A stretch of DNA of 64,000 bases. Source: Chloroflexota bacterium (GTDB taxonomy: Bacteria; Chloroflexota; Anaerolineae; Anaerolineales; Anaerolineaceae). The position numbers and the translations under genes were made by a program. A model generated the notes under the pieces. The model was not told the DNA's origin and did not search any database. It was given only the letters and a program-made list of their open reading frames with translations. Below are positions 1 to 64,000 of this stretch, one piece after another (position 1 is the stretch's first letter; each line of letters opens with the position of its first letter). The stretch is from the NCBI GenBank assembly GCA_021825925.1, contig JAKAFP010000002.1, positions 1 through 64,000 on the forward strand, written 5' to 3'.

Positions 1-59
1 AGAGACTTGAACAATCACTATTCTAGCAATCTAGGTGATTTGTGGTTTAACCTTTCGTC

Positions 60-80
60 ACCACCCGCATAGCGGGTGGT
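60..80 (+). terminator. Perfect 9-bp hairpin, probable intrinsic terminator
   Basis: ACCACCCGC at 60-68 and GCGGGTGGT at 72-80 form a perfect 9-bp GC-rich stem with a 3-nt loop, followed by TGTTTGTTT. It probably ends a transcript entering from left of the window. No gene is visible in positions 1-59. Confidence 0.6.
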
Positions 81-130
81 TGTTTGTTTCGCTCGCTTCG
101 CTCTCTCAACAGGCTAAAGCCCATTAAGAC

Positions 131-640
131 AAAGACAGACACTGGCGTCTGTCTTTTTGTTTTAAGAGGTTGGACTCACTCCGTTCGCAAATTCTCTCGC
201 CCCGACTACAGTAAGGCAAAGACAGACACGGGCGTCTGTCTTTTTGTTTTAAGAGGTTGGACTCACTCCGTTCGCAAATTCTCTCGCCCCGACTACAGTA
301 AAACAAAGACAGACACGGGCGTCTGTCTTTTTGTTTTAAGAGGTTGGACTCACTCAGTTCGCAAATTCTCTCGCCCGACTACAGTAAGACAAAGACAGAC
401 ACGGGCGTCTGTCTTTTTGTTTAAAGAGGTCGGACTCGTGTTACTCGCAAATCCTCTCGCTCCGACTACAGTAAGTCAAAGACAGACAAGGGCGTCTGTC
501 TTTTTGTTTTAAGAGGTTGGACTCACTCCGTTCGCAAATTCTCTCGCCCGACTAAAGTAAGACAAAGACAGACACGGCGTCTGTCTTTTTGTTTTAAGAG
601 GTTGGACTTACTCTGTTCGCAAATCCTCTCGCCCCGACTG
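131..640. repeat. Six-copy tandem repeat, 86-87 bp units, each with a terminator-like hairpin
   Basis: Units start at 131, 218, 305, 391, 478 and 564. Each opens with a perfect 10-bp inverted repeat (AAAGACAGAC, 6-nt spacer, GTCTGTCTTT) followed by a T-rich tract, which looks like an intrinsic terminator. The rest of each unit (GAGGTTGGACTCACTC...CCCCGACTACAGT) can form a weaker second stem, GTTGG with CCGAC. In the unit starting at 391 the left arm reads GTCGGA and pairs perfectly with TCCGAC. Units differ by small substitutions and 1-bp indels. Open frames through the array merely translate the repeat and are not genes. It is not a CRISPR array, because the whole unit is conserved and there are no unique spacers. 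Confidence 0.9.
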
Positions 641-765
641 GTAATAGAAACCTAGAATTATTGAAACCAGTAATTCTATTCATCAAACTGTATATAAGTC
701 TATATAATGAAATTAAATAAGCCTGCATTGCAAAAAACACTGCAAATTATTATTGGAGGTGTTTA

Positions 766-1086
766 ATGCATAAATACTTGTTGTTCGGTACCTATACAGC
801 GGAAGGATTCAAAGGGCTTGTAGCAGAGGGTGGTCCCAGGCGAGTTGAAGCGGTCAGAATTGCCGTTGAAAGTGTTGGAGGATCCCTTGAGTCGTTTAAT
901 TTTTCTTTGGGTGAATATGATTTTTACGTGATTGTCAATTTGCCGGATAATGTATCTGCAACCGCTTTTTCATTGGCAGGTAACGCCAGCGCCTATTTCA
1001 CCATGAAAACAGTTTCTTTACTCACACCCGAAGAATTGGATAAGGCATTAAGAATCAACGTCAACTATCGTTATCCAGGAAAATAA
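766..1086 (+). CDS. GYD domain-containing protein
   Basis: The 106-residue protein starts at an ATG with a good GGAGGTG ribosome-binding site about 6 nt upstream. A TATAAT at 703-708 is a candidate -10 box, but no clear -35 goes with it. The N-terminus (KYLLFGTYTAEGFKGL), the central block containing GEYDFYVIV and the alternating alpha/beta pattern match the GYD family (PF08734), small ferredoxin-like-fold proteins of about 100 residues whose biochemical role is unsettled. Length fits the family. The gene is monocistronic and converges on the membrane protein gene only 10 bp downstream, with no terminator between them. Confidence 0.8.
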   Translation: MHKYLLFGTYTAEGFKGLVAEGGPRRVEAVRIAVESVGGSLESFNFSLGEYDFYVIVNLPDNVSATAFSLAGNASAYFTMKTVSLLTPEELDKALRINVNYRYPGK

Positions 1087-1096
1087 GTGTATTTTG

Positions 1097-1957
1097 CTAT
1101 GAAGTATGATCCGCCAATTTTTTCCGGAGGATCCATAAGATCATGATTGCCCAGATGATGAGCAAGACATGAAGTGCATCATTCTCATTGAACCAAATTC
1201 CAGTAGACTCGAAAAGCCTCTGCCCAAATTGGACAAACAAGAAGATAAAATATCCTATGTTGACCACAAGAAAACCAATCCAAATGGTTATCAATCCTTT
1301 ATTAAGCGGATCTTTGTATTTCACGTAATGTCGAATGTTAAGAATGAACATGATCACAAAGTTGACGCCGATAAAAGACATAAACCCTTCATACGAGATC
1401 AAGAATTTGATCGGAATAATTGCACCAATAAAGAGATAGATGAAATACAAAACTCCATCCAATACGGCAAACATGATCAACCGTTTTCGCCCAAGAGCTC
1501 CAAGGCTGGTGTAAGCCGTGGCTGCCAAAAGAAAATTGATGCTATATGCAGTTATGAGCATATAGACCAGTTCAAAATTGCTTGTAAACAGGCAGTTTTC
1601 TCTTCCTGCACATTTTAGTTCATATCCAAAAGCCTGATAACTTGTGCCTGCCACGATGGCACTTATCCCCCAAAGGATCAACCCAATTCCCCAATAATAA
1701 CGTGATTTGTGCATCCTTTTTGAAGCGATAAAGTTTGCTCCGATCACAATCATCAGCAATCCCAGCGCATACACAAAAAATGATGAACTCGGCTGGATAA
1801 AGACCAAGTCATGAGAGAAAAGAGCCACTTTGATATGGGGCATGTTGATGAGAAATTGATCCGGGGTCGTTAAAGGCATCATAAGCAACTGGTTTGAGTT
1901 GCTGAAGATGCAAAGGAAGACAATTGAGGTGATCATTGCCAGGAAGATCAATATCAT
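1097..1957 (-). CDS. Polytopic membrane protein of unknown function
   Basis: A 286-residue protein with about eight hydrophobic segments, at roughly residues 1-20, 60-78, 88-108, 128-152, 158-182, 190-208, 222-245 and 262-280. Short polar loops separate them and the C-terminus is a basic tail (LRKKLADHTS). No catalytic or transport motif is recognisable. ATG start, preceded by AAAAGGCGATCTGA, which supplies a purine-rich ribosome-binding site. It has no operon partner: the upstream neighbour is 241 bp away and the downstream gene is convergent. Function cannot be assigned. Confidence 0.75.
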   Translation of the reverse strand: MILIFLAMITSIVFLCIFSNSNQLLMMPLTTPDQFLINMPHIKVALFSHDLVFIQPSSSFFVYALGLLMIVIGANFIASKRMHKSRYYWGIGLILWGISAIVAGTSYQAFGYELKCAGRENCLFTSNFELVYMLITAYSINFLLAATAYTSLGALGRKRLIMFAVLDGVLYFIYLFIGAIIPIKFLISYEGFMSFIGVNFVIMFILNIRHYVKYKDPLNKGLITIWIGFLVVNIGYFIFLFVQFGQRLFESTGIWFNENDALHVLLIIWAIMILWILRKKLADHTS

Positions 1958-2146
1958 TCAGATCGCCTTTTTATGAAGCCAATAATGTGAAAAGCATATT
2001 GAATCTATCTGATTATACCCATTGATCTTCGCAAGCCATAAAAGCCTTTTGGAATAATCTAATTGATCAAGTTACCTTTGAATATCCTGTTCTGTGTTTA
2101 TTAATTACCCTTGTCAAGTTACATTCCTGGTATTTTACATATATAA

Positions 2147-2172
2147 ACCGAATTCCTAAAAAGGAATTCGGT
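2147..2172 (-). terminator. Hairpin downstream of the reductase gene
   Basis: ACCGAATTCC (2147-2156) and GGAATTCGGT (2163-2172) form a perfect 10-bp stem with a 6-nt A-rich loop, 27 bp past the stop of the minus-strand reductase gene. The tract after the stem is AT-rich (TTATATATG) rather than pure U. The rest of 1958-2198 shows nothing further. Confidence 0.6.
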
Positions 2173-2198
2173 CTGAATCGTCATTAGTATTCAATTTA

Positions 2199-2612
2199 TT
2201 ATCTTCGTGATAAAACGATCACCGGAATGACCCGTGTAGTTTTCTTTTGATAATCTGCAAAACCGGGCATATGCTCTACCATTTTGGCGTACAAACGGGA
2301 CCTTTCCGGTTCGGAGGCTACTTCTGCATGTGCCTTGAAAATATCAGTGCCAAATTCCACAGTCACGTCTGGCTTAGCCAAAATGTTGTAATACCAATCC
2401 GGGTTCGTTGGGGCTCCACCTTTTGAGGCAATGATCACAAAGTGATCACCATCTTTAATGCAGGCCACTGGATTAATGCGTTCCTGTCCGCTTTTTGCAC
2501 CAATGGTATGCAGCAGTAGCAGTGTTTTTCCTTCAAAGGGGCCGCCCACTTTGCCGGCATTTGCCCGAAATTCATTGATGATATTCTGATTCCAATCGTT
2601 AGGGTTGTTCAT
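2199..2612 (-). CDS. Nitroreductase-family deazaflavin-dependent oxidoreductase (DDN-like)
   Basis: The 137-residue protein matches the DDN/F420-dependent split beta-barrel family (PF04075). N-terminal NEFRANAGKVGGPFEGK leads into LLLLHTIGAKSGQERINPV, the family signature in which the G-K/R-SG-x-R-x-NP segment contacts the cofactor. A hydrophobic strand block (HFVIIASKGGAPTNPDWYYN) and a C-terminal ARG-rich strand (TRVIPVIVLSRR) follow. Homologues use F420H2 or sometimes FMN to reduce quinones and nitro compounds; which cofactor applies here cannot be read from sequence. The ATG follows a strong AAAGGAAAAA site. Single-gene unit with a hairpin terminator downstream. Confidence 0.85.
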   Translation of the reverse strand: MNNPNDWNQNIINEFRANAGKVGGPFEGKTLLLLHTIGAKSGQERINPVACIKDGDHFVIIASKGGAPTNPDWYYNILAKPDVTVEFGTDIFKAHAEVASEPERSRLYAKMVEHMPGFADYQKKTTRVIPVIVLSRR

Positions 2613-2896
2613 TTTTTCCTTTCGTTATCTATAAAGGAATCCTAACTCAAATAATCTTCGCGGTCAATTTTTGTACACCATTTGTACAAGGGGTAATGGA
2701 TTCATCCTACCCCGTAAAAGTTGTGGCATTTTTTAATGTCATCTGCATATTTCCCTTGCTTTTATCGCAAAATGCATATATATTCTTTATATTCCTCCCA
2801 TTTTATTGGTTTTTATATAAGTCCAATCCTATTATTGGTTATTTCTGTTCAACCTGCATGCAGGTCAATCACTTGTTAATCGAAAAAGGAGAAAAA

Positions 2897-3622
2897 ATGA
2901 AAAACTGGTTAAGGGTCTGTTTGGTTTTCATTATTATTATTTGTTTGGGGGTTGTGAAAATGCCCGATACTGCCCAGGCAATCAGCCCGGCCGAAGGATC
3001 ATGGAATACTGGGCAGGAAGTCAAACTGGACATGCTGAAGAATCCGGGTCCCAGTTGGATGAACCTGTTGTCCACTGCCATCAAGATCACCGCACCCGCA
3101 AAGATTTGCCATCCTTTCAGAGGTGGACAGTATCACTGGGTCGGACAGATCATGCAGTTGAAAGACGGTAAATGGACCAAGGTCACCACAGTCAATGATT
3201 GGGTTCCCTCGAAAGAAGGAGAGTTTATGTCCTGTGCCCAGGCCAATGAAGCCGGCACCTATGCGTTGTTTGGCTATTACAACGGACCTGCTGAAACTGC
3301 GAATGATACAAGTACTTGTAAATTGGATACATCTAAATGGACAGGAATAGTGAGGTGGGATGGAGAGAGCTACATCATGATCATTTACCTTGGGACTGAT
3401 GTTGCTGCAGGTCTTCCAGTCACTTATAACGTATATTCGACTCACATTTCTTATATAGATTCACTCACTGGCACAAGCACAACACAATTCTTTGAAGATA
3501 GTAAGCCACCAAATTATACAATTCTAGATTCAGATGTAACAACTGGAGAATGGACGATTGGGCTAAAAGTTACGATTGACGGCTGTTCAAAAAACTTTAC
3601 ACTATCTGGAGTTGTAGATTAG
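2897..3622 (+). CDS. Secreted protein of unknown function
   Basis: The chosen ATG at 2897 has an AGGAGAAAA ribosome-binding site. An in-frame ATG at 2696 lacks one, and its extra 67 codons are a low-complexity hydrophobic run that looks non-coding. From 2897 the 241-residue product has a textbook Sec signal peptide: MKNW start, hydrophobic core VCLVFIIIICLGVV, and cleavage after A-Q-A near residue 28. The mature part contains five cysteines, possibly disulfide-bonded, and beta-rich segments. I recognise no family. Base composition changes inside the gene: from about 3300 onward it becomes clearly AT-richer, as if two segments of different origin were joined. It ends at a strong terminator. 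Confidence 0.7.
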   Translation: MKNWLRVCLVFIIIICLGVVKMPDTAQAISPAEGSWNTGQEVKLDMLKNPGPSWMNLLSTAIKITAPAKICHPFRGGQYHWVGQIMQLKDGKWTKVTTVNDWVPSKEGEFMSCAQANEAGTYALFGYYNGPAETANDTSTCKLDTSKWTGIVRWDGESYIMIIYLGTDVAAGLPVTYNVYSTHISYIDSLTGTSTTQFFEDSKPPNYTILDSDVTTGEWTIGLKVTIDGCSKNFTLSGVVD

Positions 3623-3640
3623 ACAGTACTTTTACTAAAT

Positions 3641-3670
3641 AAAACCGATGGATTAATTTCCATCGGTTTT
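3641..3670. terminator. Bidirectional terminator
   Basis: AAAACCGATGG (3641-3651) pairs perfectly with CCATCGGTTTT (3660-3670) around an 8-nt loop. U-rich tails occur on both strands, so it can serve both the secreted-protein gene and the convergent PEPCK-like gene. Confidence 0.85.
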
Positions 3671-3677
3671 TGTTATC

Positions 3678-5432
3678 TTACCCTTTGATCAACTTCAGCA
3701 GATCCTTGGCCGCATTAAGCGGACCATTGCGCTCGAAGCCTTCCACACCCAATTGGGTAAGCATTTCACCCACAAAAATATCGTTGGCGTACAACTTGTC
3801 AAAATACTGTTTGGCCAAAACTTCGTGCAGTTCCTGGTATTGGTGCGGACCAAAGACATTGGCAAAATAGGTTTGCACAAGACCGGTGGTGGTGGTGGTA
3901 CCCTTGCTCATTACGCGTCCTGATCTGAAGATATCCAGTGCTTGGGTGACGTCATTCACCCGCCTAATGGCGATCTCACCTTCAGGGATCGGGTCGTAAT
4001 TGTTGGCGTATAAAACGTAATCCACCTTGTGTCCAGCCATGATCGTCTCATAGGTGGTCACTGGGATGACCACGCGGGCATTCACCTGGTTCGCGTTCAT
4101 GAGCACGGCGCGATCCATCTGGCCAAAAGCATAGCCTGGCTGCAGATCATCCAAGCGGACAAATGCGCCAATTTCAGTACCGTAGGCGATGACCTCACCT
4201 TGATCGTTGATCGAGAGCGACCCCATGTCATCCGCAATAATGGTGATGTCTTCAATTTCTTTTGAGGCAATGGATCTAAACGCTTCAAGCGTTTCAGATT
4301 TGCCCGCGCCGGTATCTCCCATGACCAGAACCGTCTTGGGAGGTGTATTGGCGAGTTTGAGCTGGAAGCAGGCCCCGTGATAAGGAAGTCTGCCGATCTT
4401 CATCATGCGAATGTTATGCAGGGTCAGCACCAGTTTCTTGACATAGCCAAAATAGCCGAAGCTGTCATCATCCGGCACGATACCGATCAATAGATCGTTT
4501 TTCTTGTCGTCATAGAAATATGACTTTAATCTGAACTCTTGGGGAATTTCTTTTGAATTCGCGCCAAAGAACATCATGGCATCCGGTTTACGTTTTAGGT
4601 CGGGACCGGTGGCCATTTCAAAAAGGTTACACATGGCAAAATTGAGTTCAAATTCATCGGTCGAGAAGTAAACCAGGATCAATAACGACCCCACCATGGC
4701 CGGATAGCACAGCCATTTTTCAGGATTTAAAGTAATCCGATCCAAAGGATTTTCTTTCACTTCTTCATAAAAACCGGTGCGTTTATTGGTTTTTGAATTA
4801 AAGATCATCGGTGGATATAAGAGTACCTGTCGGATCACACCAATATCCTGTAGTTTCTGCTTGTAAAAATCAGGCATATCCAGGTTTTTCAACTTGGTGA
4901 TGGCGGCAATTTCTGCACCGGCGCTCACCTGTCTGTAAATACGCGGGTATTTACCGGTGATATTGACTTGAATATCACGATAAGTGTTGCGGATGAGCGT
5001 GGTGAGATGCTCAATGGTACGGTTGAAGGTGGTATTTGGTTTCAGGTCCACGTTATCGGAATCAGATTGGCTGACAATGAGCCGTTGAAAATGCCGCCAG
5101 TAATTGTAGATATGTTCCACCAGCGCATTGAACAGACTTTTATCCTTGAAAAAGACCTCTGAACCTTCCACCAGCTTAACCACATGTTCTGCAGGCAAAT
5201 TGGTGAGGAACTTTAAGGTGGCGATCAATTTTTCTTCGTCTTTGTCGGTAATAGTCGAACCGCCGAAAACTCCCATTAATTTGGAGTTTTTGGCTTGAAT
5301 ATCACTCAGACAGCGATGCAGAAATTTACGGAACTGGTCACTTGAGAGCAACTGGTCGGCGTCTTCGCAAACCCTGTCTCTCAACCACAATACAATTTTG
5401 CCTTCAAGCATTTGAAATGATGTCTTTTTCAT
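3678..5432 (-). CDS. PEPCK-like P-loop protein of unknown substrate
   Basis: A 584-residue protein whose C-terminal half resembles the kinase domain of ATP-dependent phosphoenolpyruvate carboxykinase and HPr kinase. There is a Walker A loop VLVMGDTGAGKSE at about residues 369-381, a nearby acidic pair IIADDMGSL that could bind metal, and a later segment SGRVMSKGTTTTTG echoing the PEPCK SGYTAKxAGTE region. The N-terminal ~300 residues, including an alpha-helical start, do not look like PEPCK. No PEPCK substrate-site signature can be confirmed, so phosphotransfer is likely but the reaction is open. ATG start with AAGGTGAG upstream. Monocistronic, terminator-bounded on both sides. Confidence 0.7.
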   Translation of the reverse strand: MKKTSFQMLEGKIVLWLRDRVCEDADQLLSSDQFRKFLHRCLSDIQAKNSKLMGVFGGSTITDKDEEKLIATLKFLTNLPAEHVVKLVEGSEVFFKDKSLFNALVEHIYNYWRHFQRLIVSQSDSDNVDLKPNTTFNRTIEHLTTLIRNTYRDIQVNITGKYPRIYRQVSAGAEIAAITKLKNLDMPDFYKQKLQDIGVIRQVLLYPPMIFNSKTNKRTGFYEEVKENPLDRITLNPEKWLCYPAMVGSLLILVYFSTDEFELNFAMCNLFEMATGPDLKRKPDAMMFFGANSKEIPQEFRLKSYFYDDKKNDLLIGIVPDDDSFGYFGYVKKLVLTLHNIRMMKIGRLPYHGACFQLKLANTPPKTVLVMGDTGAGKSETLEAFRSIASKEIEDITIIADDMGSLSINDQGEVIAYGTEIGAFVRLDDLQPGYAFGQMDRAVLMNANQVNARVVIPVTTYETIMAGHKVDYVLYANNYDPIPEGEIAIRRVNDVTQALDIFRSGRVMSKGTTTTTGLVQTYFANVFGPHQYQELHEVLAKQYFDKLYANDIFVGEMLTQLGVEGFERNGPLNAAKDLLKLIKG

Positions 5433-5504
5433 GGCTCACCTTCTTAAATTCCCATAATTATATACATAAAATGCAAATAATATCTCAAGAAAAAATAAAA
5501 AAAA

Positions 5505-5523
5505 GCTCCGGTCTGGCCGGAGC
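5505..5523 (-). terminator. Intrinsic terminator of the mre-min-rodA-gltX operon
   Basis: On the minus strand GCTCCGG-CCAGA-CCGGAGC is followed by TTTTTTTTATTTTT, a strong intrinsic terminator 23 bp past the gltX stop. Confidence 0.9.
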
Positions 5524-5545
5524 AATTTTTAATCAAATCTAAAAA

Positions 5546-7030
5546 TTAATCCAGCAGCTTGATGGCCTGTTGAATTCGATTAAGGACGATATCCTTGCCA
5601 ATGACTTCCATGCTTTCAAAGAGTGGAGGGCTCACTTTTTGTCCAGTAACTGCTACACGCAATATCCCAAATACTTGTCCGGCGCTGAATCCACTTTGCT
5701 CGACCAATTGACGCAGTGGTTCTCCTGCCTGCTCTTTATTAATCCCACCCAGACTGGAAAGGATTTGAAGCATTTGTTTCAAGAGCTGCGCGCATTGTCC
5801 TTTTTCAAGTCCCTTGGCAACCAATTCTTCAGCCGCATAGGAGATCTCGGATTTGAAAAAGAAACCCGCCATATCCACCACATCATCCAAGGTTGGAAGA
5901 CGTTCTTTTAAGATGGGTGCGATCTTGATCAAAGTATCAAGTGATGGCTTATAACCGGCTGCTTCAAGGAAGGGTTTGACCCGGTTCGCCAGATCCTCAT
6001 CGGACAAATTACGGATGTGCAGCCCGTTGAAATAATCCAGTTTGGTGAAATTAATGGCTGCTGGCGACGGATTTAAATGGTCAATGCTGAATTTCTCAAC
6101 CAGGTCTTGCAGTGAGAAGAATTCCGTGTGATCGTCATAACTCCACCCCATGAGTGCCGTCCAGTTAACCACGCCTTCAGGGACGTAACCCAACTCCTCA
6201 AGATCTTTGACAAAAATGGAATGTCCATCTTTCATGGCATCTGCGGTTTCGCGTTTGCTCATCTTACCCTTGCCGCTGGGTTTGAGAAATACGGAAAGAT
6301 GAATAAAGGTGGGTTCAGGCCATCCAAACGCGCGGATGATCTGGGTGTGCAGCGGCAGGCTTGGGAGCCATTCGGAACCTCGGATGACATGGGTGATCTT
6401 CATCAGATAATCATCCACCATGGCAGCCAGGTGGTAAAGCGCCCAGCCATCCGATTTGACCAAAACGCTGTCATCCAGCACCTTGTTCTCAACGGTGATG
6501 TAGCCGCGCAAATGATCATGAACGGTGGTGGAACCGGTTTTTGGCATTTTAAAACGGATCACATACTTCTCTCCCGCGGCGATGCGTTTTCGCGCGTCCT
6601 CCAGGGGAATCTCGCGGCAGGTGCCGTCATAATGCAGGGATTCCTTGTTCGCTTGCTGCGCTTCTCTCACCTTGGCCAAATGGTCAGGGGTGCAAAAACA
6701 ATAGAAAGCATGCCCGGATTCAACCAGCTGCTCCGCGTATTTGGCATAGATCTCTTTGCGCTCAGACTGACGGTAGGGTCCGTAAGGCCCGCCTTTGTCA
6801 GGGCCTTCGTCGTAATCAATGCCAAGCCACTTCAATCCCTTGATCAATTCTTCCTCGGCTTCGGGAACGTAGCGTTTGGTATCGGTGTCTTCAATGCGCA
6901 AGATGAAGGTTCCGCCGGTTTGTCTGGCAATCAGATAATCGTATAATGCTGTACGGGCACTGCCAAGATGCATGTGTCCGGTCGGCGAAGGGGCAAATCT
7001 TACTCTCGCGGGCTGTTTTAGGTCAGTCAT
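5546..7030 (-). CDS. gltX: Glutamate--tRNA ligase
   Basis: Charges tRNA-Glu with glutamate using ATP, in the cytoplasm. The 494-residue length is normal for a class I GluRS. Visible motifs: RFAPSPTGHMHLGSARTAL near the N-terminus (HLGS replaces canonical HIGH), KGKMSKRETAD (KMSKS-type loop) near residue 255, and a C-x-C ... C zinc knuckle (YCFCTP ... GTCREI) around residues 108-140. The C-terminal anticodon-binding helical domain is present. It sits 14 bp behind rodA as last gene of the cell-shape operon and ends in a strong terminator. Whether it is discriminating or also glutamylates tRNA-Gln cannot be told here. Confidence 0.97.
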   Translation of the reverse strand: MTDLKQPARVRFAPSPTGHMHLGSARTALYDYLIARQTGGTFILRIEDTDTKRYVPEAEEELIKGLKWLGIDYDEGPDKGGPYGPYRQSERKEIYAKYAEQLVESGHAFYCFCTPDHLAKVREAQQANKESLHYDGTCREIPLEDARKRIAAGEKYVIRFKMPKTGSTTVHDHLRGYITVENKVLDDSVLVKSDGWALYHLAAMVDDYLMKITHVIRGSEWLPSLPLHTQIIRAFGWPEPTFIHLSVFLKPSGKGKMSKRETADAMKDGHSIFVKDLEELGYVPEGVVNWTALMGWSYDDHTEFFSLQDLVEKFSIDHLNPSPAAINFTKLDYFNGLHIRNLSDEDLANRVKPFLEAAGYKPSLDTLIKIAPILKERLPTLDDVVDMAGFFFKSEISYAAEELVAKGLEKGQCAQLLKQMLQILSSLGGINKEQAGEPLRQLVEQSGFSAGQVFGILRVAVTGQKVSPPLFESMEVIGKDIVLNRIQQAIKLLD

Positions 7031-7044
7031 GGATCTCTCTCAAC

Positions 7045-8136
7045 TCATTTTTTTTGATGGATTAGAACGCTTTCGATCAAACCAATTCCAAGCATCAGTG
7101 AAAGCAAAGAACTACCGCCGTAACTGATGAAAGGCAGAGTCTGCCCGGTCACAGGAATCAACTTCAAGTTTACCCCAATATTGACAATGGTTTGGAAGAA
7201 AATCAGGGTGGAAAAACCATAAGCGATCATTGCGCCGTAATGGTCGTTGGAATTTCGGGCCGCTCGAATACAACGGATGATCACAAACGCCAGCATTCCG
7301 ATCAGCACCACCGTGCCGATGAAACCAAATTCCTCGGCAATGGCGGAGAAAATATAGTCCGTGGTACGAACCTTTAAGAAGCGAAGCTGCACCTGTGTAC
7401 CATGGCCGTAACCCTGCCCCCATAATCCGCCGCTGCCGATCGTGATCAACGCCTGTTCAATGTTGTAGGTGTTACCGTAGCGCGCATTTGGATCAGGAAA
7501 CAGGAAGGTCGTAATACGCTGCTGTTGGTAAGGTTCAAGGAACGGAAAAGCGGCCGCTCCAAGCACAACCCCTGCCAAACCAAAGTAAAGGATATATTTG
7601 GGTGGCAATCCGCTAATCCACAACATTGAGAACCATATCACCGCCAACAAAATGGTGGTGCTCAGGTTTGGCTGCAAGACAATCGGAACCACAATTCCCA
7701 CAAGCAGGATCAAACCGCCAGCAATCCACTTGACATTCTTTTCTTTGTTAAAGTTTTTGGCAAAGTAATCAGATAAAACAAGGATCAACACGATCTTGGC
7801 CAATTCAGCAGGTTGGATATTGACCAAACCAACCTCAAGCCAACGCTGAGCTCCAAAACTGGTTTTGCCTGCCACCAAAATAACCAACAAAAACAAGAAA
7901 ACAACAATATAAAACAATTTTGAAAAACTGCGCCAGTAACGGTAATCAATCAGCGTGGCAATAACCATTACCGCCAAGCCTATACCTGCAAAAGTTGCCT
8001 GGCGGTTCACATATCCGGCCAACTCTATATTTCCGGCAATGGCAGAGCGGATCATGGTGATTCCGAAGATGATCAGAAAAACCACCGCCCCAAACAGCCA
8101 GAAATCAAAGTTGCGCCAGATCTCGCGTTTAAACAT
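7045..8136 (-). CDS. rodA: Peptidoglycan glycosyltransferase RodA
   Basis: SEDS-family membrane glycosyltransferase that polymerises lipid II for lateral wall growth with PBP2. The 363-residue protein has about ten transmembrane helices and the SEDS hallmarks: QPNLSTTILLAVIWF, the loop with RYGNTYNIEQALITIGSGGLWGQGYGHGTQ, the AEEFGFIG motif, and the C-terminal TGQTLPFISYGGSSLL. FtsW would share these motifs; RodA is preferred because the operon also carries mreBCD and PBP2. Starts 3 bp after minE; gltX follows after 14 bp. Confidence 0.93.
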   Translation of the reverse strand: MFKREIWRNFDFWLFGAVVFLIIFGITMIRSAIAGNIELAGYVNRQATFAGIGLAVMVIATLIDYRYWRSFSKLFYIVVFLFLLVILVAGKTSFGAQRWLEVGLVNIQPAELAKIVLILVLSDYFAKNFNKEKNVKWIAGGLILLVGIVVPIVLQPNLSTTILLAVIWFSMLWISGLPPKYILYFGLAGVVLGAAAFPFLEPYQQQRITTFLFPDPNARYGNTYNIEQALITIGSGGLWGQGYGHGTQVQLRFLKVRTTDYIFSAIAEEFGFIGTVVLIGMLAFVIIRCIRAARNSNDHYGAMIAYGFSTLIFFQTIVNIGVNLKLIPVTGQTLPFISYGGSSLLSLMLGIGLIESVLIHQKK

Positions 8137-8139
8137 AAA

Positions 8140-8397
8140 CTACCCGATCTTCCGCCGGTGTGAAGTTTTCAGAGGAATATCAGCCGTAAGCTTCTGTTCC
8201 CGGCCATCATGGCTCATGCTGATCTTCACCAGTTCGGGGTCAATCTCAACATGGCGTGAAATCACGGCAAGCAATTCATTTTTCATGGTAGATAGTTCAT
8301 CCTGAGACAAATCTGTACGATCATGAATCAGAACCAACTTCAAACGCTCCTTGGCTTCATCCGCACTTTGACGATTTGGTTTACCCCAAGCTGCCAT
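8140..8397 (-). CDS. minE: Cell division topological specificity factor MinE
   Basis: MinE stimulates MinD ATPase and drives Min oscillation so that MinC/MinD inhibit FtsZ away from midcell. The frame is open further upstream into minD, but the correct ATG is at 8397, one base past the minD stop and directly after GGGAGGGG. This gives 85 residues, normal for MinE (about 85-90). The N-terminal part has SADEAKERLKLVLIHDRT (membrane-targeting and MinD-binding region). The C-terminal part ELLAVISRHVEIDPELVKISM is the classic MinE dimerisation strand-helix. Operon position minC-minD-minE is canonical. Confidence 0.93.
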   Translation of the reverse strand: MAAWGKPNRQSADEAKERLKLVLIHDRTDLSQDELSTMKNELLAVISRHVEIDPELVKISMSHDGREQKLTADIPLKTSHRRKIG

Positions 8398-8398
8398 A

Positions 8399-9202
8399 TC
8401 AGTCCCCTCCCTGTTTGAATAATCCAGCCATCCTAGAGAACAGATCTCCCTTGTCATCCAATTGCAAGAAGGGTACTGTTTGACCTTGAATCCGTTTTGA
8501 AATGTTCTTGAAAGCCTGACCGGTTTTACTCTTTGGATCAAGCGCAATGGGTTGGCCACGGTTTGTGCTGATGACCACGTTTTCGTCATCGGGGATCACG
8601 CCGATCAATTCAATGGCCAACAATTCAACAACGTCTTCGGGGGTCAACATATCACCGCGTTTGGTAAGTCCGGGGTTGACCCGGTTGATGATCAGTTTGG
8701 CTGGTCCTTTTTCTTCCGCTTCAACCAGACCGATGATGCGATCTGCGTCACGCACAGCCGAAACCTCAGGATTGGTCACCACCAGGATCATATCCGCTGG
8801 AGCGATCGTGTTTCTGAAACCGCGCTCAATGCCGGCCGGCGAATCAATGATGATAAAATCCACCTCACTGCGTAATTCATCGCAAACGCGGATCATGTCA
8901 CTCGGCGAAATAGCGGATTTATCTCGGGTTTGGGCGGCTGGGATGAGATAAAGTTCCTCAAGTCTCTTGTCGCGGATCATGGCCTGTCTGATGCGGCAGC
9001 GGTTCTCCACAATATCCACCAGATCATAGACGATCCTATTTTCGAGACCCAAAACAACATCCAGATTACGCAAACCAATATCGCCATCAATACATACTAC
9101 TTTGAAGCCATCTTCGGCCAAAGCAACTGCCAGATTGGCCGTGGTGGTGGTTTTTCCAACCCCACCCTTACCGGAGGTGATCGTCACAACACTAGCTGCC
9201 AT
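8399..9202 (-). CDS. minD: Septum site-determining ATPase MinD
   Basis: ParA/MRP-type ATPase that binds membrane in the ATP state and recruits MinC. The 267 residues include the deviant Walker A TSGKGGVGKTTTTANL at the N-terminus, DGDIGLRNLDVVLGLE (Walker A' region typical of MinD), DFIIIDSPAGIE (Walker B), and a C-terminal amphipathic membrane-targeting helix DLFSRMAGLFKQGGD. Gaps of 2 bp to minC and 1 bp to minE imply translational coupling. Confidence 0.96.
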   Translation of the reverse strand: MAASVVTITSGKGGVGKTTTTANLAVALAEDGFKVVCIDGDIGLRNLDVVLGLENRIVYDLVDIVENRCRIRQAMIRDKRLEELYLIPAAQTRDKSAISPSDMIRVCDELRSEVDFIIIDSPAGIERGFRNTIAPADMILVVTNPEVSAVRDADRIIGLVEAEEKGPAKLIINRVNPGLTKRGDMLTPEDVVELLAIELIGVIPDDENVVISTNRGQPIALDPKSKTGQAFKNISKRIQGQTVPFLQLDDKGDLFSRMAGLFKQGGD

Positions 9203-9204
9203 TT

Positions 9205-9897
9205 TTATCTTCCCTTTTCTTTATTCCAGAGTTCAATTTTGCATTCGTCGTTTTCGATGTAAGCTACTTCAGGAAAGGTCTTGCCTTTTTTCTGCTGTGG
9301 CGGAAAAACCTTTTCACCGATTCTAAGTTGGGTCGGCCTTAACTCCATGGCGCAAATGACGGCCTTCAAATTTCCTTCTGCACCGGCAATGGCTGACCCT
9401 TTTAACTTTCCCCAAATGATGATGTTGCCTGCCGATACAATTTCAGCACCGGGATTAACATCGCCGATGATGATCACATGATCCATTGATTCTACTTTAT
9501 ACCCAGCGCGCAGAGTCTTATTGACCAATACTGCTTTTTCACCCGTACTTTCAACACGTTCGCTGCTTTCTTTGGGTTCTTTGGTCTCCTTTTTTACCGG
9601 CAGGCTCGTTTCAAGACCCAACACCCGCGCATTACTGATGGTGGCTTCGGCCGTGCTTAAGATTGCCCAAAGGGTTACATCCAAATCTGAAAGCTGATCC
9701 CTTAACTGGGTGATCTGTTTAACGCGCAGCGCAGAATCATTGACGTCTAAACAAACACGGGCACCCTTAAAGAAGGTTTCTTTTTGCTTCACCATATTCA
9801 AAATCTCGGTCCTGCGATCATCCCAGGAACCACTCTCAGCATTGATGAGCAGGCCTTCGCGAATTCCTTTGATTTGAATGAGTGAACTGTTTTCCAT
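9205..9897 (-). CDS. minC: Septum site-determining protein MinC
   Basis: FtsZ-assembly inhibitor recruited by MinD. The 230-residue protein has an N-terminal alpha/beta domain (IKGIREGLLINAESGSW ... KGARVCLDVND) and a C-terminal beta-helix domain, residues about 130-210: LRAGYKVESMDHVIIIGDVNPGAEI ... NIIIWGKLKGSAIAGAEGN, the most conserved MinC region, which binds MinD. The linker is charged and low-complexity (KKETKEPKESSERVES). A short tail EVAYIENDECKIELWNKEKGR follows. Fifteen bp after the PBP2 gene. Confidence 0.95.
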   Translation of the reverse strand: MENSSLIQIKGIREGLLINAESGSWDDRRTEILNMVKQKETFFKGARVCLDVNDSALRVKQITQLRDQLSDLDVTLWAILSTAEATISNARVLGLETSLPVKKETKEPKESSERVESTGEKAVLVNKTLRAGYKVESMDHVIIIGDVNPGAEIVSAGNIIIWGKLKGSAIAGAEGNLKAVICAMELRPTQLRIGEKVFPPQQKKGKTFPEVAYIENDECKIELWNKEKGR

Positions 9898-9912
9898 ATG
9901 AGTCTCTCGTTA

Positions 9913-12009
9913 TTAGGGCAAAGTCGTTGTGGAAGTGGTGCTGGTACTTCCACTGGCTGCATCAATTGCTTTCAGATCAAAGTAGGCTTCAAGAACTTTT
10001 GAAACGATCGGGGCTGCCACACTGGCGCCTTCTCCGCCGTTGTAAACAAAGGCAACCACCGCAATTTCAGGGTCGTCATACGGTGCGTAACCCACATACC
10101 ATGAATGGGTTGGCCAGTTTTCAGGTTTACACAGGTCTTTTTGCTGTGCAACATTGTCGCAATACTCAGCAGTACCGGTTTTGCCAGCCGATGGAATTTT
10201 TTCGCTCGGAAAAGCCTTTGCAGCAGTTCCTTCTGCCACCACCAGGCGCATCCCCTCTTTAACCTTGTCAATTACCCAAGGTTCAATGGCGTACAACGGA
10301 CCGGTTGGAAGCCCATATTCATCCAAAGAGTGAATCAGTGGGTCCTTGGTGATATCCCATACCAGTTTTGGTTCAAAGGGTTTGATGACATTGCCTTGTG
10401 CATCCAGAACATCTTTAATAATGGTAGGCTGCATATATTTTCCATCGTTTGCCAAAATGGCAAATGACTGTAGTACCTGCAAGGGGGTTGCCAGTACATA
10501 ACCCTGGCCAATAGTAGTGATATAAGTGTCACCGGTGGACCAGTTCTCTGCACGATAAATACGCTTCCAGGTCGGGTCAGGGATCAGCCCCAGAACCTCG
10601 CCAGGTAATTCAATGTTGGTATAACGGTCAAACCCAAGCGCTTTGGCGTACTCCGCAAGGCGAAATGCGCCTAGCCCGGTTCCTGGAATTTCATCGTTAA
10701 AACCGCCGCCAATTTTATAAAAGTAAACATCATCTGAAAGCTTGAATCCTTTCAGAAAATCGCAAATACCGTGACCAGCCCGATCATAGCTGTAATACAA
10801 CCTTGGTGTTCCAGGGTCGTTCGGTGAGAACTTTTGAATGACCGAAATGGTACCCGGGCATTCGAGCTGCTGCTCGGGGGTGACCACTTTTTCATTCAAG
10901 GCACCCACCGCCGCAACGATCTTGAACACCGAACCCGGGGGCTGCTCAGCCGCGATGGCGTAATTGAGCATCGGTTTCAGCGGATCCTGCGAAAGCTGGT
11001 TGTAGTAGTATGCCGGAATCAGACGTTCAAGTCGGTTGTTTTCATAATTGGGATAAGAAACCATAGCCAGGATCTCACCCGTCTTCGGGTTCATGGCAAT
11101 CACGACACCGTTCTGTGATTTGATCTTTCCCAGATAGGTATTCCAGAAATCAATCTCAGAGATCAGTGCCGTCCGCGCTGCAGATTGCAGACGCGTATCA
11201 ATGGTCAGGGTTACGTTGTCACCCGGTACAGGTTCCACCGGCGGCTGAACATCACGGATTTCCTTGCCGGCGTTATCCACTTCGATCAGTCTGGTACCGT
11301 TCTTTCCCATCAATATATCATTCAGTTCACGTTCGGTACCTGCAAATCCGATCTTATCTCTGCCAGCCACAAATCCACGGCCGACATAATAGGATTCATC
11401 CTCGGCAGTGATCGGACCGAGGAATCCCACCACCTCAGAAGTTAGATTGCCGGTTGGATATTGACGCACTTGCTGCACGGCAATCCCGACACCCTGCCAT
11501 TCGTTCTCTTTTTCACGAATGGTCATGGCAATTTCTTGGGAAACATTGCATTTTACTTTGACCGGAGAGAAGGGTTCGTTGGTGTCACCGATGTAGTAGA
11601 TCTCTTTGATGCCAAAGTCAGTCTGGCAGGGAGTAAAGTATTTTACGGTTGTGTCATTAATGACGCCGTTGGTTACCGGAACATCAATCAAGGCAGATAG
11701 CTCACGGAAGACATTTTCCATCGTCCCCGGGTCAGAGGGTAGATATGCAGGAGTGATCACCACATCATAAGAGGCGACATTTTGGGCCAAAACGATGCCG
11801 TTACGATCATAAATGTTTCCTCGAGTTGTGGATACACTAACACTCGTCAATCGGTTTTCTTCGGATTGGGCAAGATAATCTGCCCCATTTATGATCTGCA
11901 GACCGAACAGGCGCACAACGTAAACCACCAAAATGATCCCCAACAATACGTAGATGGCAGTAAAGCGCCATGGTTCAAGTCCTTGATTACTTCTTTTTTC
12001 GTTTCTCAT
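9913..12009 (-). CDS. mrdA: Penicillin-binding protein 2 (peptidoglycan DD-transpeptidase)
   Basis: Class B PBP that cross-links lateral-wall peptidoglycan together with RodA. One N-terminal transmembrane helix (residues about 16-36) and a PBP dimerisation domain (RGNIYDRNGIVLAQN) precede the transpeptidase domain. The catalytic motif is S360-V-F-K, the second motif S425-D-D (SxD is seen in PBP2 proteins in place of SxN), and the third K610-T-G. The 698-residue length includes an enlarged transpeptidase domain and a Ser/Thr-rich tail (SGSTSTTSTTTLP). Its ATG overlaps the mreD stop by 4 bp. Confidence 0.95.
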   Translation of the reverse strand: MRNEKRSNQGLEPWRFTAIYVLLGIILVVYVVRLFGLQIINGADYLAQSEENRLTSVSVSTTRGNIYDRNGIVLAQNVASYDVVITPAYLPSDPGTMENVFRELSALIDVPVTNGVINDTTVKYFTPCQTDFGIKEIYYIGDTNEPFSPVKVKCNVSQEIAMTIREKENEWQGVGIAVQQVRQYPTGNLTSEVVGFLGPITAEDESYYVGRGFVAGRDKIGFAGTERELNDILMGKNGTRLIEVDNAGKEIRDVQPPVEPVPGDNVTLTIDTRLQSAARTALISEIDFWNTYLGKIKSQNGVVIAMNPKTGEILAMVSYPNYENNRLERLIPAYYYNQLSQDPLKPMLNYAIAAEQPPGSVFKIVAAVGALNEKVVTPEQQLECPGTISVIQKFSPNDPGTPRLYYSYDRAGHGICDFLKGFKLSDDVYFYKIGGGFNDEIPGTGLGAFRLAEYAKALGFDRYTNIELPGEVLGLIPDPTWKRIYRAENWSTGDTYITTIGQGYVLATPLQVLQSFAILANDGKYMQPTIIKDVLDAQGNVIKPFEPKLVWDITKDPLIHSLDEYGLPTGPLYAIEPWVIDKVKEGMRLVVAEGTAAKAFPSEKIPSAGKTGTAEYCDNVAQQKDLCKPENWPTHSWYVGYAPYDDPEIAVVAFVYNGGEGASVAAPIVSKVLEAYFDLKAIDAASGSTSTTSTTTLP

Positions 12010-12506
12010 TCAACCACCTCCAATGGATAAACCCATTGGGCTGTATCTCGGACAATGGCATACATCGGCAAAGCGAGAAGCAAGTTAATTAAAACAGAAG
12101 GAATCATAACCTGCACCAGACCGGTTTTTAACGGGATTGACACTCCGGATAATGCCAAAGCAACATAGGATAGTCCATTGCTCACGATGCTGCTGACCAT
12201 GGTGACCAGAAACATCATCAGCAAAGGGGATTGCCAGACTCTCTTATTCACCCATTTGGCAATAAAGGTCACAAACGGATAACAGATGATTGGTACGTAC
12301 CAGGGAATGGCGGTAATATAGGCAACTGCAATCGCACCAAGGAAGGTCCAGAACCAGGCTGAGGTGACCTGTTTCTGCAAACTCCAGGCTGCCAACCATA
12401 AGAGCACCAGGTCCACGCTACCGTGCAAAAGTGTCACCTGGCTGAACAGGGTGGTTTGCAGCATCAGTAATATGAAAACGATCGGAAACGCCAGCAGAGT
12501 GCCCAT
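12006..12506 (-). CDS. mreD: Rod shape-determining protein MreD
   Basis: Small integral membrane partner of MreC in the elongation complex. The 166-residue protein has five or six hydrophobic helices and the MreD-like start LLAFPIVFILLMLQTTLFSQVTLLHGSVDLVLLWLAAW. Sequence conservation in MreD is low, so the call rests largely on topology, size and its place between mreC and PBP2. It overlaps mrdA by ATGA. Confidence 0.88.
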   Translation of the reverse strand: MGTLLAFPIVFILLMLQTTLFSQVTLLHGSVDLVLLWLAAWSLQKQVTSAWFWTFLGAIAVAYITAIPWYVPIICYPFVTFIAKWVNKRVWQSPLLMMFLVTMVSSIVSNGLSYVALALSGVSIPLKTGLVQVMIPSVLINLLLALPMYAIVRDTAQWVYPLEVVE

Positions 12507-12524
12507 TTTTCCTTTTAATCTCGC

Positions 12525-13358
12525 TCAAGGAACCAAAGGTGAATAGTCCACCGGCCTGAAATTGGTAATGATCAAAACGGCTCTGAGGTTCACAAAATCA
12601 ACCACAGGCTGTACGGTTGCTTTTTGAAAAAGGGTGCTGTCGGATGATTCTGGAGATAAAACCTGCCCGATCAAGATGTCTGAGGGATAAACTCCCCCCA
12701 ATCCGGAGGTCAGGATGAGGTCGCCTTGCACCAGATTGGCACTGGGGTTGACCATATCCAGTGAAACATCGCCGGTGACAGACCCTAGAACCTGGCCATC
12801 AGTGTTGGCTTCTTCGAGACGAACGTTGATGATCGAACCTGGGTCTGTGATCAACTGCACCCTGGCGGCAGTGGCTGTAACCGCCACCACCTTGCCCACC
12901 AAACCCTGTTGGGTTACCACGGGCATGCCTTTGATAATGCCGTCATCCGACCCATGGTTGATGATGATGTATTTGACAAACGGACTTGGATCCCGGCCAA
13001 TGACCGAAGCGGCGACATACTTGTTTTCAGGCTTCGCGCGAGCATAATCAAGGAGTGCGTACAGGATGTCAGTTTCGGTGAGCTGTTGACGGGCGGCCAG
13101 TAATTCGGATTGGAGTTGCGAGACCTGGTTTTGCAGTGCCAGGTTTTCTTGTCTCAGGGTGGCCACATCTCGCGGAACGGTGAAAAATTCCACCATTGCC
13201 TGGGTGCGGGTGGCGAACCATCCCTGGACGGCAACCAGAGGATCAATCACCTTGCCGACGATCTGATTAAGCAGACCGCTGAGCGCCAAAGCAAGGACGC
13301 CCACGATGATCAACCCTATAGTGATCGTTTGCAAAGTGCGTTGTGAAAGTCTTTTCAT
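12525..13358 (-). CDS. mreC: Rod shape-determining protein MreC
   Basis: Bitopic scaffold of the elongasome linking MreB to PBP2. The 277 residues comprise an N-terminal membrane helix (ITIGLIIVGVLALALSGLL), a coiled coil at about 65-95 (TLRQENLALQNQVSQLQSELL), and the two-barrel periplasmic/extracellular domain with the conserved AASVIGRDPSPFVKYIIINHGSDDGI and GLVGKVVAVTATAARVQLITDP. Good ATG start 21 bp after mreB. Confidence 0.95.
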   Translation of the reverse strand: MKRLSQRTLQTITIGLIIVGVLALALSGLLNQIVGKVIDPLVAVQGWFATRTQAMVEFFTVPRDVATLRQENLALQNQVSQLQSELLAARQQLTETDILYALLDYARAKPENKYVAASVIGRDPSPFVKYIIINHGSDDGIIKGMPVVTQQGLVGKVVAVTATAARVQLITDPGSIINVRLEEANTDGQVLGSVTGDVSLDMVNPSANLVQGDLILTSGLGGVYPSDILIGQVLSPESSDSTLFQKATVQPVVDFVNLRAVLIITNFRPVDYSPLVP

Positions 13359-13379
13359 TCCATCTGGCGTGGACTATTT

Positions 13380-14444
13380 CTATCCACGACCCTTGTTGCG
13401 ATCCAAATTGACCAAATAACGCTCATATTCGCCCAGGTTTTCAAGCACCAACCCGGCGCCGCGCGCCACACAAGTCATGGGGTCATCTGCCACAAAAACG
13501 CGCAGATTCAATTCATCCTTAAGGCGCGGAACGATACCCAACAATTGTGAACCACCGCCGGCCAGGCAGATGCCTGTATCCAGCAGATCAGAGATCAACT
13601 CAGGGGGAACTTCATCCAGTGCATCGCGGAGTGTATCCACGATCACCTGCACTGAACCTGAAAGCGCCTCACGGATTTCTACAGAAGAAACCTCCATCGA
13701 AGCAGGTAAACCAGTGACCAGGTTACGTCCACGCACGACATGAGTTAATTCAGTCTGCAGAGGATAAGCTGAGCCTATGGAAATTTTAACCTGTTCGGCC
13801 ATTCGTTCGCCGATCAGAAGATTGTATTTTTTGCGAATGTACTGCAGGATGTCATCATCCAACTCATCACCGGCCACACGCAGCGAACGCGAAACAACCA
13901 GTTCGCCTGAAGAAAATACGGCAACTTCGGTGGTGCCACCACCAATATCCACGACCATGGTGCCCGGAACGTCTCCAATGGGCAGACCAGCGCCAAGGGC
14001 TGCAGCCACAGGTTCTTCGATCAGATGCGCTTCACGAGCGCCGGCGGCCATGGCGGCATCGTACACGGCGTGCTTTTCAACCTGGGTCGCGCCGGAGGGG
14101 ATGCCCACACAAACACGCGGACGCGGCATCGGCACGATCGTCTGCTGATGTGCTTTGAAGATAAAATACTCAAGCATTTTCTTAGTGATTTCAAATTCAG
14201 AAATTACGCCGTCACGCAGCGGGCGGATGGCTGAAAAATTCGGCGGAGTGCGACCCGTCATTTCTTTTGCAGATGCCCCCACAGCAATCGTCTCATGAGT
14301 CCGTTTGTTAACCACAACCCATGAAGGTTCGTTGATAACGATGCCCTTGCCACGCACGTTTACCAGTGTGTTTGCGGTCCCCAGGTCTATTCCGATGTCA
14401 AGTGAGAAAAAACCCATCAACCAACTCAAGGGATTGGCTGCCAA
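13380..14444 (-). CDS. mreB: Rod shape-determining actin homologue MreB
   Basis: Bacterial actin organising lateral wall synthesis. The 354-residue protein has the phosphate-1 loop GIDLGTANTLVNVRGKG, the MreB-specific EPSWVVVNKRT, MVVDIGGGTTEVAVFSSGELV (phosphate 2) and the adenosine motif CLAGGGSQLLG. The only start compatible with the conserved N-terminus is a TTG at 14444, preceded by TAGGAG seven bases upstream. It has an N-terminal hydrophobic stretch (NPLSWLMGFFS), plausibly membrane-associating. First gene of the nine-gene operon. Confidence 0.96.
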   Translation of the reverse strand: MAANPLSWLMGFFSLDIGIDLGTANTLVNVRGKGIVINEPSWVVVNKRTHETIAVGASAKEMTGRTPPNFSAIRPLRDGVISEFEITKKMLEYFIFKAHQQTIVPMPRPRVCVGIPSGATQVEKHAVYDAAMAAGAREAHLIEEPVAAALGAGLPIGDVPGTMVVDIGGGTTEVAVFSSGELVVSRSLRVAGDELDDDILQYIRKKYNLLIGERMAEQVKISIGSAYPLQTELTHVVRGRNLVTGLPASMEVSSVEIREALSGSVQVIVDTLRDALDEVPPELISDLLDTGICLAGGGSQLLGIVPRLKDELNLRVFVADDPMTCVARGAGLVLENLGEYERYLVNLDRNKGRG

Positions 14445-14483
14445 TGTTTACTCCTATATTTAATAATACGAAAACCAGAAAAA

Positions 14484-14512
14484 ATTATACCATAGGGCAG
14501 TTTAGTCAATCC
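14484..14512 (-). promoter_or_regulatory. Promoter of the mreB operon
   Basis: On the minus strand GGATTG, a 17-bp spacer and TATAAT preceded by TGG form an extended -10 sigma70-type promoter (TGGTATAAT), about 40 bp upstream of the mreB TTG start. The -35 box is poor, as is usual with an extended -10. Confidence 0.6.
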
Positions 14513-14647
14513 CTATACAACCGGTGCGTAGGGAAATCGGTGGTTTAGAGATAAGGAATCAGTAATGAGTAAGAAGTAATCAGGCTGAAATACAAATATT
14601 CAAGTTAATAGTAAACAACTTTTTATAGCTTATGAAAAAAAATATTT

Positions 14648-14656
14648 TGGTATAAT
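14648..14656 (+). promoter_or_regulatory. Extended -10 promoter of tRNA-Gly
   Basis: TGGTATAAT at 14648-14656 lies 28 bp before the tRNA, the expected distance for a short tRNA leader. No convincing -35 hexamer is seen. Confidence 0.6.
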
Positions 14657-14683
14657 ACCGTTTGCAATAAATATAGGAAAAAC

Positions 14684-14755
14684 GCGGGTGTCGCCAAGTG
14701 GTAAGGCACCACCTTCCCAAGGTGGTATTCGTGGGTTCGAATCCCATCACCCGCT
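14684..14755 (+). tRNA. tRNA-Gly (anticodon CCC)
   Basis: A full cloverleaf can be folded. The acceptor GCGGGTG pairs with CACCCGC, the anticodon stem CCACC/GGTGG carries the 7-nt loop TTCCCAA (anticodon CCC), and the T-arm GTGGG-TTCGAAT-CCCAT is standard. The discriminator is T and CCA is not encoded. No strong terminator follows directly. The next hairpin-plus-U-tract on this strand is at 18391, beyond the AT-rich cassette, which suggests the gene's own terminator was displaced by an insertion. Confidence 0.95.
14743..14754 (+). repeat. Left candidate attachment repeat inside tRNA-Gly
   Basis: CCCATCACCCGC, the 3' half of the T-stem plus the acceptor strand of tRNA-Gly. It matches 11 of 12 bases with the copy at 18374-18385. 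Confidence 0.45.
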
Positions 14756-14861
14756 CTAATCATCAACCTTATGGGTTATAAAATTTTTGTAGATTATTTG
14801 TTTCTTTACCTTGTTTTTTACCCATGAGTAGTTTTTAAAATTTCTCTATTATTATTTCGAT

Positions 14862-15818
14862 TTATGCTTTTGTTATTTTTGGTCCTATGTAAGCAATATA
14901 TAATGGAATATCTGGAGAAATTGGCCAACTAAAATGAAGACGGAATACACCTTGACGAATTTTTCCATGATATGAACAAAAAACATCATTGCCATTAGGA
15001 TCATGAAAAGTAAGTTGTTGTCGAAAATCATTTTTATTCGTGTCTGATTCGTCTGAAAAAACTGCATCTTTTTTTCTAAAGAAAGAATCAAGAAGTTGAT
15101 CAGATTCTGCAGTCCTTTGACCATCCTCATTAAACCCTACGTGTAATTGCTGCAATATATTCAGTAAAAAAATAACATGCTTTGCGATAACGTGGTTAAA
15201 TGGTTCTTGCTTTAATCTTTCCAAAATTCCATCAAGAAATATCAAATCCGGAAAATGCACGGTTGCGAACTCCAACATCATTCTCCAAGATGTTATTGGT
15301 TTTTCATAATTCTTTAAATATTCTTGTAGAGGTTGTTTTTCCCAATAATTTTGAACATCACAATTTAATGTATTTCTTGCGTCTCGATGCCATAAAACTT
15401 TAAGAGGATTAATTAAGAAATTTGAAGGCACTAAACTTATTGTAGCTGCTTGACTATAAACTATTGAGTGATAAGCAGCCTCAGCAATCGAACTATCCGT
15501 GACTAAATCATTTTCATATTCAAAGATTTCTTCTTCAGAATGCTCTCGAATTCCATCTTCATCCCAAAATGGACCATCTTTTGCGATCCACGACAAGGTA
15601 GAGCTAAATAAGTTTTTATCAGGTTGGTTAGATATCACACTTATAAATATCGTTTCCGGTATTACCATGCAACTTAATAATGACCTTTGGCAATATAAAG
15701 GATATCCTTTAATGTTAATTTCATTCTTCAAGAGTAACAATTTTTGTAAAGAATTAACAAAAGTTCCAACTTCATGGAATTGTCCATGTATTGACTTTTC
15801 ATTAAAAAAGAATGCCAT
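14862..15818 (-). CDS. Unknown protein, third gene of the DUF262-ATPase cassette
   Basis: I do not recognise this 318-residue protein. It is soluble, with no signal peptide or membrane helix. It has an acidic central part (KDGPFWDEDGIREHSEEEIFEYEND) and a helical middle. The compact C-terminal segment from about residue 265 (LTFHDPNGNDVFCSYHGKIRQ ... RLHFSWP ... PLYIAYIGPKI) looks like a small alpha/beta domain with conserved-looking His, Arg and Tyr residues. Six bases separate it from the ATPase stop and its ATG follows GGGGATAAAG, so it belongs to the same transcript. It could be an effector or an adaptor for the ATPase; nothing in the sequence decides this. Confidence 0.7.
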   Translation of the reverse strand: MAFFFNEKSIHGQFHEVGTFVNSLQKLLLLKNEINIKGYPLYCQRSLLSCMVIPETIFISVISNQPDKNLFSSTLSWIAKDGPFWDEDGIREHSEEEIFEYENDLVTDSSIAEAAYHSIVYSQAATISLVPSNFLINPLKVLWHRDARNTLNCDVQNYWEKQPLQEYLKNYEKPITSWRMMLEFATVHFPDLIFLDGILERLKQEPFNHVIAKHVIFLLNILQQLHVGFNEDGQRTAESDQLLDSFFRKKDAVFSDESDTNKNDFRQQLTFHDPNGNDVFCSYHGKIRQGVFRLHFSWPISPDIPLYIAYIGPKITKA

Positions 15819-15824
15819 TTATCT

Positions 15825-17000
15825 TTATCCCCAATTAATTAAAGCAAAATTATCCTTATCAAATTGATCAAAAAAACCTTCTGGCCAATAGTCCAAATTC
15901 CCCATTGAATCAATTACAGGTGAAACAATATTAACCTCATCATATTCTTCTTGCTGATTGGGTTGCATAAAGAAATGAATACCTACTTGATCTGAACCTA
16001 ACAATTTTTCTTTTACCGCAATGCGAATGCCATTTAATATATGATCACTATGTGTCTCTATTATCATCTGAATTCCCGAAGCAGCACAATTTGCCAAAAA
16101 TCTACCCATCATTGCTTGACCGGAAGGATGAAGATGAGCCTCAGGGTTTTCAATCATGATAATTTGTCCTTCATTTGCATGAAGTCCAGCGGTCAATATG
16201 GGTAATACGTGTGTTAATCCATATCCAACATTTTGTGGTCTATGAAATGATGTTGCTATATTTGTACGCAATCCTAAGGTTACAAGGTTTGTGTTTTCAA
16301 TAGGGGTAACTTGAATATTAGTTCCAGGGAAAAAAAGATTCATCCATGCTTCAACTTGTCTATCAAGCCTTTTGCTTAAACCATCAATCAACAATTTTTT
16401 TTGGGGGATTTGCTCAGCAAAATTACGTAAAACCCAAGGAGTATTTTCTCCATGTGGACCAACATTAATAAAACTATCAACTATCGTAACCGGATAAATC
16501 TCTCGCGGCCCCCAGCGCTCAGCAGAAAGATAAGTCAACTCCAAAAACCATTTTTCAACTTGCTTTGCCCAAGGGTATGAATGCAAACTAGTTGGGATCA
16601 AATGATTTATTTTTGTTTTTTCATTGATTCTTTTTTTACCAACATTATCACTAGATTGCCATGAAAAACAGGTTATAGGTATAGAAAGGGATGACCTCTC
16701 CTGATAATTCATTTCCCAATTACATTCAAAGTCATCGCCTTGAATTCCAATACTTAATTGTTTCTTACCGCTTAACTTATCACTTATATCGCCAGCATTG
16801 CCAAGTGAAATTACCGACCCATTTAGTAAGAGGGATTTTGAAGCTTCGTTATCGGTCGCTGTTTGATGGAGAAGGGTCAATGATTGTAAAACTGTGGATT
16901 TACCAGCAGCATTAATACCTGTCAACAAGGTTAATTGAGAGAGTGGCAATGACACATGTTTAAAGCACTTAATGTTTCTTAATGTTATTCGCCTGATCAT
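15825..17000 (-). CDS. AAA ATPase with DUF3696-type C-terminus (OLD/RecF-like)
   Basis: SMC/OLD-like ATPase of 391 residues. It begins with RITLRNIKCFKHVSLPLSQLTLLTG and the Walker A GINAAGKST (residues 28-36). Walker B IIMIENPEAHLHP lies at about 276-290, and the switch motif IETHSDHILNGIR near 315. The C-terminal ~45 residues (IDSMGNLDYWPEGFFDQFDKDN) match the DUF3696 signature. Such ATPases are frequent sensors in anti-phage modules. Its ATG overlaps the DUF262 gene by 4 bp, implying coupled translation. The gene is AT-rich. No nuclease domain is fused, so a partner must supply any effector activity. Confidence 0.85.
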   Translation of the reverse strand: MIRRITLRNIKCFKHVSLPLSQLTLLTGINAAGKSTVLQSLTLLHQTATDNEASKSLLLNGSVISLGNAGDISDKLSGKKQLSIGIQGDDFECNWEMNYQERSSLSIPITCFSWQSSDNVGKKRINEKTKINHLIPTSLHSYPWAKQVEKWFLELTYLSAERWGPREIYPVTIVDSFINVGPHGENTPWVLRNFAEQIPQKKLLIDGLSKRLDRQVEAWMNLFFPGTNIQVTPIENTNLVTLGLRTNIATSFHRPQNVGYGLTHVLPILTAGLHANEGQIIMIENPEAHLHPSGQAMMGRFLANCAASGIQMIIETHSDHILNGIRIAVKEKLLGSDQVGIHFFMQPNQQEEYDEVNIVSPVIDSMGNLDYWPEGFFDQFDKDNFALINWG

Positions 17001-18094
17001 TCTTTCAACTCCGTAAATATTTCTTCAGCCAATTCAAAACGCGATAATACCCTAGGTAAGTCATTTGTAGCGAGCGTAATGGAAGCTAAAAAGGTTGGAT
17101 TATTCATGAGTATATAAAACTTTTGTTGAAATTGAGTTGCATGTTTTTTTACAAAATCAGTGGAATACTTAGTCATTATGCAAGACATCACATCAAATAA
17201 AGCAATATTAATAACACTTCGCTTACTATTTACTGAATTGTGTTTTCTAAAAGAGTGTTTTCCAAAAATTATTAGGTTATTTTTCATACTCCGCAGAAAA
17301 GTAGTTTCGAGTTCATTTAATTTTGCTTCATCAAATTGATTCATATACACAAGGGTTGATGCAAGAAAATCATCCATATCATCTGAATATTTTGTGTAAC
17401 CCAATAAAAAGAATCCACAAAAACGATTAATTACTTCCCGGTCACGCATTGTTTTTGGATTTAAACTTCCGTCAGTCGCAGCAAGAAATATTTCACTCAA
17501 TGCTTGTTTTTTCAACCAGCGAGTTGCTGGACCATTATTTAGGGAATTTCTCATTTGTTGTCGGCTTAATGGAATTCCGCTATTTACGCGTTCAAAAATA
17601 TCCAACCGAGCGCGTTCAGGTACTTTAGAGTCGATTAAATAAACGATTAAGTTAGTATCTTCAATACGAGCTTGATATTGTTGCGGAAGACTTGAAAATT
17701 TCTTGCCATTAAGTTTTGACTTTGGTATTTTTAATGAAAACTCATCTTTAAGATATCGTCTAAAAGTCATAAGACGTTGCAACCCATCAACAACAATTAT
17801 TTTTCCAGAATCTTGCTCTGCAAGATAGAAAACGGGTAACGGAATACGCATTAATACAGATTCTATTAATCTACTTTGACGATCTTCTTTCCATACAAAA
17901 TCCCTTTGAAAATCAGGATCTAGAATATATGCTTTTTTATCAATTCTTCGCATGATCTCATATACGGTACGTTGCTCAGGACGAATTAGTAAGCTGTCCA
18001 AAGGATAAGCAAACCCTTTGTCCATTTGTAAGTCTAATCCTTCGGGTTCTTCATATACTTTTTGTGAATCTGATTCGGTATTTGAATTACTCAT
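16997..18094 (-). CDS. DUF262 domain protein (GmrSD N-terminal-like, ParB/Srx fold)
   Basis: The 365-residue protein carries the DUF262 hallmarks DPDFQRDFVWKEDRQSRLIES (about 59-79) and VVDGLQRLMTFRRYL (about 101-115). Most relatives read DGQQR, so Gln-to-Leu is a small deviation in the presumed nucleotide-binding loop. DUF262 is the NTP-hydrolysing half of GmrSD-type type IV restriction enzymes and occurs in several defence modules. The DUF1524 HNH nuclease half is absent, the remaining C-terminus being helical. ATG start with AGGTGGAAA upstream. First gene of the cassette. Confidence 0.85.
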   Translation of the reverse strand: MSNSNTESDSQKVYEEPEGLDLQMDKGFAYPLDSLLIRPEQRTVYEIMRRIDKKAYILDPDFQRDFVWKEDRQSRLIESVLMRIPLPVFYLAEQDSGKIIVVDGLQRLMTFRRYLKDEFSLKIPKSKLNGKKFSSLPQQYQARIEDTNLIVYLIDSKVPERARLDIFERVNSGIPLSRQQMRNSLNNGPATRWLKKQALSEIFLAATDGSLNPKTMRDREVINRFCGFFLLGYTKYSDDMDDFLASTLVYMNQFDEAKLNELETTFLRSMKNNLIIFGKHSFRKHNSVNSKRSVINIALFDVMSCIMTKYSTDFVKKHATQFQQKFYILMNNPTFLASITLATNDLPRVLSRFELAEEIFTELKE

Positions 18095-18113
18095 TTTCCA
18101 CCTATTTTTCTGA

Positions 18114-18133
18114 GTTTATTAATATTAATAAAC
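18114..18133. promoter_or_regulatory. Perfect 20-bp palindrome upstream of the DUF262 gene
   Basis: GTTTATTAATATTAATAAAC is fully self-complementary and starts 20 bp before the cassette's first ATG, just outside the ribosome-binding site. It could be an operator bound by a dimeric repressor or a leader hairpin controlling the cassette. The surrounding gap 18095-18453 holds no gene. It is extremely AT-rich up to about 18360, then holds the attachment-like repeat and the terminator. Confidence 0.6.
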
Positions 18134-18177
18134 AATTTACTAATACTAATATTTTTTTATATTGTTAACGTTTTTCA

Positions 18178-18205
18178 TAAATAGCTTAACTTTTTTTTCA
18201 GTCAA
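18178..18205 (-). promoter_or_regulatory. Candidate promoter of the DUF262 cassette
   Basis: On the minus strand TTGACT, a 16-bp A-rich spacer and TATTTA resemble a sigma70 promoter. Transcription would start near 18171 and run through the 20-bp palindrome. The AT-richness makes chance matches likely. Confidence 0.35.
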
Positions 18206-18373
18206 CAAATCCTATTTTCGACTTTTTAATCTTCATTATATATAATAATTAAAAGAATATCCAAGTTTTTTGATTCTTAGGGTTAAATTTTTTATCATTT
18301 GTTAATAATACCAAAAATATATTCCATTTTTCTACCCTCCAGCGTATAAAAAAGTATTCTTTTGAAATTGTTA

Positions 18374-18385
18374 CCCATTACCCGC
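18374..18385 (+). repeat. Right candidate attachment repeat
   Basis: CCCATTACCCGC, one mismatch to the tRNA-Gly 3' end and in the same orientation. It is followed by ACCA, resembling a discriminator base plus CCA, and then by a terminator. Confidence 0.45.
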
Positions 18386-18390
18386 ACCAG

Positions 18391-18412
18391 AAGACTCGAA
18401 AGAGTCTTTTTT
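18391..18412 (+). terminator. Orphan intrinsic terminator, possibly the original tRNA-Gly terminator
   Basis: AAGACTC-GAAA-GAGTCTT forms a 7-bp stem with a GNRA-type tetraloop followed by TTTTTGTTTG. On the plus strand no gene lies immediately upstream, since the neighbouring cassette is on the minus strand. The best candidate client is the tRNA-Gly gene before the insertion. Confidence 0.75.
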
Positions 18413-18453
18413 GTTTGTTACAATAGATACCAATCTACCCAAAAGAGGTATAC

Positions 18454-18642
18454 ATGGATTTAAACATTAATGGGATTTTACTGGCCGTCGCCACATTTGG
18501 CATTGTGTATATGTTTCCCATTATCAAAATGCGGAAGAACAAGGTTCCGATCACGTTGACTTCGCACAACATGGTGATCGCAGCGGTCACACTGGTGGCC
18601 TTCTATTTTATCTGGACAGGTGTGTTGGGATTGATCAAATAG
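18454..18642 (+). CDS. Small membrane protein of unknown function
   Basis: A 62-residue product with two hydrophobic helices (about 6-24 and 42-60) separated by a basic loop KMRKNKVPITLTSHN. The ATG has AAAGAGG nine bases upstream, and a terminator hairpin follows the gene. TACAAT at 18419-18424 is a possible -10. The topology resembles small two-helix proteins, but no family is recognised. Confidence 0.55.
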   Translation: MDLNINGILLAVATFGIVYMFPIIKMRKNKVPITLTSHNMVIAAVTLVAFYFIWTGVLGLIK

Positions 18643-18722
18643 ATCTCTCTGAATACTAATATTCCAATTAATACCTGACTCAATTTAATAATTACGATTT
18701 TCTATCTTTTTAGAAGTAGACA

Positions 18723-18751
18723 AAAAGGCGATCCTGGCAAGGTCGCCTTTT
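18723..18751 (+). terminator. Intrinsic terminator
   Basis: AAAAGGCGA (18723-18731) pairs perfectly with TCGCCTTTT (18743-18751). It separates the small membrane protein gene from the signalling operon. Confidence 0.75.
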
Positions 18752-18793
18752 GGCAATGTATGCTACAATCTTAAGGACCGAGGAATTGAGCCA

Positions 18794-19174
18794 ATGCCGG
18801 AACCTAAAACAATTCTTCACATCGAAGACAACCAGGATAACCGGGTGCTCGTCCGCAGATTGCTGCAATCAGAGCAATACCGCGTCATTGAAGCAACCAA
18901 TGCTTTTGAAGCGATTGATTGTCTGCGCCGTTGTTCACCTGACTTGATCCTGATGGACATTAACATACCCGATGTGGACGGCTACACTCTGACCGCCAAG
19001 CTCAAGACGATTCCGCGTGTCAAGAATGTGCCCATCGTGGCAATCACCGCTAATGTGCTGCGTGGAGACCGTGAAAAGACCCTACGTGCCGGTTGCGATG
19101 GCTATATTGAAAAACCGATTGATGTTGAAAAGTTCCTGGTACAGGTGGCCTACTTTTTGGGATTAAAAGTCTGA
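18794..19174 (+). CDS. Single-domain response regulator (CheY-like)
   Basis: Receiver domain only, 126 residues. The acidic pocket is HIEDN near the N-terminus, the phospho-acceptor is D55 in LILMDINIPDVDGY, the switch Thr/Ser lies in IVAITANVL and the conserved Lys in GYIEKPIDVEKF. The ATANVL/YIEKPI pattern is that of receivers from hybrid-kinase phosphorelays rather than of transcription factors. There is no output domain. ATG with GAGGAA upstream. First in a head-to-tail run with GAF proteins, ParA and a hybrid kinase, so it probably relays or drains phosphate from that kinase. Confidence 0.9.
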   Translation: MPEPKTILHIEDNQDNRVLVRRLLQSEQYRVIEATNAFEAIDCLRRCSPDLILMDINIPDVDGYTLTAKLKTIPRVKNVPIVAITANVLRGDREKTLRAGCDGYIEKPIDVEKFLVQVAYFLGLKV

Positions 19175-19274
19175 TCTGGAGGGAATTCTTTATTCGTATG
19201 GACGCTAATGATCGTTCCACTTCCAATGTTAATCTAATTTACTGCGCTGCTGGATAATCCATTGAGGAGCCGAT

Positions 19275-20012
19275 ATGCCGGATCGTGAAGAAAAACACAG
19301 CATCCTCCCCTCTCGTCATGCTGACCCCAAAACACAAGGCCTGTATGCTGCCCTGGATGGCATAAAAAATCTCAATTCCGCCCTTCTTCCCCTGGAAAAC
19401 GTGGCCAATCAAATCACGGCTACAACCCGATCCACGTTAAAAGTACCTTGTGTGGCCCTCTGGCTGGTGGATGACTTGCGTCAATGGATCGCCTTGCAAG
19501 CCTTTGCCTGTGCGGACTCTGCAGAAACAAACCCCAAGAAATACAACATTAGTATTGATGATGAATCGTCCCCGGTCGCAGCCTGCATAAAAGCGAATAA
19601 GGCATCGCTTCATAAAAAACAAACCATTAGCGAAATGGATCCAAGATCCGGCATTCTTACCAAAACTTATGTCACTGCGGTAATTCCACTCAGGACTCCC
19701 TCAGGTATCGTCGGGGTTTTTGAAGTATTGACCAATGCAAACGACCCTCTTAATAATGATGAATTGGAAAGTCTCGAAGTACTGGCATCCCAGGTTGCTC
19801 TGTTGGTTTCAAATCACCAGACCTCTGACCACTCTGCCAGACAGTCAGCTCTACAGAAACAACTCTACGAAATTACCTCCAAAATCAACCAGGCTAAAGA
19901 CTACGAATCCATCTTGCAGATCGCGGTCGAAGAGCTTTGTACTGCACTCCATCTTCCCGGTGCTTCAATGCATGTCAACATGTCGGCTGTGGGCGAGGAG
20001 CATAAACCATGA
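19275..20012 (+). CDS. GAF domain protein
   Basis: A 245-residue protein with one recognisable GAF domain at about residues 35-180. It shows the PCVALWLVDD strand, the exposed loop KKYNISIDDESSPVAACI, and VTAVIPLRTPSGIVGVFEVLTN followed by the helix LEVLASQVALLV. The C-terminus (YEITSKINQAKDYESILQIAVEELCTALHL) is the start of a second sensor module that ends abruptly. The same motif closes the next protein, so the two look related by duplication. It overlaps the next gene by 4 bp. No enzymatic domain; probably a ligand or redox sensing partner. Confidence 0.75.
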   Translation: MPDREEKHSILPSRHADPKTQGLYAALDGIKNLNSALLPLENVANQITATTRSTLKVPCVALWLVDDLRQWIALQAFACADSAETNPKKYNISIDDESSPVAACIKANKASLHKKQTISEMDPRSGILTKTYVTAVIPLRTPSGIVGVFEVLTNANDPLNNDELESLEVLASQVALLVSNHQTSDHSARQSALQKQLYEITSKINQAKDYESILQIAVEELCTALHLPGASMHVNMSAVGEEHKP

Positions 20013-21127
20013 GCGGATTGTCCTCCTTCTTCCAACGCTTCAAGAAAGCCAATGTTCAAACCGGTGCCCTGCAGCCCCAAACTGGAGAATTGAACAGTGA
20101 AAACGAAATCCTGCAGTCATACATGCAGACCGCCATGGACCTCTCACGTCTGGCAGCAGGAACATCAGGCGACCTGGTTTTGATCAAGGAAATTTGCGAC
20201 CTTCTACAACAACGCTGTCTGCTGCATTATGTCGGTGTCTTCTTGATAGATAATGCCCGTGAGTACGCGGTTCTTCAATACGGCACCGGCGACCAAGGGC
20301 GGCAGATGCTTTCTGCCAGCTACCGGCTTGCCACCGGAGGGTATTCGCTCGTAGGCAAATGCATCCAGTCCAGAGAACTGACCTCTCTAATCACTGATGA
20401 GTCAAACCCATCCCGGTTTGAAAACCCGTTTTTACCGCAATCCCGCTTTGAACTTGCCCTTCCCTTGATCAGAAATGATCAACTTCTGGGTGTGCTGGAT
20501 ATCCATTCCGCGGCCGCCAGGGCGTTGGATGAAAAAATCGTCACCCTTTTGCAACAGGCTGCCAATCTGCTCGCCATTTCGCTGCAAAAACCCGCTCTGC
20601 CTAAACAGTCAAAAGGGAGTGGTTTTCTAAACCTGGATGAATTGCAAACAACGGTTAAGAACGAAGTCCAGGAAGTGTCTGTAAATTACACAAATTCAGC
20701 ATATCTCAAACCACGCCTGAAAAATGCCATTCACGCCATTCCGCTCGTGCTGCACCACGAGACCATCGGCAGTCTGGACCTGGAACTGGATGACCTGGAA
20801 TGGAGCGCGGAAAATGAACAATTCGCGCAGGCGGTTGCTGCCCAGACACTTACCGCACTGGAAAATGTCAGACGTCTTGACCAGATCATCCATCATGCTG
20901 AACGAGAACGCCGGATCCTTGAGATCACCTCAAAGATCCGATCTACCAATGATTCCCAGAAGATGCTGCAAATCGCTCTCGAAGAGATCAGCAGCCACCT
21001 TGGCGTTTCACAAGCCCAAATTGTCTTGAACGTACCTGAAGTTCCACGCACCACGGAACAACTTGAAAACTCAAACACTAAATCACTGCAGAGAAAGATG
21101 ACCACCGGCCAACTGCCAGAGCTTTGA
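20009..21127 (+). CDS. GAF domain protein with two GAF-like modules
   Basis: A 372-residue protein. The first GAF is at about 40-195 (CDLLQQRCLLHYVGVFLIDNAREYAVLQYGTG ... ELALPLIRNDQLLGVLDIHS). A degenerate second one lies at about 205-300 (HAIPLVLHHETIGSLDLELDDLEWSAENEQFAQ). Then comes the segment RRILEITSKIRSTNDSQKMLQIALEEIS, typical of the linker before a further module, and a Thr/Gln-rich tail. No kinase or cyclase domain. ATGA overlap with the preceding gene and 7 bp to parA indicate co-translation. Confidence 0.75.
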   Translation: MSGLSSFFQRFKKANVQTGALQPQTGELNSENEILQSYMQTAMDLSRLAAGTSGDLVLIKEICDLLQQRCLLHYVGVFLIDNAREYAVLQYGTGDQGRQMLSASYRLATGGYSLVGKCIQSRELTSLITDESNPSRFENPFLPQSRFELALPLIRNDQLLGVLDIHSAAARALDEKIVTLLQQAANLLAISLQKPALPKQSKGSGFLNLDELQTTVKNEVQEVSVNYTNSAYLKPRLKNAIHAIPLVLHHETIGSLDLELDDLEWSAENEQFAQAVAAQTLTALENVRRLDQIIHHAERERRILEITSKIRSTNDSQKMLQIALEEISSHLGVSQAQIVLNVPEVPRTTEQLENSNTKSLQRKMTTGQLPEL

Positions 21128-21134
21128 GGAAACG

Positions 21135-21896
21135 ATGACCAGTGTGATAGCAATCGCCAATGAAAAAGGCGGCGTCGCCAAAACCACCACTGCCCTCTCA
21201 CTCGGGGGAGCGCTGGTTGCACTTGGTTATCGGGTGCTGATGGTAGACCTCGATCCGCAAGCCAATCTTTCTTTGGCGCTTGGGTGTGAGACCCATACGG
21301 GAACAAAATCTTTTATCAACCTGGTGATGGAAAATCTTTTGCTTGATAAGGTGCTGATTAAAACTGAAATTCAGGGCCTTGATCTGCTTCCAGCCAACAA
21401 AGAAATTGGATTTGCCGAACGCGTATTACCCACCAGACCTGAATATAGGAATTTGCTGCGTAAAATCGTCGCTAACGAAAAAGACTATGATTTTGTGGTC
21501 ATAGATTGTCCGCCATTCTTGGGCACACTGACCACCAATGCCCTGACCGCTGCCAACCTGTTAATCATCCCCACTCAGGCGGAATATTTCTCTGTCTATG
21601 CCTTGCGCAACATGATGAGCCTGATCAGGGAAGTGCGCAAAAAAGGCAATCCAACCTTGCGTTACCGTTTGCTGATAACACTCTTTGACAAACGCAATAA
21701 GATCCACCGCACATTGTATGCGCACCTGCGCCAGACCTTTGTCGGCGGCGTGCTGGACTCCATTATTGAAGTAGACACAAAATTACGCGAAAGCGTAATC
21801 GCTGGCTTGCCAATTATTTTCCATGCAAAAAAAAGCCGTGCAGCCATGCAGTATTCCTTCCTCGCCCAGGAGATCATTCACTATGCCAAGGAATAA
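21135..21896 (+). CDS. ParA/Soj-family ATPase
   Basis: A 253-residue P-loop ATPase with deviant Walker A ANEKGGVAKTTTALSL, Walker A' DLDPQANLSLALG and Walker B DFVVIDCPPFLG. The next block, TNALTAANLLIIPTQAEYFSVYALRNM, is typical of Soj-type chromosome or cargo-positioning ATPases. No parB or parS is visible here. Sitting between GAF proteins and a giant hybrid kinase (14-bp overlap with the kinase gene), it may position a signalling complex on the nucleoid rather than segregate DNA. That role is inferred from context only. Confidence 0.85.
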   Translation: MTSVIAIANEKGGVAKTTTALSLGGALVALGYRVLMVDLDPQANLSLALGCETHTGTKSFINLVMENLLLDKVLIKTEIQGLDLLPANKEIGFAERVLPTRPEYRNLLRKIVANEKDYDFVVIDCPPFLGTLTTNALTAANLLIIPTQAEYFSVYALRNMMSLIREVRKKGNPTLRYRLLITLFDKRNKIHRTLYAHLRQTFVGGVLDSIIEVDTKLRESVIAGLPIIFHAKKSRAAMQYSFLAQEIIHYAKE

Positions 21897-24800
21897 GATT
21901 GATACCCGCCTGGACAAATTCTTCTCGGACTTTAATCCGAATGAAGAATCAGCTGAGATTCCCAGCTTGGATGCAGGTGACACTCCCGTTTACGCCTGGG
22001 AAACCGACCCGAATGGACTTATCACAGTTTGTGATGAAGGCATCCATAAAGTGCTTGGACTTTCCCCTGAGCAGGCATTAGGCAATCCGCTGATCTCGTT
22101 CCAACTTGCCGCCAGAGAACAATCCAAAATTCGAATTGCGCTGCAAAATGAACCCTTTCCGTTGGAAATCGAGTTAGCTGCGCTAGCTGCAGATGGCAAA
22201 AAACACATGGTGCGCTACACCATCTATCACAAACTTGATGAGGATGGTCAGGTTCAAGGATTTCGCGGCTATTGTGAACTATTGGCCGCTGAAAAAAAGC
22301 CAAAAACTGGCACAAAACGAGCAAGCCCCAAAAAGGTTCAAACCGCCCCTCTGACGGAATCAAGTGAAACTTCACCCAAAAAGGACACCAAAGATCTTGC
22401 GCCGTTAGAAGAACACACCTCTCCTTTGATCCATGAAGATTCCTCAGACGCTGAACCGACAAAGAAAAAGTCAGTAAAGAAACGCAAAACAGCTTTTGAA
22501 AGTGATGTCATCCAACAGACCAGAGAATTATCCGCCTGGGATGCCGGGATGACCAAAACACTGACCTTGTTACAGGACACAGGTGAAATGGATCGAGGCA
22601 GAACCTCACTGCCGATCAACAGCAAAGACCTGGCCGGTATTTCACTGGTTAAAAACAATTTTGATATCTCATCCACGGTTTGGACGGCACAAGCCCAGGC
22701 CAGTTTTGAAGACAACAAATTGGTCGCCATCTCTTCAGTAAACGGAAAACCAGCGATCCTGGCAGCCCCCTTGAATTTGCGCGATGAGAAGAAGGGTGTC
22801 ATCGAGATCATTGATGATAAACCTAACCGCGTTTGGACAGATGAAGACCGCCTCTTTTTACAGGAAATCTCGCATCAATTGGGTTTGGCACTTGAAAACT
22901 CGCAGTTGTATTCGACCATTCAAAAAGAGCTTTCGGAGCGCGTCAAAGCTGAACGTGAAACTCTGCGCCGCAACAAAGATCTTTCAAATCTCAATCAGAT
23001 CGGCCAGCAATTAAGCCAATTGGTCAATCAGGACCAGATATTTGAAACCATCGCCCCGATGGTTCAAAAAATGTTGAATGTTGAGAATCTTCTACTGACC
23101 CTGGTGGATAAAAATAAAACGGAGCTCAGTTTTCCTGTCTGCTTGGTTAACGGTATCAATGTAAACCTTGCACCCCGTTCTCTGCAGCAGGGTTACCAGG
23201 AAACCATGCTTGAAGACCGAAAGCCGCTGTTAATCAATAGGAATTTGGCTTCAACACTGAGTGAAACAAAATTTGACCACGCAAACTATCTGCCTTATTC
23301 GCTTCTGGCAGTGCCACTGCTGGCCGGGGATCGCGCCACCGGAGTGCTGTCGGTTTTTGACTATCAAAACGAAGATGCCTTTGACCAGGTGCAGATCGAG
23401 CTTCTCTCTAGTGTAGCCGCGCAGGTTGCCACAGCTCTCGAAAACGCAAAACTTTTTAATGAGATCACCAACGCCCTGCAAATAATTGAAAACCGTCAGC
23501 GGGTTCAAGGCAATGTAACGGATGCCGTCGCCGAACTAAGTCTCAAGGGTTCAGGTGAGATCAAATCCTTCTTGAGATCGCTGGCTCAGGCTAGTTTATG
23601 CGAACGAGCCATCTTTGCCGAGATCCACGATCAAAGTTGGCAGATGATAGCCAGCTATACCTCTCCAGAATCGAATCTTGTTGATGGCACAAGTGTTTAT
23701 CCAGACCTGGCCGTTGAACAACTTCAAGAAGCCATGCTTGACCTGCAAAAAAAGGGCTGGCATTCTCGCACACTGGATAACGCATCAGAACCCGAGAAAA
23801 AATGGTTGATGTCTAACCAAATTCAATCTGTACTTATCCTTGCCGTTAAACGGGATAGCCAGCTGGATGGTTTTATCGCACTTGAAAAACATGCCTCGGT
23901 TGAAGAATGGAAGATTGAAGAGATAGATATTCTCCGAACGGCATCAGAAGCCTTTGCAAACACCTTGATCCGTGAAGACCTGTTGAAACAGCTGCGCGGA
24001 TCGTTGAGTGAGACTGAAAACCTCTACAGCGCTTCTCACCAATTGGCTCTGGCAAGCACCATGCAAGAGATGATCATGGCGGTCATCAGCAGTTTTTCTG
24101 CCTCTGAGGTGGATCGCGGCGAGATCGTGCTCTTTGACTACAACATGGAAGGCCGCATTTCACGTATGACGATGGTTGCCAATGCTTCAGACGATAGTAT
24201 CAAACCAACCAATTTAACAGGTCATGAATATGAGGTTGATCTTTTTGAAAAACTATTTTCATCTCCATCACCTGTTTATTACGATCACCTGGCCGATGCG
24301 TTCATTGATGACCTTGTAAAACAGCAATTCCAGAGTTGTGGGGTTTATTCTTTGGCGGTACTGCCCTTGTGGAGCGTAAACGTTCAGACCGGGGTGCTGC
24401 TGTTGGAGACCAGCAAACCACATCGCTTCTCCACGCTGGAAAAACGTACTTACCCACCGCTGGTGGATCAAATGTCCACGGCCATTCAGAATCTACGTCT
24501 GTTTGAAAGCACCCAGATCGCACTGGCTGAAACCGAACTGCTTTTCAGAATTTCCAGCGGGATAGCGAATTCCTCCAGTATGGAAGAGTTGGTGACCCTG
24601 GTGGGTGAGAATGCCATGCCCAAAAACTGCGAATCGCTGCAGTTATATATTGCCTCAGATGCCCGCTCTTCTCAATCACCTGATTTTTCGCTGGTGGGGA
24701 CCTATTCAACCGGCTCAGAACCACGCATCACCAGCCAAAAGCTGCCTGCCAGCGCATTGCCGTTTTTAGAGTTTCCCTCCAAAGAACCAATCCTGCTGAA

Positions 24801-27063
24801 CGACACAACCAATGGAGATCTGCCTGTCGTTTCGCAGACCTTTTTTAGAAATGCAGGCATCGCCGCGGCTATTTTCATTCCACTGCAAACAGCCACAAAT
24901 CCTGTCGGGTTCATTCTTGCCAGTGCCTCAAGAGCCGGCCAATTGGATCCCAAAGATGCACATACACTGCAAATCATCGGAAACAGCATTGCCGTAGCAA
25001 TTGAACGTCAACGATTGTTGTTTGAGGCGCAGCGTCGCGCATTGGAGCTGCAGACCGCCGCTGAGATCGCCAGGGACACCACGAGTACTTTATCGCAAGA
25101 TATTCTATTAAGCCGCATCGTCAACCTGTTAAAGGACCGCTTCGGCTATTATCACTGTTCCATTTTCCTGCTCAATGAATCCAATCAATATGCGATCATT
25201 GAGGAATCCACCGGTGAAGCCGGTAAATTGATGAAAGAAAACAAGCACCGCCTGGCTGTCGGTTCAAAATCAGTGATCGGATCATGCCTGGCCAGTGGAC
25301 AGCCCATTATTGTCAACGATTCCAATTTAAGCCCGGTTTATTTTCCCAATCCGCTACTGCCTGATACGCGCTCTGAGATGGGCATTCCGCTGAAAATCGG
25401 TGGTCACATCATCGGTGCCCTGGACCTGCATTCGAGTACTACCAATGCCTTCTCGGAAAATGAACTGACCGTGCTTCAAATCCTTACCGACCAGATCTCG
25501 GTGGCCATTGAAAACGCCCGCGCATTTTCCATCTCGCAAAAGGCCGTGCAGGAGATGCGTGAACTGGATCGGGTGAAGAGTCAATTCCTCGCCAATATGA
25601 GCCACGAACTACGCACGCCGTTAAACTCGGTCATTGGCTTTTCAAGGGTAATCCTCAAAGGCATTGATGGACCGATCAATAAAGTTCAAGAACAGGATAT
25701 CACCTCCATCTACAACTCGGGGATGAACCTGCTCAACATGATCAATGAGATCCTTGATCTCTCAAAAATTGAAGCCGGCAAGATGGAACTGCAGCTTGAA
25801 GACATCAGCGTTGCCGAAGTGATCACAAAAGCGGTCTCCACCGCCACTGGTTTAATTAAAGATAAACCGATTGAATTGATCCAAAAGGTCCCCACTGACC
25901 TGCCATCTGTTAAGGCTGACGAGATCAAGCTTGGCCAGGTGGTTTTGAACTTGTTGTCAAATGCCATTAAGTTCACCGAAAAAGGCACCATCACCATTGA
26001 AGCCGAACTTACCAAGGATGAAAACTTGAACCCTGCCCTCAGAGTTCTAGTGACTGATTCCGGGGTGGGCATCGCGCCTGCAGATCAATCCAAACTCTTC
26101 CAGCGCTTCTCACAAGTGGATGATTCACCCACTCGTAGAACGGGTGGTACCGGCCTTGGACTTTCCATCTGCCGTTCGCTGATCGAATTGCATGGTGGCG
26201 AGATCGGACTCTTAAGCAGCCAGCCGGGCAAGGGCAGTGTCTTTTATTTCACCCTGCCGGTGATCGGCTACCGTAAGGGGTTGGATCTGAATACACTTGG
26301 TCACGGTGAGAATGTGATCCTGTCCATTGATGATGATCCACAGGTTATTGGTCTATACGAAAGGTATCTTAAAAATTACGGTTTTGAAGTGGTGGCACTC
26401 ACCAACCCCTCCAAGGCGGTTGAAAAAGCCATTGAACTTAAACCGTTCGCCATCACCCTCGATATCATGATGCCGCAAGTGGATGGCTGGCAGGTGCTGC
26501 ACGAACTTAAACAGGATGAACGCACCCGCGACATCCCCATCCTGGTCTGTTCCATCCTCGAGGAAGAAGATAAAGGCTTTAATCTGGGTGCTTCGGAGTA
26601 CCTGGTCAAACCCTTCCTGCAAGATGACCTGATCAACGCAATTCACCGCATCAACCGCGAAGGTCATTCCATGGAAGTGTTGATCATTGACGATGATGCT
26701 GACGATCTCAAATTCGTCAAGAAAATGGTTGAAACCGAGCCTCGTATCCATCCCACCCTGGCCCAGGGCGGCAAGATCGCTCTGGATATTCTCAGAAATC
26801 TGACACCCGACCTGATCGTTTTGGATCTGTTCATGCCGGATATGAACGGTTTTGAAATTTTGGATCACTTTAAATCCGACCCACGATTGGCGAAGATTCC
26901 AGTGATCGTGTTGACGGGTGCGGACTTGACCCCTGAACAAAAAGCCCAGCTGGCTGAATCCAGTCAATCGCTGGCCACGCACGGTCTGATCAAAGAGAGT
27001 GATATTCTAAAGAATATGGAAGAGGCACTTGAGAAGATCAAACCGCTGGCGAAAGAAAAATAA
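21883..27063 (+). CDS. Hybrid histidine kinase, PAS-(GAF)6-HisKA-HATPase-REC-REC
   Basis: A 1726-residue cytoplasmic kinase. The ATG at 21883, with AGGAG upstream and inside the parA end, is chosen over an in-frame ATG 60 bp earlier that has no ribosome-binding site. Modules: PAS at about 33-135, a Lys/Ser/Pro-rich linker to 215, then six GAF-type modules at roughly 216-340, 370-522, 540-700, 715-873, 885-1043 and 1058-1213. The H-box has phospho-acceptor His1241 (SHELRTPLNSVIGF). The HATPase is at about 1345-1450 (N-box LLSNAIKF, G-boxes DSGVGIAP and TGGTGLGLSI). The first receiver has Asp1527 (LDIMMPQVDGW) and the second Asp1648 (LDLFMPDMNGF). No transmembrane helix is seen, so it senses internal signals. 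The domain stack is unusually long. Confidence 0.92.
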   Translation: MPRNKIDTRLDKFFSDFNPNEESAEIPSLDAGDTPVYAWETDPNGLITVCDEGIHKVLGLSPEQALGNPLISFQLAAREQSKIRIALQNEPFPLEIELAALAADGKKHMVRYTIYHKLDEDGQVQGFRGYCELLAAEKKPKTGTKRASPKKVQTAPLTESSETSPKKDTKDLAPLEEHTSPLIHEDSSDAEPTKKKSVKKRKTAFESDVIQQTRELSAWDAGMTKTLTLLQDTGEMDRGRTSLPINSKDLAGISLVKNNFDISSTVWTAQAQASFEDNKLVAISSVNGKPAILAAPLNLRDEKKGVIEIIDDKPNRVWTDEDRLFLQEISHQLGLALENSQLYSTIQKELSERVKAERETLRRNKDLSNLNQIGQQLSQLVNQDQIFETIAPMVQKMLNVENLLLTLVDKNKTELSFPVCLVNGINVNLAPRSLQQGYQETMLEDRKPLLINRNLASTLSETKFDHANYLPYSLLAVPLLAGDRATGVLSVFDYQNEDAFDQVQIELLSSVAAQVATALENAKLFNEITNALQIIENRQRVQGNVTDAVAELSLKGSGEIKSFLRSLAQASLCERAIFAEIHDQSWQMIASYTSPESNLVDGTSVYPDLAVEQLQEAMLDLQKKGWHSRTLDNASEPEKKWLMSNQIQSVLILAVKRDSQLDGFIALEKHASVEEWKIEEIDILRTASEAFANTLIREDLLKQLRGSLSETENLYSASHQLALASTMQEMIMAVISSFSASEVDRGEIVLFDYNMEGRISRMTMVANASDDSIKPTNLTGHEYEVDLFEKLFSSPSPVYYDHLADAFIDDLVKQQFQSCGVYSLAVLPLWSVNVQTGVLLLETSKPHRFSTLEKRTYPPLVDQMSTAIQNLRLFESTQIALAETELLFRISSGIANSSSMEELVTLVGENAMPKNCESLQLYIASDARSSQSPDFSLVGTYSTGSEPRITSQKLPASALPFLEFPSKEPILLNDTTNGDLPVVSQTFFRNAGIAAAIFIPLQTATNPVGFILASASRAGQLDPKDAHTLQIIGNSIAVAIERQRLLFEAQRRALELQTAAEIARDTTSTLSQDILLSRIVNLLKDRFGYYHCSIFLLNESNQYAIIEESTGEAGKLMKENKHRLAVGSKSVIGSCLASGQPIIVNDSNLSPVYFPNPLLPDTRSEMGIPLKIGGHIIGALDLHSSTTNAFSENELTVLQILTDQISVAIENARAFSISQKAVQEMRELDRVKSQFLANMSHELRTPLNSVIGFSRVILKGIDGPINKVQEQDITSIYNSGMNLLNMINEILDLSKIEAGKMELQLEDISVAEVITKAVSTATGLIKDKPIELIQKVPTDLPSVKADEIKLGQVVLNLLSNAIKFTEKGTITIEAELTKDENLNPALRVLVTDSGVGIAPADQSKLFQRFSQVDDSPTRRTGGTGLGLSICRSLIELHGGEIGLLSSQPGKGSVFYFTLPVIGYRKGLDLNTLGHGENVILSIDDDPQVIGLYERYLKNYGFEVVALTNPSKAVEKAIELKPFAITLDIMMPQVDGWQVLHELKQDERTRDIPILVCSILEEEDKGFNLGASEYLVKPFLQDDLINAIHRINREGHSMEVLIIDDDADDLKFVKKMVETEPRIHPTLAQGGKIALDILRNLTPDLIVLDLFMPDMNGFEILDHFKSDPRLAKIPVIVLTGADLTPEQKAQLAESSQSLATHGLIKESDILKNMEEALEKIKPLAKEK

Positions 27064-27087
27064 CGGTCCTCAAAACAGTTTTTTGCG

Positions 27088-27113
27088 AATCCTCATGAAT
27101 GACGATGAGGATT
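27088..27113 (+). terminator. Weak terminator hairpin after the hybrid kinase
   Basis: AATCCTCAT and ATGAGGATT form a perfect 9-bp stem with an 8-nt loop. The following CGTTGTTATAT is only weakly U-rich and is also the start of the next promoter. Confidence 0.45.
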
Positions 27114-27115
27114 CG

Positions 27116-27143
27116 TTGTTATATGACCAAAAATCAATATAAT
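27116..27143 (+). promoter_or_regulatory. Promoter of the first SUMF1 lipoprotein gene
   Basis: TTGTTA, 16 bp, TATAAT. The block GATTCGTTGTT and the 22-bp distance from TTGTT to TATAAT are repeated exactly before the paralogous gene, which supports a duplicated promoter. A second possible promoter (TTGAAG, 16 bp, TATAAT at 27196) overlaps the hairpin leader. Confidence 0.6.
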
Positions 27144-27176
27144 TAAGTGAATTGATACACTGCAAAATTAATATTG

Positions 27177-27222
27177 AAGCTTCATTGCAGGCTGCTATAA
27201 TGCAGTTTTTGTAGTGAGGCTT
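27177..27222 (+). promoter_or_regulatory. Conserved hairpin leader, copy 1
   Basis: The outer stem AAGCTTCATTGC/GTAGTGAGGCTT (12 bp including G-U pairs) encloses an inner stem GCTGC/GCAGT around the loop TATAAT. TTTTTGTTT and the ribosome-binding site follow. The second copy at 29169 has the same architecture with paired substitutions, suggesting selection on RNA structure. It may be an attenuator or a translation-control element. Confidence 0.55.
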
Positions 27223-27242
27223 TTTGTTTACAGGGAGGATTG

Positions 27243-29087
27243 ATGAGTAAGAAGTATGGAACCCTGTTTTCTTTTGGCGTCATACTTATTTTTTTAATCA
27301 CATCGTGCAGGTTGCCCTATAAGATCGTTCCAAACCTGCCAACAACTCCTCTACCCTCCTTTTCCAAAACTCCTCTTCCCTCAATGATCATTCCATCCCC
27401 AACAGTAAGTGTTCAGCAAACGCCGACGCCAGAAAACACACCCGTGTTGGTGAGTATCGAGCCAGAAAAAGGCTCGGTGCTGACGTGGATTGACTACAGC
27501 AACTTCGTCTATATACCAGGAGGGAAATACGGCATGGGTAAGGAATCCTACGATCAGGCGGATTTCGCCCCGTTCCATGAAGTTACGCTGACTGCCTTCT
27601 GGATCCAACAGGCCGAAGTGACCAATCAGCAGTATGCCCAATGCGTTTCAGATGGCAAATGCAGTCCTCCCATGCAAGAACTTGAAATTCCATATTGGTA
27701 CGAGAATGAGTATGACGGCAACCATCCGGTGGTCGGCGTAACCTGGTTTCAAGCCCGGGAATACTGCACTTACATCCGATCACGCCTCCCCAGCGAAGCC
27801 GAATGGGAAGCTGCCGCACGCGGATCTGAGCGTAAAACGTTTCCCTGGGGAGGCGACAAACCTGATTGCAATTACGCCAATTTCAAAGGCTGCCTTGTTC
27901 CTGCAGAACCTCTTGATATTCGATCCTATGACTTTGGCGCCAGTGATTTTTTTGTGCTGGACATGGCTGGCAATGTTAGAGAGTGGGTTGCTGATTGGTA
28001 TGGAAAAGACTATTACCAATCCTCACCCGAACTCGATCCGCTCGGTCCACTGGATGGCAGGAAGAGAGTTTACCGGGGTGGAAGCTATAGATCATCCGCA
28101 GAAGAAATGGCGACTTATCTCAGGAATGCATTGGAACCCGAGAAACAAGCCTCAGACCTTGGTTTTCGCTGTGTTTTGGATGGGGATCCACTCAAGGTGA
28201 CCGCCTTACAACCAGCTCAACCTTGTACGCTTTTGTCGGGGAATGATCCCGCTCAGATCCAGCCGACCTCAACGCCATTTCCATGCAGCGCCGCTTCAGT
28301 TTCCGGGTTTTGCCAACTATTGAGTGGAAAACCTTCTTATGGCATCGAGATCTTTCAATCGGGCTGCCGGGACAATAACTTGTATTCGATGACAGGTAAT
28401 TCGCAGCCTTTGTCTTGTTCAATTTCACAACTTTCTGATGGAGGTAATAAATTTCATTGCACTTTTCCCGGTATGGGACAGGGAATAAAGGTGAATATTA
28501 ATTATTGCAATGTTTTAGAAGTACCTCAAGTGGATATCACCTGTCCACTCGGATATCAACTGGATCAACATTCAAGACAGTGTGAATTGATAAACGCCAA
28601 GTTGCCTACTCCTCCATGTCCAAAGGGGTATCAGGAAGTTACATCTATTGGTTGTTTGCCTGTTTACGACCCTGCCGACAGCGGATGTCCGATCGGTTAT
28701 TATTCGATTGAAACCCCATCGGGTTACGTTTGCATGCCGCTAAACAAATGCCAGTTTCCAAGCGGTTCGGATTCTTGCGCTAATACTGCCTGCGAGGTCG
28801 GACAAAAATATGATCCGTTTGATAATTGTTGTGCTTCAGCAGACTCTCCCAAGAGAACCTGTGCTTCCTATCTTATCTACAACCCAGATCAAAATAGCTG
28901 TCTCAGCCCTGATTTGTTTTCCAAAAAATGCAACTCAACACTTGCTAAAATCCCTTATTGCCCTACCTTGACCCCATCACCAATGCCAACGCGTGAAGCA
29001 CCACCAGATTGCTCTGTCTACCATGATCCTGATGTTTGTATTGCAAATGGTTGTCAATGGAAGGTCGGCTTTTTCTCGTGTTATTAA
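27243..29087 (+). CDS. SUMF1/FGE-type lipoprotein with Cys-rich C-terminus
   Basis: A 614-residue product; ATG at 27243 preceded by GGGAGGA. The signal peptide ends in the lipobox LITSC, so it is a lipoprotein with a Pro/Thr/Ser-rich spacer to about residue 75. A formylglycine-generating-enzyme-like (SUMF1) domain runs to about 320: VYIPGGKYGMGK, WIQQAEVTNQQYAQCV, HPVVGVTWFQAREYCTYI, RLPSEAEWEAAARG, DMAGNVREWVADWY and YRGGSYRSS, ending in LGFRCV. The C-terminal ~280 residues hold some 30 cysteines in short repeats (CPxGY type), resembling extracellular disulfide-rich modules. Many SUMF1 proteins are non-catalytic binders; the FGE active-site Cys pair is not recognisable. Confidence 0.88.
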   Translation: MSKKYGTLFSFGVILIFLITSCRLPYKIVPNLPTTPLPSFSKTPLPSMIIPSPTVSVQQTPTPENTPVLVSIEPEKGSVLTWIDYSNFVYIPGGKYGMGKESYDQADFAPFHEVTLTAFWIQQAEVTNQQYAQCVSDGKCSPPMQELEIPYWYENEYDGNHPVVGVTWFQAREYCTYIRSRLPSEAEWEAAARGSERKTFPWGGDKPDCNYANFKGCLVPAEPLDIRSYDFGASDFFVLDMAGNVREWVADWYGKDYYQSSPELDPLGPLDGRKRVYRGGSYRSSAEEMATYLRNALEPEKQASDLGFRCVLDGDPLKVTALQPAQPCTLLSGNDPAQIQPTSTPFPCSAASVSGFCQLLSGKPSYGIEIFQSGCRDNNLYSMTGNSQPLSCSISQLSDGGNKFHCTFPGMGQGIKVNINYCNVLEVPQVDITCPLGYQLDQHSRQCELINAKLPTPPCPKGYQEVTSIGCLPVYDPADSGCPIGYYSIETPSGYVCMPLNKCQFPSGSDSCANTACEVGQKYDPFDNCCASADSPKRTCASYLIYNPDQNSCLSPDLFSKKCNSTLAKIPYCPTLTPSPMPTREAPPDCSVYHDPDVCIANGCQWKVGFFSCY

Positions 29088-29102
29088 TTGAGAAATGATT
29101 CG

Positions 29103-29130
29103 TTGTTTTTTTGCTATTAGTCTCTATAAT
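29103..29130 (+). promoter_or_regulatory. Promoter of the second SUMF1 lipoprotein gene
   Basis: TTGTTT, 16 bp, TATAAT, embedded in the same GATTCGTTGTT context as the promoter at 27116. Confidence 0.6.
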
Positions 29131-29168
29131 AATATTTAATCAGTTCAATCAACAAGTTTTATAACGCA

Positions 29169-29211
29169 GCTTCAATGCTGACTGCTTTTATGCAGTCCTG
29201 TGCATTGAAGC
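29169..29211 (+). promoter_or_regulatory. Conserved hairpin leader, copy 2
   Basis: GCTTCAATGC (29169-29178) pairs perfectly with GCATTGAAGC (29202-29211). The inner stem ACTGC/GCAGT has a TTTTAT loop. It is followed by ATTTTGTTT and the ribosome-binding site GGGAGGA. Relative to copy 1, outer-stem pairs change from A-U to U-G, U-A to U-G and G-C to G-U while pairing is kept. Confidence 0.6.
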
Positions 29212-29234
29212 ATTTTGTTTATTGGGAGGAAACA

Positions 29235-31061
29235 ATGAAACGATCCATACACCTCATGCTTCTTTCAATTTCCGTGATCCTGGTTTTGACATTATCCTCA
29301 TGTAATCTCCCCTTTAAGATAGTCCCCAATGATATAACGCCAACTCCGGCCATTCCTGAAAACAGAACACCACAACCTCCCAGTGCGACACCTCAGGCTC
29401 CCACTGCCACACTTGATCAAACTCCTACACCTGATAATATGACCAGCCTCGCAGACCTCGTGCCGGTGACCGGTTCGATCCTCAAATGGATTGACCTGAG
29501 TGATTTCGTCTACGTACCTGCCGGCGAATTTCTCATGGGCCAGGATGAAACCACACCCTCTGACCATGCACCGGCGCATAAAGTTACACTAAGTGGCTTT
29601 TGGATTCAACAAGCCGAAGTGACCAACCAGCAATATGCCCAGTGCGTGGCAGATGGCAAATGCAGCGCCCCCAACCAGGAACCCAAAACGCCCTACTGGT
29701 ACTTGGATGCCCTAAAGGCCAGCGACCCGGTGGTTGGAGTGACCTGGTTCCAGGCACAGGAATATTGCACCTATATTAACTCACGACTGCCAACAGAATC
29801 CGAGTGGGAATTAACTGCCAGGGGCTTTGAATCAAAAGCATACCCTTGGGGAACAGATCAACCAGATTGTAGTCTTTTGGATTTCAATAATTGTCTCGAT
29901 CCCTCCGAGCCTGAGGAAGTGAGATCGTACAACAACGGCGCCAGTGATTTCGAAGCCATGGATATGTCAGGAAATGTATTTGAATGGACTGGCGATTGGT
30001 ATTTGGACACCTATTATGAAACCTCACCTGCTACAAATCCAACCGGACCCCAGGAAGGCACCAAAAAAGTCTACCGAGGTGGTGGATTTAATTCTCCATT
30101 GGAAGAAGTCAATCCAATTCTTCGATTTGCCATCGAACCTGAGAAACATGCCGCAAATATTGGTTTTCGCTGTGTATTACTGGGTGATCCGACAAAATCC
30201 ACCACTGAGACTGTTGGCCAACCATGCCAGGTTTTAGGCAGTAACGATGAACTTAAAACCCAACCCACTTTTACACCCTATCCATGTGAGCCAGCTTCTG
30301 TGCTCGGATATTGTGAACTGCTGGGTGGAAAGGCTTCGTATGGTGTGGATATTCGCCAAAAGGGTTGTATGAGTAATAAGCTGAATTCAATGACTGGCAA
30401 CTCTCAGCCTCTCACCTGTTCGGTCCATCAATTGGCTAATGGTGGAAATCAATTCCTGTGTACTTTTCCGGGTATGGCACAAGGAATTTCAGTAGATGTG
30501 AGATATTGCCATCCATTTTTTGCTCAACCATTCGTTATAGAATGTCCATCGGGATATAAACTAAATCAAACCAGTAAGGTATGTGAGCTGGAGTACACAA
30601 AATTACCTAGCCCGCCCTGTCCAAATGGCTATCTGGATGTTCCTCCAAATGGCTGTATGCCCTTAAATGATCCAAACAAAGGAGGTTGTCCGGTCGGATA
30701 CTATTCGATTGTCAGCCCACTCACTTCCGTTTGCATGCCGATAAACTCATGCCTCCTTTCGAACGCTCCTGCATCATGCATCAATCCAACCTGTGGAGCG
30801 GGCGAATTTTTCGATACGGCTAAAGGCTGCTGCGCCTCGCCAGATACACCAAAAAAGTTCTGTCCCGCCAACTTGCTTTACAATGCAGACCAAAACGCCT
30901 GCATCGGATCGGATATGTACCCACATGAATGCCCGGTTGAAAAAGTAAAGATTCCATATTGTCCGACTTTGACGCCGACCCCCTCACCTACACCGGTTCC
31001 AAAACAAAATTGTTACTGCGATCCGAAGATAGTCGCATTCTGCAGTATGATCTGTGATTGA
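29235..31061 (+). CDS. SUMF1/FGE-type lipoprotein with Cys-rich C-terminus (paralogue)
   Basis: A 608-residue lipoprotein, start chosen at the ATG after GGGAGGAAACA. An upstream in-frame start would place the hairpin leader inside the coding region. Lipobox LSSC, Pro/Thr-rich linker, then a SUMF1 domain with the same landmarks as its upstream neighbour (VYVPAGEFLMGQD, WIQQAEVTNQQYAQCV, DPVVGVTWFQAQEYC, RLPTESEWELTARG, DMSGNVFEWTGDWY, LGFRCV) and the same Cys-rich tail. It arose by tandem duplication that included promoter and leader. The extreme C-terminus differs (NCYCDPKIVAFCSMICD). Probably an exported carbohydrate- or partner-binding protein; the target is unknown. Confidence 0.88.
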   Translation: MKRSIHLMLLSISVILVLTLSSCNLPFKIVPNDITPTPAIPENRTPQPPSATPQAPTATLDQTPTPDNMTSLADLVPVTGSILKWIDLSDFVYVPAGEFLMGQDETTPSDHAPAHKVTLSGFWIQQAEVTNQQYAQCVADGKCSAPNQEPKTPYWYLDALKASDPVVGVTWFQAQEYCTYINSRLPTESEWELTARGFESKAYPWGTDQPDCSLLDFNNCLDPSEPEEVRSYNNGASDFEAMDMSGNVFEWTGDWYLDTYYETSPATNPTGPQEGTKKVYRGGGFNSPLEEVNPILRFAIEPEKHAANIGFRCVLLGDPTKSTTETVGQPCQVLGSNDELKTQPTFTPYPCEPASVLGYCELLGGKASYGVDIRQKGCMSNKLNSMTGNSQPLTCSVHQLANGGNQFLCTFPGMAQGISVDVRYCHPFFAQPFVIECPSGYKLNQTSKVCELEYTKLPSPPCPNGYLDVPPNGCMPLNDPNKGGCPVGYYSIVSPLTSVCMPINSCLLSNAPASCINPTCGAGEFFDTAKGCCASPDTPKKFCPANLLYNADQNACIGSDMYPHECPVEKVKIPYCPTLTPTPSPTPVPKQNCYCDPKIVAFCSMICD

Positions 31062-31110
31062 GAAATCCATTACCCATTTCTATATTTTTTCGAATAAAGC
31101 ATAGAATAAA

Positions 31111-31137
31111 AAACAGACTTCGAAGTGAAGTCTGTTT
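31111..31137. terminator. Bidirectional terminator
   Basis: AAACAGACTTC (31111-31121) and GAAGTCTGTTT (31127-31137) form a perfect 11-bp stem with a 5-nt loop. T tracts occur on both strands, so it serves the lipoprotein gene and, on the minus strand, the hisS/tRNA-His transcript. Confidence 0.9.
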
Positions 31138-31147
31138 TTCTGTCAGG

Positions 31148-31220
31148 GGTGGCTTATGGGGGTCGAACCCACAACCCTCGCATCCACAGTGCGATGCTCT
31201 GCCATTGAGCTAAAGCCACC
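31148..31220 (-). tRNA. tRNA-His (anticodon GTG)
   Basis: On the minus strand the acceptor GTGGCTT pairs with AAGCCAC, flanked by an encoded G at -1 and C73, the histidine identity pair. The D-arm is TAGCTCAATGGCAGAGC. The anticodon stem TCGCA/TGCGA carries CTGTGGA (anticodon GTG), and the T-arm is GTGGG-TTCGACC-CCCAT. CCA is not fully encoded. It lies 33 bp downstream of hisS on the same strand with no terminator between, so it is probably processed from the hisS transcript. Confidence 0.95.
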
Positions 31221-31253
31221 ATGAGCGAAAGGATTTTATCACAGCCTTAAGGG

Positions 31254-32522
31254 TTAGACAAGCATTTGCTTGATCTTGATTACAGCCTCTTCCCGCATGA
31301 GCGTTTCCTGCGTTCCACTTTTCAGATCTTTCAACGTAACTTTGCCTTCAGCATCTTCATCAGGGCCAATCACGACTGCCCATTCGATGCCCAACCGGTC
31401 TGCATATTTGAACTGCTTCTGCAGTTTGGAAGTTTCAGGATAGCAGATGGTTTTGACGCCATTCGAACGGAGTTCTGAAGCAAACCCGACAGAACTCAAC
31501 ATCAATGATTCATCAAAAACTGTCACCAGTGCGGTTTTTTCAAAAGCACCAAACTGAGGCAGCAAGCCGTATTTTTCAAGAATGACGGTGATCATCATGT
31601 CACCCATGGCAAAACCAACGCCGCCGAGCGGCGAACCGCCCACATCTCCGATCAGGTTTGAATAGTGACCGCCGCCCAATACGGAACGGCCGTCGCCGCC
31701 AACATCCCAGGCTTCAAACACCAGCCCGGTGTAATAATCCAATCCGCGGATGATCTTGGGATCATAAACGACATATTCCGCAATGCCCATTTTTTCAAGG
31801 ATAGAAAACACTTTGCAGAGATAGGCTGATTCACGCCAGAGTTCCTTGTTTTCAAGCAGTGCCACGACCCCTTCCAACTGCTTTTGCGTCAATCCGGCTT
31901 CAAGGGCTGTTGCTTCCCATTTATCGTAGGGCATTTTGTCTTTGCGGTCAATCAGTCTGAACACTGCCTTCTTTAGGTCACTGACCACGCCCAGTGTGCC
32001 AAGTTCGGTATCAATCAACTCACGATGATTGACCAACACCTTGACCTGGTCTGGGGTGACATTCACCGATTTCAGGAACTTCACGCAAATGCCCACCAAC
32101 TCGGCATCCGCTTCAGCAGATTCGACACCGATCATATCAATGTTCCACTGGAAGAATTCGCGTGAACGTCCCTTTTGTGGACGTTCGTAGCGCCAGAAGG
32201 GTCCAAAAGACCACCAGCGCAGTGGGTAGGTCAATTCGTTTTGCTTTTGCGCCACCATGCGCGCCAGTGATGGGGTTAATTCAGGCCGTAGGGTGATCAG
32301 GTCTCCACCCCGGTCAGGGAAGACAAATGACTGTTCTTTAACCAGTTCCTCACCAGATTTGGCGGCATAGAGGTCAATTTTTTCCAGAAATGGACCATCC
32401 CATTCTTCATAACCAAATTGGGTGGCAATGGCCTCGATCTTCGCATACAACCAGCGTCTCAATTCCATCTGCCTGGGATAAAACTCCCTGGTTCCTTTAA
32501 CAGGCTGAATTAACGTTTTCAT
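31254..32522 (-). CDS. hisS: Histidine--tRNA ligase
   Basis: Class II aminoacyl-tRNA synthetase charging tRNA-His. In 422 residues it shows the N-terminal PVKGTREFYPRQ, motif 2 (WSFGPFWRYERPQKGRSREFFQWNID), the histidine-binding signature IRGLDYYTGLVFEA, motif 3 (GGGHYSNLIG ... GVGFAMGDMM) and the C-terminal anticodon-binding domain (TVFDESLM ... DRLGIEWAVVIGPDE). ATG preceded by AAGGAA. A plausible extended -10 (TGTTAAAAT, hexamer at 32556-32561 on the minus strand) lies 34 bp upstream. Co-oriented with tRNA-His. Confidence 0.97.
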   Translation of the reverse strand: MKTLIQPVKGTREFYPRQMELRRWLYAKIEAIATQFGYEEWDGPFLEKIDLYAAKSGEELVKEQSFVFPDRGGDLITLRPELTPSLARMVAQKQNELTYPLRWWSFGPFWRYERPQKGRSREFFQWNIDMIGVESAEADAELVGICVKFLKSVNVTPDQVKVLVNHRELIDTELGTLGVVSDLKKAVFRLIDRKDKMPYDKWEATALEAGLTQKQLEGVVALLENKELWRESAYLCKVFSILEKMGIAEYVVYDPKIIRGLDYYTGLVFEAWDVGGDGRSVLGGGHYSNLIGDVGGSPLGGVGFAMGDMMITVILEKYGLLPQFGAFEKTALVTVFDESLMLSSVGFASELRSNGVKTICYPETSKLQKQFKYADRLGIEWAVVIGPDEDAEGKVTLKDLKSGTQETLMREEAVIKIKQMLV

Positions 32523-32681
32523 AACAATTCCTTCACTGCTTTCATTAGATGACTGATTTTAACATAGTTGATGTTATGCTTTGCATTTTCGTATTGTGTT
32601 TTCTCTTGTCAATAATGACCGGTATAAAGTATCATATCGAAACATAATTATAGTTTTTTTACTATAGGCAGGTTGATTTTT

Positions 32682-33062
32682 ATGAATGTTAAGGAATTAA
32701 TTAAGTTAATAGATGGGCATCTTTATAATCCTTCAGCGAATCTTGATCGCGAAGTTAAAGGCGGATGCGGCGCAGATCTCATGAGCGACGTATTGGCTTC
32801 AATCCAACCGGAGGCTGTGTTGCTGACAGGCTTGTGCAACCCCCAGGTTATCCGGACCTCGATGATGGCGGATGTGGCTGCTGTGATCATCGTGCGCGGA
32901 AAAACTCCTCCCAAGGAAACCATTGACCTTGCTGCCCAGGAAGAATTGGCGTTGATCTCTTCACCCTTTGGCATGTTTGAGCTTTGCGGAAGACTGCATC
33001 GCGCCGGCCTGCCGAGCCTTGAAAGAGCCGTCGGAGACGAACCTTGCTCTTGTGATGAATAA
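32682..33062 (+). CDS. DRTGG-like domain protein
   Basis: A 126-residue protein, ATG chosen at 32682; an upstream in-frame TTG adds only three codons and has a worse ribosome-binding-site distance. The sequence (MNVKELIKLIDGHLYNP ... GCGADLMSDVLASIQPEAVLLTGL ... VAAVIIVRGKTPP ... LISSPFGMFELCGRL) fits the small DRTGG-type domain proteins found next to hydrogenase operons in Thermotogota, Firmicutes and Chloroflexota. It ends in a Cys-containing tail (DEPCSCDE) that could bind metal or Fe-S. It is homologous to the protein at 34081. Probably regulatory; no ligand known. First gene of a run leading into the hydrogenase operon. Confidence 0.75.
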   Translation: MNVKELIKLIDGHLYNPSANLDREVKGGCGADLMSDVLASIQPEAVLLTGLCNPQVIRTSMMADVAAVIIVRGKTPPKETIDLAAQEELALISSPFGMFELCGRLHRAGLPSLERAVGDEPCSCDE

Positions 33063-33080
33063 GTCGTAACCAGGAGGAAA

Positions 33081-34079
33081 ATGGGCGACATCTCTCGGAT
33101 TCAAAAACGTCCTGTTACGGATCAAGATGCAGAGAATATAACCCGCGTTGAAGAACTGGCATATGAATTAAAAGTGGAAGCAGTCATGACCAAGGAGCCA
33201 TTGACTGTCACCCCACAAACACAAATGCGTGAAGTGCTCGACCTGTTTCGACAAATTAGAATTTCAGGCGCCCCGGTTGTCAATAACCATGAACTGCTCG
33301 GAATCATCAGTATTGAAGATCTGATCCGTAGCTTGCAAGAGAACGATCTATCCTCACCAGTTTCCAAGTACATGAGTTCCACCATTTTGACGGTTCACGG
33401 CAGTGATCCCGTCATTGAAGCATTAAAACTCTTTGTCAATACACACAAAGGGCGGTTGCCCGTGTTGGACCAGAACAACGAACTGATCGGTATCATCACC
33501 AAAGGGGATATTACCAGCGGTATCTTAACCGCCCTGCAAAAAGATTACCATGCTGAGGAAATTCGGCGTTACCGCGCCAGCCATCTTTTTGAAGATATCA
33601 ACTCTGACCGTTCCAGTTTGATCTTGCGCTACAACATCAAACAGGGCGATTTCATCCACGGTGGATCGGCTTCTTCAGCCATCAAACTGGCCTTGCTGCG
33701 TCTCGGCGCCACTCCGCAGATCGCCCGCCGCACCGGCATTGCGGTATACGAAGCTGAAATGAATTTGATCATCCATTCCACCAACGGCGGCGTCATCCGG
33801 GTGGAAATTGAGCCTCACCAGATCTCGATCAACATTTCTGATGACGGCCCGGGCATTGAAGATATCGAGTTAGCCATGCGCCCAGGATATTCCACCGCCA
33901 CAGAGACTGTGCGCGAACTTGGTTTTGGCGCCGGCATGGGGCTGGTCAACATTCAGCGGTGCGTGGATTCCATGCGGCTTGAATCCGTTTATGGCAAAGG
34001 CACAAACTTGCGTTTGAAAATATTGCTGCAAAGTGAAGAAACCGTCGGTGAAGCATCCGGTCCAAACAAGGAGAATTAA
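33081..34079 (+). CDS. CBS-pair protein with anti-sigma-type ATPase domain
   Basis: A 332-residue protein. Residues about 30-155 are two CBS motifs (VEAVMTKEPLTVTPQTQMREVLDLF and VSKYMSSTILTVHGSDPVIEAL), an adenylate-sensing pair. Residues about 190-320 are an RsbW/HATPase_c-type kinase-like domain with ISDDGPGIEDIEL and GFGAGMGLVNIQRCVDSM. The fusion suggests a protein that reads adenylate charge and phosphorylates or sequesters a partner. An STAS or sigma partner is not visible in the window. Seventeen bp separate it from the preceding gene, and 1 bp separates it from the next. Confidence 0.85.
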   Translation: MGDISRIQKRPVTDQDAENITRVEELAYELKVEAVMTKEPLTVTPQTQMREVLDLFRQIRISGAPVVNNHELLGIISIEDLIRSLQENDLSSPVSKYMSSTILTVHGSDPVIEALKLFVNTHKGRLPVLDQNNELIGIITKGDITSGILTALQKDYHAEEIRRYRASHLFEDINSDRSSLILRYNIKQGDFIHGGSASSAIKLALLRLGATPQIARRTGIAVYEAEMNLIIHSTNGGVIRVEIEPHQISINISDDGPGIEDIELAMRPGYSTATETVRELGFGAGMGLVNIQRCVDSMRLESVYGKGTNLRLKILLQSEETVGEASGPNKEN

Positions 34080-34080
34080 C

Positions 34081-34434
34081 ATGAATTTACAAGAAGTCAT
34101 CTCGGCATTGAACTTAACTGTCCTTACTGATCCAAAAGATTTCTCCGCCATCGAACCGACCTGCGGCTATTCCTCTGATCTTTTAAGTTGTGTCATGGCA
34201 GGAGCGCCGCATAAATCCATTTGGGTAACCCTGCAGGCGCATTCCAACATCATCGCGGTGGCCACCTTGCTGGAGCTTTCCGCGGTGATCATCACTGAAG
34301 GCGCCATGCCTGATCTCACCACCCTGGCGAAAGCCAACGAAGAAGGTGTGATCTTGCTCAGTACCAGTAAACCCACTTTTTATGTGATCGGCAAGCTTTG
34401 GGACCTGGGTTTTCGCTGCGAATCAGTTGATTAA
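34081..34434 (+). CDS. DRTGG-like domain protein (second copy)
   Basis: A 117-residue protein starting at the ATG after AGGAGAATTAAC. An in-frame start inside the previous gene is rejected. It has the same pattern as the protein at 32682: MNLQEVISALNLTVLTDP ... CGYSSDLLSCVMAGAPHKSIWVTLQAHSNIIAVATLLELSAVIITEGAMP ... GVILLSTSKPTFYVIGKLWDLG. Paired DRTGG-like proteins flanking a CBS-ATPase form a recurrent neighbourhood of hydrogenase genes; their biochemical role is not established. Confidence 0.75.
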   Translation: MNLQEVISALNLTVLTDPKDFSAIEPTCGYSSDLLSCVMAGAPHKSIWVTLQAHSNIIAVATLLELSAVIITEGAMPDLTTLAKANEEGVILLSTSKPTFYVIGKLWDLGFRCESVD

Positions 34435-34455
34435 TCCTCATACTGCCTGGCAAAA

Positions 34456-35196
34456 TTGATCAATCCTTATAAATCAGATCTGCACGTTCATACTGTTCTC
34501 TCTCCATGTGCTGAAGTGGAGATGATTCCTCCACTGATCGTCGAATCTGCACTTGACCTGGGTATCACCCTGATCGCCATTACTGACCACAATTCCTCAG
34601 CCAATATTGAGGCGGTTCAAAAAGCCGCCATAAATACACCTCTGCATGTTCTGCCCGGCATGGAACTGCAAACCCGCGAAGAAGTCCATTCGCTCTGTCT
34701 GTTCGACACGCTTGAACAGATCATGCTGCTGCAAAAACTGGTCTCAGAAACCCTGCCGCAGATCGAGAATGACCCTGAACATTTTGGAGAACAGTTTGTG
34801 GTGGATGAAACCGGCGAATTTATCCGCCGCGAAGAACAACTCCTACTAGTCAGCTCAAGTCTATCCATAAATGATGCCTGGAAGGTTGTCACCGATCTGG
34901 GGGGATTATTCATCCCCGCACATGTCAACCGCAAGGCGTTCGGATTGCTAGAAAACCTAGGCCTGGTACCAACCGATATTCAGATCGAAGCACTTGAAAT
35001 TTCCAAACATATCAATCCATCCGATGCCGTCAAACAATTTCCACAGATTAAGGGATATCCTCTGATCCAGGATGGCGATGTGCATCGCCTTGATGAATTC
35101 AACGGAAAAATGACCCTTTTCATTGAAAAACCATCCATCGAAGAAATTGCATTCGCCATACATAACAAAAACGGAAGAATGATCAGTTTTTCCTAA
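34456..35196 (+). CDS. PHP-domain metal-dependent phosphoesterase
   Basis: A 246-residue protein starting with TTG at 34456, the only start that preserves the PHP N-terminus. The upstream site is poor (CTGG). Metal-binding motifs: SDLHVHTVLSPC at the N-terminus, AITDHNSSANI near residue 40, GMELQTREEVH near 70, PAHVNRKAFG near 155 and QDGDVHRLDEF near 205. It probably hydrolyses a phosphoester or nucleotide. Located between the regulatory genes and the hydrogenase operon, where PHP proteins recur in [FeFe]-hydrogenase loci. Confidence 0.85.
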   Translation: MINPYKSDLHVHTVLSPCAEVEMIPPLIVESALDLGITLIAITDHNSSANIEAVQKAAINTPLHVLPGMELQTREEVHSLCLFDTLEQIMLLQKLVSETLPQIENDPEHFGEQFVVDETGEFIRREEQLLLVSSSLSINDAWKVVTDLGGLFIPAHVNRKAFGLLENLGLVPTDIQIEALEISKHINPSDAVKQFPQIKGYPLIQDGDVHRLDEFNGKMTLFIEKPSIEEIAFAIHNKNGRMISFS

Positions 35197-35370
35197 TCGT
35201 TTCGCTCAAAATCGGGTAAAATACTATTCCAGAGATACAAAACAATTAAATTGAAACCCGTTTGGAAACAAAGTCAGGAATGAGTGAAGTCTGGATATCC
35301 AACAGTAGATATGATGACATTCAGTCATTGTTGCACGCGAACTGAACTTGTAAACTATTAAAGGCAATTA

Positions 35371-35382
35371 GTGTAATTACAC
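35371..35382. promoter_or_regulatory. Perfect 12-bp palindrome upstream of the hydrogenase operon
   Basis: GTGTAATTACAC lies 37 bp before the first hydrogenase-operon ATG, in the 223-bp gap 35197-35419. It is a candidate operator for a dimeric regulator; it does not match the Rex consensus. No convincing promoter hexamers were found in the gap. Confidence 0.4.
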
Positions 35383-35419
35383 ATAAATTGTCTGATTAAA
35401 TAAGATTGGAGTCTTTTTA

Positions 35420-35935
35420 ATGTCGGCGACCACTGCAACAGTTCAGAAAAACAATCCTTTAACGGATCCTGTAAGAAAACAATTAATTGATCAAATTGTG
35501 GATCAAAACAAAGACAGACCCGGCGCCACCATGGTTGTTTTGAACGAAGTTCAATCTGCCATCGGCTTCATCACCCCAGAGATGCAGGATTATATTGCAA
35601 ACAGGCTTCAGGTTCCCGCCTCGCGCGTTCATGGAGTCGTCTCCTTCTATTCCTTCTTCACCACGAATGCCCGCGGCACCCATACAGTCAAATTCTGCAT
35701 GGGCACCGCCTGCTATGTTGGTGGAACACCAGCTTTGATCGAAAAAACCAAACAAATTCTGGGTATTGAACCAGGTAAAACCACTCCCGACGGCAATATC
35801 ACCGTTGAGATCTGCCGCTGTGTGGGTGCCTGTTCACAAGCACCCGTTATTTTGGTGGATGAAGATGTCATTGGTAGAGTAAAACCCAACAAGATGCCGC
35901 AGGTACTCAAACCCATTCAGGAAATTGCCGAGTAA
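35420..35935 (+). CDS. NuoE-like [2Fe-2S] subunit (HydC/HoxE type), copy 1
   Basis: A 171-residue thioredoxin-fold ferredoxin subunit. Its N-terminal helical part has the family block VLNEVQSAIGFITPEMQDYIA ... VHGVVSFYSFF. The four cluster cysteines are C-x4-C in FCMGTACYVGG and C-x3-C in RCVGACSQAP. It passes electrons between the flavoprotein subunit and the rest of the complex. GGAG ribosome-binding site and ATG. First gene of the hydrogenase operon; 3 bp to the next. Confidence 0.93.
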   Translation: MSATTATVQKNNPLTDPVRKQLIDQIVDQNKDRPGATMVVLNEVQSAIGFITPEMQDYIANRLQVPASRVHGVVSFYSFFTTNARGTHTVKFCMGTACYVGGTPALIEKTKQILGIEPGKTTPDGNITVEICRCVGACSQAPVILVDEDVIGRVKPNKMPQVLKPIQEIAE

Positions 35936-35938
35936 GCC

Positions 35939-36493
35939 TTGAGAGAACTATCACTTCACCTTTTGGATATCGCTGAGAACAGTATTTCTGCCAAGGCAAA
36001 AGATATCACCATTGAAGTGATCGAAGATTTACGGATTGATCTTTTACAACTGAGCGTTCAAGATAACGGCTGCGGCATGCCGCCCGAAATGGCTGCCAGA
36101 GTCATTGATCCTTTTGTCACCACCCGCACCACTCGTAAAGTGGGTTTGGGAATTCCACTGCTCAAAGAAGCTGCAGAAATGTGCAATGGAAGCCTTGAAT
36201 TAACCTCCGAAGTGGGTGTCGGAACAAGCATTGTGGTGAAGTTTCAGCACAGCCATATTGACCGAATGCCGTTGGGCGATATCACCACCACCCTGCTGCA
36301 CCTGCTGGTGGCCAACCCTTCTGTTCATTGGGTTTTCAAATATCGTTTCAATGAAAAAGAATTTGTTTTTGATGATGAACCGGTAAAAGCTGAAATAGAA
36401 GGACTTCCGTTGTCAGAACCTTCAATCTTGAATTGTTTACGTGAAATGCTCCAATCAGGCATAGATGATGCCAGGGCACTAAACGTATCATAA
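35939..36493 (+). CDS. Anti-sigma-type ATP-binding protein (HATPase_c)
   Basis: A 184-residue protein starting at a TTG directly after the NuoE-like stop. It carries the GHKL fold: LDIAENSISAKAKDI (N-box), QDNGCGMPPEMA (G1) and VGLGIPLLKEAAEMCNGSLELTSEVGVGTSI (G2/G3). The C-terminal ~80 residues are unassigned. Single HATPase proteins in this position are characteristic of electron-bifurcating hydrogenase operons; a catalytic role in the complex is unlikely and regulation is presumed. Confidence 0.85.
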   Translation: MRELSLHLLDIAENSISAKAKDITIEVIEDLRIDLLQLSVQDNGCGMPPEMAARVIDPFVTTRTTRKVGLGIPLLKEAAEMCNGSLELTSEVGVGTSIVVKFQHSHIDRMPLGDITTTLLHLLVANPSVHWVFKYRFNEKEFVFDDEPVKAEIEGLPLSEPSILNCLREMLQSGIDDARALNVS

Positions 36494-36524
36494 CCAACTA
36501 TAAAGTCTGCAGGAGAGGAAAAAA

Positions 36525-36893
36525 ATGTCAACTATTAAAAGCCTTGAAGACTTAAAGAAAGCGCGTGAAGAAGCTTTAAAGAAACGCGAATTAAAAGCAT
36601 CATCAGGTACAGTGCAAGTCATCGTAGGCATGGGCACATGCGGTATTGCCGCCGGTGCACGCGACACGATGAAATCAATCCTCGACACCATTGAAAAAGA
36701 CTCCATCAACGGCGTCATTGTGACCCAAACGGGCTGCATCGGATTATGCGAAAAAGAACCGATCGTTCAAGTGGTGATCGGTGAAGCAGCCAAAGTAACT
36801 TATGGAAAAGTAACTCCGGAAGTCGCAAAAAAGATCTTATTAGAGCACGTCGGCAATGGCAAAGTTGTTACAGACCACGTCTTAAACATCTAA
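36525..36893 (+). CDS. (2Fe-2S) ferredoxin, thioredoxin-like
   Basis: A 122-residue protein with a charged N-terminal helix (LEDLKKAREEALKKRELKA) and a thioredoxin-like [2Fe-2S] domain: VGMGTCGIAAGARDT, then QTGCIGLCEKEPIVQVV. Only three cysteines (TC ... GC-x3-C) are evident, a common variant for this family next to HydB-type subunits. GGAGAGG ribosome-binding site. Probably a small electron carrier or accessory subunit of the hydrogenase. Confidence 0.88.
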   Translation: MSTIKSLEDLKKAREEALKKRELKASSGTVQVIVGMGTCGIAAGARDTMKSILDTIEKDSINGVIVTQTGCIGLCEKEPIVQVVIGEAAKVTYGKVTPEVAKKILLEHVGNGKVVTDHVLNI

Positions 36894-36938
36894 ACGTTGT
36901 TAGCGGTACGTGCACTCCATTTTTTATAAGGTGTAACA

Positions 36939-38720
36939 ATGACGTATTTTCGTTCGCATGTTTTAGTTTGTGTCGATCCTGCATGCCTTAAAAAAGGCGC
37001 CCATGAGATCATGGATGCTTTGCAAGACGAATTCGTTGCGCAGGGACTCATCGACGAAATCCAGGTCCTCGAAACCTCCAGAATTGGCGGCTGCGATAAT
37101 GGACCTGAGCTTATGGTTTACCCAGAAGGGGTACATTATGTCGGTTTAACCCCCGATGATATTCCATATCTGGTTGAAGAACATTTTCTTAAAGGTCGTG
37201 TTGCCACAAAATTCGTCGAACAGGAAAAAACCTTTATAGACGAAGAACTTGGCGCACCCACATCCAAGGAAGTTCGTGTCGTCTTGAAAAACTGCGGCAA
37301 GATTGATCCCGAGAACATCGAGGATTACCTTGCTGAAGGCGGCTACGAAGGCCTTGGAAAGGTCTTAACCAGCTACACACCTGAAGAAACCATTGATATT
37401 GTGCTTCGTTCAGGGCTAGGTGGTCGCGGCGGCGCAGGCTTCCCGACTGGCAAAAAATGGCAGTTCTGCCGCGCAACCCAGGATTGGCCCAAATTTATGA
37501 TCTGTAATGCTGATGAAGGCGATCCCGGAGCGTTCATGAACCGTCGTGTACTCGAAGGCGATCCCCATGCCGTTATCGAAGGTATGATTATCGGCGCATA
37601 CGCCGCCGGATCAAACCAGGGCTACATCTACTGCCGTGCCGAGTATCCCATCGCGGTTAAAACTTTGAATATCGCCATTGACCAGGCACGCGTGCTTGGC
37701 TTGCTGGGTAAAGATATTCTGGGCTCTGGCTTTGATTTCGACCTCGAAGTGCGTATGGGCGCTGGCGCGTTCGTCTGCGGCGAAGAAACCGCTTTGATGG
37801 CCTCCATCGAAGGCAACCGTGGTGAACCTCGTCCAAGACCTCCCTTCCCTGCGGTCAAGGGTCTATTTGGCAAACCTTCCAATGTGAACAACGTTGAGAC
37901 TTATGCCAACGTTCCCCAGATTATCATCAACGGACCCGAATGGTACGCTGCATTTGGAACCGAAAAATCCAAGGGCACCAAGACCTTTGCTCTGGCCGGT
38001 GACGTTCAACATACCGGTTTGATCGAAGTTCCCTTTGGGCTGACCCTGCGCGAGATCATCTATGACGTAGGCGGCGGTATCAAAGACGGCAAAGCCTTTA
38101 AAGCCATCCAAACCGGCGGCCCCATGGGCGGTTGTTTGCCGGCTGAATTCCTTGACCTGCCAGTGGATTACCAGGAACTTGCCAAAGCAGGTTCGATCAT
38201 GGGCTCCGGCGGTCTCGTTGTAATGGACGAAGAAACCTGCATGGTGGATATCGCCCGCTTTTTCATGGACTTTGTTCAGGATGAATCCTGTGGCAAATGC
38301 ACCCCCTGCCGTGTCGGTACACGCAGAATTCTTGAAATACTCGAAGGCATTTGTGAAGGCCGCGGTAAAGAAAGCGACCTCGACACGCTTGAAATGCTCT
38401 GCGAACAGATTCGAGAAGACAGCCTGTGCGGTCTCGGACAAGGTGCTCCAAATCCGGTGGTCAGCACTCTGAAGCATTTCCGCTCAGAATATGAAGCTCA
38501 CATCAAAGAAAAGCGCTGCCCGGCTAAAGTTTGCAAAGCTCTTATTCGCTACGATATCGTGGATGGTCCCTGCACCGGTTGTACAGTTTGCGCCCGCAAC
38601 TGCCCGGTCAACGCCATCACCGGCGAACGCAGACAAACTCATGTCATTGATCCTGATGTTTGCGTGCGCTGCGGTATCTGCCAGCAAGTTTGCAACTTTA
38701 ATGCAATTGTCATTAATTAA
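36939..38720 (+). CDS. NuoF-like flavoprotein with C-terminal ferredoxin (HydB type)
   Basis: A 593-residue NAD(P)H-oxidising FMN subunit. Its N-terminal thioredoxin-like domain retains three cysteines (VCVDPACLKKG and GGCDNGP). The NADH/FMN domain starts with GRGGAGFPTGKKW near residue 163, then NADEGDPGAFMNRRVLEGDPH and CGEETALMASIEGNRGEPRPRPP. The N3-type [4Fe-4S] ligands are in SCGKCTPCR near 450, with a distal Cys in DSLCGLGQ. C-terminal residues about 544-590 form a two-[4Fe-4S] ferredoxin domain (CTGCTVCARNCP and CVRCGICQQVC). This is the domain order of HydB from bifurcating hydrogenases. Confidence 0.93.
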   Translation: MTYFRSHVLVCVDPACLKKGAHEIMDALQDEFVAQGLIDEIQVLETSRIGGCDNGPELMVYPEGVHYVGLTPDDIPYLVEEHFLKGRVATKFVEQEKTFIDEELGAPTSKEVRVVLKNCGKIDPENIEDYLAEGGYEGLGKVLTSYTPEETIDIVLRSGLGGRGGAGFPTGKKWQFCRATQDWPKFMICNADEGDPGAFMNRRVLEGDPHAVIEGMIIGAYAAGSNQGYIYCRAEYPIAVKTLNIAIDQARVLGLLGKDILGSGFDFDLEVRMGAGAFVCGEETALMASIEGNRGEPRPRPPFPAVKGLFGKPSNVNNVETYANVPQIIINGPEWYAAFGTEKSKGTKTFALAGDVQHTGLIEVPFGLTLREIIYDVGGGIKDGKAFKAIQTGGPMGGCLPAEFLDLPVDYQELAKAGSIMGSGGLVVMDEETCMVDIARFFMDFVQDESCGKCTPCRVGTRRILEILEGICEGRGKESDLDTLEMLCEQIREDSLCGLGQGAPNPVVSTLKHFRSEYEAHIKEKRCPAKVCKALIRYDIVDGPCTGCTVCARNCPVNAITGERRQTHVIDPDVCVRCGICQQVCNFNAIVIN

Positions 38721-38785
38721 TTGAAGCGGAGTACTAAGTTCTTCCCTTCAATTTGATCAAACCATCAGAGCCGAGGAGGAGAAAC

Positions 38786-39265
38786 ATGACAATTGAACCG
38801 AAAGACGGCAAGGTTGTACTGGAAGCAGTGCAATCGGCTGTCAAGCGTTATGGCGCGTCGCAAGATGAATTGATACCGATACTCAACGACGTCAACCGGG
38901 AAATTGGTTATCTGCCCGGTGAAGCACTGGACGAACTCAGTCGTTTGTTGAAAGTACCGAAGAGCCAGCTTTTTTCAGTGGCCAGTTTTTATCGGATGCT
39001 TTCGACCAAACCACGTGGAAAACACGTGCTTCAGTTTTGCGAAAGTGCCCCTTGTCATGTGGCAGGTGGCCGTGAAGTCTGGACGGCTGTCAAGGAGGCT
39101 CTGAAGATCGAAGAGAACGAAACTACGCCTGACGGCAAATGGACCTTAATAACAACTAGCTGCCTTGGTGTTTGCGGTGTTGGCCCCGTCATGATGATTG
39201 ATGACGATGTGATCGGAAACGTGGATCCCGCTCAGGTCCCGGCTATCCTGGCCAAGTACCAATAA
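38786..39265 (+). CDS. NuoE-like [2Fe-2S] subunit, copy 2
   Basis: A 159-residue protein, starting at the ATG after GAGGAGGAGAAAC; an earlier in-frame start lies within the leader. Conserved block: LIPILNDVNREIGYLPGEALDELS ... SVASFYRMLSTKPRG. Cluster ligands are C-x4-C (FCESAPCHVAGG) and C-x3-C (SCLGVCGVGP). It is clearly divergent from the first NuoE-like subunit and pairs with the following NuoF-like gene 12 bp downstream. Confidence 0.92.
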   Translation: MTIEPKDGKVVLEAVQSAVKRYGASQDELIPILNDVNREIGYLPGEALDELSRLLKVPKSQLFSVASFYRMLSTKPRGKHVLQFCESAPCHVAGGREVWTAVKEALKIEENETTPDGKWTLITTSCLGVCGVGPVMMIDDDVIGNVDPAQVPAILAKYQ

Positions 39266-39277
39266 GAGGAGACTGAC

Positions 39278-40912
39278 ATGAAAGCGATCCGTTCCATGGT
39301 ATTAGTCTCCAGTGATGCCCAAAGCATCGCCAACGGCGCCAATGATGTTTATCAGGCGCTCCAGCATGAAATCGCCGGATTTGGTCTTGAAAATGAAATT
39401 TCATTGACCATGGTGGGCGATGTTGGCCGCCACGATGCCTCACCTCTCGTGATCATTTACCCTGAGGCGACCATCTACGGTCCGGTTAAAAAAGAGGATG
39501 TTCACTACCTCGTTGAAGAACATCTTTATAAGGGACGCATTGCAGCATCCATGCAGGCCCCGGTTCGTGAATTATCAGGCAGAATTGCCTGGTTATCAGC
39601 GCGCAAAGGCACACTACCTGCCGAGCAGCGCATCGTACTTGAAAGAGCGGGTGTGATTGACCCTGATTCCATTGATGATTACATCATACACGATGGATAT
39701 CAGGCTCTGGCGAAAGCCTTGACCGAGATGACACCCGACCAGATCTTTGACAATTTAGAAGCATCAGGTTTGCGCGGACGCGGCGGTGCGGGTTTTCCGA
39801 CCGGCACCAAATGGCGTTTCGTAAACCGGACCAAGAATGCCAAGAAATACGTGGTTTGCAATGCAGATGAAAGTGAACCCGGCACCTTTAAAGATCGTTT
39901 GATCCTTGAAGGCGATCCTCACTCCATCATCGAGGCTATGGCCATCGCTGCTTATTCAGTAGGTGCTGATGAAGGTTACTTCTACATTCGCGGTGAATAT
40001 GTGCTTGCACAAGAACGCGTGAAGAAGGCGATCGAACAGGCCAAAGAAATGGGCTTTTTAGGTCAGAACATCTTCGGCACTGGATTCAATCTTGAATTGC
40101 ATGTTCATGCAGGTGCGGGTGCTTACATCTGTGGCGAAGAAACGGCTTTGATCGAATCCATTGAAGGCAAACGCGGAGAACCGCGACCTCGTCCGCCTTA
40201 CCCGACCACAAATGGTTTGTGGGGTAAACCCACCCTTGTGAATAATGTCGAAACCATGGCAAACGTGGCGCCGATCATTCGCAACGGTCCAGATTGGTAC
40301 CGCGGATTTGGTCCCAAGAACAGCCCGGGGACCAAGGTTTACACCATTCTGGGTAATGTAAATGTCACCGGTTTGATCGAAGTGCCCATGGGCATCACCC
40401 TGCGTGAAGTCATTGCCATCTATGGCAAGGGCATGAAGAACGGCAAGACCTTTAAATTGGCTCAAACCGGAGGCTCCTCCGGATCAATCGTGCCTTCAAT
40501 CCTGCAAGACACACCGATGGACTTTGATTCTTTCAGCAAAGCAGGCGTGGCATTAGGTTCAGGCGCTTTATTGATCTGCGACGAAGACACTTGTGTGGTT
40601 GACCTGGCGAAAGTGCTGCTGAATTTCTTCCGCAAAGAATCATGCGGAAAATGCAACCCCTGCCGCATCGGTAACCAGAGAGCCTTCGAAATCTTGACCA
40701 ACATTTCAGAAGGCACAGGCACTTTGAGTGACCTGACCGACCTGATGAATTTGAGCGATAACCTTTATCAGTTATCAAACTGCGGTCTTGGTCAAACCGC
40801 CGGTGCTCCGATCCGCGATATTTTGAATCATTATCGCGCTGAAGTGGAAGCCCACATTCGATTGAAAGTATGCCCAACGGGTATTTGCCCGATGAGCGGC
40901 AAGAAGATATAG
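39278..40912 (+). CDS. NuoF-like flavoprotein, copy 2, with cysteine-free N-terminal domain
   Basis: A 544-residue flavoprotein. GRGGAGFPTGTKW near residue 167, NADESEPGTFKDRLILEGDPH and CGEETALIESIEGKRGEPRPRPP make the NAD(P)/FMN sites. SCGKCNPCRIG near 455 and SNCGLGQ bind the [4Fe-4S] cluster. Unlike copy 1 it lacks the C-terminal ferredoxin domain. Its N-terminal thioredoxin-like domain (residues 1-90) has lost every cluster cysteine: VSSDAQSIANG and GDVGRHDASP stand where C-x4-C and GC motifs are in copy 1. The domain is therefore structural. This may be the NADP-specific or primary flavin module; substrate preference cannot be read. Confidence 0.92.
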   Translation: MKAIRSMVLVSSDAQSIANGANDVYQALQHEIAGFGLENEISLTMVGDVGRHDASPLVIIYPEATIYGPVKKEDVHYLVEEHLYKGRIAASMQAPVRELSGRIAWLSARKGTLPAEQRIVLERAGVIDPDSIDDYIIHDGYQALAKALTEMTPDQIFDNLEASGLRGRGGAGFPTGTKWRFVNRTKNAKKYVVCNADESEPGTFKDRLILEGDPHSIIEAMAIAAYSVGADEGYFYIRGEYVLAQERVKKAIEQAKEMGFLGQNIFGTGFNLELHVHAGAGAYICGEETALIESIEGKRGEPRPRPPYPTTNGLWGKPTLVNNVETMANVAPIIRNGPDWYRGFGPKNSPGTKVYTILGNVNVTGLIEVPMGITLREVIAIYGKGMKNGKTFKLAQTGGSSGSIVPSILQDTPMDFDSFSKAGVALGSGALLICDEDTCVVDLAKVLLNFFRKESCGKCNPCRIGNQRAFEILTNISEGTGTLSDLTDLMNLSDNLYQLSNCGLGQTAGAPIRDILNHYRAEVEAHIRLKVCPTGICPMSGKKI

Positions 40913-40946
40913 AAATTTTTGTATTTTTGACAGGAGCGTAACAATA

Positions 40947-42899
40947 ATGGCGACGATTACAATCAACGGCAATAAACTGGAAGTCCCAGACGGGATGACT
41001 GTTTTACGAGCTGCCCAGGCCAACGGAATTGATATTCCCACCCTGTGTGATCACCCCCATCTGACCCCTTACGGCGGATGCCGCTTGTGCCTGGTCGAGG
41101 TGGAAGGTGCCCGTACCTTGCAGCCGTCTTGCACATTACCGGTGAGCAACAACATGGTAATCAAGACAGATACAAAGAAGGTGCTGGATGCACGTAAATT
41201 CGTTCTTACCCTGATCTTCAGCGAACGCAACCATTTCTGCCCGTACTGCCAGGTCAGCGGTGGCGACTGCGAACTGCAAAATGCTGCTTACCACGAGGGA
41301 ATGACCCACTGGCCGCTCTCTCCCAATTACACGCCCTATCCCATGGATGCCTCCCATCCCTACATCATCATGGAAGCCAACCGCTGCATCCTTTGCCGCC
41401 GCTGCGTCCGTGCTTGTGGCGATCTGGTCGGCAATTACACCCTGGGCTTTGAAGAACGCGGCGCCAACAGCATCCTTGTGGCGGATACCGGCGTTCCCCT
41501 TGGCGAAAGCTCTTGTATCTCTTGCGGAGCCTGCGTGCAAGTCTGCCCCACCGGCGCCTTGATTGACCGCTGGAGTGCTTATCGTGGCCGTGAGACCCAG
41601 GTGGACATCACCAATACCGTCTGCGTGGGCTGCTCAGTAGGCTGCAAGGTTAACGTGCTCACCCGCAATAACAGCCTTGTCCGCATTGAAGGCGACTGGG
41701 ATGGTGCTGTCAACGAAGGTCTGCTCTGCGAACTCGGTCGTTTCGATCCCATGAAAGTGGATTGCGAACGTATTGCCACTCCCTTGATCCGCAAGAACGG
41801 CGCCCTCAAGGCCGCCACCTGGGATGAAGCATTGAGCACCATAGCCTCCCAATTGAAACCCCTCTCCGGAAAATCCGCTGATGGTGTGGCTGCCCTGATC
41901 TCGACCCGCCAACCGATTGAAGCCATTTCACAATTCAAACAACTGTTTGCTGACCAATTGGGCAGCGGCATGGTCACCACCACTGAAGAAGGCGAGTTTA
42001 CTGCTGACGGTGCATCTTTTGCTGAAGCCGCCAACAAAGCATTTGAAACTGACCTTAAAGCTTTGCAGACCGCCGGTGCGGTCATGGTAGTGGACGCCGA
42101 TCTTGTAAAAGATCACCAGGTTGCCGGTTTCTTCATCAAACGCAAACTAGCGGACGGCACCAATCTGCTCGTGGTTGATAAGAAAGAAAATGGTTTGAAC
42201 CCGTTCGCCAATAAGGTTCTCAAAGCCGCCAAAGGCTCAAATGCCGACCTGTTCAAAGGCCTGATCGCTGCCGTGGTCAAATTGGGACTTGCCAAGGGCA
42301 AGACCGCCATCAAAGCCACCGATCTTGATGGTTTTGCTGCAGCCACCGGATTAAAAACAGATGATTACCTTGACGCTGCTTTTGTGTTGACTTCGGCCGA
42401 AAAACCTGTCTTCGTTTATGAGAACGGATCTGACCTGGCCGTGTTAAAAGAATTAGCCGATGTCGTCGCAGCTGAATTGATCAGCCTCAAGGGTGGATCA
42501 AACAGCCTGGCCGCTTCACAACTGCACCTTGACAAAGCCTTGAAGATCAACGGTCACAAAGCCGCCTTCTTTGCCATCGGCGACGATGAAGCTTCACAGA
42601 AATCCGTCAAGGAATTCGAAAAAGCACCCTTCAAGGTCGTTTTGGCCACTTATGCTTCTGCATTGACCGGTGTTGCTGATGTGGTTCTGCCCTCCACCAA
42701 CTGGTTGGAACAGGAAGGCCATTACATCAACCTGGAAGGTAAAGTTCAGGAAGCCAAAAAAGCCATTACCCCGGCTGAAGAATCCTGGACCACCGTCCAG
42801 ACCCTGAACGCCTTGGCTGAAAAACTCAGCGTCAAATTATCCGCTGATTGGACGAAAGAGATGCACAGTCGTGTCTCCGTCGTTGAAATCTCAAAGTAA
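40947..42899 (+). CDS. NuoG-like Fe-S subunit of the hydrogenase (HoxU/HydA-like with degenerate molybdopterin-fold C-terminus)
   Basis: A 650-residue protein. An N-terminal plant-type [2Fe-2S] domain (CDHPHLTPYGGCRLC ... SC, residues about 34-60) is followed by the His/Cys cluster (HFCPYCQVSGGDC, about 92-106). A two-[4Fe-4S] domain (CILCRRCVRAC near 148 and CISCGACVQVCP near 190) and an extra [4Fe-4S] motif (CVGCSVGC near 225 with a distal Cys in LLCELG) come next. The remaining ~400 residues are a shortened, Ala/Lys-rich molybdopterin-oxidoreductase-like fold without cofactor ligands. There is no FeFe H-cluster domain, which distinguishes it from true HydA. It wires the flavin subunits to the NiFe heterodimer. 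Confidence 0.9.
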   Translation: MATITINGNKLEVPDGMTVLRAAQANGIDIPTLCDHPHLTPYGGCRLCLVEVEGARTLQPSCTLPVSNNMVIKTDTKKVLDARKFVLTLIFSERNHFCPYCQVSGGDCELQNAAYHEGMTHWPLSPNYTPYPMDASHPYIIMEANRCILCRRCVRACGDLVGNYTLGFEERGANSILVADTGVPLGESSCISCGACVQVCPTGALIDRWSAYRGRETQVDITNTVCVGCSVGCKVNVLTRNNSLVRIEGDWDGAVNEGLLCELGRFDPMKVDCERIATPLIRKNGALKAATWDEALSTIASQLKPLSGKSADGVAALISTRQPIEAISQFKQLFADQLGSGMVTTTEEGEFTADGASFAEAANKAFETDLKALQTAGAVMVVDADLVKDHQVAGFFIKRKLADGTNLLVVDKKENGLNPFANKVLKAAKGSNADLFKGLIAAVVKLGLAKGKTAIKATDLDGFAAATGLKTDDYLDAAFVLTSAEKPVFVYENGSDLAVLKELADVVAAELISLKGGSNSLAASQLHLDKALKINGHKAAFFAIGDDEASQKSVKEFEKAPFKVVLATYASALTGVADVVLPSTNWLEQEGHYINLEGKVQEAKKAITPAEESWTTVQTLNALAEKLSVKLSADWTKEMHSRVSVVEISK

Positions 42900-42917
42900 G
42901 CAAGAGAAGGAGAGATA

Positions 42918-43460
42918 ATGGCTAAACCAAAAGTCTCATCAGATTGGCTGGCAGGCTGCGCCGGCTGCCACATGTCTTTATTGGATATGGACGAACGGAT
43001 CGTGGATGTCATCAATCTGGTGGATCTGCGCTCCACCCCGATTACCGACCTGAAACACCCCGATGAATCCGGTGTGGATGTGGGTATTCTCGAAGGCGGA
43101 ATCAACAATTCGTACAATGAAGAAGTTGCCGTCAACATGCGTTCTAAATGCAAAATTCTGGTTGCACTGGGTGACTGTGCTGTATTTGGTGGTGTACCCG
43201 CCATGCGCAATTTCTTCACCATTGAAGAGTCTTTGCGCCGGGCTTATGTTGAAACTGAAAGCACTGACGAGAGCGGTCACATCCCCAATGATCCCGAATT
43301 GGCAGTTCCCATGAAAGTTCATGCCATTCAAGATTTTGTCAAAGTGGATGTATTCGTGCCGGGTTGTCCTCCCAGTGCAGATGCGATTTTTACGGCTTTG
43401 AGTGAACTTGGCCAGGGTAGAATCCCTGAACTCAAGGGCGAAATTTTGCACTGGAATTAG
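42918..43460 (+). CDS. [NiFe] hydrogenase small subunit (HoxY/HydS type)
   Basis: A 180-residue subunit carrying only the proximal [4Fe-4S] cluster. Ligands are C14 and C17 (LAGCAGCHMS), a Cys near 86 (GDCAVFGG) and one near 150 (PGCPPSAD). The short length and lack of medial/distal cluster domains and of a Tat signal place it in the cytoplasmic, NAD(P)-linked group 3. EGGINNSYNEE is conserved around the cluster. AGAAGGAGAG ribosome-binding site; 15 bp to the large subunit. Confidence 0.95.
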   Translation: MAKPKVSSDWLAGCAGCHMSLLDMDERIVDVINLVDLRSTPITDLKHPDESGVDVGILEGGINNSYNEEVAVNMRSKCKILVALGDCAVFGGVPAMRNFFTIEESLRRAYVETESTDESGHIPNDPELAVPMKVHAIQDFVKVDVFVPGCPPSADAIFTALSELGQGRIPELKGEILHWN

Positions 43461-43475
43461 GTAAGGAGTCATTAA

Positions 43476-44906
43476 ATGGTAGCTCAAAAAATAACAATTG
43501 AACCCGTAACCCGCATCGAAGGTCATGCCAAGGTCACCATTCGCATGAATGCAGCCGGTAAAGTGGATCATGCCTACTTGCATGTCAACGAATTCCGCGG
43601 ATTCGAAAAATTCTGCGAAGGCCGCATGGTCTTTGAAATGCCTCTCATCACTCCGCGCATCTGCGGTATTTGCCCTGTAAGCCACCATTTGGCTTCTGCC
43701 AAAGCCGGCGACGAAGTGCTGGGTGCACCGCCTCCCCGCCCTGCGGCACTCCTGCGTGAATTGATGCACATGGGCCAGGTCATCCAAAGCCATGGCATGC
43801 ACTTCTTTGAACTTGCCGGCCCCGATCTGCTGCTTGGTTTCGATTCCGATCCCGCGACCCGCAATGTGGTTGGCCTTTTACAAGCCAATCCCGACCTGAC
43901 CGTCAAAGCAGTTCAACTGCGCAAATGGGGTCAGGAAATTATCCGGATTCTTGGCGGTCGAAGAGTCCATCCCAATTTTGCCATCCCTGGCGGTGTAAAC
44001 AAAGCGCTCACCAAAGCCGAACGTGAAACCATCCTCGCCGGATATGACGAGGCGTTGGCCACCACCAAGGCAGCCATCAGCATCATGCAGGGTTGGGCTG
44101 AAGCCAACATGGAAGATATCAACAAATTTGGCGTTTTCTCAACCGGCTATTTTGGTCTGGTAAAACCCGGAAACACGCTTGAACTGTATGATGGCGATAT
44201 TCGTCTTACCAGCTCAACCGGCAAGGAACTCGAGAAATTTGATCCCCGCAATTACCTCGATTACATTGCCGAGCATGTTGAAAATTGGTCTTACCTGAAA
44301 TTCCCCTATTACAAGAAACTCGGATATCCCGCCGGTGTCTATCGGGTAGGTCCTCTTGGCCGCTTGAACACTTCAGACCGCATGGCCACCCCGCTTGCGG
44401 ATGCCGAACTCAAGAAATTCAAGCAATTGAACGGCGGAAAACCCGTTGAAAATACGCTGCATTATCACACCGCCAGATTGATCGAAACACTCTATTGTAT
44501 TGAACAAGTAAAAGTGCTGCTTGATGATCCTGATATCCTCAGCAATGATGTGCTCAATACTTGCCGTGACCCGAAACCCTATGGTGTAGGTGTGATCGAA
44601 GCCCCGCGTGGCACGCTCATCCATCACTATTGGATGAACGAGAATCAGCAGATCGAAAGAGTCAACCTGATCGTCTCCACCGGCCACAACAACTGGGCCA
44701 TGAGCGAATCCGTTGACAGCGTCGCGAAAACCTATATTCCTGATGCCGAACACGTAACTGAAGGCATGTTGAACCGGGTTGAAGCCGCCATCCGCGCCCA
44801 CGATCCTTGCCTCTCCTGCTCCACCCATGCGGTGGGCCAAATGCCCATCATCCTGGAAGTCAGAGACTCTTCAGACCAATTGGTCAAGACCATCACCAGG
44901 AATTAG
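43476..44906 (+). CDS. [NiFe] hydrogenase large subunit (HoxH/HydL type)
   Basis: A 476-residue catalytic subunit that splits or makes H2 at the Ni-Fe(CN)2CO centre. Nickel ligands are C63 and C66 in PRICGICPVSHH and C445 and C448 in HDPCLSCSTH. The group-3 feature RIEGHAKVTI opens the protein. Twenty-five residues follow the terminal His451, and this tail is the expected target of the maturation protease encoded next. Last gene before a terminator. Confidence 0.96.
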   Translation: MVAQKITIEPVTRIEGHAKVTIRMNAAGKVDHAYLHVNEFRGFEKFCEGRMVFEMPLITPRICGICPVSHHLASAKAGDEVLGAPPPRPAALLRELMHMGQVIQSHGMHFFELAGPDLLLGFDSDPATRNVVGLLQANPDLTVKAVQLRKWGQEIIRILGGRRVHPNFAIPGGVNKALTKAERETILAGYDEALATTKAAISIMQGWAEANMEDINKFGVFSTGYFGLVKPGNTLELYDGDIRLTSSTGKELEKFDPRNYLDYIAEHVENWSYLKFPYYKKLGYPAGVYRVGPLGRLNTSDRMATPLADAELKKFKQLNGGKPVENTLHYHTARLIETLYCIEQVKVLLDDPDILSNDVLNTCRDPKPYGVGVIEAPRGTLIHHYWMNENQQIERVNLIVSTGHNNWAMSESVDSVAKTYIPDAEHVTEGMLNRVEAAIRAHDPCLSCSTHAVGQMPIILEVRDSSDQLVKTITRN

Positions 44907-44933
44907 CAGAAGACGGTAAAGTACAGTAAACTG

Positions 44934-44972
44934 AAACGCGATGCTGCAGAAAACTTGCACATCGCGTTTTTT
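44934..44972 (+). terminator. Intrinsic terminator after the hydrogenase structural genes
   Basis: AAACGCGATG pairs with CATCGCGTTT (10 bp), with an inner TGCA/TGCA pairing, and is followed by TTTTC. It lies 27 bp past the large-subunit stop and 15 bp before the maturation protease gene, so protease expression probably depends on readthrough. Confidence 0.8.
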
Positions 44973-44986
44973 CTAAAAGGAAAAAC

Positions 44987-45475
44987 TTGAAAACACTTAT
45001 TTATGGTTATGGAAATCCGGATCGGCAGGACGACGGCGTTGCCTGGCATGTGCTGCGTGAGATCATGCTGCATTATGGCTTACCGGTCTCTGACGAGTTG
45101 GATGTTAATTTCCATGACGAACAACGTCAGTTGGATTTTGACTTTCAACTGCAGCTCACCCCCGAAATTGCAGACGACTTGGATGCCTATGACCGGGTTT
45201 GTTTTATTGACGCCCACACAGGCGCAGTGCCAGAAGAGATCCATCTTGAGAAGGTAACGGCAAATTTTCAAAAATCTCCTCTGACGCATCACCTTACAGC
45301 TGCCTCCTTGCTTTCCATAGCCGACACATTGCATCATAAAGTGCCTGAAACAATCCTGGTTTCTGTTAGAGGATACGAATTCGGTTTTGCACAATCTCTA
45401 TCGGCGGCCACCGCCGACTTGACCAGACAAGCGGCTGATATTATCATCAAATGGATTGAGAATTCGCAATCTTAA
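44987..45475 (+). CDS. Hydrogenase maturation protease (HoxW/HycI family)
   Basis: A 162-residue endopeptidase that trims the large-subunit C-terminal extension after nickel insertion. N-terminal LIYGYGNPDRQDDGVAW provides the first metal-binding acid, and CFIDAHTG near residue 70 the second. A His-rich segment (LTHHLTAASLL) follows, as in the family. The start is a TTG with AAAAGGAAAAAC upstream; no ATG fits. It stands between the structural genes and the accessory genes. Confidence 0.9.
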   Translation: MKTLIYGYGNPDRQDDGVAWHVLREIMLHYGLPVSDELDVNFHDEQRQLDFDFQLQLTPEIADDLDAYDRVCFIDAHTGAVPEEIHLEKVTANFQKSPLTHHLTAASLLSIADTLHHKVPETILVSVRGYEFGFAQSLSAATADLTRQAADIIIKWIENSQS

Positions 45476-45491
45476 AGAGAGGGGATGATCA

Positions 45492-46337
45492 ATGACTGAC
45501 TCTCAAATCACGCTGGATGCACTTCCCCCTGCAGAAATGGTGGCAAAAGCGGGTGGCATAGGCGAAAAGAAAGCTGCCTTACCGCTGGCCAATTTGCTGC
45601 CGTTATCTTTTTTGGCTGGCACCTATATTGCTTTTGGTGCGGTTTTTGCCTCCGTGGTTGCCACCGGAATGGCTGGGGTTTGTCCATACGGTTTCATGAA
45701 ATTGCTGCAGGGGCTTGTATTTTCCATGGGGCTGATCCTGGTGGTTGTGGGCGGCGGAGAACTTTTCACTGGCAATGTCTTGCTGGTGGTAGCCTGGGCA
45801 CAAAAAAAGATCAGTTTGCTGCGTTTGCTTCGCAACTGGCTGTTGGTCTATATCGGTAACTTTATCGGTTCCATCACCGTGGTGTTTTTGATCCTTCTCA
45901 GCAAGGAATACATGGCCTCCAAGGGAGCTCTTGGGACTTTGATGCTTTCCACTGCAAACGCCAAAGTGCAATATGGCTTTTTCCAGGCGCTGGCTTTAGG
46001 TATTCTTTGCAACATTATGGTCTGTCTGGCGGTCTGGTTGACCTATAGTGGACGCACCACCACCGATAAGATTCTTGCCATCATTTTTCCGATCACCTTT
46101 TTTATTGCGGCGGGTTTTGAGCACAGCGTCGCCAACATGTATATTATTCCCTTGGGTTTGCTGTTAAAAGCGTTCGATCCTTCCTTTGTTGCTTCATCAG
46201 GTCTGGATCTTGCCCATCTGACCTGGAATGCATTTATATTCAAGAATCTTATCCCTGTAACCTTGGGAAACATTTTGGGGGGTGGTTTTTTTGTGGGACT
46301 CCTTTATCTGTGGTCTTATCGAAAAACTGGTCAATAA
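45492..46337 (+). CDS. Formate/nitrite transporter family channel
   Basis: A 281-residue integral membrane protein of the FocA/NirC family. FNT hallmarks are FLAGTYIAFGAVFASVV (first helix and pore loop), LLQGLVFSMGLILVVVGGGELFTGN (second helix and the conserved GGELFTGN) and the C-terminal LGNILGGGFFVGLLYLWSY. A cytosolic N-terminal helix (DALPPAEMVAKAGGIGEKKAAL) is typical. Its place within hydrogenase genes suggests formate import or export linked to H2 metabolism; formate versus nitrite is not decidable. Ribosome-binding site AGAGGGG. Confidence 0.92.
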   Translation: MTDSQITLDALPPAEMVAKAGGIGEKKAALPLANLLPLSFLAGTYIAFGAVFASVVATGMAGVCPYGFMKLLQGLVFSMGLILVVVGGGELFTGNVLLVVAWAQKKISLLRLLRNWLLVYIGNFIGSITVVFLILLSKEYMASKGALGTLMLSTANAKVQYGFFQALALGILCNIMVCLAVWLTYSGRTTTDKILAIIFPITFFIAAGFEHSVANMYIIPLGLLLKAFDPSFVASSGLDLAHLTWNAFIFKNLIPVTLGNILGGGFFVGLLYLWSYRKTGQ

Positions 46338-46463
46338 AAGTAAACTAACCCAGTCATATTATTGATGACAGGCTACTCTTAGCTGTATGACGGAAAACAC
46401 TTTCTGCGCCTGGCACTTGATGTTATCTTTGAATAAGAAGGAATTTGTTTAGACAGGTTTATC

Positions 46464-46952
46464 ATGTTTAATGATCCAGCAAACATCGAAGCACTAAAAA
46501 TCATCCCGCTATTTCTGGATTTCAACGCCGAACAGTTGAAAAAGATCAGCGAAATATCGGATGTTATTGAGCTTGATCCGGGGGATACACCCATTCTGGA
46601 AGGCGCCCAACTTGATTATTTGTATGTCTTGATGGATGGCGAGATCAAGGTCGAGGTTTATATCCCCACCCGCGGACAACTGGAAACCGCACGTCTGGGA
46701 CCTTTGGATATTCTGGGATGGTCGTCAATGACGCCAGTGGTCAGACAGCGCACCGGAACAACCACCGCCCTGACCCACTGTAAACTGATCCGCATTCATG
46801 GCAAGCAGCTCTACAAATTATGCGAAGATGACCATGATATCGGCTATTTTATTTTTAGACGCATCGCCAATGTGGCGGCCCGCAGCTGGCTGACCACCCG
46901 CCTGCAATTCATGAACATCATCATCGAAGAAAACAAAGCAGTCAACCAGTAA
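46464..46952 (+). CDS. Cyclic nucleotide-binding domain protein
   Basis: A 162-residue protein consisting of a single CRP-type beta-barrel domain (ILEGAQLDYLYVLMDGEIKVEV ... GPLDILGWSSMTPVVRQRTGTTTALTHCKLIRIHGKQL) and a C-terminal helix. There is no helix-turn-helix, so it is not a classic CRP regulator. The phosphate-binding cassette is altered (GWSSMTPVVRQRTGTT instead of GEIALL ... RTAT), so the ligand may not be cAMP. Proteins of this kind often sit by hydrogenase or Fe-S genes as small sensors. Standalone between the channel gene and hypA. Confidence 0.8.
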   Translation: MFNDPANIEALKIIPLFLDFNAEQLKKISEISDVIELDPGDTPILEGAQLDYLYVLMDGEIKVEVYIPTRGQLETARLGPLDILGWSSMTPVVRQRTGTTTALTHCKLIRIHGKQLYKLCEDDHDIGYFIFRRIANVAARSWLTTRLQFMNIIIEENKAVNQ

Positions 46953-46998
46953 GCTCGACCTTTAATCTCAAATCACCCCAATTCAGTCGGATTAAGAG

Positions 46999-47004
46999 TA
47001 TAAT
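46999..47004 (+). promoter_or_regulatory. Candidate -10 box directly before hypA
   Basis: TATAAT ends 9 bp before the hypA ATG, and no ribosome-binding site is seen in between. If used, it would give an almost leaderless mRNA. No good -35 is found. Confidence 0.35.
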
Positions 47005-47013
47005 TTCAACACT

Positions 47014-47376
47014 ATGCACGAATTGTCTGTCACCGAGAGCCTGTTAAACCTGGCTCTTTCTCATGCCAATCAGGCCAATGCAAGCAAAGTCACTGCCATC
47101 AATATTGTGATCGGCAGATTGGCCAGCATTGTGGATGATTCAGTCCAGTTTTATTGGGATTTTGTGTCTGAAGGCAGTATTTGCGCAGGCGCCAAACTCA
47201 ATTTTGAACGCCGTCCAGCAACACTGCATTGTGAAGATTGTGCCACGGATTACACCATCGAACATGATCTGATCCCCTGCCCGAAATGCGGCGGGATGCG
47301 TACCACCGTTGTCAGCGGCGAGGAATTTTTCCTCGACAGCATCGAAATAGAAAAAGAAGCGGAGAAAATCTCATGA
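47014..47376 (+). CDS. hypA: Hydrogenase maturation nickel metallochaperone HypA
   Basis: Delivers nickel to the large subunit with HypB. The 120 residues begin MHELSVTESLLNLAL; the invariant His2 is the Ni ligand. A zinc loop lies in the second half, C-x2-C (HCEDCATD) and C-x2-C (PCPKCGG). First of the hypABFCDE run, whose genes overlap or are separated by 5-9 bp. Confidence 0.96.
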   Translation: MHELSVTESLLNLALSHANQANASKVTAINIVIGRLASIVDDSVQFYWDFVSEGSICAGAKLNFERRPATLHCEDCATDYTIEHDLIPCPKCGGMRTTVVSGEEFFLDSIEIEKEAEKIS

Positions 47377-48047
47377 GTGCCATCAGGGTGCCTGTGGTTG
47401 AAAAGATCTTCAGTACCAACGACAAAATCGCCAACCAGAACAGACAGAATTTATCTGATAAAAAAGTATTGGCCATCAATTTGATGGCTTCTCCCGGCGC
47501 CGGCAAGACCAGCTTTATCTTGGCCACCATCAAACGCCTGCAGGATCAGTTCCGCATCGGTGTCATTGAAGGCGACACCGCTCCGGTCACCATAGACGCG
47601 GACAAGATCATCTCAGCCGGAATGCCGGCCGTGCAGATCAATACCGGCGGCGACTGTCACCTGGATGCCTCGATGATGGGTGACGGGCTGGCGTCCCTGC
47701 CCCTGAGCGAACTTGATCTCGTGATCGTGGAAAACGTCGGCAACCTGATTTGCCCTGCTGCCTGGGACCTTGGAACCCATTTCAACCTGCTGGTCGCCAG
47801 CGTTCCCGAAGGCGATGACAAACCCTATAAATACCCCAACATCTACCGCGGCCTGGAGATTCTGATTATCAACAAGGTTGATCTTCAGCCTTACGTGGAA
47901 TTCAAGATGGATTACTTCCGCAAGGGCGTTGAAATGCTCAACCCCGGGCTGATCACGTTTCCGGTTTCATGCCGTACAGGTGAAGGCATGGATGCCTGGA
48001 TTGACTGGCTTTCAAAGAAGATCATAGATTTCAAGAAGAACTCATGA
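47373..48047 (+). CDS. hypB: Hydrogenase maturation GTPase HypB
   Basis: The 224-residue start is the ATG overlapping the hypA stop (ATGA). An upstream in-frame start inside hypA is rejected. The P-loop is LMASPGAGKTSFIL near residue 40, followed by VIEGDTAPVTIDADKI, a metal-binding loop NTGGDCHLDASMM, ENVGNLICPAAWDLG and NKVDLQPY (guanine specificity). The N-terminal CxxCGC and His-rich nickel-storage segments of some HypB proteins are absent. Confidence 0.96.
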   Translation: MSAIRVPVVEKIFSTNDKIANQNRQNLSDKKVLAINLMASPGAGKTSFILATIKRLQDQFRIGVIEGDTAPVTIDADKIISAGMPAVQINTGGDCHLDASMMGDGLASLPLSELDLVIVENVGNLICPAAWDLGTHFNLLVASVPEGDDKPYKYPNIYRGLEILIINKVDLQPYVEFKMDYFRKGVEMLNPGLITFPVSCRTGEGMDAWIDWLSKKIIDFKKNS

Positions 48048-50335
48048 ACTCAGAAGCAACCGGGTTAAAAATCAGCGTCAGCGGTATTGTACAGGGCGTT
48101 GGCTTCAGACCCTTTGTTTATACCACTGCCACCCGCCTAAAGCTCTCAGGGAGCGTCTGGAACACCTCAAAAGGGGTAGAGATCGAGTTGTTCGGACCAC
48201 AGAGCGATCTTGACCGCTTTCTGACCGAACTAACCGAGCAGCTGCCTGTTCTGGCGCGCATTGATCAGATCGAATCCTATCCCATCCCTTTTCAAGAAGT
48301 TACCGATTTTTCGATCAAAGACAGTCAGGCTGAAGAAGGCCAATTCCTGCCTGTTTCACCGGACATGAGCATCTGCCCTGATTGCCTGCAGGAATTGTTC
48401 GATCCCAAGAACCGCCGTTATCGCTATCCTTTCATCAACTGCACCAACTGCGGACCGCGTTTTTCGATCATCAAGAATATTCCCTACGATCGTCCGCTGA
48501 CCACCATGGCGGAGTTCAAACTTTGCCCCACCTGCCAGGCGGAATACGATGATCCACGCAACAGACGCTTTCATGCCCAACCCGTGGCCTGCCCGGATTG
48601 CGGTCCGAGAGTGCAGTTCATTGTGAACGGTCAGATCATCGGTAAATTTGAAGGAGCCATCAGCACTGCCCGCCAGTTCTTGATCGAGGGTAAGATCCTC
48701 GCCATCAAAGGGTTGGGCGGATATCACCTGGCCTGCGATGCCTCCAACTCAGAAGCGGTTCAGCGGCTGCGCGATCGCAAGAAACGTTCAGACCGGCCCT
48801 TTGCCTTGATGACCTTCGACCTTGAAACAGTGGGCAAATTCTGCGAATTGAACGAGTCTGAATCGCTAGTACTGCGATCGCCCCAGCATCCCATCGTTTT
48901 GCTACAGAAGAAAGAAGAATGCAATCTTCCTGAAGCATTGGCGCCCACCCAGCATCATCTGGGTTTTATGCTGCCTTACACCCCCCTGCATTACCTGCTG
49001 TTGGAACCCGATGAGGGGTTTCCTGAGGTGCTGGTGATGACCAGCGGCAATCTGAGCGATGAACCCATCGCATACGAGGATGAAGATGCGCGCGAACGTC
49101 TTTCAGAGATCGCCGATGGTTTCCTGGTGCACAACCGCCCCATCCACATGCGTGTGGATGATTCAGTGGTGCGCCTGGTTGAGCAAAAGCCTTATTTCAT
49201 ACGCCGCTCCCGCGGATATGCACCTGACCCGATACTTCTGAATAACGAAATACCTGAAATCCTGGCCTGCGGCGCGGAACTGAAAAACACCTTCTGCCTG
49301 TCACGCGATCATTACGCCTTTCTCAGCCATCACATCGGCGACCTTGAAAATTATGAGACCTTAAGTTCCTTTGAAAGCGGCATACAGCATTATCAAAAAC
49401 TTTTCCGCATCAAGCCGCAAAGCATCGTGGCGGACCTGCATCCAGAGTATCTTTCGACCAAATATGCCATTGATCGTGCCTGCAAAGAGGAAATTCCACT
49501 CATGCAGGTGCAGCACCATCACGCCCATCTCGCCTCCTGCCTGGCCGATAATCACTGGCCCGCCGGCCAGAACGTGATCGGTTTGATCTTTGACGGCACC
49601 GGCTATGGCACGGATGGAAAGATTTGGGGCGGCGAGGTTCTGGTTGGCAGTTACAGCTCAATCCAACGCCGATTCCATCTTGCGGAGACACCGCTTCCCG
49701 GCGGAGATTCTGCTATACGCAACCCGTCTAAAATTGCGCTTGCACAACTGGCTTCGGCTGATCTGCCCTGGACGGATGACCTTCCTCCTGTCCAGGCTTT
49801 CACCAGCCAGGAGCTCGAGATCCTCAAAACGCAGCTTGCCAACCGCATCAACTGTCCCATGACCACCAGCATGGGCCGCTTGTTTGATGCAGTCGCCTCC
49901 CTGATCGGCATTCGCCAGGTTTCAACCTACGAAGGCCAGGCAGCCATCGAACTTGAAAATGCCTGCGACCCTGCCGAAGAAAATGCCTACTCCTTCAGGT
50001 TGAAATCAGATACCATCGAGATCGCTGAGTTATTCGACCATATTTTGTTGAACCTGCGCATGGGCATTTCAAGCAACACAATTGCTGCCCGTTTTCACAA
50101 CGGGCTGGCAAAAATGTGTCTTGAAGTCTGCCAAGTCATCCATGAAGAGACAGGGTTACAAACGGTTGCCCTCTCGGGTGGAGTGTGGCAAAATATTACC
50201 CTGTTAAACAAAACGACAGCGCTGCTGCGCTATAATGGATTTTCTGTGCTTCAGCATCACCAGGTTCCCGCCAATGACGGCGGTATCGCACTCGGACAAC
50301 TGCTGGTCGCCGCGGCGGCCAAACAATCGAATTAG
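48044..50335 (+). CDS. hypF: Carbamoyltransferase HypF
   Basis: Makes the thiocyanate precursor of the Fe cyanide ligands from carbamoyl phosphate. The 763 residues show all domains: acylphosphatase (SGIVQGVGFRPFVYTTA), two zinc fingers (CPDCLQELFDP ... CTNCGPRF and CPTCQAEYDDP ... CPDCGP), YrdC-like (ILAIKGLGGYHLACDA ... KRSDRPFALM) and the Kae1-like C-terminal domain with VQHHHAHLASCLADN. ATGA overlap with hypB. Confidence 0.97.
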   Translation: MNSEATGLKISVSGIVQGVGFRPFVYTTATRLKLSGSVWNTSKGVEIELFGPQSDLDRFLTELTEQLPVLARIDQIESYPIPFQEVTDFSIKDSQAEEGQFLPVSPDMSICPDCLQELFDPKNRRYRYPFINCTNCGPRFSIIKNIPYDRPLTTMAEFKLCPTCQAEYDDPRNRRFHAQPVACPDCGPRVQFIVNGQIIGKFEGAISTARQFLIEGKILAIKGLGGYHLACDASNSEAVQRLRDRKKRSDRPFALMTFDLETVGKFCELNESESLVLRSPQHPIVLLQKKEECNLPEALAPTQHHLGFMLPYTPLHYLLLEPDEGFPEVLVMTSGNLSDEPIAYEDEDARERLSEIADGFLVHNRPIHMRVDDSVVRLVEQKPYFIRRSRGYAPDPILLNNEIPEILACGAELKNTFCLSRDHYAFLSHHIGDLENYETLSSFESGIQHYQKLFRIKPQSIVADLHPEYLSTKYAIDRACKEEIPLMQVQHHHAHLASCLADNHWPAGQNVIGLIFDGTGYGTDGKIWGGEVLVGSYSSIQRRFHLAETPLPGGDSAIRNPSKIALAQLASADLPWTDDLPPVQAFTSQELEILKTQLANRINCPMTTSMGRLFDAVASLIGIRQVSTYEGQAAIELENACDPAEENAYSFRLKSDTIEIAELFDHILLNLRMGISSNTIAARFHNGLAKMCLEVCQVIHEETGLQTVALSGGVWQNITLLNKTTALLRYNGFSVLQHHQVPANDGGIALGQLLVAAAAKQSN

Positions 50336-50344
50336 AGGTGTAAC

Positions 50345-50608
50345 ATGTGTCTCGCTGTCCCCGGAAAAATCATTGAGATCACCCAAACCCCCGCTGCAAA
50401 AATGGGCAGAGTGGATTTTGGCGGCGTGGTCCGCGAAGTATGTCTTGAAGCCGTTCCAGAAGCGGAACTGGGAAATTACGTCATCGTGCATGCCGGTTTT
50501 GCCCTCAATACCCTCAGCGAACGCGAAGCCCAGGAAACCCTGGATGCACTGCGTGAACTGGGCGATATTGAAGCCGAACTGATGGCCAATGACGTCGAAC
50601 AAGGATAA
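50345..50608 (+). CDS. hypC: Hydrogenase assembly chaperone HypC
   Basis: An 87-residue chaperone that carries the Fe(CN)2CO unit with HypD. The N-terminus [12 protein letters not shown] exposes the essential Cys2. [34 protein letters not shown] is the OB-like barrel. GAGGTG ribosome-binding site; 5 bp to hypD. Confidence 0.96.
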
Positions 50609-50613
50609 CCTGC

Positions 50614-51714
50614 ATGAAATACCTGGATGAATTCCGTGACGCAGAGCTGGTCAAGATCGTTTTGGACAAGATCCACCGGGTGACCAAACATCCGTGGGTG
50701 ATCATGGAAATTTGCGGCGGGCAAACCCATTCGATCATGCAAAATGGAATTGATCAACTGCTTCCCCCTCAAATTGAACTGGTGCACGGACCCGGCTGCC
50801 CGGTGTGCGTGACTTCGCTGGAATTGGTGGATAAGGCGCTGGCGATTGCCAGCCTGCCCAACGTGATCATGTGCTCGTTTGGCGACATGCTGCGCGTGCC
50901 GGGCTCCGGCAGAGATCTATTTTCAATTCGCGCGGCAGGCGGGCAGGTCAAGATCGTCTACTCACCCCTGGATGCAGTAAAGATCGCCCAGGCCAACCCG
51001 GATAAGGAAGTGGTCTTTTTCGCAGTCGGTTTTGAAACCACCGCTCCGGCTAATTTGATGAGCGTCATTCAGGCACAATCGCTGGGGTTAAAGAATTTTT
51101 CGGTGCTGGTCTCGCAGGTTACCGTGCCACCCGCCATGCACGCCATTTTGGGCTCTCCCGAAAACCGCGTTCAAGGTTTTCTGGCTGCAGGTCACGTGTG
51201 CTCCATTATGGGTTATCACGAATACCTGCCCATCGCAGAACAGTATCGCATTCCCATCGTGGTGACCGGATTTGAACCGCTGGATATCCTCAACGGCATC
51301 TTGATGACCGTTGAACAACTTGAAGCCGGCACATTTGAAGTACAAAACGGTTACAACCGTGTCGTCTCTAAAGAAGGCAATCTTCCCGCCCAAGCGCTGA
51401 TCAAAAAGGTATACATGCAGTGCGACCGGAACTGGCGCGGCATAGGCATGATCCCCATGAGTGGATGGTGCCTGCGGCCGGAGTATTCTGAATTTGATGC
51501 TGAAAAACGCTTCGCCGTGGAAAACATCAAGACCAAGGAATCCGAAGTCTGCATCGCCGGCCAGATCTTGCAGGGTATCAAGAAACCACCCCAATGCCCG
51601 GCCTTTGGCACGCTTTGCACCCCAGAAGCACCGTTGGGTGCGACCATGGTCTCGTCTGAAGGAGCCTGCTCAGCTTATTACCGCTATGCGCGCTTTGAAA
51701 AGGAACAGGCATGA
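50614..51714 (+). CDS. hypD: Hydrogenase Fe-ligand assembly protein HypD
   Basis: A 366-residue [4Fe-4S] scaffold for the Fe(CN)2CO group. Conserved motifs are [56 protein letters not shown] and the C-terminal cluster-binding [20 protein letters not shown] ... [22 protein letters not shown]. It overlaps hypE by 4 bp. Confidence 0.97.
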
Positions 51715-52781
51715 GCACTGAAGACAAACCGGTCTCGATCCAGGGGGCAGTTTGCCCCATGCCGCTCAGGCATTATGACACGATCGTCATGGGCCACGGT
51801 TCTGGCGGACGCATGACTCAGGACTTGATCAAGCAGTGCTTTGCACCTTACCTTTCCAACCCTGCCCTGGATGCAGGCAACGACTTCGCCACGCTTTCCA
51901 CTGTGGTTAATGGTCCCATATCAGTCAGCACCGATGCCCATATTGTTTCGCCGTTGATCTTTCCCGGTGGGGATATTGGCCGGCTGGCCGTCTGCGGTAC
52001 AGTAAATGACGTTGCCATGTCTGGCGCAGTGCCGCTTGGCCTGACGGCCAGCTTTATACTCGAAGAAGGTTTATCCACCCAGACCCTGGTTGAGATCGTC
52101 AAGTCCATGGCGGTCTCTGCGCTTGAAGCGGGAGTTCCGATTGTGGCTGGCGATACCAAGGTGGTTGAACGCGGCAAGGCGGATGGATTATTCATTTCCA
52201 CAGCCGGGTTTGGACATTTTCCGAAACCATTCATCATTGGCGGCGCTGAAGCCAAACCGGGTGATGTGGTGCTGATCTCGGGTACGCTGGGCGATCACGG
52301 AATAGCCGTTCTGACCGCTCGCGGCGACCTGGCCTTTGAAACCCAGGTTGAATCGGATGTTGCGCCATTAAATCTGATGATCCAGCAGATTCTGGAGGCT
52401 TCCCCAAATGTGCATGTACTGCGTGATCCCACCCGCGGCGGATTGGCAACCACCCTCAACGAAATTGCCGAACAAAGCCAGGTCAACATCACCATTGATG
52501 AAAAAGCCATCCCGGTAAAACCGGCGGTTCAGACGGCCTGCGAAATGCTGGGTTTTGATCCGCTGTATGTGGCCAATGAAGGCAAGTTGATCGTGATCGT
52601 ACCCGAAACCGAAGCAGATGCCGCCCTGTCTGCCATGCATGCTAATGTCTATGGCAAGGATGCCTGCCGCATCGGCCGAGTCATCGAATCCCCGGCCGGA
52701 CGGGTACTCTTGAAAACCCAAATTGGTGCCACCCGCGTTTTGGACGTGATGGCAGGTGAAATGTTGCCCCGAATCTGTTAG
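51711..52781 (+). CDS. hypE: Hydrogenase maturation dehydratase HypE
   Basis: Dehydrates the carbamoyl group on its C-terminal cysteine to thiocyanate using ATP. The 356 residues include [13 protein letters not shown] at the start of the PurM-like fold, [50 protein letters not shown] and [13 protein letters not shown]. They end exactly in MLPRIC, the thiocarbamate-carrying terminal Cys. End of the hyp operon. Confidence 0.97.
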
Positions 52782-52826
52782 AATACTTGCATATCGGGTA
52801 TTTTGAATCCACTTTACTGAGGCGTT

Positions 52827-53627
52827 ATGAAAATTGACTTTCAAGAAACCACCAAAGACCTGGCCGTACGCATTGACATCCATTCCAAATTTGGTGCCAA
52901 AAATATTGACACTTGGATGTTGGATCTGATCAACCTCCAACCCAACAACGTCATCCTCGACGTGGGCTGCGGATCAGGTAAACAATGCTTTTCATATTAT
53001 GACCGCCTGAACGGCAAAGCCACCATCACCGGCGGTGATGTATCTGATGATCTGTTGGATCAGGCACGCGCCGAAGACAAACGCCGTAACTCCGGCATGA
53101 CCTTCATTCACCTGGATTTCAACAAAACATTCCCGTTGGAACGCGATACATTTGACTTTGTCTCCTGTTGTTTCGCGATCTATTATGCTGAGAATGTGCC
53201 CTTTACCATTGATGAGATGTACCGGGTGACCAAAATGGGTGGACGGCTCTTTACCACCGGACCCATGCCCCAAAACAAGCAGCTTTTCTACGACATTATC
53301 CGAGAAGCCACCGGCAAAGAGATTCCGTTGATGCCGGGAAGTTCACGTTTTTCAACCGAATTCCTATCCACCATCAAATCACTTTACAGCAAAGTGGACC
53401 TGCACCTTTTCGAAAATCCACTCACCTTTGAATCCATTGAACCCTACATGGATTACACGCGTGCCTCCATGTCTGAAGACCGAAAACTGTGGGGCAGCTT
53501 CTTCAATAGCAAGGATGATTTTGAGAAGGTGATGCAGCAGATCACCACCGTTGCCCAACGCCGCCTGGATAAAGACGGCAAGCTGGTGATGACCAAGGTG
53601 GTCGGCGGAATTTTAGCGACAAAATAG
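52827..53627 (+). CDS. Class I SAM-dependent methyltransferase
   Basis: A 266-residue Rossmann methyltransferase. Motif I is VILDVGCGSGKQCFSYYDRL (about 38-57), then TGGDVSDDLLDQA, FDFVSCCFAIYYAENVP (motif II region) and MGGRLFTTGPMPQNKQ (motif III). The C-terminal helical part is not distinctive, so the substrate is unknown. Six bp separate it from the PIG-L deacetylase gene, suggesting a joint small-molecule or glycan modification step. Confidence 0.85.
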   Translation: MKIDFQETTKDLAVRIDIHSKFGAKNIDTWMLDLINLQPNNVILDVGCGSGKQCFSYYDRLNGKATITGGDVSDDLLDQARAEDKRRNSGMTFIHLDFNKTFPLERDTFDFVSCCFAIYYAENVPFTIDEMYRVTKMGGRLFTTGPMPQNKQLFYDIIREATGKEIPLMPGSSRFSTEFLSTIKSLYSKVDLHLFENPLTFESIEPYMDYTRASMSEDRKLWGSFFNSKDDFEKVMQQITTVAQRRLDKDGKLVMTKVVGGILATK

Positions 53628-53633
53628 GTGCCT

Positions 53634-54284
53634 ATGAATCACGATATGACCTTTTACGGTAAAAAAGTTTGCTTCATTGGCGCCCACCCGGATGACATCG
53701 AGATCGGCTGCGGGGCTTTGATCGCCCATATCGCCAGCCAGACCGAGGTCAAATGCGTGACGTTGTCTGATAACCAGAAAAATCCGCTGCTGACCAACGT
53801 GGTCAAGGAACATTTCAACAGTATGGCAGTGTTGGGCGTTCCCAAAGAAAACGTGATTGTTGGACAATTCGAAACCCGCTGCTTCCCTGATCAACGTCAG
53901 GAGATCCTGGAATACATGATCAACCTGAACAAGGAATTCAAGCCAGAGATCGTTTTTGTACATACCAAGGCAGACATCCATCAAGATCATGCCACGGTCA
54001 CTGGCGAGGCGCTGCGTGCCTTTAGAGGCACTACAGTAATGGGCTTTGACGTCATCCGCAGCAGCTACGGCTTCTTCCCCAGCTTTTTAGTCGAGGTCAC
54101 CGAAGCGGATGTGGATAAGAAGATCGCCGCAATGGCGGAGTATCACACCTATGATTCAAAATACTATTTCGACCCGGCGGTCACCCGCGCCACGCTGATC
54201 AGGCATGGTGCGCTGGCCGAACGCAAATTCGCTGAAGGTTTTGATATTTTGAGGATCATCGGCGCGTTTGGATGCGTATCATAA
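53634..54284 (+). CDS. PIG-L family deacetylase
   Basis: A 216-residue zinc-dependent de-N-acetylase. The ATG at 53634 (AGGTG upstream) is preferred over a GTG two codons earlier. The metal motif is IGAHPDDIEIGCGALIAH, with the second His in HTKADIHQDHATVTGEA. Relatives act on GlcNAc-inositol, bacillithiol precursors or antibiotic sugars. Co-transcribed with the methyltransferase; a strong terminator follows. Confidence 0.9.
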   Translation: MNHDMTFYGKKVCFIGAHPDDIEIGCGALIAHIASQTEVKCVTLSDNQKNPLLTNVVKEHFNSMAVLGVPKENVIVGQFETRCFPDQRQEILEYMINLNKEFKPEIVFVHTKADIHQDHATVTGEALRAFRGTTVMGFDVIRSSYGFFPSFLVEVTEADVDKKIAAMAEYHTYDSKYYFDPAVTRATLIRHGALAERKFAEGFDILRIIGAFGCVS

Positions 54285-54301
54285 ATCACCCAGTTAAGAT
54301 C

Positions 54302-54336
54302 AGACCCCCACGGATTGTAATCCGCGGGGGTCTTTC
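54302..54336 (+). terminator. Intrinsic terminator
   Basis: AGACCCCC-A-CGGATT, a 2-nt loop, then AATCCG-C-GGGGGTCT form a 15-position stem with one A/C mismatch, followed by TTTC. Confidence 0.8.
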
Positions 54337-54366
54337 AAAAAGCGAATCTAAACGAGGTAATATTCT

Positions 54367-54921
54367 ATGGATAATACCTACATTACATTACTACGCGGAA
54401 TAAATGTCGGCGGCAAGAATAAAGTCATCATGTCAGATCTGAAGAAATGCCTGGAAGAGCTGGGCTTTTCCGAAATAGTTACTTATATCGCCAGCGGTAA
54501 TGTGATTTTTGAATCGGATAAAAAACCTCAAGAAATAAAAATGCTCATTGAAAAGCTAATACCAGAAAAGTTCAAAATTGATGAAGAATTAATAAAAGTA
54601 TTGGTATTATCCCGCGACCAATTTCAAGTCATCATAGATCACAAGCCAGAGGGCTTTGGTGATCAGCCTGAAAAATATCACAGCGATGCCATTTTTCTGA
54701 TGGACAAAAGCTCAGATCAAGTCATGCACGTTTTCGACCCACGCGAAGGGGTGGATAAAATTTGGCCAGGCAATGGCGTGATCTACTCACAACGCCTCAG
54801 CGCACTGCGGACAAAAAGTCGTTTGAACAAAGCCATTGGCACGCCTGAATATAAATTTATGACCATCCGCAGTTGGAATACGGTTCAAAAATTGATGGAA
54901 TTATTGGATCAAAGGATGTAA
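54367..54921 (+). CDS. DUF1697 family protein
   Basis: A 184-residue protein whose N-terminus (YITLLRGINVGGKNKVIMSDL) and the segment YIASGNVIFESDK define DUF1697. The rest is KYHSDAIFLMDK, KIWPGNGVIYSQRLSALRTKSRLNK and TIRSWNTVQKLMELL. The family is widespread, about 180 residues long and without established function. Single-gene unit between two terminators. Confidence 0.9.
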   Translation: MDNTYITLLRGINVGGKNKVIMSDLKKCLEELGFSEIVTYIASGNVIFESDKKPQEIKMLIEKLIPEKFKIDEELIKVLVLSRDQFQVIIDHKPEGFGDQPEKYHSDAIFLMDKSSDQVMHVFDPREGVDKIWPGNGVIYSQRLSALRTKSRLNKAIGTPEYKFMTIRSWNTVQKLMELLDQRM

Positions 54922-54962
54922 GTTTTTCTCAATATTTCGAATTATGATAAATCAATAAAAAG

Positions 54963-55006
54963 AAGACACCTTGACAAGGCTGGAAAAAGCCTTGTCAAGG
55001 TGTCTT
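54963..55006. terminator. Long bidirectional terminator hairpin
   Basis: AAGACACCTTGACAAGGCT pairs perfectly over 19 bp with its complement around the 6-nt loop GGAAAA. It lies between the convergent DUF1697 gene and the suf operon end and can serve both. Confidence 0.8.
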
Positions 55007-55036
55007 AAATTAACCAATGTCAATAAATAATTTCTC

Positions 55037-55366
55037 TTAAATTCCTACTTCAAGGTATTCATCTTTGACGCGGACCTTGTAAACCTTGATATCGGTCACT
55101 GCGGGGAAAGAAAGCACTTTACCGGTGCGGATGTCGAAGCGGGCACCGTGACGTGGACAAATGATCTGTTCACCATCCAGCTCCCCTTCACCGACCGGCC
55201 CACTGTCGTGGGTGCATTGGTCTTCGATCGCAAGATATTCTCCATTCAGAGAAAATAAGACAATGGGTTTGCCTTCAAGCTCAAAAAATAGGCGCTCTCC
55301 ATTCGGCACGTCGGCTGCCTTGGCGATCCTGAAATACTTTGTATCGTAGATCATTTCTTCGCTCAT
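55037..55366 (-). CDS. Rieske-type [2Fe-2S] ferredoxin
   Basis: A 109-residue non-heme Rieske protein. Ligands C-x-H in DQCTHDSGPV and C-x2-H in IICPRHGARFD, with the spacing of dioxygenase-type ferredoxins. Its ATG overlaps the sufU stop by 4 bp. As last gene of the suf operon it may accept clusters from SufU/SufBCD or supply electrons. No oxygenase partner is nearby. Confidence 0.9.
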   Translation of the reverse strand: MSEEMIYDTKYFRIAKAADVPNGERLFFELEGKPIVLFSLNGEYLAIEDQCTHDSGPVGEGELDGEQIICPRHGARFDIRTGKVLSFPAVTDIKVYKVRVKDEYLEVGI

Positions 55367-55770
55367 GCTTGCCCTTCCTCCAGAAGATCATCAGTGGCTT
55401 CACCCAAGCCGTAAACACCAGCTTTAAGTATTTTAAGCGGAAGAAGTGCGCATTTCAAGCGCACCGGACCAAGTTCGATGCCCAATAGGTCCATCACGTC
55501 CGTTTTACTCAGATGTTTGATTTCGTTCACGTCTTTTCCGATGATGGATTCAAGCAGCAGGTCTGCCGAGGCTTGCGAAATGGCGCAGCCATGGCCGTCA
55601 AAAGCGGCTTCGCTGACCTTTCCGTCTTCGCCTACGCGCAAGTCAATCTTAATATGATCTCCGCATAACGGATTCTCATCTTCAAAGGTGATGTCATTAG
55701 GGTCAAGACTACCCCGGTAACCAGGGTTCTTGTAGTGTTCAATGATTACTTCACGATAAAGGTCATCCAC
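55363..55770 (-). CDS. sufU: Fe-S assembly sulfurtransferase/scaffold SufU
   Basis: A 135-residue zinc protein that accepts sulfur from SufS. Conserved LYREVIIEHYKNPGYRG, NPLCGDHIKIDL, DGHGCAISQASADLL and LKCALLPLKIL provide the three Cys and one Asp of the SufU zinc site. The SufU-type insertion before the last Cys is present, which separates it from IscU. Thirteen bp after sufS. Confidence 0.94.
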   Translation of the reverse strand: MDDLYREVIIEHYKNPGYRGSLDPNDITFEDENPLCGDHIKIDLRVGEDGKVSEAAFDGHGCAISQASADLLLESIIGKDVNEIKHLSKTDVMDLLGIELGPVRLKCALLPLKILKAGVYGLGEATDDLLEEGQA

Positions 55771-55783
55771 GATAAAACACCTA

Positions 55784-57013
55784 TTAGGAAAACATTTTGA
55801 CTACTTTTTGCAGAGAGACCACCAAGTGGTTGATCTCTTCTTCAGTATTATAAAGGTAAAAACTGGCTCTTGAAGAGGCTGAGATTCCGAACTTGTCATG
55901 CAAGGGCATGGCACAATGGTGCCCTGCGCGGATGGCGATGCCGTTTTGATCCAAAATTTGAGCCACATCATGCGGATGAATGCCAGGCAGCGTGAATGAA
56001 ACCACACCACCGCGATGGGCAGCTTTTTCTCCCATGATCTCAAGCCCGGGGATGGTCTTCATCTTGATCAAGGCGGATTGCACCAGTTGGTGTTCGTATT
56101 CGGCGATGGCGTCCATTCCAACAGCACTCAAATAATCCACAGCAGCACCAAAACCAACGGCTTCAGCAATGGAGAAGGTACCGGCTTCAAATTTCCAGGG
56201 CAGTTCATTAGGGGTGAACGAACGCAGATAGACCTTGCGGATCATATCCCCGCCGCCCATGTAAGGAGGCATTTTGTCCAACAGTTCTTCACGCCCGTAG
56301 AGTGCGCCAATTCCGGTGGGGCCAACCATCTTATGAGCAGAAAATGCCATAAAATCAACATCCAGGTCTTTGACTGAAACCGCGAAATGCGGAACAGATT
56401 GGGCTGCATCCACCACTGTAATGGCGCCAGCCTGTTTGGCTTTGGCGATCATGGTTTTGGCCGGGTTGATCGTGCCCAAAACGTTGGACATGTGTGCAAA
56501 AGCCACCAGTTTGGGTTTTTGCTCCAAAAGCTTATCGAAGACCGCTTGGTCAAGCTCTCCGTCATCCGTAACTGTGATGAATTCAAGCCTGAGCCCTTTT
56601 TCATTCGCCAGCATCTGCCAGGGGACCAGGTTCGAGTGGTGCTCCATCTCGGTCAAGACGATCAAATCATCCTTGGCGAGAAATGCACGTCCCCAGGTTT
56701 GGGCAACCAGGTTGATGGATTCGGTGGCATTACGGGTGAAAATAACTTGCTTGGGCTTGTCAGCGCCAATAAAAGCCGCCACTTTGGCACGTGCAGCTTC
56801 ATACATGGCGGTGGCGCGTTCTGCCAAATAATGCACACCACGGTGAATGTTGCCGTTGGAAGTGCGATAATAATCGTCCATGGCATCAATCACCACAGAC
56901 GGTTTTTGAGCTGTGGCTGTGGAATCCAAATAGACCAATGGAACATTGGGGCTTACTTCGATCCCGAGAATGGGAAAATCTTGCCTTATTTTATCGACAT
57001 TAAAAGCGGTCAT
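55784..57013 (-). CDS. sufS: Cysteine desulfurase SufS
   Basis: PLP enzyme taking sulfur from cysteine. The 409 residues show LDSTATAQKP near the N-terminus, MEHHSNLVPWQ, VVDAAQSVPHF, FSAHKMVGPTGIGALYG (PLP lysine at about 228) and IRAGHHCAMPLHD (active-site cysteine at about 368), the group II SufS form. ATG start preceded by GAGAACCG. Lies between a small unknown gene and sufU. Confidence 0.96.
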   Translation of the reverse strand: MTAFNVDKIRQDFPILGIEVSPNVPLVYLDSTATAQKPSVVIDAMDDYYRTSNGNIHRGVHYLAERATAMYEAARAKVAAFIGADKPKQVIFTRNATESINLVAQTWGRAFLAKDDLIVLTEMEHHSNLVPWQMLANEKGLRLEFITVTDDGELDQAVFDKLLEQKPKLVAFAHMSNVLGTINPAKTMIAKAKQAGAITVVDAAQSVPHFAVSVKDLDVDFMAFSAHKMVGPTGIGALYGREELLDKMPPYMGGGDMIRKVYLRSFTPNELPWKFEAGTFSIAEAVGFGAAVDYLSAVGMDAIAEYEHQLVQSALIKMKTIPGLEIMGEKAAHRGGVVSFTLPGIHPHDVAQILDQNGIAIRAGHHCAMPLHDKFGISASSRASFYLYNTEEEINHLVVSLQKVVKMFS

Positions 57014-57027
57014 TTTTTTCGGTTCTC

Positions 57028-57321
57028 TTAGTCAACCTTGGCCAGGTCAGGTTTGCCGGCTTTTTTGACTGGTACACGGATGTGGGGAGACATTTGGGGG
57101 AACCATAAAATATGGTCTGGAACCATCCAACCATCAGTGAGATAGACATTGCTGCGAAATTGAACAGCCACCATCTTGGGATCAACCTGTACCACGATCC
57201 CCTTCAGCCAGCCGCGAACACGTTCTGCACCTTTTTCATGGTCGCAAAAAACTTCAACCGTGTCTCCTACTTCATACACAAACTCATGGTCCGGGGGGTT
57301 CATGAAAGGTATAGGTGTCAT
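57028..57321 (-). CDS. Small conserved-looking protein of the suf operon, unknown
   Basis: A 97-residue soluble protein with a beta-strand pattern: FVYEVGDTVEVFCDHEKG, VRGWLKGIVVQVDPKMVAVQFRSNVYLTDGWMVPDHILWF. This is consistent with an SH3-like or KOW-like barrel; no cysteine pair or catalytic motif. It begins 71 bp after sufD and ends 14 bp before sufS, so it is most likely co-transcribed. No function is known to me; a partner-binding role in cluster assembly is only a guess. Confidence 0.65.
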   Translation of the reverse strand: MTPIPFMNPPDHEFVYEVGDTVEVFCDHEKGAERVRGWLKGIVVQVDPKMVAVQFRSNVYLTDGWMVPDHILWFPQMSPHIRVPVKKAGKPDLAKVD

Positions 57322-57392
57322 ATTGTAATCTCCACATTCATCATTTGGAATTTAACCGGTTCCTTTATAATACACAAAAATAAGCCGATTAA

Positions 57393-58724
57393 TTAGTATT
57401 CTTTCATTTTTTGTTCAATTGCGTTTTGAAAACGCTTGCGAACCCCTTCAAACGGGATGCGCTGCATGATCGGATCAAAGAAACCTTCGACGATCAGTTT
57501 TTCTGCTTCCTTGCGCGGAATGCCGCGGCTTTCAAGGTAAAATACTTGGTCGGTATCAAGTTTCCCAACTGTGGCGCCGTGCGTACAGCGCACATCATCA
57601 GTCAAGATTTCAAGTCCGGGGATCGAATCTGCCCGCGCTTTTTCGCTTAGAACGAGATTGCGATTAGCTTGGTAGCCATCCGTTTTTGAGGCATTTTCTG
57701 CTACGTAGATCATGCCCTGCCAAACCGAGCGGCTCTCTCCCAATAATGCGCCCTTGAAGAGCAGATCGCTGGTCGTGTTGGGCGCCAGGTGGTTTTGCTG
57801 AGTGTCGTGGTCAAGGTGCTGATTTCCGTTGGTAAAGAAGAAACCCGACATTTTGCCGGTACTACCCTGACCCACCAGGTTCAAGTCTGAGAAGTTCTTG
57901 GTGAGATGGCTGCCAAGAGCGCCAAAGATCCAATCCACTTCGGCATCGCGGTCCACACTCACCTTTTCATGGGTGAAGTTCCAGTCCTGCGATCCCAGGG
58001 ACTGCAATTCGACAAAATTCAATTTCGAGTTTGGACCGACCTTCACATCCATCAAGGCAGCGTGCAGATTTTGACCTTCATTACTTTCAGCTGAGGCACT
58101 TTCGTGAACATAAGTGGCTGAAGCATTTTCTTCGAGGTAAACAAAGACCTGGAAAGCATGCAGGTTTCCTGCACCAGATGTCCACAAAAGGCTATGTAGC
58201 GGTTTTTCTACCGTTACATTCTTGGGGATGTAGAGCAAGACACCGTTGCTGCCAAAAGCGGCAGCCAGGGCGGCAAATTTGTCTTCAGCATAAGTTTTGG
58301 ATGCCAGCAGCACTTTTTCCAGGATTTCAGGATGATCTTTTTGGGCGTGACGCAGGTCGGTGAAAACGACCCCTTGTTTTGCCAGCTTTTCATCCAGCTC
58401 GATGGTAACCTGTGAGCCATTAAACAGGATCTCGCCGCCGTGCAGATCATCGGTCAGCGGTTTGGTCAGTTCAACCGGAATTTTCGAAAGAACGGTATTT
58501 GTATCTGCAAGTTGCAGCTGACCCAAGCGTATTCCGCGAATGCTGGTGCGCTTCCAGGCTTCCTGGCTGTCATCTGGGAATGGAAGACTATTAAAAGCTT
58601 TCCACGCCTTCTGTTGATAGTCGTTTAATTGACCCAAAGCATCAGAAAACACAGGTGCAAGTACAAAAGGTTCTTCAACCTTGTTGGATTTTGATCTGGT
58701 AAATACTACAGAATTATCTGTCAT
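57393..58724 (-). CDS. sufD: Fe-S cluster scaffold subunit SufD
   Basis: A 443-residue partner of SufB and SufC. It has the SufB/D beta-helix core and the family tail LVLSEKARADSIPGLEILTDDVRCTHGATVGKLDTDQVFYLESRGI with the conserved CTHGAT histidine-cysteine segment. Operon position after sufB (23 bp) and the lower conservation relative to SufB support SufD. Confidence 0.93.
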   Translation of the reverse strand: MTDNSVVFTRSKSNKVEEPFVLAPVFSDALGQLNDYQQKAWKAFNSLPFPDDSQEAWKRTSIRGIRLGQLQLADTNTVLSKIPVELTKPLTDDLHGGEILFNGSQVTIELDEKLAKQGVVFTDLRHAQKDHPEILEKVLLASKTYAEDKFAALAAAFGSNGVLLYIPKNVTVEKPLHSLLWTSGAGNLHAFQVFVYLEENASATYVHESASAESNEGQNLHAALMDVKVGPNSKLNFVELQSLGSQDWNFTHEKVSVDRDAEVDWIFGALGSHLTKNFSDLNLVGQGSTGKMSGFFFTNGNQHLDHDTQQNHLAPNTTSDLLFKGALLGESRSVWQGMIYVAENASKTDGYQANRNLVLSEKARADSIPGLEILTDDVRCTHGATVGKLDTDQVFYLESRGIPRKEAEKLIVEGFFDPIMQRIPFEGVRKRFQNAIEQKMKEY

Positions 58725-58747
58725 GATGTATATCCCTGGACTGCGGG

Positions 58748-60160
58748 TTAGCCCACAGAGCCTTCCATTTGCAGCTGGATCAGACGGTTCATTTCAACCG
58801 CGTACTCCATCGGCAGTTCCTTGACCAGCGGTTCGATAAAACCGGACACGACCATGGTGGTGGCCTCATCCTGGCTTAATCCGCGGCTCATCAGATAAAA
58901 CAACTGCTCCTCGCCCACTTTCGAAACGGTGGCTTCATGGCCGATGGTCACGTTTTCTTCATCAATTTCGATGGTTGGATAGGTATCCGAGCGGGATTGA
59001 GGATCAAGGATCAGTGCGTCACAAGCCACGTTCGATTTGGCGTTGGTGGCGCCTTTGTAAACTTTAAGCAGACCGCGGTAAGATGAACGGCCCCCGTTCT
59101 TGCTGATGGATTTTGAGATGATGCGAGAGCTGGTATCTGGCGCCATGTGCACCACTTTGCCGCCCGCATCCTGATGTTGACCGGTGCTGGCAAAAGCAAC
59201 AGAAAGTATCTCACCATGGGCGCGTTTTCCAACCAGATAGCATGAGGGGTACTTCATGGTCAGTTTGGATCCCAGGTTGCAATCCACCCATTCCATGGTG
59301 CCGTCCTCCTCCACCTTGGAGCGCTGGGTCACCAAATTGTAAACGTTGGTGGACCAATTCTGGATGGTGGTATAGCGTACGCGGGCGCCTTTTTTGACGA
59401 CGATCTCAATCACGCCGCTGTGGAAGGAATCCGTGGTGTAAGAGGGAGCCGTGCAGCCCTCCACGTAGTGAACCTGGGCGCCTTCATCGGCGATGATCAA
59501 CGAACGTTCAAACTGGCCAATATTGGCAATATTGAGACGGAAATAGGCCTGTAATGGCAGATCCACTTTGACGCCCTTGGGAACGTACACAAAGGAGCCA
59601 CCTGACCAGACCGCAGAGTTCAGTGCCGCGAATTTATTGTCTTCAATGGGGATGACGGTCCCAAAATACTGTCTAAACAGTTCGGGATGTTGTCTGAGAC
59701 CCTCTTCAATGCTTAAGAAGATCACACCCACCTTTGAAAGCTGTTCCTGGATGCTGTGATAGACCATCTCTGATTCGTACTGGGCGCCTACACCCGCCAG
59801 GAACTTGCGTTCCGCGTCGGGAATACCCAGGCGGTCAAAGGTTTTCTTGATCGTATCAGGCACCTCGTCCCAGCTGCCTTTAGCGGCTTCTGAAGGACGT
59901 ACATAGTAATAAATGTTCTCTAGATCGAGCCCAGAAATATCGGGACCCCAGCTCGGCATTGGGCGCTGTTGAAAATGCGCCAAGGCTTTTAACCTGAACT
60001 GAAGCATCCACTCAGGTTCTTTTTTCATGGCCGAAATATTGCGCACGACCTGTTCGTTTAATCCGCGTTCTGACTTATAGACAGAAGTATCGGGATCGCT
60101 AAACCCGTACTGATAATCGTCCATTTTTTCAAGGAAATCGGGTTTCTGTTCGCTACCCAT
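58748..60160 (-). CDS. sufB: Fe-S cluster scaffold SufB
   Basis: A 470-residue main scaffold. The ATG at 60160 with TGGAGATTATT upstream is preferred to a TTG seven codons earlier. Conserved blocks: [90 protein letters not shown], and the terminal [32 protein letters not shown]. Twenty-five bp after sufC. Confidence 0.96.
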
Positions 60161-60185
60161 AATAATCTCCAATCCCTTCAACTAA

Positions 60186-60968
60186 TCAAGCCGCTGAAGG
60201 AATACCATTCTCATATTTTTCTCGCACCCAGTCGTAACCTTGTTCTTCAAGGTGCAGGGCAAGATCTGCCCCGCCGGATTCAACAATGGCGCCGCCCATC
60301 ATGATATGGACAACATCGGGCTTGATGTAATTCAACATCCGTTGATAATGTGTGATCAGCAGCACGCCAATGTTCTGGCTGCGCAAAAGATTGACACCTT
60401 CAGACACGATGCGCAATGCATCAATATCCAAACCTGAGTCTGTTTCATCCAGGATGGCGATCTCAGGCTGCAGAATGGCCATTTGAAGCACTTCGGCGCG
60501 TTTCTTTTCACCACCTGAAAAGCCTTCGTTCAAATACCTGCCAGCAAAGGAAGAATCCATCTTGAGGATTTCCATTTTCTCTTTGAGCAACTTGCGAAAT
60601 TCGGGTATGGCAATGCCCTTGTCTTCGGGATTCAAAGCTTTTCGCCTGGCGTTGACCGCCGTGCGTAAGAAATTGGCCACTGTCACACCCGGAATGGAGA
60701 CTGGATACTGAAAGGCCAGGAATAAACCCAACCGGGAACGTTCATCCACACTCAGATCCAATAGATTCTGTTCCTTAAATTTAACGCTACCTGAATTGAC
60801 CGTATAAGATGGATGCCCCATCAAGGTGTAAGCAAGGGTGGATTTGCCTGTTCCGTTGGGGCCCATGATGGCGTGAACTTCACCTTGTTTAACTTTTAGA
60901 TTGACGCCGTTTAATATTTGCTTGCCTTCGATGCTTACCTTTAAATCTCTGATATCCAGTTCTGACAT
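60186..60968 (-). CDS. sufC: Fe-S assembly ATPase SufC
   Basis: A 260-residue cytosolic ABC ATPase driving the SufBC2D scaffold. Walker [10 protein letters not shown] (Lys near 42), Q-loop [20 protein letters not shown], signature [13 protein letters not shown] near 148, Walker [14 protein letters not shown], switch His in [10 protein letters not shown]. First gene of the operon, with a strong promoter in the divergent intergenic region. Confidence 0.97.
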
Positions 60969-61015
60969 GCTTCTCTCCGTGGCGTAGGCGCCGGATAATA
61001 TATTAGTTTTTTATC

Positions 61016-61033
61016 ATAAATATCTAATTATTT
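61016..61033. promoter_or_regulatory. Candidate second SufR site
   Basis: ATAAATATCTAATTATTT repeats the left half of the palindrome at 61125 (ATAAGTATCTAATTATT). It lies just downstream of the sufC promoter, where a bound repressor would block transcription. Confidence 0.45.
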
Positions 61034-61047
61034 TCTACAACAAAACA

Positions 61048-61076
61048 ATTATATCACGGTTGATTTTCGGGGTCAA
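61048..61076 (-). promoter_or_regulatory. sufC promoter
   Basis: On the minus strand TTGACC, a 17-bp spacer and TATAAT, a near-consensus sigma70-type promoter 80 bp before the sufC ATG. Confidence 0.75.
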
Positions 61077-61124
61077 TATTTACCATATTTATCTAGTTTA
61101 TTACAAAATTCTTCTTGTGTTTTT

Positions 61125-61158
61125 TATAATAAGTATCTAATTATTGACACTTATTATA
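61125..61158. promoter_or_regulatory. Imperfect palindrome overlapping the sufR promoter (putative SufR operator)
   Basis: TATAATAAGTATC and GACACTTATTATA are inverted repeats matching at 12 of 13 positions around an 8-bp centre. The element covers the -35 box of the sufR promoter, which suits autorepression. Confidence 0.6.
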
Positions 61159-61173
61159 CCCTTATGGTATATT
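61144..61173 (+). promoter_or_regulatory. sufR promoter
   Basis: TTGACA, an 18-bp spacer and TATATT, the -10 preceded by TGG. It overlaps the palindrome and lies 36 bp before the ATG. Confidence 0.7.
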
Positions 61174-61209
61174 ATTTTCATTAGAGGTAAGTTAGAGACA
61201 GGAAAATTT

Positions 61210-61836
61210 ATGAAAAGTACACGTGATCGTATTTTACAAACCCTACTCACCAACCCCACTGCCACCATAACAGAGCTAGCTGAAGCAGTGGATATCAACA
61301 CCATTTCCGTCCGGCATCACCTGACCAACCTTCAAGCCGAAGGATTGATCCAGGCCAGTGAAGAACGTCACGGTGTCGGCAGACCGCGCCTGGTCTACTC
61401 GCTCACCGACACAGGTCTGGAAAAATTTCCCACCCGTTACATGACCCTCACCAATCGCCTGCTCGAACAACTCAAGTCAACCCTCAACCAGGAAGAAATC
61501 AATGAGCTGTTTGTGCGCATGGCCAAATCTCTGGCTGCCGAACATCTCGATCGCATCAAAAAGCTACCCATTGAACAAAAACTGGATGCCATCCGAAAAA
61601 GCCTGGGTGACGAAGGGTTCATGATCGAATGGCAGAAGATCGGCGAAGACTACCAGATCATTGAAAAAGCCTGTCCATTTTACCATGTAGGCCAATCTCA
61701 CCCCGAAGTGTGTGTCATGGATCAAACACTCATTTCGACCATGCTTTCCATCCCCACCGACAAAGTCCAGTGTGTTTTAAGCGGAGATGTTCACTGCACC
61801 TACCTGATCTCGGCCAAATCACTTTCAGAGGCGTAA
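61210..61836 (+). CDS. sufR: SufR-like Fe-S-sensing transcriptional repressor
   Basis: A 208-residue regulator. The ATG at 61210 is chosen because the sufR promoter lies upstream of it and the longer frame would start inside that promoter. A winged helix occupies residues about 5-75 (ATITELAEAVDINTISVRHHLTNLQAEGLI ... GVGRPRLVYSLTDTG), and a helical dimer region follows. The C-terminal cysteine set (ACPFYHVGQSHPEVC ... KVQCVLSGDVHC) offers four Cys ligands as in SufR. It is expected to repress suf when its cluster is loaded. Divergent from sufC; 3 bp to the SufT-like gene. Confidence 0.85.
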   Translation: MKSTRDRILQTLLTNPTATITELAEAVDINTISVRHHLTNLQAEGLIQASEERHGVGRPRLVYSLTDTGLEKFPTRYMTLTNRLLEQLKSTLNQEEINELFVRMAKSLAAEHLDRIKKLPIEQKLDAIRKSLGDEGFMIEWQKIGEDYQIIEKACPFYHVGQSHPEVCVMDQTLISTMLSIPTDKVQCVLSGDVHCTYLISAKSLSEA

Positions 61837-61839
61837 ACC

Positions 61840-62193
61840 ATGGCAGAAAACAACACCCCCGGAACCAACCGACCTGTTTGGGAGGCTGAAACCACTCATC
61901 CTGAATTATGCGATCAATTACGCAAAGGACTCAGTGAAGTTACCGATCCCGAGCTTTCTCTCAACATCATCCAATTGGGATTGGTGCGCAACGTCAAGAT
62001 CAATGATGACGGTGCAATCGTTAAAATGATCCTGACCACACCCTTCTGTCCATACGGCCCGGCCATGTTGGAATCCACGCGACAAAAAGCGGAACAAATC
62101 CTTGAACGGCCTGTCGGTATTGATTTCGGTATGGAAAGCTGGGATTTTGGAATGATGGAAGAAGGCCTTGGCGGTGAATGGGGTCTCTTCTAA
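61840..62193 (+). CDS. MIP18/DUF59 family protein (SufT-like)
   Basis: A 117-residue Fe-S assembly factor. Core LRKGLSEVTDPELSLNIIQLGLVRNVKI with the DPE motif, then MILTTPFCPYGPAMLESTRQKAEQIL containing the conserved Cys of the family. Such proteins help carry clusters to apo-targets. Co-transcribed with sufR (3-bp gap), which fits a role in the same pathway. Confidence 0.88.
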   Translation: MAENNTPGTNRPVWEAETTHPELCDQLRKGLSEVTDPELSLNIIQLGLVRNVKINDDGAIVKMILTTPFCPYGPAMLESTRQKAEQILERPVGIDFGMESWDFGMMEEGLGGEWGLF

Positions 62194-62296
62194 ATAATTG
62201 AGACAGACATCCAGGATGTAAGTCGTTTCTTTATTTATAGGTTGGGGTTATATTCCAAGCTGTATAAAACAGTCTTTTGGGATTAAAATTCAACCT

Positions 62297-63274
62297 ATGA
62301 TTCGTTCAGCCTTTTTCGAGCCCAAACAACCCGTCCTTTTTCTAAATTCAGTTGATGAGATCAAACCTAAAATGGATTCCAAAACAGGATTCCTTTGGGT
62401 CAGCCTTGAAACCGCGACTGAAGAGGAAGTCAATTTAATCCTCAGAGATACTTTTAATTTTCATCCTTTATCCATAGAAGACTGTCTTAACCTTGGATAC
62501 CAGGTAGCCAAGGTGGATGATTTTATAAATTACCTCTTCATCATCGCACATGCGATCAAGCCAGCTGAAGATCTTCATGAACTGGAGACGCTTGAACTAA
62601 ATTTATTCCTGGGCGAAAACTTTTTGGTCACCTGCTCCACAGAAACCAGCATGACTCCGGTAGAAAAAGTATGGGAACGGGTGCACAAAGATTTTCGCCT
62701 TTCCAATTTTGGCTCGGATTTCCTGTGCCACGCGATACTTGATGCGCTGGTGGATGAATATATGCCGCTGATCGATAAAATGGATACCGAGGTCGAGATC
62801 CTTGAAGACAGTGTGCTTGAAAAACCCGCCCCGGCAACCCTTGAAAGATTGTTAACCCTCAAACACAGCATCATGGAACTTCGCCGGGTGATCTCTCCAC
62901 AGCGAGAGATGATTAACCGACTGACCCGTGATGAGTTTGAACTGATAGATCCCCAGAGCCGCTTTTATTTCAGAGATATATACGACCATCTGGTCAGGAT
63001 CCAGGACCTCTCGGACACCATCCGGGACATCGTTTCGGGTGCCATGGATATCTACCTTAACTCCACCAGCTTGCGTTTGAATGAGGTCATGAAGGCACTG
63101 ACCATCGTCTCCACCATTTTCCTGCCCCTCTCGTTTATTGCCGGCGTGTTCGGCATGAATTTTGTAAAGATCCCGATTGCCGCACATCCTCTCGGGTTTT
63201 ACATCTGTTGTGCCGGAATGTTGTTGATCGGTCTGGCCATGCTGATCTATTTTAGATGGCGAAAATGGTTCTAA
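62297..63274 (+). CDS. corA: CorA-family divalent cation transporter
   Basis: A 325-residue protein with a large cytoplasmic N-terminal alpha/beta funnel domain (WVSLETATEEEVNLIL ... HPLSIEDCLN). A long stalk helix is followed by two C-terminal transmembrane segments (ALTIVSTIFLPLSFIAGVFGMNF and PLGFYICCAGMLLIGLAMLIYF). The pore signature GMNF is present. The tail RWRKWF is basic. Transports Mg2+, Co2+ or Ni2+; nickel would suit the hydrogenase, but no evidence picks among them. Monocistronic. Confidence 0.93.
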   Translation: MIRSAFFEPKQPVLFLNSVDEIKPKMDSKTGFLWVSLETATEEEVNLILRDTFNFHPLSIEDCLNLGYQVAKVDDFINYLFIIAHAIKPAEDLHELETLELNLFLGENFLVTCSTETSMTPVEKVWERVHKDFRLSNFGSDFLCHAILDALVDEYMPLIDKMDTEVEILEDSVLEKPAPATLERLLTLKHSIMELRRVISPQREMINRLTRDEFELIDPQSRFYFRDIYDHLVRIQDLSDTIRDIVSGAMDIYLNSTSLRLNEVMKALTIVSTIFLPLSFIAGVFGMNFVKIPIAAHPLGFYICCAGMLLIGLAMLIYFRWRKWF

Positions 63275-63298
63275 ATTATTATTGATTGAGGGTACAAC

Positions 63299-64000
63299 AT
63301 GGTGAAGATCATTGCAGATAGTTGTTGTGATTTAAGTCCCGAACTAATTGCTCAATTTGACATAGAGATCATTCCACTCAGTGTATTGGTCAATAATCAG
63401 AGCTACTTTGATGGCGTGGAACTCACGCCAGAACAGTTATTTGAAGCGGTCAAAATTTCAGGTGAACTGCCAAAAACTTCAGCCCCATCCGTGGCTGCTT
63501 TTGCAAAAGTATTTGAAAAATATCCAGAATTAATTTACATCAGCATCAGTTCCAAGCTCTCGGCCAGTTTTCAAAGCGCAACCATAGCATTGGAATCCCT
63601 GCCAAACATCAAAGGGGTTCTGATTGATTCACTCAATCTATCGACGGGTATTGGTTTGCTGGTCCTCAAAGCCGCGGAACTCTCAAAAGAAGGCAAGTCG
63701 CTCGAAGAGATCGCTGAAACCGTTACTTCGCTGGTTCCCCATTCCAATGCCTCTTTCGTCATTGATACATTAGATTATCTTTACATGGGCGGACGCTGCT
63801 CTTCAATGGAACACGTGATCGGCAGCATTCTCAAAATCCGCCCGGTGATTGAAGTTCGCAAAGACGGCACATTGGGCGTTCGTGAAAAAGTGAGCGGAAG
63901 CCGCAGGAAAGGGCTCGCCGCCTTATTGGAAAATTTCAACAAACACAAGGAAACCATTGATCCGTCGCGTGTTTTCATCACTCACACGGTCTGCCCTGAA
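63299..64000 (+). CDS. DegV family protein, truncated by the window end
   Basis: The ATG at 63299 with TTGAGGG upstream opens a frame that runs off the window (234 codons seen). MVKIIADSCCDLSPELI, the IIPLSVLVNNQSYFDGVELTPEQLF strand, PKTSAPSVAAF (fatty-acid contacting TS[AQ]PS motif), ISISSKLSASFQSA and FVIDTLDYLYMGGR match DegV/FakB fatty-acid-binding proteins, which present fatty acids to FakA. No fakA lies within the window. Confidence 0.93.
   Translation, partial: MVKIIADSCCDLSPELIAQFDIEIIPLSVLVNNQSYFDGVELTPEQLFEAVKISGELPKTSAPSVAAFAKVFEKYPELIYISISSKLSASFQSATIALESLPNIKGVLIDSLNLSTGIGLLVLKAAELSKEGKSLEEIAETVTSLVPHSNASFVIDTLDYLYMGGRCSSMEHVIGSILKIRPVIEVRKDGTLGVREKVSGSRRKGLAALLENFNKHKETIDPSRVFITHTVCPE

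Follow-up and report, generated by a model that had tools for sequence, protein, structure and literature searches.

Three AT-rich genes carried by a Chloroflexota bacterium raise two questions: do they form an undescribed antiphage system, as a preliminary description of this DNA proposed, or a system kind already known, and which of their products could be the effector?

Layout and identity of the cassette

In the window (the whole 64-kb stretch of DNA analyzed here), the cassette consists of three intact minus-strand open reading frames (ORFs), nsnA (16997..18094; 365 amino acids [aa]), nsnB (15825..17000; 391 aa), and nsnC (14862..15818; 318 aa), each beginning with ATG and each assigned by its reading frame together with a match to the PADLOC model of that name. 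Reading the ORFs of the window revealed no internal stop in any of them. nsnA and nsnB overlap by 4 nt, nsnB and nsnC are separated by 6 nt, and each start codon is preceded by a purine-rich stretch. The GC content of the trio is 33.9%, versus 48.0% for the window without the insert at 14757-18387, and the lowest value among 540 other segments of the same length (3233 bp) is 40.3%; the location and AT-richness given in the preliminary description were thus borne out.

The PADLOC matches extend over nearly the full length of NsnA (3e-117, residues 28-363), NsnB (6.8e-111, residues 1-389), and NsnC (1.2e-100, residues 1-317), the last falling in model PDLC03896, one of many NsnC subfamilies. The genes are adjacent, on one strand, and in the order A-B-C, as expected for Menshen, whose genes we take NsnA, NsnB, and NsnC to be; in the literature searched, no two of these gene names were found together. 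Menshen was reportedly described by Millman et al. in 2022, and its domain polymorphism is said to be the subject of a 2025 paper by Li et al. Because all three Nsn models are matched at full length, the cassette is, judging from sequence, almost certainly a Menshen (NsnABC) antiphage system.

In agreement with this assignment, excerpts of a review (PMC10952713) present Menshen as a DUF262 gene with a predicted OLD nuclease partner, and protection is reported to be lost when the DUF262 gene is mutated or deleted. A trio of the same architecture is also in print as ptuXYZ in a 2025 survey of RelE/ParE toxins (PMC11980606, consulted as excerpts): a DUF262 protein that lacks DUF1524 is encoded with a P-loop ATPase and a third protein, in which a helical linker connects an inactive PIN-like domain to a BECR (HigB/YoeB-like) domain at the C terminus. 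The main text of that survey, as far as the excerpts extend, does not mention Menshen, and ptuXYZ was found nowhere else in the literature searched. The proposal of a distinct, undescribed system therefore fails on two counts, the matches to an already named system in full and the printed ptuXYZ architecture. We give it next to no credence, even though the third protein goes unnamed in Pfam, NCBIfam, and PHROGs, and it is rejected on the PADLOC matches to NsnA, NsnB, and NsnC.

Domain content of the three proteins

The Pfam match of NsnA is GmrSD_N (DUF262; 9.7e-23), without DUF1524/HNH, which agrees with the earlier account of a DUF262 protein lacking the usual HNH half. Its DUF262 domain (17543..17956, minus strand; residues 47-184) carries the motifs QR (63-64), DGLQR (103-107), and FxxxN (167-171), named as in the excerpts available of PMC12137116 and PMC4619093. 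Q63, D103, G104, Q106, R107, and N171 are invariant in 25/25 sequences, and R64 and F167 are kept in 90% or more of them. In a Pfam scan, GmrSD_N was present in all 25 NsnA proteins, and DUF1524 was absent among the nine families that they matched; NCBIfam gave no match for the NsnA of the window. The AlphaFold2 (AF2) model of NsnA (pLDDT, 82.9) has an all-helical second half, in which no second nuclease domain was seen, and the predicted structure matches BrxU, SspE, and ParB. By this model, NsnA is a predicted ParB/Srx-fold DUF262 NTPase, and its nucleotide-binding motifs are intact.

NsnB contains an AAA_15/AAA_21 ATPase and, at its C terminus, DUF3696 (15849..15995, minus strand; residues 336-384) according to Pfam; none of its 10 Pfam matches is a Toprim domain, so that the description of an OLD-like ATPase without a nuclease domain holds. 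None of the 25 NCBIfam matches listed reaches its cutoff. G28, N30, GKS (33-35), and E284-N285-P286-E287 are invariant in 28/28 sequences. With its profile, NsnB hits the structure of an OLD protein at 1.6e-17, the best stretch being the start of the ATPase (profile positions 1-44). The sequence thus points to an OLD/PtuA-type ABC ATPase with intact nucleotide-binding motifs.

The third protein had been called unrecognized. This holds for Pfam (no family at E values up to 1), NCBIfam, and PHROGs, none of which has a family naming NsnC, and does not hold for PADLOC. The AF2 model of NsnC (pLDDT, 85.6) comprises an N-terminal domain (15303..15818, minus strand; residues 1-172) with weak matches to the Chp1-Tas3 core and isochorismatases and a predicted RelE/YafQ-like C-terminal domain (14865..15254, minus strand; residues 189-318). 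The compact C-terminal domain noted beforehand is thus seen in the structure prediction, with one of the folds then suggested. The best VIA rows for the modeled domain are YafQ, RelJK, RelE, and YoeB, with ParE structures also among the rows, and the first Foldseek row, which is not significant, is ParE2; we regard the C terminus as a predicted RelE-like fold. Residues H284, K/R286, R293, and K/H314 are kept in a 16-row alignment and less so in 31 rows. By spacing alone, H284, K286, R293, and K314 presumably resemble K52, K54, R61, and R81 of RelE. Among 30 third proteins, three match Gp49 or ParE of Pfam at E values up to 0.1, and this stretch sits at the C-terminal end of the protein.

Recurrence of the trio

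Searching with NsnB turned up 20 loci, whose genomes belong to several phyla. In a sample of 400 Chloroflexota genomes searched with the NsnB model, 39 had a match at an E value of 1e-30 or better; a clear gap separates 16 places in 14 genomes (5.8e-97 or better, window included) from the rest (8e-69 or weaker). On viral contigs, NsnB was found at 24 loci and NsnA-like proteins at 38. Among the carriers are an integrase-encoding Vibrio phage of the Peduoviridae (P2-like), a 7.6-kb Psychrobacter plasmid, and Escherichia coli chromosomes in which the cassette adjoins either a cytosine methyltransferase and a Vsr gene or an Abi gene. In some viral contigs (L135-L139 and L143-L149), NsnA-like DUF262 proteins are followed by other genes, with no recognized NsnB; these are possibly PD-T4-2-like or other DUF262 pairings.

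Of 76 loci, 59 (window included) were usable: in these, NsnA and NsnB are encoded on the same strand, the locus is not an exact copy of another, and enough sequence follows nsnB. Clustering at 90% NsnB identity yields 54 groups. nsnA precedes nsnB in every one of the 59. The third gene, far from being absent from homologous loci, is intact in 56, as an ORF of at least 200 aa whose start lies no more than 119 nt upstream or 83 nt downstream of the nsnB end, and persists as broken or truncated remnants in the other three (L022, L039, and L045). In L039, nsnA and nsnB are broken as well. In L045, a short ORF after nsnB (6068-6349) matches the C-terminal module of NsnC, and the remainder of the third gene is missing. 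Because the same gene order recurs in genomes across several phyla, the association of the three genes is far beyond chance.

Divergence of NsnC and its C-terminal module

Pairwise comparison of 22 loci (231 pairs) gave mean identities of 37.5% for NsnA, 37.9% for NsnB, and 19.1% for NsnC, which has the lowest identity in all 231 pairs. This divergence is uneven: in an alignable subset of 16 NsnC proteins, identity is higher in the C-terminal module than in the N-terminal part in 115/120 pairs (28.2% versus 17.6%). The third proteins of L049 (4047-5009) and L053 (2846-3706) are 50% identical for about 245 residues (3e-77), after which only 11 of 48 positions agree. The former ends in a module of the window type and the latter in a ParE-like module (ParE_toxin, 8.2e-4; 20.3 bits, under the Pfam cutoff of 23). 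In sequence, this looks like an exchange of C-terminal modules; rapid divergence could also account for the difference.

Insertion at tRNA-Gly

The cassette occupies an AT-rich insert (14757-18387; GC content, 32.7%) between tRNA-Gly(CCC) (14684..14756, plus strand), with its 3' end, the edge of the insertion, toward the cassette, and a response-regulator gene. The gene adjoining the tRNA (13380-14444; mreB by eye) and tRNA-Gly are kept together in relatives. The response regulator lies about 134 to 268 bp past the tRNA in all three same-genus relatives sampled (L072, L073, and L074) and in a family member (L079), and about 426 bp past it in L078; L075-L077, in which this gene was not found, are uninformative on site occupancy. 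Because the response regulator follows closely after the tRNA in relatives, whereas the distance in the window is 4037 bp, we place the insertion at tRNA-Gly: the same-genus relatives represent the empty site, and the cassette fills the difference.

A candidate right attachment repeat (18374..18387, plus strand) has 12/14 bases of the tRNA-Gly 3' end (14743-14756). Markov resampling of the right gap attained this score once in 2000 trials, and resampling of the whole stretch did so in 3 of 400; a single second 12/14 site exists in the 64-kb window, at 9617. In view of these figures and of the other site, an att-like origin of the repeat is suggested, not proved. An integrase is absent. Of 61 host-family genomes, two contain NsnA-type matches, and only that of the window has NsnB and NsnC alongside. 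The cassette is carried on a small horizontally acquired insert at tRNA-Gly, and its neighbors do not constitute a defense island: of ten, nine are unmatched by PADLOC at 1e-5, and the remaining one, the response regulator, has a weak match confined to its receiver part.

A 62-aa ORF (18454-18642, plus strand) between the insert and the response regulator, found, among the 61 family genomes, in its own alone, could be part of the insert. Further along the plus strand (18794-27063), the response regulator and a GAF protein are followed, by eye, by a GAF-type protein, a ParA-like ATPase, and a 1746-aa sensor kinase. Elsewhere in the window, a tRNA-His gene directly adjoins a histidyl-tRNA synthetase-like gene (31146-32522, minus strand), and a NuoF/HoxF-like gene and HypF lie in one stretch (36939-50335, plus strand), which is probably a hydrogenase with maturation genes.

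Proposed mechanism and alternatives

Taken as a whole, the locus is probably best explained as a Menshen insert at tRNA-Gly in which NsnA and NsnB gate an NsnC effector. NsnC may well be the effector, as had been surmised, because its C terminus is RelE-like in the predicted structure; on the same model, the chances that it is a ribonuclease effector appear evenly balanced. In the proposed mechanism, NsnA (the ParB/Srx-fold DUF262 NTPase) and NsnB (the OLD/PtuA-type ABC ATPase) would form a nucleotide-gated complex that keeps NsnC inactive and senses infection through foreign or altered DNA or a nucleotide change. Upon such a trigger, NsnC would be released or remodeled, and its freed RelE/YafQ-like domain would be the effector; cleavage of mRNA, leading to shutdown of the infected cell, is the most likely activity. 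The N-terminal part, which changes fast, would link NsnC to its partners or to a phage signal. We tentatively extend this to a three-part toxin-antitoxin switch, conceivable to us at slightly less than even confidence. Menshen and ptuXYZ would be one family, in which the DUF262 NTPase and the OLD-type ATPase cage a RelE/YafQ-like NsnC and the toxin module (window type, Gp49-like, or ParE-like) is swapped between subtypes of an otherwise constant operon. If this is true, the missing effector of the Menshen/ptuXYZ class is an RNA-cutting toxin, not a DNA nuclease.

The most serious alternative, unlikely yet deserving attention, is that NsnA is the effector of Menshen, its ParB/Srx fold nicking DNA or consuming nucleotides, and that NsnC is the phage sensor. 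In every locus pair, NsnC shows the least conservation of the three, as a sensor would, while NsnA is strongly conserved with complete motifs; nuclease activity in ParB/Srx relatives (PMC4619093, in excerpts) and the reported loss of protection upon mutation or deletion of the DUF262 gene (PMC10952713, in excerpts) point the same way. However, the fast part of NsnC is the N-terminal one, whereas the C-terminal module is better conserved, keeps its charged residues, and has the look of a toxin domain, and the modeled all-helical second half of NsnA shows no second nuclease domain. Because the C terminus of NsnC is conserved, toxin-like, and apparently exchangeable, the evidence leans to NsnC as the effector.

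Even with NsnC in that role, its C-terminal domain might be ParE-like, blocking DNA gyrase or only binding a partner without cutting RNA. The ParE_toxin stretch that ends the L053 protein, the ParE structures among the VIA rows, and the ParE2 row of Foldseek would fit such a domain, which we consider improbable: the best VIA rows belong to families that the excerpts of PMC11980606 describe as mRNA degrading, and NsnC keeps a His and Lys/Arg set, whereas ParE toxins are said there to be without RNase residues. Finally, it is very unlikely that NsnB is an OLD-type nuclease regulated by NsnA and NsnC. The Menshen partner is called a predicted OLD nuclease (PMC10952713, in excerpts), and the NsnB profile does match an OLD structure, but the best stretch of that match is the ATPase start, and the 391-aa protein ends in DUF3696 with no Toprim among its Pfam matches.

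Comparison with known systems

The RelE/YafQ-like domain of NsnC shares its predicted fold with RelE/ParE (BECR) type II toxins; unlike them, it is joined to a large N-terminal part, and the genes accompanying it encode two NTPases, not a small antitoxin. PARIS (AriA), Gabija (GajA), and Septu (PtuA) likewise combine an OLD/PtuA-type ABC ATPase with a separate effector, but their profile matches are far weaker than that of NsnB, and Pfam finds neither Toprim nor an HNH partner among the three proteins of the window. The partner in Septu, PtuB, is of the HNH type. From the type IV systems GmrSD, BrxU, and SspE (DUF262 plus DUF1524), the cassette is set apart by the lack of HNH (DUF1524) in all 25 NsnA proteins.

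Two descriptions remain, and the window trio fits both, the PIN-like part excepted. (i) No feature was found that sets the locus apart from Menshen: the three proteins fit the Nsn models near full length in the same gene order, NsnA being a DUF262 protein without DUF1524 and NsnB an OLD-type ATPase. (ii) As in ptuXYZ, to the extent of the excerpts available, a DUF262 gene without DUF1524 is followed by a P-loop ATPase gene and a third gene, whose product has an N-terminal domain and, by prediction, a C-terminal toxin-like (BECR) fold. The ptuXYZ third protein is said to start with a PIN-like domain; the N-terminal domain of NsnC gave weak matches only. The C-terminal domain of NsnC is seen by predicted structure and not by Pfam, and PtuZ was compared by description only. 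An NsnC model is matched by 9 of 10 diverse third proteins, that of L029 being the exception, and the third protein of L032 carries a Gp49 domain (RelE superfamily; 1.2e-10) on a full-length PADLOC NsnC match (1.3e-91). Because of the shared architecture and of L032, Menshen and ptuXYZ appear to be the same system. The locus is one more member of this already known kind, a Menshen system in a Chloroflexota bacterium, and its NsnC, unrecognized by Pfam, ends in a toxin-like domain in which four conserved residues can be changed singly.
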